Assembly: GCF_018320785.1 (NCBI RefSeq)
Contig: NC_054885.1
Location: 8,940,921-9,004,920, forward strand
From: Cheilinus undulatus
Taxonomy: Eukaryota > Chordata > Actinopteri > Labriformes > Labridae
DNA: 64,000 bases
Direction of reading: 5' to 3'
A program made the position numbers and the translations under genes. Position 1 is the first letter of the stretch; each line of letters starts with the position of its first letter. The notes under the pieces were generated by a model. It was not told the DNA's origin. It did no database searches and saw only the letters and a program-made list of their open reading frames with translations. Below, piece after piece: positions 1 through 64,000 of this stretch.

Positions 1-1860
1 ATACACGAGGAGGGAGACAATCAGCCGGGGATCACCAGATGCAGCCACTCAGACAATCGACACAGGTGAAACACATAAGGGTAATCAGGACACGGGGAAA
101 CAGGTACACTGTAAAGAGGATGCTGTAAATGCCTTTGCTGTAGTTTTACTGTATTTCAGTTTACAGCATAATTACTGTATTTTCAATTACAGTATAGTTA
201 CTGTATATATTTATAAATGGTACTGATACTGTATTTCATTTTACAGCATCATTACCGTATTTCTAACAACAGAACTGTATTTAATTTTACAGCTTTATGA
301 CTGTGATTCCTATAACAGTTTACTATCTGTAATGTCATTTACAGTTATTCTACTGTATTTTAAACCATTCTTATTGGGATATTACTAGCAACATAATATG
401 TAAAAAAAAATAAGATCAACCTTTTTTTTACCAACAAATGACAATTACTCAAACATTATTTCTGTCAAAAATGCTTTAATGCATAAATTCATTTGTATAT
501 TAAAACATTTAACATGTAAACATAAAAATAGTGATGCACGATAACTATTTTTTTGAATCAATACTGATAACTGATAATTTCCAACCCCTGATGGCCGATA
601 ACCGATAATAACCGATATATTTTTTCAATTGTTGATTTAAAAAAAAGGAAGTTTATTTGATGTGTTTATGCTCATCTGGGGGTAAGAAGGGGTTAATATG
701 TAGTGAGCAAAGATATTTATAACTAATTTTAACTAATATCACTGGTGTTTTTTCAAAAAACAGAACTATTCTGACTTTATAACTGTTATTATAGTTCATG
801 TTTTTAAGTTAAACATTTGACATTTGACAACAACTGACATAGGTTTCCCCCCATAAAACCAAAAGATAACAGGCTGTTATGCTTAACAAATGGAGATATT
901 TGGAGGTCTGTTTTTGCTGCTTAAGACAAAATTAAAGCGAGCTGATGTTTTACATAAAGATTTAAAAACATGCACTGACATAAGTCATATCAGAAATAGG
1001 TTAAGCATGAAAAGTGGTCTGTGGCTAAATTTTGTTCCTAATGTCGATTGACTGAATGAGTGTGTATGAGTGTGTGTGTGCCTCTCAATAATTCTGCCAG
1101 TCAAAGTCCACGATGTCTCTTATGAGAGATGCCACATGTGGATTCAGGCTGGAGATCTTCCTTTGGACACTTTTTCTGGATGTGCGGCTGACCATGGTCT
1201 TAGCCTGGCATTTGGAGCCTTCAGGGTTTATTCTGAGAATAAACCTGCAATAAAAGAAATGTAATTATTTTCTCACAAGTCCTTTCCACAAATGGTTAAC
1301 ACATATTGTCGTTACTTCTGAGTTTCCACTTTTTTCTGCAGATAATTATCCAGGACTTTACCAGGACATTGTCAGTAATAATTTATGACAGGAAAGCATC
1401 ACACTAATATTCTCTGTGGAAGTGTGTGGGGCTATAAACATGAACTCTTCCAGGCTAATAAAATGAAATGAACCTTCCAATTAATACAACTTGACTCTAC
1501 TAAAACAAGTGTATTAAAACACTGGTTTGGGAATTAATAGAGGGATCACTAAAAAACATCCTGACCAGCTGCAACACTGTGTAGGCTGCATATATGGTTT
1601 GACCTCAAAAAATTTCTAACAAAAGGTTTCTCAGTGGTTTACAGTAGTATCAGATGTACTTAAAAACATACTAAAAGTTTACCAAAGTTTGACCACTAGA
1701 AAGGTGTAATTTTCAAGATGGCAGCCATCAGGTCCTTAAAATGACCATTACTTCTTTGTATTACTCCTAGACCAGGAATACTGGTGCCCGATACATTTTT
1801 TGGTCATGTAATATTCTAATTAGCATTTTTGCATGATAGATAAGTGATTAGAAGTAGAAT
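1..1860. other. gene-free repeat-rich stretch
   Basis: No coding region can be supported here. About 115-365 is an AT-rich stretch built from alternating ACTGTA and TACAGT words, so it is imperfectly palindromic and probably a decayed MITE. About 530-625 has the run of CGATAA words (GATAACCGATAA) seen at the ends of fish hAT-like MITEs. The 64-codon open frame near 1070 has no family resemblance and no splice or promoter context. Confidence 0.5.
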
Positions 1861-2176
1861 TATATATCAAAGCAATTGGTTACAAGCATATTTATGCAAA
1901 AAATAAGTACAGTTTTGCTTAAGTTATTGCATATTTTACCTTTTTCATATCGTTTTTCCGAGTGTTGGTGGTTTTTGTGGTTCACACCAATTCTTTTGAT
2001 TCCAATAAAGAATAAATTCAGTAGAACTGTGTGGTACTGTACACCTCTTTCCACATTATTATGCAAATTATATTTTTCTTTATTTTCCAAAATTATTATG
2101 CAAATGACAGAGTATTTTTCAAGTCATCAGCCGTTAGAGCATAATTCAGATGTTTTTGAACAAACTTCAAAATGAT

Positions 2177-3405
2177 GACCATTATTTTTTCAAAAGTAAA
2201 ACCCCAAAATGCACTGTTCCACATTATCAAACAGGCCACGGGTTTAAGCAATATAGGAAAGAAAAAGCATCCCTGCTGCTGAAAAGTGTCAAATAGTGTA
2301 ATGCCTTGGACAAGGAATGTCTGATTCAGAGCACAGACGGGTTCCTGTAGATAAAGGCATAGTGAGGAAGGTTTCTGACAGGCTAATTCATGGGATTAAG
2401 AGAGCAGCTGCTAAAATGTCATTACAAAGCAGCAAACAGGTATTTGGAGCTGCTGGTGCCTCTGGAGTCCCACCAACCTCAAGGTGTAGGATCCTCCAGA
2501 AGCTTGCAGTCGTGTATAAACCTACTATTCAGCCACCCCTAACCAGTGCTCACAAGCAGAAATGGTTGCAGTGGGCCCAGAAATACATGAAGACTCATTG
2601 TCAAACAGTCTTCTTGACTGATGAGTGCCGTGCAACCCTGGATGGTTCAGATGGAGGAGTAGTGGATGGTTGGTGGATGGCCACCATGTCCCAATAAGGC
2701 TGTGACGTCAGCAAGGAGGGGGCGGAGTCATGCTCTGGGCCGGATTCATGAGGAGAGAGCTGGTAGGCCCCTTCAGGGTCCCTGAAGGTGTGAAAATGAC
2801 CTTGGCAAAGTAAATATAGTTTCTGACTGACCACTTTCTTCCATGGTACAAAAAGAAGAACCGTGCCTTCTGTAGCAAAATGATCTTCATGCATGACAAA
2901 GCTCCATCTCATGCTGCAAAGAAGTCCTCTGTGTCACTGGCCGCTATGGGCATAAAAGGAGAGAAACTCATGGTGTGGCCCCCATCCTCCCCTGACCTTT
3001 AACCCTACTGAGAACCTTTGGAGCATCCTCAAGCTAAAGATCTATGAGGATAGGAGGCAGTTCACATCAAAACAGCAGCTCTGGGAGGATATTCTGACAT
3101 CCTGCAAAGAAATCCAAGCAGAAACTCTCCAAAAATTCACAACTTCAATGGATGCAAGAATAGTGAAGGTGATATCAAAGAAGGGCTCCTATGTTAACAT
3201 GGAACTTGGCCTGTTAAGATGTTTTTGATTGAAATAGCTTTGATTATAGTAAATATGACCTCCTAATGCTGCAAATTCAACAAACAACCATTGATTTTCT
3301 TTTTCTTCTTTACAACCTATAAAATGTTTTGAAACTCTGTTGTGCTTAATAATGTGGAACAGGGCATTTTGAGGTTTTTATTTTTTTTTAAAGTAATGGC
3401 CAGGC
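2177..3405 (+). mobile_element. decayed Tc1/mariner-like DNA transposon
   Basis: The two ends form an inverted repeat of about 50 bp. The left end (2177-2228) contains CACTGTTCCACATTAT and the right end (3350-3405) contains the near-complement ATAATGTGGAACAGGGCA. Between them lies a transposase reading frame in the forward direction that is open at first and then drifts through other frames to about 3230. Length (about 1.2 kb) and layout fit a Tc1-like element. The copy is inactive. Further relics of the same kind with TTATTATGCAAAT words flank it on both sides (about 2030-2110 and 3960-4060). Confidence 0.75.
2317..2697 (+). pseudogene. Tc1-like transposase, N-terminal fragment
   Basis: The 126-residue open frame has a DNA-binding N-terminal half followed by the start of the catalytic core. 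The residues KWLQWAQKYMK and the following TDECRATLDG stretch match the Tc1-family region around the first catalytic aspartate. Downstream, in other frames, pieces of the same protein can be read, including a PWYKKKN stretch and a HDKAPSHAAK stretch (a form of the family's second catalytic Asp segment). The gene is therefore broken by several frame changes and stops. It cannot make a working transposase. Confidence 0.75.
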
Positions 3406-3949
3406 CAGTAGAAGAACAAAAGCTTTCAGATTGAATGCCTTAGATTGAAGCTTTGCAAAAAGGATCTGCCTAATGCCAGACATTGAATCTGGTCAATCCA
3501 ACAGCTTTGTAAAGTCAAAACAAATATGCACAACCCAAAGACAAACTGGGCAGAATAATGGATTAAATACATGAAAAAGTAACTAAATAAAAGATAACTT
3601 CAATAGCAAAACTAACACTTAAAATTACGATAAAAAAATGTACCTTGACTACCCAAACAGATTACTTATCAGTGCATTACCCCCAACACTGGTGTCCAGG
3701 TATTCATGCATCAAAAAGGTGAAACCTGGGGTCTTCCTCATGGCAGAGGGAAAACAAGCTCCAGATCAGTTGAGGAGAGAGGATGCAAGGATATGCAAAA
3801 AAAAAAGGGAAGAAAAGAAAAAAATCCATGAAGTTAGAAAGCCCCCTGGTGTCAAACCTGCAGCTAATGTATCAAAGACTGTAGCTGCTGTAGATGACAT
3901 AAATATCAGTCAATAGGAGTTTTTTTCTCAAAAATTATGCTGTATTCTG

Positions 3950-4860
3950 AATTTTATTTGACCAAATTACCAATGATGACAAGGGCATTTTGATGCAAAA
4001 TAATTTAAAATGCAGTGTCCCAAATGATTATGCAAAACAGAGTTTCCAAACACTCTATAGTTTTTAAAGGATTGAAAACAGAAATCAGTTGTAATTTTCT
4101 CAAATCAAAGCTATCTCAATCAAAAACATCAACACATCAAGTTACATACAGTAATCATCAACACAAGAGCCCTTATTTGATATCACCTTACAATGCTCTC
4201 ATCTATTGAACAATGTCTCGTTTCTGTCTGCATTTCTTTCGAGGATGCCAGAATTGCCTCCCAGGCATGGTTCTTCTTTAAATACCATGGCAGGAAATGG
4301 GGAGTTAGGAACCCCACATATTTTGCTGAGATCATTTTGACACCTTCAGGCACCTTAAAGGGGGCTACCAAATCATTTCCAATGATTCCACCCTGACACA
4401 TCTCCCCACCACCTCCCTGCAGACGTCGCAGCCTTGTCGGGACATGGTGGCCATCCACCAACCATCCACTACTCCATCCATCTGGACCATCCAGGTTGCA
4501 CAGCACTCATCAATAAACAAAACTGTTTGGAAACAAGTCTTCATGTATTTCTAGACCCTCTTGCAACTGTTTCTGCTTGTGTGTGGATAATTTTACTGTT
4601 ATGCACGGTTCTTCTTTTTGTACCATAGAAGAAAGTGGTCAGTCAAAAACTCTATATACTTTGCTGAGGTCATTTCAAAACCTTCACAGACACTAAAGGG
4701 GCCTACCAGCTCTCTCCCCATGATTCCAGCCCTAAACAAGGCTCCACCAACTCCTTGCTGACATTGCAGCCTTGATGGGACATGGTGGCCATCCACCAAC
4801 CATCCAGAACTAGCGTGGCATTCATCAGTGGTTTAAACTGAGCCCCTCTATGACCAGAAA
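3950..4860 (-). mobile_element. two partial Tc1-like transposon copies, tandem
   Basis: Two pieces of the same transposase segment lie head-to-tail on the minus strand, at 4183-4506 and 4599-4799. Both carry the VDGHHVP(T/S)RL segment and the KYxxFLTxHFLxWYxKKN segment, so they are two copies of the same middle portion and not one gene in two parts. Terminal-repeat-like sequence lies near 4005-4040. Each is truncated. They are related to the element at 2177-3405 but lie in the opposite orientation. Confidence 0.7.
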
Positions 4861-6130
4861 CAACTTAACCTTGAACGTCCCTCTATAGAAGCTGCACATC
4901 AATTATTCAGACTGACAGATGAATTTATAATATCCTCGCCTCCCCGACTCCACATTAGAAGAATATCTCTCTTACTTGTGATTTAAACATCGAGTGAAAT
5001 GACATGCAGCTCACATGGTGATGAGCCGTCAAACTTCAGCTGCCACAAAGTTGGTGTCGTATGAAGTCTGTCTTCAGGCGAAGAGGGGAACTGTCATTTT
5101 GTCAGACTCCTCTCATAAATCGAGATGTTTTCAAAGGGAAAAATGTGTTTTTGACACTTTTAACTAACCTAAAGTTGTGAAGCGAATGCAGCGAGGAATG
5201 TTTGGCATAAATGTATACAAATGTGTAAGTCACAAATAACAGCGAGCGGATAACAGCTCATGCATCTCTGAAATAAAACAACCCCCCCCCCCATTAACAT
5301 GCCCCTGCCTTTAACATCCACCTCCAAATGTCTGAATACACAATAACCCCATGACTGCTCTCACACTGTCTCTCACAAAGATGACTTTTGCAGTGTTATG
5401 AACGGTGCGCCACATGAGCGACCAACACCACCACCCAAGACCGCTAATGAGGTCCCATGATGCTCTGCCAGCTGGTTCTTGAAACATACGGTCTAAGGTT
5501 AGAGCTGATTGGCTGCCGGAAAAGCATACATTTGACCCTCTCCGCCCTTCTCAGTGGCTCACGGTGACCTGTGAGGCTGAATCAAATCTGTCTGGTGACC
5601 ATTAGTGGAGGACGCTCACAGCTGAGGCGTACCCATGGAGGCGTTATTAACAGGAGGATGTAAATGAGGAATTTACTGATTGTCAGTCAGGAGTGACAGA
5701 GTTTAAAAACCACATAGGAAACCATTTATTTTATGTTCCACCATTAGGGTCTGGTAGTGTCACAACCTCAACTATGGAGCACCTAGGTTACGAAAGTTGT
5801 CCTGCACAATATTTGCCTTTATTCAATTGAGTTTTAAAAAATAAATCTATAAACTATCTTCCTCTGCCTCTGATTGGCTCTGTCTTAGCTGACCAATCCA
5901 ACATACACATGCAATGGGTGTTAACCAATCAGTGGCAGAGTAGGACATTAGGGATGAAAATAAGGAACAAATTGCGTCCTGTAATGACCTTAATTGGGAC
6001 GCAGCATTTAAATGTCAAATACGGGACAAGTCCAATTTAAAGGGACATTTGGCAACCCTAGCTTAGACACAACCTTTGTGCGGGTTTGAAAAAAAACCAA
6101 CAAGGAGGGAAGTACAAGATAAACAGCAGT
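4861..6130. other. intergenic, no gene seen
   Basis: I find no supportable gene. A run of 12 C lies at about 5281-5292. Two CCAAT-like words (about 5870-5935) and AT-rich sequence follow. The stretch lies downstream of the coiled-coil gene on the minus strand, so its last part may hold that gene's 3' end. Confidence 0.5.
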
Positions 6131-6149
6131 GATCATTACCTCACAAGTT

Positions 6150-6230
6150 TTTATTGTTTCATTTTTATTGACAAGTTTAAATGTGAAATCAAAAGCTGAA
6201 TGAGAATCTTGTATTTTTTTTTTTTTTATT
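6150..6230 (-). promoter_or_regulatory. candidate polyadenylation signals and A-tract
   Basis: On the minus strand AATAAA occurs at 6225-6230, 6164-6169 and 6150-6155, 30-110 bp past the stop codon of the coiled-coil gene. The first runs straight into 14 A residues (6214-6227). Either the later AATAAA copies serve as normal signals, or the A-tract is the remains of a retrocopied poly(A) tail. The sequence does not decide between them. Confidence 0.45.
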
Positions 6231-6260
6231 CAGAAAAGTTAAAAGAAAGAGAGGTGGAGG

Positions 6261-8474
6261 TCACTGGTGGAGGTTGTTGGAGGATGAGGAGGGGGCTTCA
6301 GAACCTTTTTTGAAAAGACTTAGAAACCTTTTCCTCCAAGATGTCCTCTTTCTCCTCTGAGTCTCCTCCAGCTGATCTTCCAGCTTTTTCACTCTCTCTG
6401 TTAAACGATCAGAGGTCTGAGCTCTCTCCCTATCCCTCTCCTCCAGAGTCTGTTTGATAATGTTGACAGACTCCAGGAGAGAGGTTTTCTCCTGCTGCCA
6501 GTCCATGTGACGTTTCTCCAGCTCCTCTTGGGCCTGCTTCAGTGCGGCCTTCAGGCTGGAGGTCTCTGTGAGGAACTGTGATCGCTCCTCCTCCCAGTGC
6601 TGTCTCTGCTCTGTCAGGTCCATCTGGATCTGAGTCAGCTCCTCCTGCATCCTGGTGGTCTTGATGTTCTGATCATCCAAGAGCATTGAGCGTTCCTCCT
6701 CCCACTGTTGTCGCTGTCTTTCTTTGTCTTTTTGAGCCTGGCTCAGAGCAGTCTCCATCTTTAAACTTTCCTCTCGGTGTTTAGCCAGGAGACTGGCTCT
6801 CTCCTCGCCCCACTGGCATCTGAGGCTCCTAATGGTTTCCTGGTCCTGTGCAAACTGCAGTGCCTCCGTCTGAGTAGCAACCAACTGAAACCTCTCCTTC
6901 TCCCAAGAGCAGGTTTTGTTAAGCAGCTCCTGTTTGGCGTCATTCAGGGCTGCCTCCATCCTGCTGGTAGTCTCCTGATGCTCCTCCAGGAGTCGGGACT
7001 TCTCCTCCTTCCATTTCTGTCTCTGGAGCTTCTGGTCTTTTTTAGCCTGCTCCATAGAGGCCTTTATCTTTGTGATCTCCTCCTGTCCATCTGAGACCAG
7101 GCGGGATCGCTCCTCCTCCCACTGGCGGTTTTTTTGCTCCAGTTCTTCTTGGGCTTGATTCAGAGCCGCCTTGAGAGTGCCGGTTTCTCTAGAAAACTCG
7201 GCTTGGAGGAGAGACTTTTCCTCCTCCAGTTGTCTAATTTTGCTTTCCAGGCCCTTGATGTTTGGAGCAGGGATGTTGGCTCCTGCCAGGACACTTGGTC
7301 CAGAGTCCTCTTCTTGTTGAGTGAGGAACTCCTCTTTGACTCTCTGCTTTTCAGTGTCACTTTTAAGAGCAGCCTCATTTCTCCTCACTTCCACTTCTGC
7401 GTTCTCCTTTAACCTCAAACGCTTGTTTGGAGTTTGGAAGCCGAACTCTAAGTCTGCAGGGACCTCTTCCTCTGTATCCGAGGGAAGGATGACAGCAGGC
7501 CTGGTCTTTGGGACGTTCTTGCTGTTGTCCTTGACGCTCCTCTTCTTGGTTTTACCACCTTTGGCCAATGATTTTTTGACCTCATGGCTCTGGTGGTCAG
7601 ACCGCTCTGACTTTTTCCCTGCAGCAGCAGACTCCAGATCTCCTAGATTTTCTGCAGCCTGTGGTTTTACTGCAGACACTTTCTCAGGCTGGTCTTCAGG
7701 AAGGATTTCAGGTAATTCTGGTTTCTGTTCCACAGATCCTGCACGCTGTGGATCTGGAGCCACTGCGCTGTTATCTTGAGCGTCCAGATCTTTGTTCCCT
7801 TCCTCCTCCTGTTGAGTGGGCTCTGCTTGTACGTTTGGTACCTTGTCTAATTCCAACAAGACTGGACGCCTACTTGACCATGTGAAGCCCATATCATTGA
7901 GGTCTTCATTGTAGTCATCATCCAGACCAGCAGGGTGACCCGTTTCCTTGTGGCTTGGCTGCCATGGGAACATTTCCAATTCCTCGACATATGCCGACTT
8001 CTTCTTCTTCCTCCTCTTTTTCTTTTGTTTGATGTTATAAATATCCACGGATGTGGACTCTGCAGCAACAGACTGTGGTTCTTCCTGAGTCTCTGCAGAT
8101 TCTGGTTTCTCCTCAGCTGCGGGCTCAGGTGAGTCTTTCACAGCTGGCAGAATAGACTCTGTAGGCTGTAGAGCTGGAGTCTCGGCATTTTTTACATCCA
8201 GGACATTTTCTTTAACATCTTGTTGCTTTAGTGGCCTTTTTGGCCGCTCACTCAGCAACTCTGGAAACTCAGAGATGTCCATTTTCACTTGGGCCTCTTC
8301 TGCTGTTCTTTTGGGCATTTCAAAACCCAGATCTCTGAGGTCGTTATCATTTTGCTCCATACCGGCAGGAAAACAGCCTCTGATTTTAGACCGCATATCC
8401 CAGTCGGTCATGATCACACTCTTCCCGGTCTTGTTGCGACCTTTCTTGGAGTTTTTTGTAGAAGTCGTCTCCAT
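6261..8474 (-). CDS. single-exon long coiled-coil protein, unrecognised
   Basis: I do not recognise this gene. It is one open frame of 737 codons. I start at ATG 8474, which has G at -3 and +4; the frame stays open 14 codons further up, but only to a GTG at 8516. The N-terminal half (residues 1-380) is low-complexity and charged, with a KKKRRKKKK basic block that could be a nuclear signal. It has three spaced copies of a short motif of the type DL-x(1-2)-(L/M/F)GF: NDLRDLGFEMPKR, EDLNDMGFTW and ADLEFGFQTP. The C-terminal half is a long coiled coil made of about seven repeats of mostly 36 residues, each opening with a form of WEEERSxL. It ends in a basic, amphipathic WRKRFLSLFKKG segment that might bind membrane or a partner. 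No intron is visible, so a retrogene origin is possible. Function unknown. Confidence 0.8.
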   Translation of the reverse strand: METTSTKNSKKGRNKTGKSVIMTDWDMRSKIRGCFPAGMEQNDNDLRDLGFEMPKRTAEEAQVKMDISEFPELLSERPKRPLKQQDVKENVLDVKNAETPALQPTESILPAVKDSPEPAAEEKPESAETQEEPQSVAAESTSVDIYNIKQKKKRRKKKKSAYVEELEMFPWQPSHKETGHPAGLDDDYNEDLNDMGFTWSSRRPVLLELDKVPNVQAEPTQQEEEGNKDLDAQDNSAVAPDPQRAGSVEQKPELPEILPEDQPEKVSAVKPQAAENLGDLESAAAGKKSERSDHQSHEVKKSLAKGGKTKKRSVKDNSKNVPKTRPAVILPSDTEEEVPADLEFGFQTPNKRLRLKENAEVEVRRNEAALKSDTEKQRVKEEFLTQQEEDSGPSVLAGANIPAPNIKGLESKIRQLEEEKSLLQAEFSRETGTLKAALNQAQEELEQKNRQWEEERSRLVSDGQEEITKIKASMEQAKKDQKLQRQKWKEEKSRLLEEHQETTSRMEAALNDAKQELLNKTCSWEKERFQLVATQTEALQFAQDQETIRSLRCQWGEERASLLAKHREESLKMETALSQAQKDKERQRQQWEEERSMLLDDQNIKTTRMQEELTQIQMDLTEQRQHWEEERSQFLTETSSLKAALKQAQEELEKRHMDWQQEKTSLLESVNIIKQTLEERDRERAQTSDRLTERVKKLEDQLEETQRRKRTSWRKRFLSLFKKGSEAPSSSSNNLHQ

Positions 8475-8519
8475 TTCTTCAAGCGTCTTCGAAAATGTGG
8501 GAGCCGAATAAATCACTAA

Positions 8520-9925
8520 TTGCTCTCGTAGCTGGACAATAAATGAGTGCTCAGTAGTGCATTAACTGGACTTTATCAACACTATGTACGACATCACAGA
8601 AGTCTATGAGGTCATAGAACACGGAATGGTCCATTCGGGTACAGACAGCTGATGCCATGGCAACCTGCCTGCAACATAACATTCTTCCCATAAAGGTTTT
8701 GCAATTGACTTGTTATTGATTGGTTGATGGTTTGATTCAAACATCTTTTGTTTCCAATGTTGTTTTAATGTTATGAATGTTAAGTTTAAAATCTGCACGG
8801 CAACAAGACTGATTCAGAACAACTCAGAGTGAAGCTAGAGCTGTGTGAACTGAGCCGTCACGGCTCGAAGCAGGCCTGCTGTCTGTGTTTCCTGCTGTTT
8901 ATCTCTCAAGTTTTTAAGACATTGCAAGCAAATAAATATGAATTTAGAAGTGGGAATTGTCTGGTAAAGCAGCACGTTTTTGTTCAGAGTTCTACCTAAA
9001 TCCAATAAAGTTGGGGCACTGTGTAAAATGTTAATAAAAGCAGAATACGGTGATCTACAAAGGATTTTGCAAAGGATCTGAATATTTATTTCAGTGGGAT
9101 ATTTCAGGATTTCATATTTTTAAATTTGCAAAAAAATCTAAAATTCTGTTGTCACCTTCATGATGAGGTACTAAGGACTTAAATACTACTTTAGTCAAAA
9201 AACACACTGAATTTAATCATGGTGTTTTTGATCAGATTAGTGTACTTTTGTTATATTACACAGCTTCAAATAAAATAAAATGTTTTCGAGCATCAATCAC
9301 CATTTATTTTTCTTCTATTTAAGTTGATTTTATTCAAAGACAATACACTGCTAGTTGAGAACATCAATCTTTCAGTCTTTCCTTCACTTTAAATCACAAC
9401 TTATAACAGAAAAGTCAGCACAGTTTGGACTAAAATATTTGCCTTATGTCCATTTAAATACTAAGATAGATAATAATCACATTTCTAAAATGCTGAATGT
9501 AGGGATCAGTGCTTGACATTGACACCTGCCAACTAGCCAAATGCGGGTAGATGTCGGCCGCGGCGGGTAGCAGCGTGACTCTAACTAGCCACGATGGCGG
9601 GTTGACTTTATCAGTGTCACAACTTATGCTTCACTCTGAATGTGCTGTCAGTTAGCCCTTATGATTTAGGCTCGTTACAGAGAGGCTGTTCGGCACATAA
9701 AAGCTCAAATTTCCCTCCAAAATAACTGAAAAGTGGCTGGTCTCTTCATCCATTCGTGCGTATTTTACGCAGCGCCAAGGGCTTTGATGCTGCATGACAC
9801 ACACGAACGCGACACTCACAGACATATACGGACACACATCAGGATTATAGTCCCATAAAGGTTAAATAAAATAAATAAATCAAAACAGGATTCATATTCA
9901 GTTTTATTAAGTGAGGCAAAGACTT
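8520..9925. other. intergenic with repeat remnants
   Basis: The first 200 bp upstream of the coiled-coil gene would hold its promoter; no clear TATA box is seen. About 8995-9320 matches the AAAGTTGGGGCAC end and adjoining AT-rich sequence of the transposon found again at 51.29-53.28 kb, so it is a truncated copy. About 9510-9610 is GC-rich and looks like part of an older repeat. No gene is supported. Confidence 0.4.
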
Positions 9926-9927
9926 AC

Positions 9928-11584
9928 CAGTGTGTGAGCTCCAGTGCCGTGGACACAGTCTCCTCGTACTCGAACACAGAAGCATCCAAAACACCGACAG
10001 AGCCGAGCCTCTGTGATACCCAGGAGCTTCTCTAAAGCACACGTCACCTTTCACTTGATGCTCGCCATCCACTTTATAGCAGACAGTAAATTTTCACCTG
10101 AAAGGAGCACACTTATAGCAGATCCTGAAAACACTCTAACCTGTCTAAAACCATCAGGTAGATTCTGTCTTACCAAACATCATCAGTCTCAGCGTGGCTG
10201 GTAGAGTCATGTCTCTCTCCATGGATGGCTCTGTTGTAGTCAGCTGTGAAACACAAATAAATCCAAGGATTATTACATGTTTAAAAAAAATGATAAACTT
10301 TATACTGTACATCACATAATTCAGTATACTTACATCAGCCAAAATGAAGATGAAGTCTGCTTTTTTAAGGAAGTGCTTCATCAGAAGAAGCTCCACAACC
10401 ACAACTCTCTGACTCTGCTCCATGGCTCCTGCGCCAGTGTTCATGCCCTGATGAAGACTCTGAATGATTGTGTTCTCAGTCTGTCTCTGGAGGAAGATTA
10501 TAATGATAGTAAACAGTTAGTATCATTTTCCTTTTTTCCCCATTTGCACTAAATATTTAAAACATTGCAGCATATTGGAGGCTTCAAACCTCACAGTGAG
10601 AAATACTGTTAACTATGCACACAGTTAACACCAGGGGCAGAAAATAAGTGACAAAATTTACAGGTGCCTCTGGAATTAAGTAGCTTTTTGTCTTTGTACT
10701 TTCTGGAGTAGTTTTTTACATGAATAATTTTGCTTTTCTTCTGTTTTTGGATTTATATTGTCTTTGTGATTTTGCACTGCACATAAAGGAAATATACAAT
10801 TTTACTATATTTAAAAAAAAAAGTGCTCAATACATTGAGAAACTATTAGTAAATGTTAACTTAGACTAGCAAGTAAAACTTGTCACATGGAGTTTATATT
10901 TTACAGAAATCACTCTTTTTCTCATGCAGAGTTAATATTTAACACCAAATATTGTCATCTTAAAGAGCTTTTTCAAGAAATTCGGCTTCATTCAGCGTCA
11001 ATTTTTACAGATTGAGGATGATGAGATGTTATATTTTCTTTATTTTCCACTAAAACACAGCATGTAACATTCATTTCACTATAACGTAATAAAACAAATC
11101 AGACACTTAACCAAAGCCCTTACTGTAAGTTACACAAACATAATGAACAACAAACGTTTGCTAAGACTAAAAATCTCCGTTTTAATCCAATGTTCAAACT
11201 AACTCATGACAATAAAGGTCGATTTTTAACTACAGTCATGTTATATTATTTACCTTTTCTCTGATATAAACTATACTTTGCTTTTGATGTGATAAATTTG
11301 ATTTTACTCCGGAATGGCATTTGATGGCAAATTCGTTGTGGTGTACTCGCTGTTTGCATGAGTTTCCTGAGCTGACTGTTAATGAGAGTTAAATTTAGCT
11401 GAAGATGTACATTATAACATGCAGCAACGATGTCCAGAAGTACTTTTAACCTGTTTTTGAAACCACATTTTAGCGTGTTTGGATGCCAAGCGATGATGGT
11501 AGAGTAAACACAAACAACAATTGAAACAAAAAAAAAACAACGACACCGACAAATTAAGGCAGAAAAGTACGCTTTAAATTTCAT
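9928..11584 (-). CDS. possible multi-exon gene, unrecognised, low confidence
   Basis: The minus strand carries several exon-like segments with good splice signals. One is 11254-11584 (ATG at 11584, donor GTAAAT). One is 10334-10486 (acceptor CTTCCTCCAG, donor GTAAGT), exactly 51 open codons including KHFLKKADFIFILAD. One is 10174-10243 (acceptor TTTCACAG, donor GTAAGA). The last ends at donor 9928 (GTAAGT) and reads SVGVLDASVFEYEE in one frame. The phases do not chain cleanly: the best-looking frames of the last two exons do not join the frame of the 51-codon exon. I recognise no family. It may be a diverged host gene, a pseudogene, or part of a mobile element. The GGAAGT word near 11610 could be an ETS-type promoter site. 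Confidence 0.3.
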
Positions 11585-12058
11585 TTTGGCTTAGCACATA
11601 ACATTGGGCGGAAGTTGTGAAGCGGCCTTATTTTCCGCCAGAAATACGCCATCCCTTGGCGTGCAAAGAGCCCATATGAATGCATACTAAAAAAAATAAT
11701 TTAGCTAAATACAAAACTTTATTCGACTATCCATGTTATCACAGGCTGTTCAATTTTTTATGCATGCCTTGTGAGCCATATTATATTTCCTAATATGAAA
11801 ATGTGTTAAAATCTTAAAAACCTTCCATATTGTTTAATTACCTTTTTCTTTTTTTTTTTTTTTTTTGCATTTTCATTCAAGAGGAGCTTCACATTGATTA
11901 TTTAAGTTTGAATATAGCATTAAAACTGTGAAACAAGAGGGGGATCTACGTACGCACATTTTCAGGTTGATTAGGATTTACAAAGGGAGAACTGAGCGAA
12001 TGAGCGTACACAACATTTAAAATATTTGAATTACTTTAACTGCATGTCAATTTTGGAC

Positions 12059-12740
12059 TTTTGGGACATGTGCAATTCTAGTTTGTATTTTACGCGCTGT
12101 TTCATAAATGAGACCTTTTTACTTTACCTGAGAATTGTAATTTTGTGTTTATCATACCATGTTCGTACACTTACACTGTACTTCAGTTCTGTCAAAGTAT
12201 CTTATTGTGATGGAGAGCTGTTGGGTATGTATTTGTACTTTTACCCAAATAAATGAGTTTGATAAAATCCACAATATGGGATGCCAGGCCATTTCCTAGT
12301 TATGCAATCAGAGGCGCATAATGTCATCAAGGCCTTCAGAATCAGCGCTAGTGACTCCAGCACCTCCATTCAGCCAATGCTGGAGGAGAGGAGATGTACC
12401 TGCAGGTGAGGAAAAATTTGTGATTATTGTTTAGGATGTGTTAAAGTTGTTCTTTTTTTCTATTTGAAACAAAGTCGGTGTCCTCACCTACAACCTGTTG
12501 TGATTTCTGTGTTTGGCTCTTTTTGTCTCGACTTTTCTCCCTCTTAGCTGCTGAGATTGACAGCGCGGCCATCTTGCAAACACTGATCCTCTCCTCACTG
12601 CTTCCTGCTCCTGTTTGACCTGCTGCTACTGCTGATGACCCTCCCCCCTTTGCTGTTGGCTCTCCCTGAACCAGAGGAGTTACTGAACTGCCCGCCTGGT
12701 CGACTGCTGATTCTGTCATTGCTACCTGTACTGCTAAGTT
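12059..12740 (-). pseudogene. duplicated 3' end of the keratin-like gene
   Basis: This segment closely matches 43201-43940. It includes the end of the giant tail exon (MAALSISAAKREKSRDKKS), the following intron with its donor and acceptor, the last coding exon and the 3' flank. Compared with the parent it lacks about 65 bp in the 3' flank near 12284 and 14 bp inside the tail coding sequence near 12605. The 14-bp loss shifts the frame. Homology stops at 12742, where a DNA transposon begins. No rod-domain exons are seen upstream in the same orientation, so this is a dead fragment of a tandem duplication. Confidence 0.85.
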
Positions 12741-12742
12741 AA

Positions 12743-14106
12743 GGCCCTGTTTACGCGACAACATTTTTGGGTGAAAACTCAAAACTTTTGTAGCGTTTTG
12801 GCTGCCTGTTTACACAAGAATGGCGTTTTGGTGCCTGAAAACGGAACAATTTGGAAACGGGCTCCAGAGTGGAAGTTTTTCAAAACGCCCCCGCCTCCAT
12901 CTTCGTGTCAACGGGGAAAACGACACTTTCTGAAAACGTACATGCGCACTACGGCTGCAGTCAGCTGTCAAGCGCGAGTGTCACAGCACTCTGAACCGAG
13001 CCGTGGCAGCTCGGGTCTGATGTAGTCATCTGTGATTCAGCTTGTCGTCACAGACAGCTGGATTTAGAAAAGGGGACATGTTTTTCTTATTTGGAGACCC
13101 ATCAGTGCCAGTTTCTTTAGATAAAGGCATGCTATTAAATTTGGAAATGATTACTTTTCCCTTTTTTATTGATTGTCATGATAATCACCATCATCGTCGT
13201 CGCATGGCAGAGAAATTTCACGGCTCGTGTTAAATTATTAACACAAAAACCGCTTCGCTAGATCAGTCTTGTTATGAAGTAGACATCTGCTGAGAATAAT
13301 CATTTTTTCATGGACAAACTTAGCTCATACAGCCTTTAATCTCATGTGGATTTTCTCATAATGCTCCAGCTGCACATGAGTGCAGCTAGAGCCTTTTTCA
13401 GAAAAAATATTTCTATTTTCCTATATATCTGCTTATCGGAAATTATTTAGCCATTTTCTTTTTTTCTTTAAGTTTTAATAACTAACGTCAGCCTGTAGAC
13501 TCCCCTGCCTCCTCCTCCTCCACTGGCTGCATATCACTGTAGAGCTGATGGAGGAGACAGGATTGAAAAGATTCAAAAAGATAGTTAATCACTTCCAAGA
13601 AGAAGATAAAATTGAAAAAGGAAGTCGAAATATTGTTCTGAAAAGGCTGTCATTCTTTTACTGCACTAAAAGCAGGAAGCACTGCACTTTCTAAGAAAAT
13701 CCACGAGAAATTGAAGACTTTAGGAGAAAAATTTGTCCCTGAAAATCAAATTTTAGCGGATATCTTTGTTATAATAAGACAGGTCTTGCAATGCGTTTCT
13801 GTGTTCGTAAGTGCCGTAAAATTTTGCTGCTGCTCTACGATGCTGATGTGAAGGTGGATTTAATGATGAATAACTCTCATGCATCCGCGTATCATAAAAA
13901 TGTTGCATATTATCAAAAACACATGAAAAACAGTGAATGTGCACTGCTGTCCTTGTTGTAGAGACAGTGTTATGGTGCAGTAAATCACTTTACCACAGCA
14001 TTTCTGTGTTTCCTGCATTCTTGTGTAGATGGAGATTGTTTTTGACGTGGAACTTTTGGAGACGAAAACGGAAAACGAAGCAAAATGTTGTCGTGTAAAC
14101 ATGGTC
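12743..14106. mobile_element. non-autonomous DNA transposon with terminal inverted repeats
   Basis: The left end reads GGCCCTGTTTACGCGACAAC and the right end, complemented, reads GACCATGTTTACACGACAAC, giving about 24 bp of imperfect terminal repeat. Inner inverted similarity also exists: the CATGGCAGAGAAATTTCACGG stretch (13203-13222) resembles the complement of about 13815-13845. No transposase is seen. The element sits exactly at the breakpoint of the duplicated keratin tail fragment. I do not assign it to a superfamily with confidence; hAT-like is a guess. Confidence 0.65.
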
Positions 14107-16975
14107 TGAGACCATGGGTATCAAACTTGTGGCCCTTGGGAAGATATTTTATGGCCCCCCACTTGACATCAAAGTGTCGTGTTAGTGCAGCCCACGCCTT
14201 TTATACACACACACTCCAGCCTCATTTACAAAAATCCCCCAGTTTCTGCTGCCAATCAACAACACTGCAGCTTTAAAGCCACAAAAGGCTCAATTCATAT
14301 TATATCCATAATATGAATAAGCATTAAGAGATAACAACAAGAATTCAAAACAGGTGCCTTAATCCACAAGTGCATTCAATTAACACACTGCAGCCAAAAA
14401 AAACACGCTAGTTCAATGTATTCATAATAAAACAATCTTCTGGTTTCTATGGTTGAGAGTGAAGGCATCCAGGGCTGTTTCTGTGCGTAGGTGATATAGG
14501 CGGTTGTCTAGGGCGCCATGCTGAAGGGGGCGCCATCATGAACCCAGAACATTTTGAATAGGTCCACTAATGTAACAGATCCTCAACTCCTGCAACCTCT
14601 GCGCCCCTCATTCGTGAAACAGTCCAGCCTCGCCACTCTCTGTCTCTCTCTCCATGCGCACCGGATGTTGAGACAGAGCCCTGTGTGGGACTGCTAACTC
14701 CCTACCTGCCCATTCCTCTTGAAATCCTGATCGTAAACACCTGCCTGTGCAGTGTGTGTCATCCCTCCCTCCTACCTGTACCCGCTACGCATCCAATTCC
14801 TCCTAAAGTCTGACCATCCACGTAAACTTCAGAATAACATACGCGGCTTCAGTTTAAGAAATTATAATATTGCGTTCACTTAAGCACTGCCCTTCACAAA
14901 TGAGGCTTTTAATTATTCTGATCAAAGTTTTCTGACTGAATGAAGCATGAAAGAAAACTCTCACATCCTCGTCAGCCATAACGCTCCAAAAGGAGGAGCG
15001 TTAAAGCTTCTCTGCCCACTTGTGTGGTGGTTTATCAGTCAGAGGTGGAGCCATGGGGGGCTTGCAGGGCCTATGCCCCTAATGTTTTCTCAAAAGCCCT
15101 GAATCTGTAAGACTGGCAAAAGTATGTTATTGCTGAGTGTTATGATTGATGAATGTAAAAGAAATATCTTGATGATGATAAACAGATTAGCCCTGCTGAT
15201 GATTAATAGTAGAGTTAAATATTACCTATGAACAGTGTATTATTATACTGATATTACAGTAGTGTTAGTGTGATTACTCTGATGGGGGATCAATAAAAAG
15301 TTAATCTTATCTCATATTATCTTATTCAGCATGGTTTCATTTTTTTGATTTCCTTAATGTTGTGTGTTTAGTTTAAAATAGCAGCTTCAAGTTTGTTGTT
15401 TAATGTTTATCTACATTATTCTATTAATTTGGGGGGGGGGGGGCTTTTTCCAGGCATTGGGTTCTGTCTGAGTTTATTCCTAGCAGTACCTGGTTGCTGG
15501 TCTGAGAGTCTCTGCTGCTGTTCCTCAACTTATTCTTTAAATGAGCAGACATCACAGGTCACTGATGTGACAGGAAGGGTCAGAGATATGGACAGGAGTT
15601 TAAATAAGTCTATAAAGGCATCCAGAGGTTTTTGCCTTGTAAAAACAAACTTCCCCTGAGTGGGATTAAAACAGATGCTCTCAGGATGGCAAATGTTTTC
15701 CCTGAGTAATTGTCCCTCAGTCACAAACGCAGACATCGTATCTCGCTTTGGTGAGCAACTCAGTTGAATTTCTGGACTGATTTAATTCCTCATTATTACA
15801 TTCTGTAATGCCAAACTAATATCAACTCATTTTATTTACATACGATTTAATTTTATGTCAAGAAGTGAAATTTTGGTCTTGATCGCTTAAGTTTAAACGG
15901 GAAATGGTTTATAAACTCCAGGTCTTGCCAAAGGTCTGGTAAAATTCCTGTCATAACGATAAAAACAATACTTTATAATTGAACAGTTAAACGTTATCTG
16001 GATAGGCTGTTCTATGACATGAGAGGTCGGCATGTTTAGTTGTGACGCAGCGCTAAAATACGCACAGAGATGACCCAGTTCATGACGGATGCAAGGACGT
16101 CAGAGGGATTCAGATTCAGCGGACATGATGAAGAACGACTGTAGGGCTCATACATGTGTTTAAAGTCAAGTTTTTACTCAACAGGTAAGGATTTGCAGCT
16201 CTATTAACAGTAATTGTGCAGTAGGATCCCCCACCCCTACCCCTTTCTCTCTCAACTCCTTTCTGGACTCTGTGCTCTGATCCCAGGTCAGGTGAAATAG
16301 AAATCAGATCAGGTTTTGTGAACAGGTTGCTGTTTTAAATCCATGAACAGTCATGCTGAATGTATATTTAATGAATAATCCAGTCTTGTAAATTCATCAT
16401 CAGCGGATTCTAAAAATATTAAAATCTGTAAAAATTGTCATGGTACAAGGACAGCATATTTTAGCCTGACCTGTTTAGATTACTTGTGAATAAATTGTCC
16501 TTCTAAAGTAGCTAATTAACGCTTTAGTGTGCAAACACTCAGCAGTCATGAAATGGTACCTGCATCTAATATTGGATCATTTCTCTTTATAAACATTACA
16601 GCAGCCTATATATCAGTCATCGGTCATATTGATATTGCTAAAAAAAAATTGTGCTGCCCACAGGACATCTTGTTGGAGCAAATCCGGCCCCCTACCCTAA
16701 ATGAGTTTGAGACCCCCGTTCTAGACCAATGCTGACTCATGAGCATCACGTAAGGCAGTAAATAAGGAGCCATGCAGTAATGCTCTGCTGTCCTTATTCT
16801 GCTTTTTCCCATGTAGGAACAGTTGAAGTGCAGAAAGACAGAAACGCCTCCTTCCTGCTGCAGGGTGCTTCAAGTGTCCTGACCTTCACATATCTGAAGA
16901 AGGAGGGTCGCTGGAGAAGAGGAGGGTCAGGAGAAAGTGATAAATGATTGGTCTGTCTTGTGGAAAAGGGAGGAA
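14107..16975. other. repeat-rich intergenic stretch
   Basis: No gene is firmly supported. Pieces resembling fish dispersed repeats occur at about 14110-14170 (a 'GGTATCAAACTTGTGGCCC' end) and 16650-16730 (a 'GAGTTTGAGACCCCCGTTCTAGA' end, complementary in type). A G-run of 13 lies at 15431-15443. At 16107-16181 a 24-codon ATG frame is followed by a good splice donor CAACAG/GTAAGG near 16182, which could be a first exon on the plus strand. I see no downstream exon that would confirm it. Confidence 0.4.
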
Positions 16976-18055
16976 CCTGCAGGCTTCAGGTGTTTATAAT
17001 GTTGGCTGTGATTTGTGTCCCAAGGAAACAATGAGCTTCACAAAGTTCGAGGGAGATAAAACTTAACCAGTCAAGACTCTTCTGGTGTTGCAGGTATCAT
17101 GGTATTTAGAGTTTAGTGCCTGGAGCTGTGTTTAAAATGCTGACCTATTCTGACTCTATTTGCACCAAATTGCAAAGGACTCAGAGAGAGGTCTGAATTT
17201 TAAAACATTTATCTGACATTTGTGTAAAACCAGTGAAGATAAATGATGGCACAGCACATGAATAAACCACATACAAATGTACTTAGAACATCCTTAGAAC
17301 AATCAACAGTGCTAAACCAGTCATAAGCCATAATAATTATGACTTTTACCAGGAGCTCAGGCACTTCGAATCTTTTCTCATGCTAACAAATTTAAGAAAG
17401 TCTTTGGTTGAACATTGAGGAAACATAGAGTAGGTTTAATGAGTTTCATGAGCTTTGAGGAAAAGGACAGATACTTTTAAGCTCTACAAATAACATAAAC
17501 ATATACTGACAGTAGTATAAACACCATAAAAAAAATCTAGAGACCCATTGACCCTTGAATGATATGATAAAGTTACATCTCTCTTTAACAAACTTTATTT
17601 GTACAGTACCTTTAAAAACAGGGGTTTACAAAGTGCTTTGACAACAAGCAGAATCACAGTTACAAAGCAAAACACAAACAACAAAGACATCGCAAAAAAG
17701 AGAAAACCCCAACAACAGAAGAACCCATGAAAAACTCAGCCAGCAATGTAACTCCAACATCATAAAAACTAGCTGAACATTTTAAAGACAAAATGGTGTC
17801 AGCTTATAGAGACATCATAAAAACCCAGATATGAAAAGAGTGTCCTTTATTTGTTCATAGAGTAACCCATGTTTGCAAGGACTTTACCGTCTCTGCTCTA
17901 CTCTTTATAATGTCTTATTACAATGTCTTTCTGTCTTCATGTCACCTGTCTATGATATGTGCAAAAATGTGTCAGTAGAGGTCTGACACTCTGCTGCACC
18001 CTAGTGGTCAGAGTCAGAACTACAACAATGATCCAAACAGACGTGTACATCAGGA

Positions 18056-19570
18056 GTAGTGTTCATTTTGACAGCTTTTTTTTAATTTTTGTCTCAGTCT
18101 TTAGATTAAATGTCTTTTAGTTTTGGTCCCATTTTAGTCATTTCCACTCTTTTTAGTTTTAGTTAACAAAAACTCAAAAACATTTTAGTCTAGTTTTAGT
18201 CCATAAAAAGTCCTCACATTTTAGTTATTACTTTTAGTCCAAGCATTGATTCTCTTGCTTTAATCTGGTACCAAATCATGGTAGTGTGTTCTCTGCACCC
18301 TGCTAAACCTGGGGTCCCTGCTTTCAACAGCTTTCAATTACATTTTAGTCATCACAGATTTATTTTTGTTAGTCATAGTTTAAATTAGTTTTTGTGATGG
18401 AAAAAACAGCTGTTGACGAATATTTTAGTTTTAGTTGACAAAATCAGGAGTCATCTGCTACATTTGTATAAGCTTATGTATATGCAGACACTGTTTCGAG
18501 CAGTCTGGCTCAGTTCGGTGCAGAACGGCACACATTTTTTTGCATTTCCATTGAGCCAAAGTTGGAAAAGGTCCCAAAAAACCAACCCATACCATCCCAC
18601 TTTTCGGCACCCTTCCATAGGGGTACCAGTCTTACCTATCCGTACCAAAAAGGTGGAGCTACACACAACAATAGGAGGTTGCACTGACGTCATGACACAG
18701 CTGCTCTGCTCTGGGCTGCAAAACACAGAAGTCTGTTCTGTGAAAAGCAGCGAACAGGAGAAAACGGACTAATATCTGCTTAAATCAGAGATATTTGGAC
18801 TCAACAAAGATCCAACTGTTTCCTAGTCAGTGGATATTGATATCTGGCCACAAATCCAGTTTCCTGACGTTGATTTGGACCTGATTTTAAGAACACAAAG
18901 CAGAGTCTGAAGGCTCACATCACTCTGGTCTATCCGCGATGGAGTTGAAACAAAATTAATGCTGAAGTTTTGTGAATACGAAGCCTTGGAGCAGTTGATT
19001 ATCTGTACTGTAACTAGTTATTCATCTACTTCTTACTTTAGGTAACTTGTGAAAACATCACTCTGTGGCTGTTGAATGTTCTTGTGAAACTTCGGGCTGC
19101 AGCCTATTATAAAATGAGATCAGCACACCCAGGATTTCTGACTTAATCTAGTTTGATTTTAACACCAGCTAAACTTTTACCTTCTTTTAAATGTGGCGAA
19201 TTCTCAAGGTAAAGCTCTAAACTGTCATATATTGTCGTATGAACTGTTCTAGACTAGACATATTCACATATTAACATACCGTTACGAGTCTTAACGTTTC
19301 TGTACACGTATTTCATCAGCTGAGGATCTTTCCTGACAGCAGTTAACATGATTAATATTTAGTTATTTTTTTAAAAAGCACTTTCAGCTGAAGTAAAGCT
19401 GTTTAATGCTTATTCCCATCCTTTCCATAACTCTACGGATTGACCAGCAGACTTGCTCTGCATGTGACTTCACATTCATAGCCTTTACAGCCCAGGTGTC
19501 TGTGGAATCACAAACTATTTGGGGGTTTAGTGAATCAAACCATACTAAATCACACCGTACCCCCTGATGG
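18056..19570. mobile_element. nested non-autonomous DNA elements
   Basis: 18056-18430 is filled with TTTTAGTTTTAGTC words, a dispersed fish repeat seen again at about 39131-39433 in the second duplication copy. Next to it, about 18485-19570, lies another element whose ends are roughly complementary: the left has TTCGGTGCAGAACGGCAC and TTTCCATTGAGCC, and the right has CACCGTACCCCCTGATGGAAA. No transposase is visible. The 119-codon open frame that crosses 18413-18772 lies within these repeats and is not a gene. Confidence 0.5.
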
Positions 19571-20763
19571 AAACACAGCTTCAAATATCTGTAGGGACCA
19601 AAAAAGGAAAGGAAGAAAAGATACTTTCAATATATTGTTTTTCCTTAGCACTTTTCTGAATTTAATCAAACTTCTGGGGACTGGATGGGAAGCTGTGGGG
19701 GGCCTGATGTGGCCCCTATGCCTCCAATTGATGATCAGTGATGTTCTATGATTTTCTTAGCAAACAGATTCTTCCTGAACTTCACTGCCTCCTGCTGGCT
19801 ATATGTACAAGGGTTTTTTAGTTAAATTTATTTTTAAAGTCAAAGCCTTGTCTCAAAGTGTTCTGATTTCCTGATAGATTAAAGAATGCTTCTCTAACAA
19901 CTGGAAAAAAAGAGAATACATCACGACTAGCAAACCAGACTGAATGAAAGACTATAATATTGTCAATGTTATAAACAAAAGCATGTTGGTAAAGATGAGT
20001 CCATGGTGAATTCTGAAAAGTGGATTTTTTTAGATTTAAGTGAATGACACAATCTTCAGTACAGGCATGCAGAATAGAAGTCAGGATGTGACGACTGATC
20101 AACCAACTGAAGCTAAAACAAATCTGAACTTGTGAAAAAACAATTGATTAATCACTGACACAAAAACCTGAACACATTAGAGTACAAATAAAACAAAACC
20201 AAGGGTGTGATTCAACGGTAGCACAAATGACAAAAATGCTGACTTTTACATCTGAGGCTATATTAGATTTATTTAAATAACACTGTGCTGTGACTTTCTA
20301 CAGTTCTTTAGACCTAACGGATGAAACTCTAAAAAATCTTATCATTTCACTTATAAAGATCTTAACATTTATCTTTTGCAGAGTCTATTTGTATTAATGA
20401 TATGCAAAAATTCTACTCAGTCACAACATCTACAAAAGAACAGAGAAGAATGTAGTGGGAAGTCATGAGCAGAAGGCATTATGTTGCAGTTTCGTTACCT
20501 AAACAAACATAATTTTGGTCCAGTGTTAAACTCTCTTTACCAGCCGGATGAAATAAACATCATAACCCCAATCACTCACACAGTAATTTTTCCTTCAACA
20601 CCTGCTGAGTCAGACATCAGCTCACCAGCCTCCATGCTGAAAATATACTGGGGGCTGACAGGATAAAGTCTGAGTGAAAAATTTGTCTTTGTGTTCACAC
20701 ATGCAGCTCACCCTGAAAAAAATCGGGAAATATTCAAGAGTCTAGTGCGCATGTGAATTTGGT

Positions 20764-21651
20764 CTAACCAAAAATAGCTTTAAAGAGTCTGCTTGGATCA
20801 TTCTCAACCAACATTTTCACTGAAGATGTCATTCTTGTTTCATTAATGGTGTAGCTGTACTGCTGGTTCAGGTACTCAGCCTTCTGAGAGGATATTTGTG
20901 GGGATCCTCCCAGACAGGCAGCAAGATGGAGGGTAGCTTTCAGATTAGAGTAGTGGAGCACCAATGATAGAGCCAGAGTCACCACATAGAATGGGATAGA
21001 CTCCTCCTCTCCTGGCAGCATGAATGGAATGGTGACGCGATTTCTCCCAGGTCGACCATGTTTATCTTGTAGGAAGATAACACGTTTCCATACACCATCT
21101 TCGGGTGTCAAAGGACTTACATGGATGTTTGGGATCTTCTGGGCTCCAGCCTTCTTCATTGAGTTCCAGTGGTTGGGTAGGTTGGTGGGCTGGTGGTCTT
21201 TATCTGGAATTTCACAGCCTTTATCTTTTCTGCAGCTGAAGATCCTGTGCTGAGGTTGTAGGCGTCCTGTAGTGATACCATACGTAACATCAGCTATAAG
21301 AATGCAGTTCCATGGAGAATAGAGGATCACATCTTGGATTGTGGGCAGAGGGAGCAGACAGCTGGCTTGGATCAGGGGCTCTTTGATGGATCCATGTGCC
21401 ACAAAGATGATGTCAATGTGCTCTTTGTCTATCTTCTCTCTTTGCTTATCGATCTCCTCATGCAGGAAACCAAACATGTCAACAAGTTTGACGAATGACC
21501 CCGACTCTGAATTTTCCTTCAGCCATTCCCGCACAGCGTTGTCTTTGCAATGTTTCAGCACTAACTCCATCAGTGTCCTCCTTCGGATAGAGACCATCAC
21601 TTCTGCTAGCTCCTTGCACTTTTTTCTGTCAGAGGACGTGAAAACAGACAT
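20764..21651 (-). CDS. unknown fish protein, one exon, paralogue 1
   Basis: The 295-codon open frame starts at ATG 21651, directly after an in-frame TAG, and ends at TAG 20764. It is about 70% identical by eye to the paralogue at 31458-32375. I do not recognise the family. The first 60 residues look helical and charged. A strand-like segment IDIIFVAHG (79-87) is followed by DVILYSPWNC (107-116), a polar middle with several Cys and His, then a helix FYVVTLALSLVLH (221-233) and the strand ATLHLAACLG (239-248). The His-Gly and Ala-Cys pairs at strand ends recall the caspase/CHAT fold, which is my inference only. No signal peptide or membrane span is seen. It lies 750 bp downstream of an orphan APOL-like exon on the same strand. 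Its first paralogue-specific difference is loss of about 10 residues near position 23. Confidence 0.75.
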   Translation of the reverse strand: MSVFTSSDRKKCKELAEVMVSIRRRTLMELVLKHCKDNAVREWLKENSESGSFVKLVDMFGFLHEEIDKQREKIDKEHIDIIFVAHGSIKEPLIQASCLLPLPTIQDVILYSPWNCILIADVTYGITTGRLQPQHRIFSCRKDKGCEIPDKDHQPTNLPNHWNSMKKAGAQKIPNIHVSPLTPEDGVWKRVIFLQDKHGRPGRNRVTIPFMLPGEEESIPFYVVTLALSLVLHYSNLKATLHLAACLGGSPQISSQKAEYLNQQYSYTINETRMTSSVKMLVENDPSRLFKAIFG

Positions 21652-22398
21652 CTTAGTCTAATTTTGTTCAAAGTTCTGAGATATACCATGACAGCTGTTT
21701 CACTGAATCAGAGCCAGCACTGCTGGCTGTGGGAGAGCAGGTAGGTATGCATCCCATATGAAAAAAGCAGTGGTGGTGTTTTTTAAGGACGAGATATGTC
21801 ATGGAACTCATTGAGAGTGGACTGTCTTTAGATGATGAGTTCATTCAAGTTTCAGTTTGCCAGTGGCTTCTGTACTGTTGGTTTAGGCTGTAAAGATGCT
21901 AAACTAAAACATGTTCAGTCTCTAAGGAGACAAGTTTTCATGTTTCTGGACTCTCCGTCTCAGATGCTAGATGTGTCTTTTCATCTCAAACATGAGGAAG
22001 GTTTTTACATGGTGTACGTCAGTTAGGAGAACATGCTCCCCTCTCTGCTGGAGCTGACAGTGGAGAGGGGAGCGGAGGCCGCTCCACCTGTGTACAGGAG
22101 TTTGCTGCCTACCCCAAGGCTGCAAGCTCTGCTGCCCCCTTTACGGTTACTAGCAGTGGAGCTTCAAGTTCCATGCAAGTTATTTTTTTATGTTCTGATA
22201 TTGTACATCCTTCTTTCTTAAACTTGACTATCTTATCATGAATGCCATATATTACTGAAGTAACTTCCATTAATGTACAATAAGTTATAACAGCAAAAAT
22301 AAGTCTGTATGACTTTTGGTAATTTTGCATAAGACTGACAGAGACATTTAAATCTGATTATAGTTTGTATCTCCATTAGAAGATGTTGATCTTCTGAC

Positions 22399-22566
22399 TT
22401 ACTTTAATGTATCGAGTACTTTCTGAATGTTTGCAGAGGATGTCATCAGGTTTTCATCCATCTCTCTAAACCTCTCACTGCTCTCTGTCTCACAGTTGTC
22501 CACAGTAGCACAGTTGTAAATCAGCTCAGTGCCTGAGAACAGAATTCCAAAAGCTCCACGTAGAAC
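22399..22566 (-). pseudogene. orphan APOL-like last exon (copy 1)
   Basis: This 168-nt segment matches the second coding exon of the intact APOL-like gene (34717-34884) at the same length. It has a good acceptor (GTTGACAG) and an open frame of 55 codons ending in AAG TAA. It contains GILFSGTELIYNCATV and NCETESSERFREM, the APOL C-terminal region. The large first coding exon that should lie upstream is missing: sequence just past about 22600 matches the region upstream of that exon in copy 2 (about 36055). About 1.1 kb including the exon was therefore deleted. The gene copy cannot make an APOL protein, although the exon might still be included in transcripts. Confidence 0.8.
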
Positions 22567-23419
22567 CTGTCAACAGAGAAAAACGATGATAATTCATAAT
22601 AGAGGTTATCCTGGATTTATTATTTCTTTTGTCCATGATTCTTTATTGTGCCTTTTTAAAGCACACAGTATCTATTCTCTATGTTTCTGTCTGAGAAGAG
22701 ACGGTCTCTTCTCTCAGGCTCTTTCAACATTACTACTGAATCTTTGTTGTGTGATTATTTCATGGGCTATTTAGATCCACACAGAGTTTTTGTGTAACAT
22801 CTGTTTTTGTTGAGTTCATGTTGCATATCATTTCTTTGTATTCATTAATTTTGAACTATTGTTTATGATATTGTTGGTTAGATGTTTATTGTGTGCAGTA
22901 CTTCTAAATTGTCAATGTAAGTGTAAATCTGTAAATTTTACTGTCAAGTAAACAGTGAACTAAGGAAGAATAGCTTCCAGTGAATACTGAAGTAAATGAG
23001 CATTAAAATAAACAAACATATTTCATAATGTCTAACAATATTAACTACACAAACCTCTTTGTAGCTGTCTCCCACTTCTAAGTCATGGTTTAGACCAAAC
23101 TGGTGCAGTGCAGCATTTATTTAAATAATGATCTTAAAGTCAGGATCATAAGGTGGACACTGACTTTGAGTCCCAACTATAGACACTGTGAAGAATTATC
23201 TCTCATTGTGAAAACAGACCTTTTAGTAAAGAGGACAGTCTTTAGTGTATCTTGATTAAATTTTAAGCATGATGGAAAAAGGCAAAATCAGAATCAGCAA
23301 TCAGAATTCTGAGATTTATTGTGATTAAAAAAAATGAAAAAGTCCTTATTTTCACTAAATAGGCATTTATATGTTTATTTGTTTATTTATTCATTTTGAG
23401 AAAACAGAGGGAGAGGCAT

Positions 23420-23871
23420 CTGGCTGCAGCCCTCGAGCAAACCTCTACGCTGGGGTGTTCGGCTGGAGACCTCTACAGTGGGGCGAACCCTCTGCGCTTG
23501 GGCGTGACGTACATTACCCATGACGAAATTTCAGCTCTATCCGATGGCTGACAGGCTGACCCTAAATCTAACCAGTCGGGTTTTAATGCCTATATCTAAC
23601 CAGTCAGATTTAAACGCCTAAACCGAAGCAGTCAGGATTTAATAGCGTAGACTCATGGGTCGGCGTCTGCTACTGCACGGTCCAACGTAGGGGCTTTGCT
23701 AATGTGTCATAAGCACAGCGGTGTAGTCATGCTAACAACAGCTAACACGCTGCACGCCCCAGCGTAGGCTTGGGCGATGTACGTCACGCCCCAGCGAAGA
23801 GGTTTCGCCCCACTGTAAAGGTCTCCAGCCGAACACCCCAGCGTAAAGGTTTGCTCGAGGGCTGCAGCCAG
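23420..23871. mobile_element. MITE with about 65-bp terminal inverted repeats
   Basis: The left end begins CTGGCTGCAGCCCTCGAGCA and the right end is its near-perfect complement, with pairing over about 65 bp each side (23420-23487 and 23805-23871). The interior has no coding capacity. It is absent from the matching point of the second duplication copy (about 39950), so it inserted after the duplication. High end-to-end identity suggests a fairly young insertion. The superfamily is not clear. Confidence 0.8.
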
Positions 23872-24486
23872 ACCCTCTTGAACAGAGGTGATGTGTGTTT
23901 TATTAAACAGGATAGCTAATAAATAATCTATCCGTAGGATCAAACTACAGGTAAGGCAGTATGATTGATGCCTCTGCAAAAATCATGTTTATTCATTATT
24001 CAAACAGCTTTACACCACAAATCAGTATTTGTCTAAAGGAGCTTGACTTTTGTTGCATTTTGTTTGTATATTCTGTTTTTTGGCCATTTTGGCTGTGTTA
24101 AATGAATAAAGCTCAAATACACCAGAGAATATTAATTTTTAACACATTTTTGAATACTTGTATCAGTGTGTTAAATTAGCCTAAAATGGCTAAGCTATGA
24201 AATAAAAGATGAATTTGTTCCTTTAGACAAAAACTGCCCCATTGAAAACCACTGAAAATGTCATTTTTGATTCCACATTTATCTTAACTTAAACTAATCC
24301 ATTCATTGATGTTAAGATTTAATTTTGTACTACTGGCCTTCAGTTTTTAGTTTTTCTATTAGTCAACCAGATGCTGCTACTTTTTCCCCATCCTAAGCTT
24401 GGAAGAAAACCTCACACTCTTTACTGTTTTCTAAAAGGGTACCTTACTGCTGAAATGTTTAGTGTGTGCTACTTTGATGTCGGTTA

Positions 24487-24605
24487 ATGGTGGGTGTGGG
24501 TGTGTGTGCCTGCATGCGTAGGTTGGGCTGGGTTAGGGTGGGTGTGGGTGTGTGTGTGTGTGTGGTTGTGGTGGGGGGGTGGCGGGGAGGGTCTGTGCGT
24601 CTCTC
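24487..24605 (+). repeat. GT/GGGTGT-rich low-complexity tract
   Basis: The tract is made of GGTGTGGGTGTGTG words followed by a G-rich run. It generates open frames on both strands that are composition artefacts. Confidence 0.8.
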
Positions 24606-25069
24606 TTTCATGTCCAGCTTCATGCACACTCTGTGTTTACTCAATAATAAAAACAAGTTACAGCAGTTAAAGGTTTTTTTTTTCAGTGAAAAAACAGTGG
24701 GGTTATGGAACTATACCAGCATTTAAAGGGCAAAAATTTCCAAAATATAGTTATTATTTATTATGTATATTTCAGGCTGAAGTAGTTTCACAAGATCAAC
24801 TCATTTAAAGTGGAAAAAAAAAAATATTCATCACATTTTTACAGCCGTTTTGTGGGGAAGTGGCTGATTTCTGCCCAAAGGAACAAATTAAGTTTGATTT
24901 TAAAAGATCTCTTAAGGGTTAAAAACTTCAAAACCACAGAACAATATCTACCAAATGACAAAAAAAAAGCTTCCACTAAGGAAAGCCATAAGATATTTAT
25001 GAAATAGCTATTTAGGTGAAGAAAGATAACTCATTAACTAAAAATATAATATTTTTTTATCCAGCTTAC

Positions 25070-25250
25070 CTGTGTTGGAGCATCTCAGGGTCTAGTGTTA
25101 GAAAAATGTAAGTGTCTAACTCGCAGAGTTGGTGTTTTTATGCAGTGAAACTGGATGTGGAACTGATGGCGTGTTTGTTTTTCTATTGGCTGCTTTGGTT
25201 TAAAAGTTTTGATAAAGATGATAAAACTGAAAGTAAAAGAGAAACAAACG
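25070..25250 (-). promoter_or_regulatory. 5' UTR exon and promoter of copy 1 (decayed ISRE)
   Basis: On the minus strand a donor CAACACAG/GTAAGC ends an exon at 25070. Upstream are a CCAAT word (rc of 25178-25182) and, at 25229-25245, GAAAGTAAAAGAGAAAC, an interferon-response-like element with weakened GAAA spacing. The same block in copy 2 (40278-40452) keeps a better ISRE and a TATA box that has changed here to TTTTAAAC. No coding sequence is seen in the exon. Confidence 0.5.
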
Positions 25251-26792
25251 TCGCTGGTAATCCCCTGCATTTTCAAAGCCATAATGAAAGGTTAGACAGA
25301 TACAAAATGTTTTCTGTCCATCCAAACTCAATCAGCTGTTAGGTAAAAACATCAAAAATAGAAATGAAAAAGTGTTTCTAGATTGAATTCCCCTCTGCTT
25401 AGAATAGGAATTTAGATATTCCTAAGGATGAAATGCAGACTCCACATGTAGAGGCCCTGTCTGACTGAGATTAGAACCTTCTTGTGTGACCACACTGCTC
25501 ACCAACACTGCACAAATCTTTACAATCTCCTACTGTAAGAGAAACAGGAAATGTGACATTTGTAATTGTTGGAGCAGACTGCCAGAAGTTTTCAACATAA
25601 AAATATCAGCAAAATGTTGTTTCTAACATGTAAGAAAATGAAACCAATGGTCTGTTTCAGTCCTGACAGAAATCCCCATGGTTATAAAACTCTGGTAAAC
25701 CACCTTTTATGTTGTCATAAAGTAGGTGTGTTTCAGACCACAGGCCACTGCCAAATTATGCCACAGCCAAACTCTTATCACTTGGATTTCCCCAGTGTAT
25801 AATGGAGTCACCTCTACAAGCTAATATGTTTATCTTAATACAACTATTCTAACACTGATTTTACATCACAAAATATTGCAGTATTTAGCTCTTATTGCTT
25901 CTTTGAGACAGTGGTACAGGTTTGAGGTCAGAGTTCAAACTGACTTCCTTTGCTACCTAGATAAACATGAACTTTAGCATCTGTTGCACATGTAACACCA
26001 ACTGTACTATCAAATGTAATTAATGGTCAAAGCTGGAGTGGGAGTCATTTTCAGCCCTGGAGTTTCATGCCTCAGATACTTTAGTTCACAAACTTTTACT
26101 GGAGTTATTTGTAATTGGGGTGTATCATGTCTATCATTATAATTTTCAACTTAATAATTTAAAAAAGCTTTTAAAGTCACTTATAAGATTCAGGTGTAAA
26201 TACTCATGATGATAATTATCTTACTATCTCATAATTAACTCACCATGGAAGTTTCTTTTAAATCAAAGACAGCCGTATAGTTTTATATTGCTTATTTTTA
26301 CAAGTCTGATATCATTACAACCTTTTTCTCTGGCATCTCCCATCATGGGAGAGATAGAGACACACAGAGAGAGAATGGAGTTTAGTGGGGGGATGTACTG
26401 AAACACTGATTGTTTGTGACTTTCCATATAAATCTAAATGCCACTGACGAAGCAGTGAGATCAAACTGAGTCTTGCCCAAGGGCATGTAACTGCAGGAAC
26501 TCAGGACTGAACCCAAGACCTTCTGATTGAAAGAATTCCGACTCAACCTAAAGATCCACAGTCACTGTAAGAACGACATGAGTGATAGCATTTGAATGTC
26601 AGTGGGTCTACTGTAACCTCTGTGCAACTTGCACTGCACAGGAAAGTGTAAACGTATAAAAACTTTCCAAAGGACTCCTTCAGACTTCAGTAGTACCCCT
26701 AAGAGCCCAAGAGTACATCATGATCTGACAGAAGAACTCCTGAAGTCTGTCAGTAAGACCATTTATGTCATTGAAACTGAAGACATCACTAC

Positions 26793-26874
26793 ACTGCAAG
26801 GAGAACTTGAACCTGCGCAGGGAAAACCCATTTAGATTTCAAGTCCAACGCCTTAACCACTCAGCCATCACAGC
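26793..26874 (-). pseudogene. tRNA-Ser(UGA) pseudogene
   Basis: The sequence aligns along its whole length with the tRNA-Ser at 27395-27476, including GGACTTGAAATC in the anticodon arm and GGCTGAGTGGTTAAGG in the D arm. The 3' half of the acceptor stem (CTTGCAG) no longer pairs with GCTGTGA, and the T arm reads GGTTCAAGTTCTC. It is probably inactive. Its flanks match those of the other tRNA-Ser copies. Confidence 0.8.
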
Positions 26875-27394
26875 TCATATGTGATACAGTCCCTCCCCGC
26901 CTAGCAGGAATTCCCCCAGTTCTCCTGATTAGTCTCTCTGAGCTTGCTTATTGTTTTCTCATCAGAGCATTGTTCTTAATATTGAAAAGTAGGAGTTAAC
27001 ACTGTTGTAGTAAGTGAAGAAAATGTAACATTAGATGTAACAGCAAATTAGGCCTTTCCAGAAGCTGTAGCAGAAATTTGGTGGTGCTCTATAAAAGAGT
27101 TGATTTGCAAACCAATTCTGCTGACTGTCCACTCTAACCTCTCAGTTCTCAAGCCAACAAGTCAGCCTACCTACCAGAAACCTGCCAAACCAGTTAACCA
27201 ATCAGTAACCATTGTGCAAGGTGCACGGGAAAGTGTGAACTTACAAAGACTGAAAGGCATGCTTTGACTTTGGCACAGACAGAAGGAGCTTCTCAGAGTG
27301 TGCAGGGTTGTTACTGTGCCATTTAATTCATTGGAATTTCTTTTTTAAGAGGACCACATCAAACCTATAAATTAAATAAATCCCCAAGTTGAAA

Positions 27395-27476
27395 CGCTGC
27401 GAGCAGGGTTCGAACCTGCGCGGGGAAACCCCATTGGATTTCAAGTCCAACGCCTTAACCACTCGGCCATCGCAGC
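27395..27476 (-). tRNA. tRNA-Ser(UGA)
   Basis: The 82-nt class II tRNA has acceptor stem GCTGCGA/TCGCAGC with discriminator G, D arm GGCCGAGTGGTTAAGGC, anticodon loop CTTGAAA (anticodon TGA), a long variable arm GGGGTTTCCCC and T arm GCAGGTTCGAACCCTGC. All stems pair. It has no run of four or more T within about 40 nt downstream, so termination would rely on a more distant or weaker signal. It lies between the two copies of the APOL-locus duplication. Confidence 0.9.
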
Positions 27477-27479
27477 TCA

Positions 27480-28770
27480 TACTGTTCCCTTCAGTGAGTC
27501 CAAAATGAATTCCTTCAGTTCTCCTGATTGGTTATCTGAGCTTGCTAATTGTTTTTGCTGTAGCAGTAACAGTAGTGGTGGTATGTAAACCAGTTTATTT
27601 GCAAACCAATCAGGCAGCCGATTATCCACTCTTCTAACCCATCAAGATCTCAAACCAGTCATGCTGCCAGCCAGGCAGTATGAGGACAAACATCTCTGCT
27701 AACCAACGGTTCTCAGATAAACCAACCAGCCAATCATCTACCCTACCAACAAATCAGTCCTCAAGCCAACAAGTCTACTAACTTACCACCTAGCTGCCAA
27801 CCAGTTCACTGACTCATCAGTGATCTTTGTACAAGTTTAACTGATGCTCTGCATTTATACAGAGACCATCAGCATATAGAATCATAAAGCATATGATATC
27901 ATTAAATAATGAGTCTGACAGCTGACTCGTGCTGCTGTCAGCTGATGTTTTCACTGTTTAATCACATTAGGTCTCAGAGAAGATGTCACACTCCAGTTTA
28001 TAGTCTGGTGTTTTAATGAGACATAAAGAAATGATCAGAAACAATTATTTATACTTTCTGGATGTTAACTATCTCTGTCTGCATGCTGTGTGAGTCTGCA
28101 CTTCTCCTGACAACAGCTGATACAGTAAATCACATCTCACTGTGGACAGGTTTCATTAGTCTACGTTACAGTTTAGTTATTGGTGAGGATTTTTCTAGAT
28201 TTGTATTCTGACCACTGGTTATGGCCTATTTGTAAGATAGCTCATATTAACTGTCATGTGCCTTCACAACTCAGTGCTTTATCCCACAAAAAATAAAAAT
28301 GAAAACAATAATAAAACAAATAAACTTTTCACTACTCTTCATTAGATTGAGGATTTTTCTTCTTTATTTTTGTTTGTACATCAGCAGTCACTCCTGTATA
28401 CCTCTGTCTCTGTGTTCTTCACATAGTACCTATAAATAAATATAAATATTATAGCCTAAATGTAGTTTAGAAGTATAGTAGCTGTGCTGCATCATATTTG
28501 AGCTGTGGGTTTTACTACAGCAGTGACAGAATAAGTGGTTGGAATTTTTATTAGTTTATCTATTTTAAATAAGCTTCAGAATCATAAAACACATATTGAG
28601 GAAACTGTATGAGATCAGAGGTTTAAAGCTTTATTTAGTCTAAAATAGATCTACATTAGTCACAGGTCTCTGGGCACCTTTCCCCTCTTTGACAGGTCAA
28701 CACATGGACATAAGTTTATGTGTAATATTCTTTCTGGGGGCCCAAAATCCCTAGCTACGCCCCTGGTTTC
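27480..28770. other. spacer between duplication copies
   Basis: No gene is seen. The first 150 bp repeats the flank found beside the other tRNA-Ser copies (CTCCTGATTGGTTATCTGAGC and similar). The remainder has CCAACCAGT-type words and AT-rich sequence without open frames of note. Confidence 0.5.
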
Positions 28771-30539
28771 AGGTATTCATGACAATATCAGCTATTATTT
28801 GTGTCACAAGAAACAATGAGCTGCACAAAGTTTTGAGGGGAGACAATAGAGATAAAACTTAACCAGTTAAGGGTCTCTCAAACTTCTGGTGTTGCAGATA
28901 TCATGGTATTTAGAGTTTAGAGCCTGGATTTGTCTCTAAAATGCACTTGACTCTGCACCAAACTGGTAAGGCCTCAGAGAGTCTGTGCAAACACAGTTAT
29001 GATAAATAACACAACAGCACATAAATAAACCCCACACAAGTTTACATGCAACATCCTCAGCACAATCAACAGCACTAAGCTGATTAAGCTTTTAAGCCAC
29101 AGTGAATTCTGGATGTCAGATAACAGCGTTTTTCTTCCTGGATGCTCATTCCAAATGATTATGACTTCCATTGACTCGGGTACATTCAGATGTTTTTTCC
29201 TGGGCGACAAATTTCAGGAAGTATTTGACTGAACATTAAGGAAACAGAGTAGATAAGCTTGTTCTCAGTTCTGAGACATTTGGCAGTATTGTTGGAGGCC
29301 TAAGGCCCAACGTTTGCATAGCTCGATGATCTTTGAAGAATAGTGCAAATACTTTTTAGGCACTATTGTTGCAGTACATAGTTTGAGAGTAGTATAAATA
29401 CCATTGTTAAATCTAAGGACTGTTTGAATAATATATAAAGCTACTTCTTTTTGACCCTCGATTGTTCCCATTGTGCACCCATGTTTGTGGTGCACAAGAT
29501 TTCAGTGTCTGTACTCTGTCTTATTACATTGGCTTGTTAACATTACACAAAATAAATCCAGCTGTTTCCATGTCTCCATATCAGCTGTCTGTGAGCAAGG
29601 CAAGTAAATGTGTCAGCAGAACTATGACTCTGCTGCACCCTAGTGGCCAGAGTGAGGATGACATCAATACACCAAAGAGCTCTTGTATGTTCTGTGTATT
29701 TCTAATATTTCTAAACAGACTCTTTTTCAACTTCTCTGCCTCCTGCTGGATGGATGTAACATTATTGACTTTAATAATTATTATTTCAAATCCAAAACAG
29801 AATGTTCTATTTTGACCTTATCCCAAAACTTTCTGATTTTCTGACAAATAATAAAAACACAAATATTTCTTTTCATGTTTATGGTGTAAAAGAGGAGCAG
29901 ATAAAAGAAGCCAAAAGTTGAAAACTCCAATGCTTTTTTTTCTGATATGTATTTTCAAAATTAAAGTTTAACTTTAACAACTGTAAAAAGAAAAACAAGT
30001 TCTAGACTGGCACATAATCTGGGCAAATAAGAGATCATGAAGAAGAATGTCATGGTAAAGATGACAGGTCCAGGATAAATTTCAGAAAGATGATTTTATA
30101 AGATTTAAGTGAATGATACAATCTCAAAAACCATCTGCATATTGTGAGAAAAAAATGAAGAGAACACATCAGAAATCAGCACCTCCGGAGAAAACATAAA
30201 TCAACTAGTTTAAGCTAAACTAATCTTAAATTTGGACAAAGATAATCACTGATTAGAAAAAACCCTACACTTTCAATAGCAGTAGAAATGTAAAACAAAG
30301 CGTACAAATATAATATTTAAACACCAAAAAAACAATATAGACTTTTTCACAGCGAAGGCTACATTACATTTATGTCACTGACAAAAAAACTATCATTTTA
30401 ATTGAATTATTAATCATTCAGTACTTTTATTTCACTTTTTTACCCCTTCTTTTTAGTTTTATCCATTACTGTAAAAGTTTTATAAAATCCAGCCATAGGA
30501 GAGTAGCAACAAAAATGAAGCCTAGCGTGGGAACATGGA

Positions 30540-30890
30540 GGACAAAGTGGTCATACACCCAGCTGACGGCCAGCTGATCCTGATTATCGCCTCCCAGCTC
30601 CCACAGCCAATCACAGCTCTTTCTCTCAACACAGCGGCGTATTTAAATACTTCTCACTAATCCCTGCTTGCATTAATGCTGATGCACCACACTGCTGCTG
30701 GGTAAGTTAACCTCCTCCACCCCAGCCTCCTCCTTTAAAGCATAAAGCTTGTTACACCCTCAAATTCAGATTCAAGCTACTATGGATTAATTGCTTATGA
30801 ACTCATTTGATTGTATTCAGTTTACCTTGTCATAAATGTATCACTGGAAATTCAAAGCATGCTGCTTGACTAACCCAGAGAACATTTTTT
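30540..30890 (+). repeat. promoter-like segment duplicated in inverted orientation
   Basis: This segment matches the complement of about 58560-58990. Shared stretches include AGCCAATCACAGCTCT, ATCCCTGCTTGCATTAAT, CTCCTCCACCCCAGCCTCC and AAAGCATGCTGCTTGACTAA. It holds a CCAAT box and a TATTTAAATA word 35 bp later, followed by a possible donor GCTGG/GTAAGTTAA at about 30700. No open frame follows. It could be a copied promoter/first exon or a dispersed repeat. Confidence 0.6.
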
Positions 30891-31457
30891 GATGCAAAAT
30901 GAGAGTGTTCCTGACTGAAAATAAATGTACATTAAAATGGATTGAAAAACAAAATTAAATGGAAAAACATACTTGATTGGTGAAGATAAAGAAACCTTTC
31001 TCTGCATTCTGTACAACATCGATAGCAAAATGATCTCAATAAAAAAAAAAAAAACAGGTCTAACAGTGTTTTCATCTTTACACTTGTAAAAAAAAAAAAA
31101 AAAACACTAAACAAACAGAATTACAATATATGATAATGGCGTCTCTTTTTTCTTTCACATCAGTGTTACACACAGTTTAACAAGATCACAATACCAGCAA
31201 CTGAGCCGAGAACATTCTGGCAAGAATACTGAGGAAGTCAAATGATGTGCATGGAGATCATTTTAGGACTGTGTTTTATCTTTGGTTAATTTTGGGAATA
31301 TTTTTAAGGCCACTTAACACATCAGCTCACAGGACTTCATGCCAAAAAATGTTGGGGGCTAAATAATGAAAACTTCAACTGTTTGTGTTCACACATGTAG
31401 TTCAGCTCTGGGAAATCCAAGAACTTTTCAGAAGTTGTGTGCATATGTGAAAAGAGT

Positions 31458-32375
31458 TTAACAATGAGTCAGAGCTTTAAAGAATCCACTGAGGTCATTA
31501 TTATTCAACATTTTCAGCAATGATGTCATGAATGTGCCGTCAATAGTGTAGCAGTACTGCTCGTCCAGGTAATCTTGATCAGACAGTGTTGTAGCTCTAC
31601 CCAGACAGGCAGCGAGGTGGACAGTGGCTTTCAAACTGGAGAAGTGGAGCACCATAGATAGGGCCAGAGTCACAACATAGAATGGGATTGTGTCTGAAGA
31701 ACCAGTCTCTCCTGGCAGCATGTACGGAACAAGGATACGGTTCCTCCCAGGTTGACCTTGTTGAACTTGTAGTTCAACAACCCGTTTCCACGCGCCATCG
31801 TCTGTAGTCAGGGGACTTACATGGATGTTTGGGATCTTCTGGGCTCCCGCCTTCTTCATTGAGTTCCAGTGGTTGTGTAGGTTGGTGGGCTGGTGGTCTT
31901 TATCTGGAATTTCACAGCCTTTATGTTTTCTACAGCCAAAGATCCTGTGCTGAGGCTCTATGCGTCCTGTGGCGATAGCATATGCAGCATCAGCTATGAG
32001 AAGGCAGTTCCATGGAGAATAGAGGATCACATCTTCGATTGTGGGCAGAGGGAGCAGACAGCTGGCTTGGATCATGGACTCTTTAATGCATCCATGTGCA
32101 AGAAAGGTGATGTCAATGTTCTCTTTGTCTATCTTCGTTCTTTTCTTATTGATTTCCTCGTGTAGGAAACAAAACATGTCAACAAGTTTGAAGAAAGCTC
32201 TGGACTCTGAATTTTCCTTCAGCCATTTCTGCACAGTGTTGTCTTTGCAGTGTTTCAGTGCAAACTCCATCAGTGTCTGTTTTTCCTTGGAGCTCCTGTT
32301 GCTGTTTCCGATGGAGTCCCTCACTTCTGCCAGCTCCTTGCACATTTTTCTGTTGGAGGAAGTTAAAACAGACAT
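31458..32375 (-). CDS. unknown fish protein, one exon, paralogue 2
   Basis: The 305-codon open frame starts at ATG 32375, with in-frame TAG three codons upstream, and is uninterrupted. It is the paralogue of the gene at 20764-21651 and keeps the same landmarks: IDITFLAHG with His94-Gly95, VILYSPWNC (116-124), HRIFGCRKHKGC, the segment HWNSMKKAGAQKIPNIHVSPL (in two parts around 169-189), a helix FYVVTLALSMVLH (232-244) and TVHLAACLG with Cys257. I cannot name the family. The spaced His-Gly and Ala-Cys at strand ends suggest a caspase-like Rossmann core, offered as inference. It is probably cytosolic: there is no signal peptide or membrane span. It lies downstream of the intact APOL-like gene on the same strand. 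The last APOL exon's donor is in the wrong phase to splice into this frame, so it should be a separate coding unit, perhaps sharing the promoter through alternative splicing. Confidence 0.8.
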   Translation of the reverse strand: MSVLTSSNRKMCKELAEVRDSIGNSNRSSKEKQTLMEFALKHCKDNTVQKWLKENSESRAFFKLVDMFCFLHEEINKKRTKIDKENIDITFLAHGCIKESMIQASCLLPLPTIEDVILYSPWNCLLIADAAYAIATGRIEPQHRIFGCRKHKGCEIPDKDHQPTNLHNHWNSMKKAGAQKIPNIHVSPLTTDDGAWKRVVELQVQQGQPGRNRILVPYMLPGETGSSDTIPFYVVTLALSMVLHFSSLKATVHLAACLGRATTLSDQDYLDEQYCYTIDGTFMTSLLKMLNNNDLSGFFKALTHC

Positions 32376-32738
32376 TTCAGTCTAATTCTTTTCAAAGTTT
32401 TAAGCAATACCACCACAGTTGTCTCACTAAATAGGAGCAGGTCTGTTTACCAAGAGAATAATTTCTACGAGGCATTTCTATTTCTTTCTTCTTTATTTTT
32501 AATAGAAAAATGATTTAAAAAATCTATTTTTGATCATGTTTCTCACTCAGAGGTAGAATGTTTTGTACTTATTTTTCTATGAACAACATTTTTTGACATG
32601 TAAATAACCATCAATTTTTTTAATGTTCTGACTTGCCTATCTTATGGATAGCATACATTGTTTAGGTAACTTCCATTAATGCACAATAAGTTATAATGTA
32701 ACAGCAAAAATAAGTTAGTGATACCTCTGTGTAACTTA

Positions 32739-34650
32739 CTATTTACTGTTAAACTGAGACTCAACAGAAACATGACTAGTAATCTTTTCCTGTGCAACAA
32801 CTAAAACCTCAGTTTTATCATCATTGAGCTGTAAGTGATTGTCAGCTATCCAGAACTTTTTAAAATGTGTACACTCAAGAAGGCTGGACAGCTTTGAAGG
32901 GTCACTGGACTTGAATGTGAAAATGAGTTGTAGATCATCTGCATATAGATGATAATTTATGTTAAAACTCTGTATTTTTTTTTTCCAAGGGGCATCAGAT
33001 AAAGAGGAAAAAGCAAGGGCCCCAGGACAGAGTCCTGTGGTACCCCACATGACAGTGGAGAGGACTCTGAGACACAATCATTAAAAATCACTGAAAATGT
33101 TCAGTTAAAAAGATAGGATGAAAACCCTTCTAATGCTGTGCCTGGAATGCCAACTCAATCATGAAGCCTTTTTTCCATTATACAATGGTCAACAATAGTG
33201 TTGTACTCAAGACCACACTACTCGAGACCAAGACTTGCCCGAGACCAGAGTGCAACAAGACCAAAACAAGACCAAGACCTCTGAGGGTCGAGACCGAGTC
33301 AAGATTGAGATTGAGACAAGCTGAGACCGAGATAAGACCATAAAAATCAATTTTAAAAAACCATGACAAGGTTGAACAGTTAAAGAGGATTCCCTCTATA
33401 ATTTTAGTTTTCCTTTTAACAGATTTCACAGATATGAAGAAGCTGTCTGCAACTCTTTCAAAGCACAACATGCAAAAATCTTAACTCTTAACAAATTTGT
33501 TCAACTAACTTCTTGTAAAAAAAATAAATCCTTGCATGTATTGAAAAGCTACTGACAAATCATTTAAATATAAGTTTAGATATCTGAAAATGAGATGTTT
33601 ATCTAGATTAGTCAGGTGAATGAGGCCTAAAGGAAGAGTTTAGAGGTATTTCTGATGTCTGAGTTTTTGCAGGTGTGGCTATTTGTTGTTTTAGTAAGTA
33701 TCTCTCCTTATTATCACATTAATGAAGACAAAGAATAGCAAATCATTGCTGGTCTTGACCGGTCTTGGTCTTGAGACTGGTCTCTAGACCACAATTTGAG
33801 TGTCTTTCTCGGACTCAAGAGCATTTTTACTCGGTCTTGTCTCAGACTGTCTGGACTTTGGAATTTTCCATCAAGACCGTTCTCGAGTACTACAACACTC
33901 GTCAACAGTGTCAAAAGCGGAGCTTATATGAAGGAGAATCAACACTGAACAATCCCCTGTATCACACGACATTAAAATCTCATTTGATCCCCTCAAAAAA
34001 GAAGTCTCAGTAGAAATCCTTTTCCTAAAATCAGACTGAAACTTGCCAAATATAATGCATGTCTCCAACCAAGCTAACAATTGATTTGCCACTGTCTCCT
34101 ACAGGACTTTGGAGAAAAAAGGAAGTTTGGATTTTGGCCTATAATTCATGGGTAGAGATGGATCTAAACTGGCTTTCTTTAGAATGGGTTGAAATATGGG
34201 GGGACACATCCTGGGAATATTAAAGCATTTATGATGGTTAAAACCACAGGAGTGATAACAGGCAAGACTTTTAAAAACAGAGTAGCTGGAATGATATCCA
34301 GGGGGGAAGAGGAACATTTGTTTTGCCTATCAAATCCATCAAATCTTGTAATGTTATAGGGTGGAAAGAGTCCAGAGTGACAGTAGCTTGAAAGGAGCTC
34401 TCACTAGGTGGTTGAGGGGTGTGTACCAAATTGGACCTTAGATCCTCTACTTTTTGAACAAAGTAGGATAAAAAAAATATTGCAATCATCAGAATTAAAA
34501 TTTGATGATGTGGAAAGTGGTGGGGAAACCATGTTATTAATGATGTCAAATAAAATTCTGGAATTTCTTCTTGAGGAAGAGATTAGAGTGGCATGGTCAT
34601 TTGTTCGGGCTTCTTGCATTATTTCATTGAAGGTTTGCCAGAGACCGTAG
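32739..34650 (-). mobile_element. L2/Rex1-type LINE fragment
   Basis: On the minus strand, parts of a non-LTR reverse transcriptase can be read in order: an N-terminal link (34404-34619), LKKASLDPSLPMNYRP (about 34150-34200), the LILLHISSAFDTVD strand (about 33920-33970), and further on HLYADDLQL (32915-32950) with DKTEVLVV after it. These are the conserved RT blocks of the CR1/L2 group. Stops and frame changes show it is dead. It lies between the APOL-like gene and the one-exon gene in copy 2 only, so it inserted after the duplication. A MITE interrupts it. Confidence 0.8.
33196..33900. mobile_element. hAT-like MITE inserted in the LINE, 8-bp target duplication
   Basis: The ends are inverted: left TAGTGTTGTACTC, right complement GAGTGTTGTAGTACTC. 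The body is rich in GAGACCAAGAC words. Flanking octamers GTCAACAA (33188-33195) and GTCAACAG (33901-33908) are a target-site duplication with one difference, as hAT elements make. The LINE sequence resumes on either side. Confidence 0.85.
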
Positions 34651-34716
34651 GACTGACAGAGAAATTAAGGTCAGATAAAAGTTTGTATCACCATTAGAGG
34701 ATGTTGATATTCAGAC

Positions 34717-35908
34717 TTACTCAAGTGCAGCAAGTTCTTTCTTAATGTTTCCAGAGGATGTCGTCAGCTCTGTAGCCATCTCCCTGAACCTCTTACTGCT
34801 CTCTGTCTCACAGTTGCTTACAGTAGCACAGTTGTAAATCAGCTCAGAGCCTGAGAACAGAATTCCTAAAGCTCCACGTGTGGCCTGTCAGCAGAGATAA
34901 ACAACAGTAATTAATAAAAGAGATTTTGTCATCACACTGTGACTTATTTAACACACACACAGACATAGTTAACATGAGTTTGGTTTCAGAAGAACAAGTG
35001 CTCAAAAAATCCTCAAATTCATCTTCTTGCTGTCAACTAGTTTTGTTTAAGATAATTATGCCTTCACACTGGTGTTAATCAGGGCTAGAGGCATCATGTT
35101 TTTGGGTTGTCCTTCTGACTGACGTGGAGATAAGCTTTTTTCTTAATCATGTGAACATTCATTTTAATATACGCTTATTTGTTAGACTGGTACTTACATA
35201 TTTGAGTGCCTTTCCTGAAGCTTTTGATCCAGCTGCCTTCATGGCTTGTTTCGATGCTGTGGATGCCACTGAAGACTTCACCACCTTAGAGATTGCTTTT
35301 CTCCCTGCAGGTGCCGTTTTTGGTAAGAATTTTAAAACTAACTTATAAACAAATGAGCCTGCTAGACGAAAACATGTACCCAAAAAAAGGTCTGATTTTA
35401 CAAAGTTTGCTACCAATTTCAGGAAGCTGACATTCACATCTACCTTCAGCCCATAGCGCCTTGCCATGGCTCTTAGGATTCGATCTGTTACATACTCTTC
35501 GCGAGAAACTTTTAAGCGCTCAGCTTCCATTGCCAGTTCCTCCATAAGTGCCTGGATTTCTTTTTCACATCTCCTGAGCTTCTCTGAAATCTTTGCCTCT
35601 TTCTTGGACTCTTCTGAGGTGACAGCATCTACAACCTCTGAACCCACATTGATACTCAAACCCAGTAATGAAGCAGTTTTGCCTGTGACAGCCAGGAGAG
35701 GGACTATTGTGCCTCCTGTGCAGAATGCTGCTGTTAACAGTGCAGCAGAGCCAACTACAGACACAACACTTCCAGCCACAAGTGTTTTATTAACACCCAG
35801 TCTCTGCTGCTCAAGCTCAGCGGCTAGCAGAATAAATTCACCAGCACATTCTTTCTGCAGATCAGCTAAAAAGTGGATCTTGTCAACAAGTTCTTCAGCA
35901 GCATCCAT
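34717..35908 (-). CDS. apolipoprotein-L-like protein (APOL domain)
   Basis: Two coding exons: 35198-35908 (ATG at 35908, donor TAT/GTAAGT) and 34717-34884 (acceptor GCTGACAG). Both joins are phase 0 and give 292 residues ending GAG TAA. Residues 1-40 are amphipathic. Residues 42-88 hold the hydrophobic hairpin typical of APOL proteins (VVSVVGSAALLTAAF, then TGGTIVPLLAVTG). After it come charged helices (98-140) and a second hydrophobic stretch (174-196). The last exon has GILFSGSELIYNC followed by a charged helix, as in the APOL C-terminus. There is no signal peptide, so it is probably intracellular and membrane-associated. APOL proteins are colicin-like and, in mammals, often interferon-induced. 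An upstream UTR exon with an ISRE-like motif lies at 40278-40452; the acceptor TTTATTTTAG before the ATG fits a spliced leader. The stop codon lies inside the sequence GTAAGT, so a longer spliced form is possible. Confidence 0.8.
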
Positions 35909-36989
35909 GATGTGATCAGCAATGAGAGGTCAGGATCTAAAATAAAGACAGACACACATCAGGGATATTGTATTTGCCCAAATAAAGCAGTGCACTGTGA
36001 GCTTTTTGCAAAATGCTTAACAATCATCGTCCACTTGGAGTTGTATGGCTCATGTCCTGGATTCATCATTTCTTTAGTCAGTGATTCTTTATTCTACCTT
36101 TTCAAAGCCTGAAAGCATCTATTCTCTGTCTTTCTGTCTAAGAAGAAGCAGTCTCTTCTCTCAGGCTCTTTATGGTTTACTCTTTAGAAGTGTTTTTCTC
36201 ATCTGAATTAAGGTATGAAGACCAAAGTGGGGAAAAAAATCCACTGAGCCATATTTTGATTTTAGGATTTATTAAAAAAAGATTTGCATTGTCAATAAAT
36301 ATAAAGTTTTTAAATAATCTAGATTAATTTATTGATAGATATTTATTTAGGCTTAAAAATTCTAATAATTGTACTGATAACAATTTTTATAATTTGTGTC
36401 AGTGTGAACACATCAATGTATTAATGCCAGTGTTATCAAACTCCAGAGTAAATGCATCAGCCTCACAGAATAACCCCATGAATTTCATGTGATTATGTCA
36501 TGTACTGCAGTTAAGCTAAAATAGTTCGGCATTTGCTGAATACCAGCCATTGTAGCATCTGCTTGCATTGAAAAAATAATAGAAAATAATACCTCTTAAA
36601 TTTTCATTGCACTTTAAAAATATGACAGCTCATAGAAGAAGTCAATCCAATTTGCAACAAGTAATATCAAACAATGTAGTCATTTTGTACATGCACTCCT
36701 GCATATCATATTTAGAAAATGAAGGTGAATTCTGTACAAAACCAAAAGACATCTCAATAATTATTTTATAACTAAAATAAACTAACTAAGCAACACAGTA
36801 AAAACACACATACTTGTAGCTTTGAATGTAATAACGTTAGTGTTCTGTAAATTGATTGCTTCTTATGAATTAAAAAAAACACTGGGAATCGATAATATGG
36901 ATTACAGGTTGGTTAAGCCCGTAGTATCAATAAATCAATAAGTGCTTCTATAGTTGCTCATATTATAAATCACTGTTAATTCTTGTTTG

Positions 36990-37300
36990 ATTTCAGCCAT
37001 GGAAAACTTCAGAAGTGGTGCCAGTACCAAAAAAAAAAAAAAAAAAAAAAAAAAGCCTTCCACTGGTTAGAACATCAAACCAATTAGTCTGTGACTTGAT
37101 TTCAAATTTTCAGCATGCATACTGAAAAAAATTTCCACAGCCACTGCCTTGACTCAAATGGTTGATGACTGATTCACAGCTATAGAGGAAAAGTTGTGAA
37201 GTCTGATTTTTCTGCTGCTTTTGATATTGATCATAAATTATTGTTGACAAAACTTGAAAGTAATGTTTTTTTCTAAAAGCACATTATCATGGATGAATAG
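36990..37300 (+). mobile_element. decayed LINE reverse-transcriptase fragment
   Basis: Forward-strand pieces of a non-LTR reverse transcriptase can be read: WKTSEVVPVP near 37015-37045 and SDFSAAFDIDHKLLLTKL near 37200-37255. A run of 26 A lies at 37029-37054. It is a dead fragment in the intron of the APOL-like gene and absent from copy 1. Confidence 0.6.
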
Positions 37301-37846
37301 TTAATCAACTGATAGAAAACATACTGTGTATTTTAACAGCAGAAGCTTTTTAAACATGCTAACATAATTCAGACCTTGTTTATTTATGAAATGTCAGCAA
37401 AGTTTATAAAAACCTCTCATGGTTTGAAGTTAGAAATAGATTATTTTATTCATTGATGGTTTCTTACAAAACATTTGTAAGAAGTAAACCATTTTAATTT
37501 GTACAAAAATCTCTCCTTTAGCTCAGATGTACACCATTATCCAACAAGGCATGCTGTTGGAGGTTTTTTTATTTCACCTAAAGCAAAAACCAAGATCAGT
37601 GCAATGTAAGAATGGAATTCACTTACAGTTCCTTTGTGTAATGTCTCTTTTGTTTTTATTTTGCATTGTGTGTCATTTCTTTTTATTTATTCTTTTTTTA
37701 ATCTCATTAATTATATATGGTATTTTTTTTGGTTTAGGTGTTTGTTGTGTGTAATATCTTTGAATTGTGATAAACAATGTCAGTGTGATTCTGTAAATTT
37801 TATTGTCACAATGTAAACAGTGACCCAAGGAAGAATATATATCCAA

Positions 37847-38190
37847 CCCATATCCACCCCACCTCCCCTCTAACCCCGTCTCACTGTGGTCTCAATGCAG
37901 TATCATCTATAATCTTGTTTTTGCACCTTTTCTACCATTTTGCACAGCTCAACAAGCTGCTATCACATTGCACTAAAACCTGCAAGTTGATTATGCTGTA
38001 TGTATATAGGTTGTTTCAAATAGAATAATTCCATTTGTCTTTATTTTTCTTTATCTTATTTTGTAAATAATACTATCTCTATTTTTTTTTTTACGTCTGC
38101 ATTGTTCTTGTTTATTTGTTGGTAAGAGGGAAATGTTTTTTTGTTCTTTGTATGGCCACCATTTAAGAAAATTGACAATAAAAAATCTTG
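37847..38190 (+). mobile_element. retroposed 3' end, probably SINE/LINE tail
   Basis: In copy 1 the sequences GAAGAATA and ATAGCTTCCAGTGA are adjacent (about 22970); here about 340 bp separates them. The insert ends in ACAATAAAAAATCTTG, like the A-rich 3' end of a retroposon. The family is not identified. Confidence 0.55.
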
Positions 38191-38323
38191 AATAGCTTCC
38201 AGTGATTGCTGAAGCTAATGGCCATCCAAATAAATGAACAAACATATTTCATAATATATAAAAATATTAACTACACAAACCACTTTGTAGCTGGCTCCTA
38301 CCTCTAAGTCATGGTTTAGACCA

Positions 38324-39433
38324 GTGGTTCTTAACTGGTGGGTCACAACCCACTTTTGGGTCGCGGACCCGTTTTCAGTGGGTCGCGGACCTTTGCCTGG
38401 GGGAAAAAAATTATATAATAAAATGCATGCAGTGCTTTTATTTTGAAGGGAAGGTTTTGCAGCAGTTCTATCTATTCCCACTCTGTTCCAGTAGATGGCG
38501 GTAATGTATTGCAATGATAATTGACACTCACAGCTGCATTTCACACACAGACTGTAGAAAGAATTGGACAAACCCCGTGTGACATCAGTCGTCTGCTTAC
38601 AACAGGCGGACTCAAACGGTTGTTGAAGCCAATCCATGGAGGCTTCCATATTGAAACTGCGGCCGAACTGAACTTTGGATCGACCTAAAGGCCCGCCCAC
38701 TGTCAATCAAATGAGAGCACCACCTTCTTGAGGTGCTCCCTTTTCCGCGGCGCTGAGGCTGATCACCCACACCTGAGACTGATCTCCAGTTAAGCTCTGC
38801 TTGAAGAAGGCTTCAGCCTCATGCCTCAGCGCCAGAAAACTGATTTCCTCTCACAGTGGTACTTCGACTTGCTCAGGCTCACACTCAGGATCATTTCGAG
38901 TAATTTTCCAGTGAACGTTTTGTGACCAGTGTTTTAACCGTGACTCTCCTCTTCTTTTCCAGTGCCTCACTCCTTCCTCACGACAGCCCCAAACCCAGCG
39001 CACTCTCTCACTACTCTGGACTCATGGATTCCCTCCCCTTCCTGCACCTTATTATTGTCAATAAAGCTGTTAAAGCTTGTCATCCTCGTCTGCCTTTGGG
39101 TTCAACACACCTCCACACCTAACATCACAGTAGTGTGTTCAATCCACCCTGCCAAACCTGGGGTCCCTGCTTTCTACAGCTGAGAGGCAGAGTGGATACA
39201 GATGCATTGTTTTTGGACAGATTTACATGCAGTGTGAGAAATATCATGGATTTTGAATTTCAGATGAAAACTAAATTACATTTAGTCTAGTTTTAGTCAT
39301 TTTTACGAAAACTAAATTTACTTTTTGTCAGTTTTAGTCATCACAGATCTGTTTTTGTTAGTCTTAGTCTAGTATTTGTCATGTAAGAAAAGGCTGTCAA
39401 CAAACATTTTTAGTCAATGAAATAAACACTGGT
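38324..39433. mobile_element. composite insertion specific to copy 2
   Basis: In copy 1, GGTTTAGACCA runs directly into ACTGGTGCAGTGCAGC (about 23090-23110). Here about 1.1 kb separates them. The insert begins with a hAT-MITE-type end (GTGGTTCTTAACTGGTGGGTC) and ends with TTTTAGTCTAGTTTTAGTC words and AAATAAACACT, the repeat also seen at 18.06-18.43 kb. The sequence at 39131-39180 matches 18276-18330, so a further element (38735-39129) was inserted into that repeat. Confidence 0.65.
38735..39129 (+). mobile_element. possible solo LTR, Ty3/Gypsy type (fossil)
   Basis: The segment contains an AATAAAG signal late in it, then a TCGTCTGCCTTTGGGTTC stretch and an end in ACATCACA, which resembles the 3' part of fish Gypsy LTRs. 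It interrupts the TTTTAGT repeat. No internal retroviral genes are seen next to it. Its left end is uncertain. It postdates the block duplication. Confidence 0.35.
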
Positions 39434-40277
39434 GCAGTGCAGCATTAATTTAAATAATAGATCTTAAAGTCAGGATCATAAGTTGGACATTGTGACTTTA
39501 TATGAATCCCTACTATAGACACTGTGAAGAATTGCCTCTCATTGTGAATACTGGCCTTTTAATAAAGATGCCAGGTTTTTGTTTTGTTTTGTTTTGTTTT
39601 GTTTTAATTACATTCTAAGCATGATGGTAAAAGACAATAATCTGGTCAACAACCTATTTTATTGTCATAAATTAGGTGTGTTTCAGACCACAGGCCACCG
39701 CCAATTTATGCCACAACCAAATTCTCATCACTTGGATTTCCCCGGTGTATAGTGGGGTCCCCTCTACAACCTAATATAGTCATCTCAATACAACTATTGT
39801 AAAAATGATTTTACATCAAAAATCACTGCAGTATTTAGCACTTGTTGCTTCTTTAAGGCAGCTGAACAGGTTAGTGAGCATATAAAAGTCACTTATAACA
39901 AACAGAACTCTGTGGCTTCTTTCAGTTTCATTTTCATTAAAGAGGCATTTTTGAGAATATTTGGAGAAACCTGAGGTGTGTGTTTTATCAAACATGACAG
40001 AAAATAAATAATCTATCCATAGGATCAAACTAAAGGTAGGGCAGTATTATTGATGCCACTACGAAATTGTTTTTTCAAACAGCATTTTACCACAAATCAG
40101 CATTTGTGAAAAAGGGGCTTGACTTTTGTTAAGAACTTCAAAACAGTAGAACAACATCTACCAACTGAGCAAAAAATGCTTCCACTAAGGAGAGCCATAA
40201 TATATTGATGAAATAGCTATTCAGGTGAAGAAAGATAAGTCATTATTTGAAAATTTTATTTCTTTTATCCATCTTAC

Positions 40278-40452
40278 CTGTGTTGGAGCCTCTCAGGGTC
40301 TAGTGTTAGGAAAATGTTTGTGTCTAACCTGCAGAGATGGAATTCTTATGAAGTAAAACAGGAGGTGGAACTGACGGCGTCTTTGTTTTCTATTGGCTGA
40401 TTTGGTTTATATATTTTGATAAAGATGATAACACTCAAAGTGAAACAGAAAC
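40278..40452 (-). promoter_or_regulatory. TATA/ISRE promoter and 5' UTR exon of the APOL-like gene
   Basis: Minus strand: an ISRE-like element lies at 40437-40452 (plus strand AAAGTGAAACAGAAAC, with the GAAA-NN-GAAAC core), then TATATAAA at 40406-40413, a CCAAT word at 40392-40396, and a leader exon ending at donor CAACACAG/GTAAGA (40278). About 4.3 kb further the acceptor before the APOL ATG follows. The arrangement suggests induction by IRF/STAT factors. Confidence 0.55.
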
Positions 40453-41569
40453 AAATGTTGCTGGAAATCCCCTGTATCTTTTAGAAAAAAAGAGAAGATT
40501 GGTCTACTTGGTCATGTCCATATTTTATGTTATCTTTATTCCTACTTTATTTTTCTTTAAAATTGTCCTTTATCATGTGCTGTAGACAGTTCTGACGTTT
40601 TCTGGTGCTTTCCCTGTTTAACCAGCAAGCTCAGCAGCCTACTGCTGTGGTTTATTCAGAGGGGGAGAATAAGGAAGTAGAAAGACATCATGTCACGCGG
40701 GGCAGACAAGCACAGTAAGACAAAAATCCCCCCAAACAGGAGAAGTGATCAGATCAAGTGTTTATATGGATGCTGAGCCGAATGAGGACCAACATGAAAC
40801 ACCCCTCTAGTTCAGAATTAAATTTCATACTGAATGAGCCGGATCAGAAGATTTCCATTTTACATGCCAGTGGCTCTACTGTAACCTTTGTGCAAATCGC
40901 ACAGGAAAGTGTGGACATCATAGTCTTTTGTAAAATAAAAGCAATATTTATAAAATTTCCACTGAGCACAATTGCACCTTCTATGTGTTTCTATTGCAGG
41001 ACTTTTTGGCATGAGCCTCAGAATTCTCGTAAAATCTCATCTCACGAGACTCCGCTGCAAGTAAGATGGACGCTCAAAACTTGTTGCATGTCGGTACGGT
41101 TATGATTACATCTACAGTGTTGCCTTGACAATTTTTTAAAAAAGATGAAGGCACAGGTGATAGCTCAGAGTCAAAGTCTGTATGTATGGTAAAAGCCACA
41201 TATAAGTGTGTAAGTATGTTAAGAAAAGTCTCGGTCTTCTCTTCTGTCCATACATACTGCACCATGAACTGGTAAAGTGACACAGTATGTTACGTCCTGT
41301 GACGTGGAATTGTGGAAAAAGTGTTTCTATTGAACTTCTGCAGTATATTTCTATATTGGAACGTCTGAAAAAACACCTCATGTAAGCATAAAAACTTTTC
41401 AGTGACATTTGAGAGGTTTTATGAAAGGTGTTTCCATTTCCAGTTTTTTATTCTATTTAGATTTTGTGCATTTCAAAGGTTAATGGAAATGCAGCAACTG
41501 TGGCCAATTGTGTTTTTGGAATCTTTTAAGAGAAATGTGTGTGGTTCATAAATCAAGCCATATTACAAC

Positions 41570-41648
41570 ACTGTGAGGAGGATTTGAACCTGGGAGGGGA
41601 ATCCCAATTGGGATTCAAGTCCAACACCTGAAGCACTCGCTGATGACA
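41570..41648 (-). pseudogene. tRNA-Ser pseudogene (end of copy 2)
   Basis: It aligns with the tRNA-Ser family (GTTGGACTTGAATC, GGTTCAAATCCTCCTCACAG) but the D arm, the variable arm and part of the anticodon stem are altered. It corresponds in position to the relic at 26793-26874 in copy 1. Confidence 0.75.
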
Positions 41649-41654
41649 GCTTTT

Positions 41655-43490
41655 ACTGAGAATTGCTGATTAGTCACTCCGAGCTTCCTGTAGTTAGTGT
41701 AGTGGTCACTGTAATAGCTGATTGTTGGTTTTAAGTCTGGACAGAAATTCCCCAGACTTTTTGGACAGATAAAAAACAGTTCTGGTAAACAACCTATTTA
41801 CGTGAAAAGCAAGATAGAGGCAACAATCGAAAGAGAAAGTAAGCTATAAAGATAAAAGTTGTACTGGCAAACAAGTCTAGTGAATAGAATAATTATAGCA
41901 GATACTGAAGCAGAGCCATGAACAGTGAACCAAAAGTGGCCTTTATGTAGAAGTAATAGCAGAATTAGTAGTGCACGTCAGTGTTGTAAGTTATCACCTC
42001 ATGGTCAGCATTGGACATACTGTTTTACCACAGAGACCAGCAGCTCCCATGGATCAACTTTAGAGAAATACACACTCTACTGCCCAAGATTCTTCATCAT
42101 GAAAACACAAACAACACACATCAAAGCAATAATACATGGCAAATATACATTGCATTGAACAGGCTTTGCCAGAAATATTGTTAAAATAATCATTGTTGTC
42201 ATTGTATTTCTATTAGTATTATCATCATATAACTATTATTAAAAATACGCTCAAGATAAAGTTCATTAAGATGAGTTAATGAAATGTGCTACAATAAAAC
42301 AACTATTTATTGTAATCTTTATTTTCTGATCAGAAAGTACAAATCAAACCTAATTTTACAGGGACAGACCATATAATGAGACGTTTAAACACAAGAATCA
42401 ATATCACCAATGGACATTCAACTGTCGAGATATAAAGATATGCACAGATATGTATAGACGTTAAGGAAATCAGTGATGGAGTAACTGTATCAGCTCCCAA
42501 AATTGCAAACAGAAAGGGGCAAATTTTTCCAAAATGACAGCATAGTTATAAATTTTAACACCTGAAAGGCAGCTTCTGTACTGTCTGCTCTGCAATGCAT
42601 TGCAAACAGGGGCATTGAACACCTTTTACATGCTCTTTTGATTACTGTAGGCAGTGTCTTTGAATTTTTGCACTGGTTTTGCAAAATTCAAATTAGATAT
42701 TTACTACTGTGAAAAACCAGGCCCAGTAGGGAAGATCCCTGCCCCGCAAGAGTTCCCAAAAGGTCTTCATATTAAGTAAATATTAGTTTGGTACATCCTT
42801 ACAGACATGCTGCAACAATGAATCATTGGAACCACACCTACATACATCATATGTAGAGCAAGTAACCCAACAAAAACAGGGATTTTTAGTGTAAGTTCCT
42901 TTAAAAAAAAAAAAAAAAAAAAAAAAAACCTCAACAATAACTGTAAGCAACTTTTCCTAAACAATATTGATATACTAGAGCAAAATATGTTAAAAACAGC
43001 AACTTTTTTTTTTCATTTTTTATTGGTGGGAAGACTTTAAGAAATTGAATCAACATTTTGAAAAGGTACAACTCTACATACCTGAGGTTTCATTTATAAA
43101 TGTTGCGTACAAACAAAACAGGTCCTGAAATTGTCGTGCGGCACTTCTTGCCAAAGTATGTAAGCTAAAAAAAACAGACCTGATGGTAAAATGTAAACAT
43201 GTGCAATTCTAGTTTGTATTTTACACACTGTTTCATAGATAAGACCCCTTTACTTGAGAATTGTAATTTTGTGTTTATCACACCATGTTTGTACACTTTC
43301 ACTATATGTCATTTTTTGTTAAAGTATCTTATTGTGATGAGTGTTGTTGGGTACATATTTGTACTTTTACCCAAGTAAATGAGCTTGATAAAATCCATGA
43401 TTTGGATCCGTCCATTCCAGAACAGCCAGTTAACCAGCTTTTGCAGGTGTGTTGAGCCTTTAAGTGGGATGCCAGGCCATTTCCTAGTTA
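41655..43490. other. intergenic, no gene seen
   Basis: No supportable gene. There is an A-run at 42903-42928. The last 300 bp is the 3' flank of the keratin-like gene and is duplicated at 12.06-12.28 kb. Confidence 0.5.
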
Positions 43491-43495
43491 TGCAA

Positions 43496-43587
43496 TCAGA
43501 GGCGCATAATGTCATCAAGGCCTTCAGAATCAGCGCTAGTGACTCCAGCACCTCCATTCAGCCAACGCTGGAGGAGAGGAGATGTAC
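43496..43587 (-). CDS. keratin-like gene, last coding exon
   Basis: The acceptor TTCCTCACCTGCAG precedes 43587. The exon completes a Gly codon split after the tail exon and encodes 30 residues ending GLDDIMRL before TGA at 43496-43498. The phase match and the preservation of both splice sites in the duplicate at 12.4-12.5 kb support it over simple read-through of the tail exon to a stop at 43612. Confidence 0.7.
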
Positions 43588-46500
43588 CTGCAGGTGAGGA
43601 AAAAATTGTGGTTATTGCTTAGAATGTGTTAAAGTTGATTTTATTTTTCTATTTGAAACAAAGTCGGAGTCCTCACCTCCAGCCTGTTGTGATTTCTGTG
43701 TTTGGCTCTTTTTGTCGCGACTTTTCTCCCTCTTAGCTGCTGAGATTGACAGCGCGGCCATCTTGCAAACACTGATTCTCTCCTTGCTGCTTCCTGCTCC
43801 GCTGCCGGTGCTCCTGTTTGACCTGCTGCTACTGCTGATGACCCTCCCCCCTGTGCTGTTGGCTCTCCCTGACCCAGAGGAGTTACTGAACTGCCTGCCC
43901 GGTTGACTGCTGATTCTGTCATTGCTACCAGTACTGCTAAGTTTAGACCCACTTCCAGAGCTACTCATGGGATCCCCTCCTGCCGTTGAACTGCTCAGCC
44001 AACCGCCACCCCCCATGCTGCTGCTCATTCTCCCCCCGGGGCTTGGGGCCCTTTGACTGCTGGTCTTTGCCACTCCACCTGAAAAGCCGGCACTCCCTGC
44101 ACTGCTCTTTCGTCCGCTAGCCGAGCTGTAAACGGGCTTAAATTCACCACTGCCAGTGCTAGAATATCTGCCCCCGGATGAGCCGCTGAGCCTTCCCCCA
44201 CTACCTACACTACTACTTCGCCTAACAACACTACTCGAGCTGAGCCTCCCTCCACTCCCAGCACTACTGAATCTTTGGCTACTACTTGATCGGCTACTTG
44301 GTGGGCTGATAACACGTCGACAATTTGCACTGACTCCATCCGTGCTGCCAGAACTACTCACACGCCCAGTACTCCCACCGTAAACCTTCCACTCCCCACT
44401 CCCCCCACTGACAAATCTTCCTGTTATTGGTATTGCAGGTGGACTTGTTGATAGTTGAATGTCAGTCAATGGGCCATCGTTGCCGTCAGCATTAGGTAAG
44501 CTACTGCTTCGAGCCCAGCTGCTTATACGTCCAGTGCTTCCACCATATACCCTCCACTCTCCACTCCCTCTGCTGCCAAACCTCCCTGTTTCTGGTGGGC
44601 TTGTTGCCAGTTGCAGTGCTGTGGGTTGATTTTCTCTTCTTTCTGCAATGGGAATAGCATTACTGCCAGCCTGGCTACTAGTATATCTAACACTGCTGCT
44701 GTTCTCCATCCATTCCCCACTTCTATTGCTACAAAATCTTGTCTCTGGTGGACTTGTTGAAAGGAGCATGGCATCTTCATTCTTTGTGCTAGATCGGCTA
44801 CTCTTGTGCCCAAGGCTCCCACTATAAAAGACCCGCTCTCCACTCCTTCCACTGTAGAATCTTCCTGTTTCTTGTGGGCCTGTTGCAGGGGTCGTTGCCA
44901 CTGATGGGCCTTCCTCTTCCCCATCTAAGCTAGCACCACTATCAAGGCTGCTCCTGCGTCCCAGACTTCCATACACCATCCATTCCCCACTTCCTCTCCT
45001 ACCAAACCGCCCTGTTTCTGGTAGGCTTGTCGCAAGTTGCAGAGCTGACGGGCGACTTTCTCTTCTCTCTGTTGTGAGTAAATCATCACTGCCGGCCTGG
45101 CTGCTGGTTTGAACCATCCCATCTCCACTCCTTTTGCTGCCAAATCTCCCCATGTCTTCAAAGCCTGCTGCAGAGTTTGCTCCCATTGATGGGCCCTCCT
45201 CTTTCCTTTCCCTGGGCACGTCATTGTCCAGGCTGTTACTTCGACCAAGACTGCCATAAACCATCCATTCTCCACTTCCCTTTCTTCCAAACCTCCCTGT
45301 TTCTGGTAGACTTGTTGTTGGGAGCATGGCCCTTGATGGACCTTCTTGGCTTACTTGATTACTTGTACTCCCTGTACCATTGCCATAAACCTTCAAATCT
45401 CCAGTTCCTCCCTTAAATCGTCCCTGTATCTCTGATGCTGTAGCAGCATCTGCATCATCACTGATATTCATGATGTCCCCTGTGCCAGCTGGTCTTTTAG
45501 ATGGACAACGTTCATTTCCTGCCTTTCTTCGATACAGGCCTCCAAAACCAAGCTGTTTCTCTTTGTCTGCTATGGCACTACGTTCACCAGAGTCGCTGAA
45601 CTCCACACCTCCTGGATGGCTTGCAACTTCTTGAAATGTTGGTTTGTCATTGACATTTGAACCACTCACTCTGGTTCTATTCTCTGAGTTGTCTTCAAAT
45701 GATCCAAAGCACGCACTGTCACCATCTCTCACTGTAATGCTGACTCTTTTGTTTCTGTTGCCATCTGGCAAAGCTTGATCACCACTAAATGACAGGGACT
45801 GGCTTTCCTCTTTAGTTGTGAGAACATATTTCTCAACTGGTCTAACGAGTAGTTCTGCCTCGGCTGGAATCAGGCATGCCTCCTCATCTTCATCTGCAAA
45901 ATTTGGACTTAAACATGTGTTAGAGTCATTTGGGCTGAGGAACATATCTGGACTCAGCAGTGAATCAGGACTTCTAATGTCTCGATCAACAGGACAAAAT
46001 ACTTGATCAGTCACACCCATTAACATCTCTGTCTCAACTGGGCTAAGACGCAGACTCAAAGCTGAGTCTGGCTTTGATGGGCTCAAAAAGATGTGGCCTT
46101 CAACTGGACTCAGGAGCTCTTCTGTGCTGGATGAGCTCAAAGCCACACCGGAATCTGCTCGAACTGTAGACTTCTTGGACTTTGTAGTTGTTAACAATAC
46201 TTCCTGATTTGCTGGACCAACTGGCTCATAGTCCATTTCATCAACAGGTTTCAAATTTTCATTATCAGTAGAACCAATGACCACCTTCTGAAAGGATGTC
46301 TGTTGAAAGGCCTCCACCGTGGTTGGTTTAGAAGTTAGAGTTTCTGATTGTTCCTGACCAGTGGCACCTGTTGCAGATGGTTTGCCAGGAATCAATGCAG
46401 TGGTTGAATTTTGCATTTCTACTTTCAAGTCCTTGACAGCAGCACCTTCTTCAAAACTTTGGCTAATCTCAACAGTTGTTGAGTTTGGGGGACCAGGATC

Positions 46501-49500
46501 TTTAGAGTGGACTCTGTCATCCACAGGAATGCTCTGGTTGTTAGCTTTAGCACTGATGATGGTTGTGGATTCCCTTCCATTCCTCTCAAGCTGAGCTTCA
46601 GTTTTCTTGTTTTCAGACTTGTGGAATGAGCCTTTCAGATTTGAAACGTTAACTGATCTTGCTATATGACTCTTTGTATGTTGTCTTTTGTCCTTGATTT
46701 TCTGGCCTTTCGTCACTGTTTCTGAGAGTGAACCAAATAAGGGTGGCTTTTTGACAATGTGAGTGCCGTCTCCTGAGACAGCCTGAATCTGATTCATTCT
46801 AAACTTTTCCCTCTGAACACTGACTGTTTTGTCCATTTTGATGTTTCTTCTGAAAGCAGGGGGGCTGGTTATGGTACAGAAGGACGGGCTCTTATTCACA
46901 AAGTATGAGTGAAGACCTGAGAACCTGTGAAGATCACAAAGCATAAAGAATTGGTAAGAATGGAGGGTAAAACTTTATTTTAGTGGGCCCTTCTTAGCTA
47001 GTAATTTTATGTATAATTATCTACAAGGTGGTAATGACTTAGTACTAAGGTGGCATTTTACCAAGCAAGATGATTTTTAGTGAATGAATAGATGAATGAA
47101 TATTGAGGCAAAACTCCAGTAAATAGGTGGTATTGTACCCTAATCCTCTCACCCTAACCCCCTTACTACTATTTTCATGCAGGGTGCCCATTTAGATAAT
47201 TTACTGGCAAATGAATAATGCATGACAGGTGTCCTTACCCAGCATGAATGCATCAGCATGGCATTGGCACGTTGCTGTCCAAGTCCTGCACCGAACCGCA
47301 GCACCAACCCTACCCTAATCCACTAATCCACTTGAAAATTATTTAGGCAGGACTCACTTAAATTACGTGGGCCAAAATAAAGAAATTGACTTGGAATTAT
47401 CAAGCAACATAAAGGGAAAATTACAATGTTATCTGTAAGAAATTAATACCCCCCAATTACCAGAGAATTGCCACAATGTTATGATGATGAGGGTCAGGGG
47501 TTTAGGGTAAGAGTTAAGATTCAGGTCAGGGCAAAATACCACCTAGATACCAGAGATTTGCCACAATATTACGAAGAATTCCTTAACATTACTAAGTTAT
47601 TACTTGGTATAATTACTGTTTATTACTATGTAATTACCACCTTAATCTCGAGAATTAACAAAGTAATTGTGACTTATTTGTATATAATAACTTGGTAATA
47701 AGGGCTCTCTAAAATAGAGTGGTACTACAACATTTTCCAGGAATATTTCCAGACAGTGCAGTACAAAGAAAAATAAGCAGATATGCAATGTCTAAATGAT
47801 GCAAAGGCAAATGGTAAAACTTCATACTCTGGTTGACTCATTCCATCCAGCAGCTTCTTGTAGTCATCTATTTCAGTCTCCAGTCTACTTTTGATGTCCA
47901 GTAGATCCTGATGATCTGCCGCCTGACGAGCTGCAGCCTGCAACACTGAGTCAAGGTCTATGCACAGACCGTCCGCTCTCTCCTGCAGGGCGTCCAGCAG
48001 TAGGACAAAAGACTCATTCTGTTCCAGACCAGAGGCCTCCAACATTCGGTTCTGCACAGGAAGACAGGTAAATAGAAAGAAAGCAGCTTTTAAGGGTTAT
48101 AACCTGCAATTAATAAGCACAAAAGCAGAAGTAAGGTGCACATCATGCACTGACAGAAGAAGCTCCACAGATCTGTTAGGTTGTCATTGTGACAATCTAT
48201 TTCATTAGATTCTCTTAGAAGAGTCAAATATAATTCATAAATCAAGAATCAACCAGTGATGTATATGCGCTGTGAGCAGGGTTCGAACCTGCGCGGGGAA
48301 ACCCCATTGGATTTCAAATCCAACGCCTTTACCACTCGGCCATCACAGCTGCTCCAGTAGACCAGTCCAGCCCAACAGAAATTCTCCTAGTTCTCCTGAT
48401 CAGTCCTTACAAGCTTGCTAATTATTTTGCCATGGAGCATTGTTCTTAATGTAGCAAAAGTAGGAGTAAACACTGTTGCAGTAGGTGAGGAGAATGTACC
48501 ATTAGATGTAAATTAAGCTTTTCCTGAAGCTGTAGTAGAAAATGTGGTAACGTTCTATAAAACAGTGTATTTGCAAACCAACAATTCTGCTGACGATCCA
48601 CCCTTCTGACCTCTCAGTTCTCGATCCAGTCAGCCTGTCAACAAGCTAGTGTGAGGACCAGCAGCTAACTAACAGTTCTCAAACAAACCAATCTGCTGAA
48701 CATCTCCGCTACTAACAAATCAGTTCTCAAGCCAACAAGTCTACTCACCTGCCACCAGGTAACCAATCAGTGACCTTTGTATAAGATGCCCGGGAAATTG
48801 TGAGCGTACAACGACAGAAGGAGCTCCTAAGAGTGTGCAAGTTTATTATTGTGACCATTTAATTCAATGGATTATTTTGAGTGGACCACATTGGATCTAT
48901 AAATTACATCAACACATTCATACGCTGTGAGCAGGGATTGAACCTGCGCGGGGAAACCCCATTGGATTTCAAATCCAACACCTTAACCACTCGGCCATCA
49001 CAGCTGATAGCTGATACATAACCAGCCAGTCAGCAATTCTTCCAGTTCGACTGATGGTCCTTCCGAGCTTGCTAATTGTTTTTTGCATGGAGCATTATTC
49101 TTAATGCAGCAAAAGTAGGAGTGTACACTGTTATAGTAGTATTTGGTCTGGCGTTCAACCCAGCCTTCGCTATCTCTTCTGCAAGTTGAGCATCAAACTT
49201 GTTCTTGCTTGTACTACTCTCCAGCCTTACCTGGAATTCTGTCAGTGTGCAGATCAGAACCAAATACTTTGTCTTCTCTGCAGCCCACTTTTTCTATTTT
49301 TTCCAGTCATCTTCACAACCCCCTGATGATGTCATGGACCGCAAGGAAGAACCAACTATTTTTGGTTCAGTAACCAGAGTGGAGCATAGGTGGTTTGAAG
49401 GGGATTTACTGAATTCAACAGTGGCTGTAATGACACAACAGATCACATTATGATCTGGTTGAAGTCACTCCCCAACAGGACCAGGGTGCCATTAAAGTCA

Positions 49501-52500
49501 TTGAGAGAAACATGGTTGATTCATGAATCAGGCCAACTCGCTGTGAGCAGGGTTCGAACCTGCGCGGGGACACCCCATTGGATTTCAAGTCCAACGCCTT
49601 ACCACTCGGCCATCACAGCTCATACAGTTGAACTGAGCTTGTTTTTGAATAGATTAATTAAATGCAAGAAATCCATTCCACAGCTATTCCCTTCTGTTTG
49701 TTTAATGTGCCATGCCAGAACATGAATTCTTCCATTCATAATTCTAACACATCAACACGCCTTAAGCACTGACAGTATAAGATCCAGGACAGGCCCCAAC
49801 AGTTTAGTAGTCAGCAATGTTCCCCAAATTTCAGAGAAATATTAAAGTATGACTACAACCACGCTGTGAGCAGGATTTGAACCTGCGCAGGGAAACCCTA
49901 TTGGATTTCGAATCCAACGCCTTAACCACTCGGCCATCACAGCTCTTTTTTTACTTTTTTTGACTGTTTACAACGGAGCCAATAAAAGAAACTCAATCCA
50001 GACATAAGGCTGCTTCTGTAAGTTGGTTCTCTCTAGCTGCGGTCATACTTAAAGTTTCACTATGATTATCGCCAGGCACAACATTAGTAACATTGACCTG
50101 TTGACCCCTAAAAATCTGTTGTTTCATCTATTGCAGTGTCAATCAAGAACTCGTCTGAGACACCTAAGACCTATTGACTGGCATGTTCAATTCTTCTCCT
50201 ATGATTTTACCATGACATCAGTGGCATTTACCAGTAACAGCACAGAACACCCTGCACAAGCAGTAGTCACAGATGTAAACAAACCAAATGGCAATGCCAA
50301 ACAAGAGTGATGAAGTTGGGGCTGTGCGATGGTACTATGAGGAAAAGTTTCCTGGTGTCATGATGTGGCGTTGAGGGAACCTGGTGACTACCATTAGCAT
50401 CAAGTTAAACCGTTGTCACTTCTTGTAAGTGTAGAACGGTAGTGTGCCATTTGGGTCAGTGCCTACAAGAACAATATACTTTTATCTCACCACAGACTGA
50501 AGTTGTGTTAGCTCTGCTTCAAGACTCGCTGCTGTTCTCCTCAGTTCCTTCAGCTCTGCTTGGTCAACATTTGACTCCACTGCAGGATTATAGGCCACTT
50601 CTTTGGAACTCACCATGGACCCCTGCACAAAATACACCAAAACATACAAATGTGCACACAAAAGAACATTTCCGACTGTTCTCTTTCCTTTCTTATTTAT
50701 TTTAAAACCACTGATGAACGGTTTGCATACCTGAGTGCTGAACCAGAGCTCATCCTGGTTCTTGTTCAGCAGTGCCATACTCGTCTGTCTCAGTTGGTCC
50801 AGCTGTTGGAGCAGGTCTGATGTGTCAGTGGTCTGTATCTCCACAGCAACACCCCGTGACACCTGGGCTAGGAGACTCTGCATGTCCTGAATCGATCGAC
50901 AGGAAACATAATTTACATACAGGTATTCTACTTTGAAAGACAAAGAAACAGATGAATTTTTCATCTCTCGTCTTCCTCAGGAAATGGGGGAGTTGGTGGA
51001 GGTAGAGCACAGAGCCTAAGATGTCTGGTTAGCTCTAGCCCAAACAGGCTCCTTCTGTCTTATTTCCCATTTTCTTTCAAAGGAGTGAGAAAATATGGGG
51101 AGGTAGTGCATACAGCCCTATCCAGTAGGGTTAGCTCTAGCCCAAACAGGCATCTCTCCTTGGCTCTGCCTTCCTAGAGCTCCTTCTAAATCCCTCTACC
51201 AACTTTACCCTTTGTTTTCTCTGTCTTTTTGATATGGTGGTACCATGTCAGAGGCCATTTAGTTGGGTCGATGGTATTTATAGTCATTACCCTGATTTCA
51301 AAAAAGTTGGGGCACATCATAAATGAAAACATAATGCTATGATTGTCGATTCTTATAAATGTATATTATATTCACAATAGAACATAAATGCATCAGATGT
51401 TGAAACTGAGACATTTTAGCAGTTCATTAAAAAATTGCTCATTTTGAATTTGATTGCAGCCACACATCTCGAAAAAGTTGGCAGCAGAAGGCTGGAAAAG
51501 TAAAGTGTACAAATAAAAAACAGCTGGAAGAGCATTTTGCAACTAATTTTGTTATTTTGTAACAAGTCAGTAACATGGGTATAAAAGGAACATTTCAGAG
51601 ATGCAGAGCTGCTCAGAAGTAAAGATGGGCAGAGGTTCACAAATCAGCAAAAATTGCAGTATTAGAACCAGAATGGCCATCTTAGGCGGCAGACCCACGC
51701 CTAAGCAGCGCCACCGAGGAACCGACGCTCCCATTGATTACCATGGTGTTCAAAATTTCGAAGTCGGAGAAAAACCGAACGGGTGTGCGGATCATCATTA
51801 AAATCTAATCGATTTTTCCCTGTCACTATCCCAACATTCCCTGAAAGTTTGGTGAAGATCTGACTTTCCGTTCTGGAGTTATCTTGTACACATACAAACA
51901 AACAAACAAACAAAGATACAGAACCCTTTACATAACCCCCTGCCGATTTCATCGGCGTGGGTAAAAATGTTCCTCAATGTAAAATTGTGATGACTTTGAA
52001 TATCCCAACATCTACAGTCCAAAATATCATCAAAAGATTCACAGAAGCAGGAGAGATCTGTCTGAGCAAGGGACATTATTAGATGCTTGTGATCTTCGGA
52101 CCCTCTGGTGGCACCACACTAAACATATGATTCTGTATTGGAATTCAATGCAGGGGCTCAGGAACACTTCCAGAAATCATTGTCTGTCAACACAGGTCAC
52201 TGTGCCATCCACAAATATGAGTTAAGCTATATCATGCAAAGGTGAAGCCATATATGAATATGCTCCAGAAATGCCACTGTCTTCTCTGGGCCAAAGGCAT
52301 TTAAAATGGACTGAGGCAAAATGGAAAACTGTTCTGTGGTTGTTTGAAATTTGAAATTGTTTTTGGAATCCAAGGGTGCTGTGTCGTATAGACTAAAGAG
52401 GAGATGGTATGGGGTTGCACTGGTCCCACATCTGGGAAGCACTATCAATGGTGCCTTAAAACAGTCGTTCCCAATCTTTTCAGCTTGTGACCCGAAAAAT

Positions 52501-55500
52501 AACAGTGTTAGAGACCAGGGACCTCCACCCTATATAGAGGTGGTTAAAGGGTCCAATTTTGCTCAAAGCAACATGTACAAATGACGTACATTTAAGCCCA
52601 GATCTTGTTTAAAACTATGTTTTTTTTTAATTAAAATGAACTCATTTAAGGACTATAATGGACAAAATATACAACTTGAAATCATTAAAATTTCTTTGCT
52701 TTTTTTTATTTGGAAAGTATCCCCCGACCCCTCGTCAGTGAGCCACTGCCTTAAAGCAGCATATGCTCCCATCCAGACTGCATCACTTTGAGGAAAGGCC
52801 TTGCATATTTCAGCAGGACATGCTAAACCACCGACCACATCCATCACAACAGCATGGCTTCACAGTAGAAGGGTCCAGGTGCTGAACCTGAGTCTAGACC
52901 ATTCACAGATGGAAAACATTTGACCCATTATAAAATAAAAAATGTAGCAAAGAAGACCCAGGACTGTTGAGCAGCTAGATTCCTACATCAGACAAGGATG
53001 GGACAACATTCCTCTCCCAAAACTCCAACAATTGGTCTCCTCATTCCCAGACATTTTCAGACTGTTGTTAAAGGAAGAGGGGCTGCTACACAGTGGTAAA
53101 CAATTTCCTGTGAGTACTTTTTGGAGATGTGCTCACATTCAAAGTGAGCTAGTATTTTTTCATGAAATGGTGAGAAGTCTTAGTTTTAACACCACATATG
53201 TTGTTTATGCACATTCTGTCCTTAATTCCTTTTTACACGGCACCACAACTTTTTTGGAGTTGGGGTTGTTCAGTGCCTAGATCTCTCATTAATAGAGCCT
53301 GGGCCTGTTGGAGGTGTCAGTGCTGTTTTACTGTTTGAGTTATGGTGGCCACTAAAGGACATGTTGTGGGCTGAGACTAGATAAGCCCAGGGTACATGGT
53401 CCCTATCGAGAGTTCATCTTTTTCTTAGGCACATTTACCTGCTGGTGTTGGACCTGCAGCTCTATCAGTTGTTGTGAATGATTGTCAAGAAGACTCTGCA
53501 GCTCTGGTAGTTTGTGGACCTTAATCTCCACCTCCAGCTGCCTTAGGTCACTTAGCTCCGCTTCAACACGACTACGACTTTCACGTTCTTTCTCACACCT
53601 GTGCAAAGCAAAGGATAATGGGATATCTCTACATGTTCTATGAACTGTATGTGTTTGAAGGTTTGATACTTACCTTGTACTGAGGTCTAAGGAGGTAAGC
53701 TCTGCAGTGAGCAGCTGCAGCTTCACCTGAGCCTGGGCTGAGAGACATGCTCCAATCTGTGAGTGAGAGAAAGTATAAAGCATTAAGGTACAAATCAGTT
53801 GTTCTGGGTTTATGTCTTTATTTCAGACTTTTGACTTGACTTAAGAGCTAAAAATCCTTTAACTACAGTCACAGAAGATTGCAGTAAACAGGGTCTAAAT
53901 GTCAGTTTGGAGTTAGTCCATTAACCTGACATGCCAGACTCTTTCTTATATGAATTGTATAGGATATTTGTCACATTAATTTGGTAAAACTCCTTTACAG
54001 AGTGTCTGGGAAGGTTATTGGACAAACATTTAATCTGTCATTCTTTAGGGGCCAATCAGAAGGACAAGACAAACTGAGATAGTAGGCAGCTGCTGTCTTG
54101 GTTCAGAAATGGTGGCGCATGTTGGTGGATCAAACTCATGCAGAGGCCGGTCAGTACGAGAGCAAAAAAAATCTTCTCCACCAAGAAAGGCTTTCTGCTT
54201 TGATAAACTGCCGCTATACTATAGCTACATCGGAGCTTATCGCTACCTCGGCGGCAGCCATTGCTTCCACCTTGCAGCACAGCTAAACCCCGCCCACAGC
54301 TACTTCCTTGTTCTCCTGAAATGACTCTGATTGGTCAGGTCTGTTCTCAGACTAGACATGATCGTTTCAGACTGAAGCTTTGCTTGATGACAGGCATGAA
54401 ATCTGGACAATCCATCTGCATTGCAAGGCTAATGTTCCATAAGAATTGTGCAAATGTTTGAAAATACTTTCTTTTGTCCTAGAATATTTTTTAACAGCTG
54501 TGGGAGTTGTCAAAGATAATTTCATGGGTTAAAAACCATGTTGATAAATGTGCGTTGTCATTGTCACGGCCCTGGTTATTCACATCACATCTCTATTCAG
54601 AAAAACTTGTTCATCAATGAATCAGTCATTTGTTAAAAATTAGGTCGAAACTCTCACATGTACCTGGATGTCATGTCAGATTTATTTAACGAGTCTGAAC
54701 AGGTCCGACCTTTAAGCAGAAGCAAAACTTGCTGACGAGACAAAACTCGCCTGAGATGCTAAGAGATTAATGTCATCATTTATCTGAGCAGCTGCTTCAG
54801 GCCTTTATATTCACTCTGTTTTTCTTTTTCCCTCTTGTTTTTGGCCTACCTCTTACCTTGTTATTTTCGATCTTTTTAAAAGTGTTCCTAATTTATCCGT
54901 TTATTTATTCATTTTTTTTATTTTTTATAAATCTTTTTATATTTCATCATCTTCTTTCCTAATTTAGCCTGATTGAATTCCATCTCATATGGTGTTATAT
55001 TATGTTGGGTTTGTTTCTTGGTATGAACATTTTCAATCAAGTGTCTTTATCATCATTCCTTTTATTAGTACATTTTCATTATTTCTATTCATGGTATATT
55101 TACATATCTATATCATTCCCTGACACTAGTTACCGTGTTTCTCCCTAAACTCCCTTCATTTTTATTCTACTTTATTTATCTCTTTTATATTCATCCATGC
55201 TGCTGAGCACACCTGGTCCTGCAGCAGAGCTGCGGTCTTCAGATGTCCGTCCAGCTCTTTCAGCTCTGAGGGACACTTTTTATCCAGCGCCTCCTGGATC
55301 TGACGCTCCAGCTTCTGATTGGCTGCCTCCAAACACTTGACCTGCATCAACCAATCAGATAAGACAAACAAGGCATTATTAATAATCAGCTGTTATAATT
55401 TGTAGCCAAATCATTGGTTATGAAAGTCATTTTTGTAGTTAGTTTTTATCATGTGTTTATTTTCATTTTTATTGCAGTTTTAGGCTACCATTCAGTCAAT

Positions 55501-57351
55501 CTGATTTATTTATAAAGCACATGTAAAAACAGAAAAGTCAATCAAGTGATTCACACATGGCAGTGAGGGTAATTATAACAATGGCACTAATGATAAATGT
55601 CAATAGAACTAGGTTGAATACTGATTCAAAGCCACTAGGCTTTGGACTCAAAGCCAAACTGTAAGAATATTCTTTGATACAGGGCTTGAAACGGTCAACA
55701 GAGGGAACGTTATTTTTGCCGGTTGGGTTTGCGCTCCCAGGTTTGAGTCTCTCAGTTCACCTGGGAAAAAAAATGCTACGCTGAACCAGTTCCAGACTCC
55801 ACCGACAAAATCTGTCACTTTAATGTTCTTTTGCTCCCAGGCCCGTCCTCAGAAATACTGAGACTGCCACAGGCCCAATGTGATTTTACAAAATCAACAC
55901 ATCAGCCATCAGTGTTTCCACTAGCCTCCTGGCTACCATTCACCTTTGAGGCAAGACTCATATCAGCTTAAAGCTGACTGAAAAAAGTTTAACATGCCAT
56001 TGTTGGGGTCATATGCTTTAATTTCCCTATCCAGTATCCCAGCTTTTGTTCAGGCCCTGGCATGGTTTGCATGGACTCAACAAAATTGCATTAAGTTGGT
56101 CCAGCCCATGGCAGTAGCATTTTTTTGTTGCTGTAATAAGTTACAGTATGTTTAGCCCTTTAAAGCCTATTGTGTCATATTTAATACACACTTTCATGAG
56201 ACCTCTATCTAATCAAAATGATCAATAAGTTACTTAAAGACTTTTTATTTACAATCGTAAAAATGACAAAAAAAAAAATGCCCTCCAGTGGATTATCAGC
56301 TGCCAACAATACCTAATGTATCAAATGTGATACAAAAAATTATAGATGTGAAATTATATGGCAATTTCTCCTTTGTTGGACATCAGTGGAAGAATAAAGA
56401 AACATTTCAGTCCCAAAAAATAAGAATTTTCTGGCTATTACTTGAGTTGTCAGGCTTTAAGGGGTTAGTACTTTCTGTTGAAATTAAAATTTGGTTATCA
56501 TAGTTTGAATTCAGTTTTCTGCTAAAGTTTGTGTGCTCATGTGTCTGGGCCTGATAGCTATCCTATTTATCCTCTTATGGCTGGCCTTGCTTGATCTTAG
56601 AATAGCTATTTTTCTAAATTCATGATCTGGATTCAAGTAAAACGTTCGTCATGTACCTGATATTGAACATAATTTGTTAATCTCACTCATATTTATGACT
56701 GATATACTTGTAGCCAGTTTTGTTTTAGGCCTAAACTCATCAGAAAACAAGTTCAAGTTAAACAAGAATAACTGCAAACATCAACCCTTAAGAAGATCTT
56801 TCTTTTTTCTTCTATGAATGAATAACTACCTACAAACAAAAAAAAACACACTGTTCTCTGCTGAGGGAAACTGGTAAATATATGTTTAATGCATCCTTAC
56901 ACTTGGCTGAATTAGTCTTATAATTAAGTGTCTCTTTTCCCTTGATCAATCAATCAACTAAAGCATAAATGATGATTTTTCTGTCTTTCTTCATGCACCA
57001 AGGATTTAAAGAAGTGTTCAATCAGTGCAAAGCTCTATAAACAGCTGCTTTTCTTAACTCATGCTTATAGAAACAGCTGTAATAACACATGATTGCCAGT
57101 TTGAATTTGTTAGCTTCTTGATCAATCAGGGGAGGTTTGCCTCTTGTTTCTCCTACCTGCTGCAGGTACGAGGCCAGCCTCTTGTTCAGCCCCTGCAGAG
57201 TGGCTTTCTCCCTGGACAAACAGAAGCTCCTGCTGCTGACTGGAGCTGCAGCAGGAGCCGTGCTGTAATGCACCAGAGCCCCTGATCCATGATGAACGCT
57301 GTAACCCAGAGCTGCCCGGCTCTCTCTGCCCGCACGAAGAACCTGCCACAT
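43496..57351 (-). CDS. type I keratin-like intermediate filament protein with giant tail
   Basis: Nine coding exons with consistent phases: 57157-57351, 55213-55341, 53674-53756, 53439-53598, 50731-50886, 50491-50622, 47828-48051, 43677-46924 and 43496-43587. They give about 1,472 residues. The head is only about 48 residues. EKATLQGLNKRLASYLQQ is the helix-initiation motif and LLDIKSRLETEIDDYKKLLDG the helix-termination motif. The exon of 83 nt equals the standard second exon of type I keratins, and 160, 156, 132 and 224 nt are close to the usual next four. The rod is about 310 residues. The tail (about 1,110 residues) has LSPVE/LSPD repeats, then eight forms of GRFGxRGSGEWxVYG, then a Gly/Ser-rich part. 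Keratins assemble as cytoplasmic filaments in epithelia; a tail this long is unusual and could cross-link. Four tRNA genes lie in the intron 48052-50490. Its start is ATG 57351 with G at -3. Divergent from mbtd1. Subtype uncertain. Confidence 0.85.
43677..46924 (-). CDS. keratin-like gene, 3.25-kb tail exon
   Basis: The exon starts after TTTGTGATCTTCACAG in phase 2, completing a Glu codon from the rod exon, and ends at donor GGAG/GTGAGG in phase 1. It encodes 1,082 complete codons with no stop. Order in the tail: a basic, Lys/Gln-rich start; Ser/Pro/acidic blocks with repeated LSPVE-like words (roughly residues 260-360 of the exon); eight tandem units around GRF...GSGEW.VYG, each followed by GR.SS and a variable 15-35 residue spacer; a Gly/Ser part with GGRLSSSS-type words; and a basic end around AAKREKSRDKKS. 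Confidence 0.85.
46973..47726. mobile_element. MITE in the keratin-like gene intron
   Basis: The ends are inverted: left TTATTTTAGTGGGCCCTTCTTA, right complement CTCTATTTTAGAGAGCCCTTATTA (shown in part). The inside is full of TAATTACC and CCACCT words. It lies between the last rod exon and the tail exon. No transposase. Confidence 0.65.
47828..48051 (-). CDS. keratin-like gene, rod-end exon
   Basis: 224 nt in phase 0 to phase 2, acceptor TCTTCCTGTGCAG and donor AGA/GTATGA. It encodes the end of coil 2 with DLLDIKSRLETEIDDYKKLL, the conserved helix-termination sequence of intermediate filaments. The donor is weaker than average, but its phase fits the tail exon exactly. Confidence 0.8.
48268..48349 (-). 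tRNA. tRNA-Ser(UGA)
   Basis: 82 nt; acceptor GCTGTGA/TCACAGC, D arm GGCCGAGTGGTAAAGGC, anticodon loop TTTGAAA (anticodon TGA, T at position 32), variable arm GGGGTTTCCCC, T arm with GGTTCGAACCC. All stems pair. It lies inside an intron of the keratin-like gene on the same strand. Confidence 0.88.
48923..49004 (-). tRNA. tRNA-Ser(UGA)
   Basis: 82 nt; acceptor GCTGTGA/TCACAGC, anticodon loop TTTGAAA, T arm GCAGGTTCAATCCCTGC, D arm GGCCGAGTGGTTAAGGT. The fold is intact. Its flanks over several hundred bases repeat those of the neighbouring copy, so the cluster grew by tandem duplication. Confidence 0.87.
49539..49619 (-). tRNA. tRNA-Ser(UGA), D loop one base short
   Basis: 81 nt; acceptor GCTGTGA/TCACAGC, D arm GGCCGAGTGGTAAGGC (one base shorter than its neighbours), anticodon loop CTTGAAA, variable arm GGGGTGTCCCC, T arm GGTTCGAACCC. 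Probably functional, but the shortened D loop makes it less certain. Confidence 0.8.
49862..49943 (-). tRNA. tRNA-Ser(CGA)
   Basis: 82 nt; acceptor GCTGTGA/TCACAGC, anticodon loop TTCGAAA, giving anticodon CGA and reading UCG. The variable arm is AGGGTTTCCCT and the T arm GCAGGTTCAAATCCTGC. Its acceptor and D-arm sequence match what I know of vertebrate tRNA-Ser(CGA), which suggests the UGA copies beside it share this backbone. Confidence 0.87.
50491..50622 (-). CDS. keratin-like gene, coil 2 exon
   Basis: 132 nt, phase 0 to 0, acceptor TTTTGTGCAG and donor GTG/GTGAGA. It encodes ELKELRRTAASLEAELTQLQ, the type I keratin pattern ELRRTxQxLExELQ. Confidence 0.85.
50731..50886 (-). CDS. keratin-like gene, linker/coil 2 exon
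   Basis: 156 nt, phase 0 to 0, acceptor CGATCGATTCAG and donor CAG/GTATGC. It encodes DLLQQLDQLRQT and NKNQDELWF, matching the keratin DL.k.L.dmR..YE.la..N..dae.WF region. Confidence 0.88.
51286..53278. mobile_element. decayed DNA transposon with AAAAAAGTTG ends
   Basis: The left end contains TTTCAAAAAAGTTGGGGCAC and the right end the complement-like CACAACTTTTTTGGAGTTGG. The body has fragments of open frame but no readable transposase. Another truncated copy lies at 8995-9320. Inside, about 51610-51960 is a separate repeat ending in four CAAA units with CCCCTGCCGATTTCATCGGC, and about 52465-52750 resembles another short interspersed repeat. It lies in the intron 50887-53438 of the keratin-like gene. 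Confidence 0.55.
53439..53598 (-). CDS. keratin-like gene, coil 1B exon b
   Basis: 160 nt, phase 2 to 0, acceptor TGCTTTGCACAG and donor CAG/GTAAAT. It encodes KERESRSRVEAELSDLRQ, matching the keratin exon that follows the 83-nt exon and is usually 157 nt. Confidence 0.88.
53674..53756 (-). CDS. keratin-like gene, 83-nt coil 1B exon
   Basis: 83 nt, phase 0 to 2, acceptor TCTCTCACTCACAG and donor AAG/GTAAGT. It encodes LSAQAQVKLQLLTAELTSLD; the length is exactly that of exon 2 of vertebrate type I keratins, the best evidence for the type I assignment. Confidence 0.85.
53760..57150. other. keratin-like gene introns 1-2, no other gene seen
   Basis: Apart from the exon at 55213-55341 these introns hold no supported gene. 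Open frames of 60-75 codons occur near 54056-54461 and 56288-56503 but resemble nothing and lack splice context. AT-rich tracts occur near 54900-55100. Confidence 0.5.
55213..55341 (-). CDS. keratin-like gene, coil 1A/1B exon
   Basis: 129 nt, phase 0 to 0, acceptor GGTTGATGCAG and donor CAG/GTGTGC. It encodes VKCLEAANQKLERQIQEAL, the second half of coil 1A, then linker L1 and the start of coil 1B. In ordinary type I keratins this lies in the same exon as the head. Confidence 0.88.
57157..57351 (-). CDS. keratin-like gene, first coding exon
   Basis: 195 nt from ATG 57351 to donor CAG/GTAGGA, ending in phase 0. It encodes a 48-residue head and the first part of coil 1A (LNKRLASYLQQ). ATG context GAAATGT is acceptable. 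Confidence 0.87.
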
Positions 57352-59590
57352 TTCTTCACCTCCCTCTGTTTCCTACTCTAAGCCTGGATGTCTCACCTGC
57401 ACTCATCTATGCACCTTTAAATTCACTGAAATCGTTCTGCAGATGAAACTCAGGTTTTTCTGCCTTATTCTACACCTGCATGTCTCTAAATAATCCCTCA
57501 GCAGCTGTCTAAGCTCCCCGCTGGTTGAGCAGCCCTCAGGTGCAGAAGGAGGTGTTTCTGTCACAGGTATGTCAGAAGTTGATGAAGCGTAAGTTTAATG
57601 TGCATTAACCTTTAAATAGAGATATTAGGAACTGGTTTCAGCTGGATGGCAGCTCCGCCCTTTAGCCTTTTTTAGTGTTAAGCTCTCAAAAAATAGAAAC
57701 AGGAGAGAACACCAAGTTCTCACGTGTTTTGCAGTTGTTCTGTTACCTGGGGGGCAAATGGCAGCCAACCAAAATACATTATATTCTGCACGTGAGACTA
57801 ATTCTATCAATAAATCATCTTCAGATTTAGCTCATGTGCCATCAGTTTATGTGCATTGTTGATTTATAGAGTTCACAGTGTTGGCAAATAACAGAATGAT
57901 CATAAAGGACGCACATTAAGAGGTAATATAAGGATTTTTAAATCTAACTGGCAAAGGTGAAACATAGTTGAAGCATCTGGTATGTCATTACAGATTTGTT
58001 TCTCATTATAGATCAGTCATCTAAAGGAATCAGGAAGATTCTGTCTTTTATTTCATGTAGCAAAGAATAAAATGTGAATTAATTGCCATAAAATCAATGC
58101 AAAGTGATGCAAATCTTTGCTGAAAAATCTGCCTTACTTTATTTTTGCTTTTAAACAAATCAGTGTAAAGAATCAAACGGTGAAGTCAGAGCTTGACCAG
58201 CCAAAACTTTTTTTTTTTTAAACTGTAAAGCTTTTCTTTTATGTTCAAAAACACTTGAATTTCCTCAGGATCTAATAATTAATTTAATCTCACAAATTCA
58301 ACTAGGTCCAATTATTTAATTCCTTAACACGCTTTGCTCAGTCAGTACCAAACTCCATTGAGAATTCTGCTACTTTTACATTGTTTTGCATTCAAATACA
58401 CTCTAGGACAGCATGGCAGTGGAAGATAAAGCTTGTAATGTCCTGTACGGAGTGTATTTTGTGTCTTTACCAAGCCCTCAAAAACATAGTTTAGTCAGGA
58501 ACACTTATCATACATTTAACCATTAATTGCAAAATAGATAAACAGTTTTACTTGGAGGGGAAAAAACAAGGTCCCTGGTTAGTCAAGCAGCATGCTTTGA
58601 CTTTCCAGGTAGTCCATGGCTTTAAACCCTCATATGGATAGATACATCTATGACAATGCTTAATGAACACAATAACATTAGTTCAAAAGAAATTAATCCA
58701 TAGTTGTATTAATCTGAATCTGAGGGTGCAACAAGCTCTATTCTATAAAGGAGGAGGCTGGGGTGGAGGAGGTTAAGCTTCCCCACTAGCAGCAGCATGG
58801 TGCATCAGTATTAATGCAAGCAGGGATTAGAGAAGTATTCAACACTGCTGTGTTGAGAGACAGAGCTGTGATTGGCTGTGGGAGCTGGGAGGGAATGGTT
58901 ATGGTCAGCTGGCTATGGAACATAGTGGATGTCACATGGCACAGCGTCTTCCGCTATGGTGCAGTGATAATGTGCAGATTCCGATGGCACACCTAGATGT
59001 GCCTTATGGCACACCAGAACCACTGCTCTAAGGCAAGCCATTAAAATCATACATGATCCATTCCATGTTGAACAGCTGCCTTCTGACAGTAGGTTTGAAT
59101 TTGCCATGAAAAATGAGCAGGTTTAAAAATCTGTGTCTATAAAGTTTTTAAATTGTGTCAGTTAGGGCATGATAGGCACTGGAATATGATTTCTGTTTGC
59201 TTATTTGCACTAACAGTGTAGGAATCTATAATGTAATTTATGTTTTAGAATCTTCTCAAATATAATTCAACAGTCATTGTTATATTTCTAATGTGTATGA
59301 TGTTGAATGTCATCTTTTTAGAGCCCAAGACAAATTTCTCACTTTGTGTGACAATTAAGCTATTTTTTTCCATGTTTGCATATTTCTTTAAAAATTCTTT
59401 ATAAACATCAACATCATCATGAATAGACAATTATAAATTCAGTTATTTATCATTAACCTTGATTTAAAACATGCTAATTAAGTAACTTCACATTCTGCTG
59501 ACAATAATCCTGCACTAGTTGTTTTAAGTCTATTTCTGCAGGCTCTGTCCAGCAGAGGTCGCTGCTAGGCAGACTTCCCAATCTGAGCAC
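57352..59590. other. intergenic between the keratin-like gene and mbtd1
   Basis: Divergent promoters should lie at its two ends. No gene is seen between. About 58560-58990 is the partner of the inverted promoter-like duplicate at 30540-30890; on the minus strand it has a CCAAT box and lies about 1.3 kb upstream of the first keratin exon. Confidence 0.5.
58560..58990 (-). repeat. promoter-like segment, partner of 30540-30890
   Basis: Its complement carries AGCCAATCACAGCTCTGTC, ATCCCTGCTTGCATTAAT and AAAGCATGCTGCTTGACTAA, shared with 30540-30890. The TATTTAAATA word of the other copy reads GTGTTGAATAC here. It may be a distal promoter of the keratin-like gene or part of a repeat. Confidence 0.55.
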
Positions 59591-59599
59591 CACACATGA

Positions 59600-59757
59600 A
59601 GCAGAGAACACAGCCAATCAGAGACCAGCAGCCGCAGTCTCTGCGCCTGCGCACTTGTAGGAGGATATTTTTGTTGATATGTCTGCCTCTGGGTTTTAAT
59701 GATTATTTTTGCGGGTTTTCTTGTTTCATTGAGGTTGACTCCCCGCGGCCCGGGCTG
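59600..59757 (+). promoter_or_regulatory. mbtd1 promoter/5' UTR region
   Basis: The stretch upstream of the mbtd1 ATG has a CCAAT box (GCCAATCAGAG at about 59612) and TGCGCCTGCGCA (59642-59653), one base from the NRF1 palindrome. It is locally GC-richer than the surroundings and has no TATA box, as expected for a housekeeping gene. Confidence 0.5.
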
Positions 59758-62700
59758 ATGGAGAACCCGAGAGACCTGGTGAGTTGTTAGGGTTGTCCCT
59801 GGAGCGGGAAAACGCGTTTCTCTCCTTTGTTATGGTTGTTATAGCGGTATCTAAAGCGAATCCTGACAGACAAGGCAGAACTCCCATTAAAAAACTTGCA
59901 ATTTAAGGTTCACAAGCTCCCTGGTAGGAATGTATAGCATAATGAAACGGCCTGTTACATTTTAATATAGGAGTGTTTAACATACTTTTATTCGTCTTAT
60001 TAATATTTCCCACAGCATGCATATCTTTCTCAAAACATACCCTTTTATAGTTCATTCACTGAGTACTCACCTGTCAAACCTTGTTGAAAAATATTACGGT
60101 ATAAGATTTTCTTTCTTGTCACAAAAGCACACGCATTACTAAATAATAGTTACGTTTTAGAAAATAATACATAACTGTCTGTTATTCGGCGTTTGTCTTT
60201 TTTACCAGGTTTACATTATTTGAGGTAATTTCCCTCTTCATTAACGCATTTCTGTTTTCCCGCGGCATCCACCACATAACGCCGTTAAAGGTGAATAAGA
60301 AAAAATATCAATAAGTCTCGGAGAGGCAGGTGTTTTTGATGTTAGCCGATTGTAAGGGATTAACCTCAGGCCAACCCACCTCTTGGTTATTTCAAATGAC
60401 ACCTATTGTGTTGTCTGTTACAGAAGGATTTTAATATTTGTTCATTTCTGGAGGTCATCTGGTGTGTTTCCAGTCAAGCCGTCTCGCGCTGACACAGTCT
60501 CCAGCTCTGGTTACTCTCTCTTTGTTGTCAGACTCTCTCTCTCTCTCTCTCTCTCCGCACTGCAGTGGTGCAGTGGGTCACACAGCTGCAAACTCACTGA
60601 TGGAAACCTCTGGATGCAACAGCTGTGCGTCTGTGCATGTCACACTGACTGCAGCAGAGGGAGTCTGTGGGCAAATTATAGCCACAAATGTTAACCTGTT
60701 ACATCTCTCTTCATGATCAATTGAGTCCCAACTTCAATCAATGAGCCATTTAATTAGAAGTATAGCAGAAAGTTTAAAAAGTAGGGTGCATGATATTATT
60801 GCATATCTGTCACATTTGAATAATTCAGATCAACAAACAAATTTTAGTCTTAGACAAAGACAACCCAAGTAAATACAAAATGTGGCTTTTAAATGATGAT
60901 TTCATTTATTAAGGGGGAAAAAAGCCATCCAAACCGACCTGGACCCACGTGAAAAAGTAATCACCCCTCTGATTAACCACATTTTTTTTTGAAAGCTGAG
61001 TTCAATTCACTCTCCCTATCCAGGCCTGATTACTGCCAGATCTGTTGAATCAAGAAATCCCTGAAATAGAGCCTGTCTGACAGAGTGAAGTAGGCTAAAG
61101 GTCTCAAAAAGCAACACATCACAGCGTCATCTAAAGAAATTCAAGAACCAATGAGAAACAAAGTCGTTGACATCTATCAGTCTGGAAGGATCACAAAGCC
61201 GTTTCTAAGGCTTTTGGACTCCACTGAACCATGGTGAGAGCCATTATCCACAAATACAGAAAACTTGGAACAGTGGTAAACCTTCCCAGGAGTGGCCGAC
61301 GCACCATCATCAAGATTTTTTTTGTGTGTACTTTTTGGTCAGTAGTGGTTTTGGCCTTGGAATCTCCCCATGGAGTCAATTTTTGCACAGTCTCTGTCTT
61401 AATGTTGAGTCATGAACACTGACCTTAACTGAGTGAAGTGAGGCCTGAAGGTCTTTACATTTTCTTTCGTGACCTCCTGGATGAGTGGTTGGTGCGCTTT
61501 CGGGCCCATTCTGGTAGGCCGTCCACTCCTGGGAAGGTTCGTCACTGTTCCAAGTTTTCTCCATTTGTGGATAATGGCTCTCACTGTGGTTCACTGGAGT
61601 CACAAAGCCTTGGAAATGGCTGTATCTCCTCTCTTAATGCATCTTTTCTCTGCAGGTGGAGCGCCCCTCCAGGAAGCGCTGTGACTCCTTCGGGATGCTG
61701 GACAGTTTGGAGGAAGACCGCAGCAGCTGCAGCTCTGAGTCCAGCGGTGGCAGCGGAGGCTCCACCCCTGAGGACAGCGAGGATGAAGATTACGGAGGAG
61801 GAGGAGGAGGGGTGACTCACCTCAACCCCTCCTCCTCCTCCCTGACGCTCATTAAGACTAACGGACAGGTGTACACCTACCCCGATGGAAAGGCCGGCAT
61901 GGGTCAGTCCCAACTGGATGAGGATTCTTATTTTTTTATCTGCTGCCACATGAAACATCTGCAGGCTCCTGAAAGCACTTAGTCCTTTCATTCTGAGGTG
62001 TTTTGTCAAATCTAAGTGGAAGGATATGTAATCAATTTACAAGCAAAATATAAAGCAGTTATAGTGGTATTTAACCCCAATTTAGTCTGTGACTTCAGTA
62101 TGTTACATAGAAAAGTAGTGCAGTTTTTCTGCACTATTTTTACGTGGTACACATATAATTTAATGGTAATTATGATTTAGGATGGGCTACATGCGATCAG
62201 TTTTGCATTAAATACACTCATATTTCAGTTATATTCAGGCACTTTATAGTATGGATTGAAGCTTTTATTCTGTTATTGTTTCATACAGTCATTCATATAT
62301 CCAGCCCACATGGGCCTACATGACACCAGGAATTTACCCTCTCCTGCGCACAGTAGGTCTTTCATCGTCATGGAATAAAAGAGGAGAATGAAGACAAACT
62401 AAAAACTAGTTAAACAGACTATCTTGTCTTCTTTTGCGGGCTTTTGAGACAAATTAGCAAATTTAGACACATTAAATTTAAGCAGTCATTCTGGTTTTTG
62501 CTCATCAGGAAACTTAATGAAGCAATAATTAGATCATCATAATTTCTAGAGCGCAAAAGAAAATGAGACTCACTTTCCACTCAAGCCAAATCACATAACT
62601 CTTAAAGTCTGTTTTCTGTTGGAGAATTTAGTATTGCTGTAATTATTCAAGCAAAGTAACTGAATACAACTATCAAATTATCTGTTTTAGGGTGTCCAAA

Positions 62701-63143
62701 GCTATTTTTGGGTGGATTATTCTGCTTGTATGAATAAAAAGGAGCTGAAAAAGGAACATTGTAAAGCCATAAATGAAGCAAATTATTAGGCTAAGATTTA
62801 CATAAATACCCACATTTTTCTCCAACCAGAATTTGATTCTTTTGTAGTTTATAGGTTTGTTGTTGTTCCTCTGTTTTTTTGCATCATAATCTTTAAGTCA
62901 CTGATACAGAAGAAAGTATTTGGGACAACAGCAGTTTCTAGCATGAATTGTGTACTTGAACCTGTATTTTTTCACTCATTTTGTCCCGTTGTCCCTCCAT
63001 TCCTCTCAGCAACCTGTGAGATGTGTGGTATGGTGGGGGTCAGAGATGCTTTCTACAGTAAAACTAAACGCTTCTGCAGCGTCTCCTGTTCCAGAAGTTT
63101 CTCCTCCAACTCCAAGAAGGCTAGCATCCTCGCCAGACTGCAG
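59758..63143 (+). CDS. mbtd1: MBT domain-containing protein 1, 5' part
   Basis: Three coding exons lie in the window: 59758-59778 (ATG, seven codons, donor CTG/GTGAGT), 61656-61902 (acceptor CTTTTCTCTGCAG, donor ATGG/GTCAGT) and 63010-63143 (acceptor CATTCCTCTCAG, donor CAG/GTAAAC). Phases 0, 1 and 0 agree, giving 134 residues before the gene leaves the window. The N-terminus is Ser/acidic-rich. NGQVYTYPDGKAGMATCEMC and FYSKTKRFCSVSCSRS match MBTD1; the latter belongs to the FCS zinc finger with Cys pairs CEMC and FCSVSC, a nucleic-acid-binding module. The MBT repeats would follow. MBTD1 is a methyl-lysine reader of the TIP60/NuA4 acetyltransferase complex in the nucleus. L3mbtl2 is the closest alternative, but the VRDAFYSK form fits mbtd1 better. 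Confidence 0.85.
60532..60555 (+). repeat. (CT)n microsatellite
   Basis: About 12 CT units in the first intron of mbtd1. Confidence 0.9.
60785..61620. mobile_element. Tc1-like transposon relics, two orientations, in mbtd1 intron 1
   Basis: From 60785 the sequence matches the end of a common fish Tc1-like element (GTGAAAAAGTAATCACCCC) and runs into a forward transposase N-terminus reading RAIIHKYRKLGTVVNLPRSG (61232-61291). From 61376 to 61603 the minus strand carries the same region again (RAIIHKWRKLGTVTNLPRSG, then KELQ/DLQASLHSVKVSVHDSTL). The two pieces face each other, a sign of two insertions or of an internal inversion. Both are dead. Confidence 0.75.
61656..61902 (+). CDS. mbtd1: mbtd1 exon 2
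   Basis: 247 nt, phase 0 to 1. It encodes RKRCDSFGMLDSLEED, a Ser/Gly-rich and acidic stretch with six Gly in a row, then LIKTNGQVYTYPDGKAGM. Confidence 0.85.
63010..63143 (+). CDS. mbtd1: mbtd1 exon 3 (FCS zinc finger)
   Basis: 134 nt, phase 1 to 0. It encodes the FCS-type zinc finger (CEMCGMVG ... FCSVSC) and SSNSKKASILARLQ. Highly conserved, so it anchors the gene call. Confidence 0.93.
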
Positions 63144-63669
63144 GTAAACAAACATTGACCATTAATATTGGCATGTTTTCCAGAAAAGCTAACCTACTGC
63201 CTGAAAATTCAGAAAGTTAAATTCGACCAAATTTGGGTTAAATGGATTGATTTTATTACCCCGACACATATGGACTTTGGTAGTTACACATGAATCTAAA
63301 CCAACTTTATTTCTCTGTTTGAATAATATGTAAGCCGCCTTGGTTCATTTGTTTCTTATTCAAAAAAAGAGGGAGAAATGGATGCTGTAAAACAATGCTG
63401 AAAGTGATTGTATTTTTGTACGAAACATTTTCCTAATGAAAAGACAATGAAATAAAAGAAAGTATGGCATGTTTTCCTCTTACAGTAGCAGAGCTTACTC
63501 CTTCACCTACTGTGTTCATTCAGCTGCTCTCTCTCTTCTTATAGTATACGGAAATTCAATTAAACTGACTTTTAATCATCATAGCTTTAAAGAAGTAAGA
63601 AATCTATTTTAAACCTTATATATTTTTGCAACCTAAGTGCAAAACAGACCAGTTGAGAACAACTGGAGA

Positions 63670-63945
63670 AGTTGTTCTCAACTGGTCTAGCATCAGGACC
63701 CACCACCACCTCCTTAAAGGCAAATTGCGACACAAATATCTCTGGATTTTTCCAATTATAAGCCAATATTTTGGATGAAATGAGGGCTAGTTTGAGCTTG
63801 AGTTGGAACATAAAGATTTCTTTCAAAATAAAAGCACATCATAGACTTTTGACATTTTTTTTTCTCCTAGGCATAAATCTGTGACCCACTGAAAATAGCC
63901 TCATGCCCCCTTTTTGGGCCCTGACCCACCAGTTGAGAACCAAGG
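63670..63945. mobile_element. hAT-like MITE in mbtd1 intron 3
   Basis: Left end GTTGTTCTCAACTGGTCTAG and right end CTGACCCACCAGTTGAGAAC are inverted copies. About 275 bp, no coding capacity. The same family starts the composite insertion at 38324. Confidence 0.7.
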
Positions 63946-64000
63946 CTTCTTGATAGTAAAGCAATGTTTGGCACATATTAATAAATCATTTTTATTCCAA

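Follow-up and report, generated by a model that had tools for sequence, protein, structure and literature searches.

A candidate gene fusion of ApoL-like and Stv-like parts behind an ISRE-like promoter in Cheilinus undulatus

We analyzed a window of 64,000 nucleotides from the genome of Cheilinus undulatus (C21:8940921-9004920) and found that an open reading frame (ORF) of 305 aa on its minus strand (31458-32375) is most likely the last exon of a larger spliced gene, not a gene of its own. With modest confidence, we favor a reading in which this gene fuses an ApoL-like membrane-binding half to a Stv-like Cys/His domain and encodes an interferon-type, membrane-targeted effector. The original prediction had treated the ORF as a protein-coding unit; the ORF is present, but most likely as a terminal exon, with its first approximately 9 codons probably belonging to an intron.

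A second ORF, of 295 aa, lies on the same strand at 20764-21651, and the two (copies g1 and g2, respectively) are paralogous, as had been claimed, with 213 of 304 residues identical. Both contain the predicted His-Gly pair and the Cys of the LAACLG strand end at the predicted residues (His94-Gly95 and Cys257 in g1; His86-Gly87 and Cys246 in g2), and a further invariant His, overlooked by the original prediction, is located 4 residues ahead of the Cys, in the motif HLAAC (His253 in g1 and His242 in g2). An HG followed by AC 140 to 180 residues on was seen in 451 of 20,000 shuffles of the protein, so that the motif alone is weak and its conservation across copies carries the case: when checked among homologues, as had been proposed, the Cys, the Gly, and the two His residues proved invariant in an alignment of the 6 copies found in this genome. 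The family had been described as unrecognized, and neither window ORF indeed matched any family in a Pfam search. A PDB sequence search with the exon C protein (see below) returned no convincing solved relative, and no relatives of the fish protein were found in pattern scans of viral contigs and genome contigs or in phage and plasmid searches. Weak matches to ZnuA, PIN, Opp3B, LeoBC, Tn4430 transposase, phrog_16662, Dyp_perox_C, Mis12, and STX6 were judged to be due to chance.

The proposed gene comprises three coding exons on the minus strand, preceded by an untranslated one. Exon A (35198-35936) has the acceptor TTTATTTTAG, an ATG at 35908, and the donor TAT/GTAAGT in phase 0, and would encode the ApoL-like glycine-rich and helical half, the C-terminal helical part of which falls in exon B (34721-34884; phase 0 in, phase 2 out). 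Exon C (31458-32349, stop codon included) corresponds to the ORF less 26 bases of probable intron and begins after the acceptor CTTCCTCCAACAG/A in phase 2. It contains the Stv-like domain, which was placed by homology with copy g5 at 31596-32120 and includes the codons of His94 (32094-32096), His253 (31617-31619), and Cys257 (31605-31607). The 5′ untranslated exon (40278-40335) has its 3′ end at 40278, with the donor CAACACAG/GTAAG, whereas its 5′ end is an estimate only. Exons A, B, and C of g1 join in phase into a frame of 588 codons without a stop, with both donors reading GTAAGT, in phases 0 and 2. The same A-B-C order and phases are found in copies g5 and g6, where the joined frames span 621 and 620 codons, respectively, and the exon A homologues ahead of these two copies are 34% to 35% identical to that of g1 over residues 1-164. 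Because the splice structure of g1 recurs independently in g5 and g6, the first residues of the g1 ORF, MSVLTSSNR, are probably intronic. An acceptor of fitting phase is present at the same place in all 6 copies, and upstream of exon C, the copies g1, g2, g4, g5, and g6 each have exon B or a homologue of it, with a fitting donor phase in the four copies checked (g1, g2, g5, and g6). All 6 copies also have an in-frame ATG 26 to 29 bases ahead of the acceptor, which could serve as an alternative start. The APOL-like neighbor of the original prediction thus exists as an ApoL-like sequence, but the joint frame of 588 codons makes it probable that it is the gene's own 5′ coding exon, and the evidence points to one spliced gene in place of the suggested pair of separate proteins.

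At least 6 copies of exon C, all on the contig of the window, were revealed by a search of the entire genome, which comprises 1.17 Gb in 46 contigs, whereas tblastn within the 64-kb window found 2 copies only. The two window copies form a tandem set of four with g3 (8935126-8936010) and g4 (8920705-8921571); g5 and g6, with exon C 49% to 51% identical to that of g1 in the genome search and 46% to 48% in the alignment of the 6 copies, lie on the opposite strand at 8.17 and 8.20 Mb, approximately 0.8 Mb away. A genome search with g5 recovered the same 6 copies; its single additional match, interrupted by stops (E 0.65), was attributed to chance. Exon C of g5 and g6 (from C21:8166330 and 8204538 onwards) carries a Cys-rich insert, CCGCQCGKDCDGDCECGCGCCC, between the Stv-like halves, which is absent in g1 to g4.

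The tandem copies differ in the exons that they retain. Copy 2 has the Stv-like exon C′ (20764-21625, minus strand; codons of His86 at 21394-21396, His242 at 20926-20928, and Cys246 at 20914-20916), exon B′ (22403-22566, minus strand; phases as in exon B), and a 5′ exon (25070-25125, minus strand) that ends at 25070 before the donor GTAAG and whose 5′ boundary is an estimate. When the copy 2 region (20614-25922) was compared with that of copy 1 (31319-40480) using blastn, the matching pieces were mostly in the same order, with 22330-22607 corresponding to 34648-34925 and 22609-22724 to 36055-36171. Between these two pieces, 1.1 kb of copy 1 (34926-36054), including exon A, has no counterpart in copy 2, where the place of the missing stretch is 22607-22609. 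No exon A homologue was detected at g2, g3, or g4, and exon B was not found at g3; these copies may be either functional or decaying. For exon C, dN/dS was 0.36 to 0.54 in 13 of 15 pairs (the codons of g1 to g4 include the first nine, which are probably intronic), with weak or no constraint for g3/g4 (0.79) and g5/g6 (1.09, at a dS of 0.02). Exon B of g1 and g2 was under no constraint (dN/dS of approximately 1; 0.18/0.18).

Other elements were also noticed in the window. An intron of copy 2 contains an inverted-repeat, MITE-like element (23430-23860, by eye), and ORFs at 2302-3225 (plus strand) resemble remnants of a Tc1-type transposase by eye. On the minus strand, 43612-57372 is an intermediate-filament gene resembling, by eye, type I keratin; its tail ORF, rich in Ser and Gly (1,110 aa, 43612-46944), has its end repeated at 12444-12809. 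Six tRNA-Ser genes form two groups, at 26792-27476 and 48267-49943 (minus strand), and exon-like ORFs at 61638-63155 (plus strand) resemble an FCS zinc-finger protein, for example MBTD1.

Judged from its sequence, the half encoded by exons A and B is ApoL-like. The ApoL family of Pfam (PF05461) was found at 16 places in this genome besides the g1 to g6 family; 10 of these loci were fetched, and 7 proteins from them served as the comparison set. An hhalign comparison of exons A and B of g1, g5, and g6 together with these seven proteins yielded a probability of 92.9 and an E of 3.7e-7 over 104 columns, and none of 25 column shuffles reached the score. For single copies, g1 gave a probability of 6.7 and a score of 27.3, and g5 gave 33.9, with 0 of 25 shuffles reaching the result in either case. 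In Pfam, ApoL was the best match of exons A and B of g5 (E 5.6e-5; 23.1 bits, under the cut-off of 25.9), with families of the coiled-coil type close behind (STX6, 2.7e-4); with full-length g5, Mis12 was just ahead, and ApoL was not listed in the search of g1. Human APOLs are interferon-induced, and APOL proteins are pore-forming or membrane-dissolving defense proteins. The fish gene shares with the ApoL family a glycine-rich hydrophobic stretch followed by helical parts, as well as an interferon-type promoter, but scores under the Pfam cut-off and continues into an exon of approximately 297 codons, and we know of no APOL with a following exon of this kind. Elsewhere in the genome, an ApoL C-terminal exon (L059:4417-6114, corresponding to C13:10953417-10955114) continues in one frame of 565 codons into a long tail rich in Lys, Glu, and Arg, a further case of an ApoL extended at its C terminus, and a cluster of ordinary ApoL genes lies at C21:10.06-10.13 Mb, on the contig of the window.

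The domain encoded by exon C is probably related, if remotely, to the Stv domain of bacteria (PF21527). A consensus of the Stv pattern gave a match to this family (E 6.5e-32) and was then used as bait, yielding 10 Stv loci, 3 in Streptomyces plasmids and 7 genome loci, which, coming from one bait, constitute a narrow sample; the same bait found none in phages. Eight of the loci were aligned, leaving out L003, a near-duplicate of L002, and the truncated L010. In a Pfam scan admitting E values of 10 or less, 4 of the 6 fish domains hit Stv (best E 0.0095), leaving 2 copies unmatched, g1 among them; Stv was the sole Pfam family to match more than one fish domain, the one other being Dyp_perox_C, in 1 of 6. 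The match of g5 covers positions 2-119 of the 121 in the profile (E 0.016), with 16.4 bits versus a cut-off of 24.2. Profile comparison of the fish and Stv domains using hhalign gave scores of 24.2 to 24.4, reached by 0 of 40 and 0 of 60 shuffles, at a probability of 7.8% to 12.3% and over the first 47 columns only. A chained alignment scored 33.5, narrowly above the maximum of 33.2 in 300 shuffles; under stricter gaps, the VHxAAC block alone was aligned and 1 of 300 shuffles reached the score. In a search of 12,012 sequences with an HMM built from the eight aligned bacterial domains, the six fish proteins took ranks between 29 and 302, behind the best shuffles, and searching this genome with PF21527 gave 0 matches, as was the case for the control genomes.

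At the level of individual residues, the two His and the Cys of the HG and HxAAC motifs are present in all 6 fish copies and in all 8 aligned bacterial Stv domains. The two groups further share a strand that precedes HG, a “P..T..V.hY(S/T)” stretch, PN before the second strand, and a helix ahead of (V)HxAAC. They differ in that the fish domain belongs to a vertebrate gene, is approximately 65 residues longer, falls below the curated cut-off, and is carried by ApoL rather than by Rhs or eCIS cores. A literature search recognized no ApoL-Stv fusion among the matches listed, and, as far as this literature goes, the fusion is a form of ApoL gene that had not been described.

In bacteria, Stv ends a larger Rhs- or eCIS-like protein at 7 of the 10 loci, 2 of which were assigned by Pfam (L005, where Stv follows RHS_repeat, and L002, where it follows eCIS_core) and 5 by eye (the Rhs-like L001, L004, and L009 and the eCIS-like L003 and L007). 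Pfam searches of carrier pieces matched no family for L001 and Stv only for L009. At the other three loci (L006, L008, and L010), Stv resides in short ORFs of 145 to 174 codons, with no carrier seen. To characterize the neighborhood, ORFs of at least 80 codons within 1.8 kb downstream were scanned at 9 loci, leaving out L003, and six ORFs, picked by eye, were run in Pfam: a DUF7919 gene lies downstream at 6 of the 9 loci (L001, L005, L006, L008, L009, and L010; E 2e-8 to 4e-39) and was not seen within 1.8 kb of L002, L004, and L007. A toxin tip followed by an immunity gene is the established layout of polymorphic toxins, and the arrangement suggests that Stv and DUF7919 may form a toxin-immunity pair; a literature search found no paper naming this pair. 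The C-terminal domain of the fish protein thus has a likely relative that occupies the toxin position in proteins with Rhs or eCIS_core carriers and has a small gene linked to it, as in polymorphic toxins, whereas the fish gene is a host gene without a delivery module, and toxicity is putative on both sides.

Upstream of the tandem copies, we found the ISRE-like promoter that the original prediction had claimed. A block of approximately 355 bases (40128-40480 in g1) is present at all four tandem copies, the others being 82% to 87% identical to g1, and contains an ISRE-like element, a CCAAT-type box, a TATA-like stretch, and the 5′ exon ending in CAACACAG/GTAAG. In copy 1, the ISRE-like element lies on the minus strand at 40437-40455, with the exact core GAAACAGAAAC at 40442-40452 on the plus strand, and is followed, as placed by the alignment of the four promoters, by the CCAAT-type box AGCCAAT (40392-40398, minus strand) and the TATA-like stretch (40343-40351, minus strand). 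The corresponding features of copy 2, likewise on the minus strand, are at 25230-25248, where the element is degenerate (GAAAGTAAAAGAGAAAC), and, from the same promoter alignment, at 25185-25191 (CCAAT box) and 25135-25143 (TATA-like stretch). The place of the element is conserved in all four tandem copies, and the exact core GAAANNGAAAC occurs there in g1, g3, and g4. The window contains four occurrences of this core where 0.99 would be expected, and 1 of 100 shuffles reaches 4; only one of the four matches is the promoter site, so that the case for an ISRE rests on position and conservation. Neither the promoter block of the g1 to g4 type at g5 and g6 nor an ISRE core in the 3 kb upstream of exon A of g5 was found.

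The ISRE-like element implies that interferon or infection probably switches the gene on. We infer interferon induction, membrane targeting, enzyme activity, and an immune role of the fusion protein from these sequence features, and the following course of events can be envisaged. Upon interferon signaling or infection, the ISRE-like promoter would be turned on and the fusion gene expressed. The ApoL half would insert into the membrane of a microbe, of its vacuole, or of a host organelle and bring the Stv-like domain to that membrane, where the latter would act as a Cys/His hydrolase or transferase through His94, His253, and Cys257. Bacterial Stv relatives possibly act likewise when delivered at the tips of Rhs- or eCIS-type proteins. 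The products of g2 to g4, for which exon A was not detected, may be soluble Stv-like proteins that act as competitors or regulators, or these copies may be decaying. In its full form, namely an interferon-type ApoL half that delivers an enzyme resembling a bacterial toxin tip to membranes, with the copies lacking the membrane half acting as competitors or regulators, this scheme is speculative, and we put it forward tentatively. The immune effector guessed at in the original prediction has gained from the ISRE-like promoter and the ApoL-like half, which make such a role plausible, but the accompanying notion of a pair of proteins is not supported.

Several other readings of the locus have to be weighed against a membrane-targeted fusion enzyme. 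The Stv-like domain might be a binding or scaffold module without enzymatic activity, which recognizes a microbial or host partner and in which the His and Cys residues hold a metal or the fold. Pfam names Stv a “putative adhesin,” no article on the activity of Stv was among the matches listed in our literature searches, and the Cys-rich insert of g5 and g6 would suit metal binding; however, the position of Stv at the end of Rhs- and eCIS-like proteins, with DUF7919 next to it at most of the loci scanned, is typical of toxin enzymes, and two His and one Cys have been kept from bacteria to fish, which leaves this a credible but rather unlikely alternative. That the original prediction was right about a caspase-like core appears improbable; the domain would then be a protease of the caspase/CHAT clan that has diverged strongly and has its His half separated from its Cys half by a long insertion. 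The order of elements does agree, caspases and CHAT proteins having a strand ending in HG, then a helix and a strand ending in AC; in the fish domain, this order was assigned by eye, and the two residues concerned are invariant in the 6 fish copies and 8 Stv domains. Nonetheless, no caspase (PF00656) or CHAT (PF12770) family was among the Pfam matches of the six fish domains, the PDB search gave nothing convincing, and the His-to-Cys distance, 163 residues for g1 and 97 for the Stv domain of L001, exceeds the approximately 40 to 50 residues of caspases, the spacing in the fish protein being about three times as long. The proposed profile-profile comparison, run with five CHAT and four caspase-family (C14) sequences from plasmids, returned no in-register match: fish against CHAT scored 11.6, which is noise (26 of 40 shuffles reach it), and fish against C14 scored 16.9 (1 of 40), out of register with the motifs. 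For Stv, the corresponding scores were 13.7 with CHAT (4 of 40; 11 columns at HG) and 18.6 with C14 (1 of 40; out of register with the motifs). The positive control, CHAT against C14, scored 27.7 at a probability of 12.1%, with 0 of 40 shuffles reaching it, so that the method is able to see the caspase clan. Caspase/CHAT membership is not supported by these searches and was set aside, although exon C may share a very remote common fold with these proteins.

Two further alternatives concern the identity of the gene itself. An ApoL-like gene might adjoin an independent single-exon gene starting with MSV, and both the in-frame ATG ahead of the acceptor in g1 to g6 and the failure to detect exon A at g2 to g4 would fit such an arrangement. 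Against this, the phase-compatible acceptor shared in position by all 6 copies, the exon B homologues upstream of five of them, with a fitting donor phase in the four checked, and the recurrence in g5 and g6 of the in-phase A-B-C splicing seen in g1 led us to reject separate ApoL and AHG genes as the main reading; we regard them as very improbable, and use of the ATG is more likely as an alternative start in g2 to g4. About equally improbable, and in our estimate the least likely, is that the family has already been described under another name as a fish interferon-induced family, such as gig1 (grass carp reovirus-induced gene 1). Like the genes described here, gig1 is a multicopy, interferon-linked family: it is fish-specific and interferon-stimulated, with three neighboring copies in salmon (PMC12247413). 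It is set apart, by description only, through its exon plan and protein length, as the salmon gig1-like genes consist of one small and one large exon and encode 222 to 240 aa, and the word “apolipoprotein” occurs 0 times in the main text of that article (PMC12247413).

A fusion of an ApoL-like half and a Stv-like domain thus remains the reading that we favor, at the strength given above. If it is true, it would illustrate how an immune protein acting on membranes can acquire an enzymatic weapon, and the little-studied “putative adhesin” Stv would gain a role open to testing, namely that of a Cys/His toxin whose immunity protein is DUF7919. Natural truncations are already available in the tandem copies that have lost exon A.
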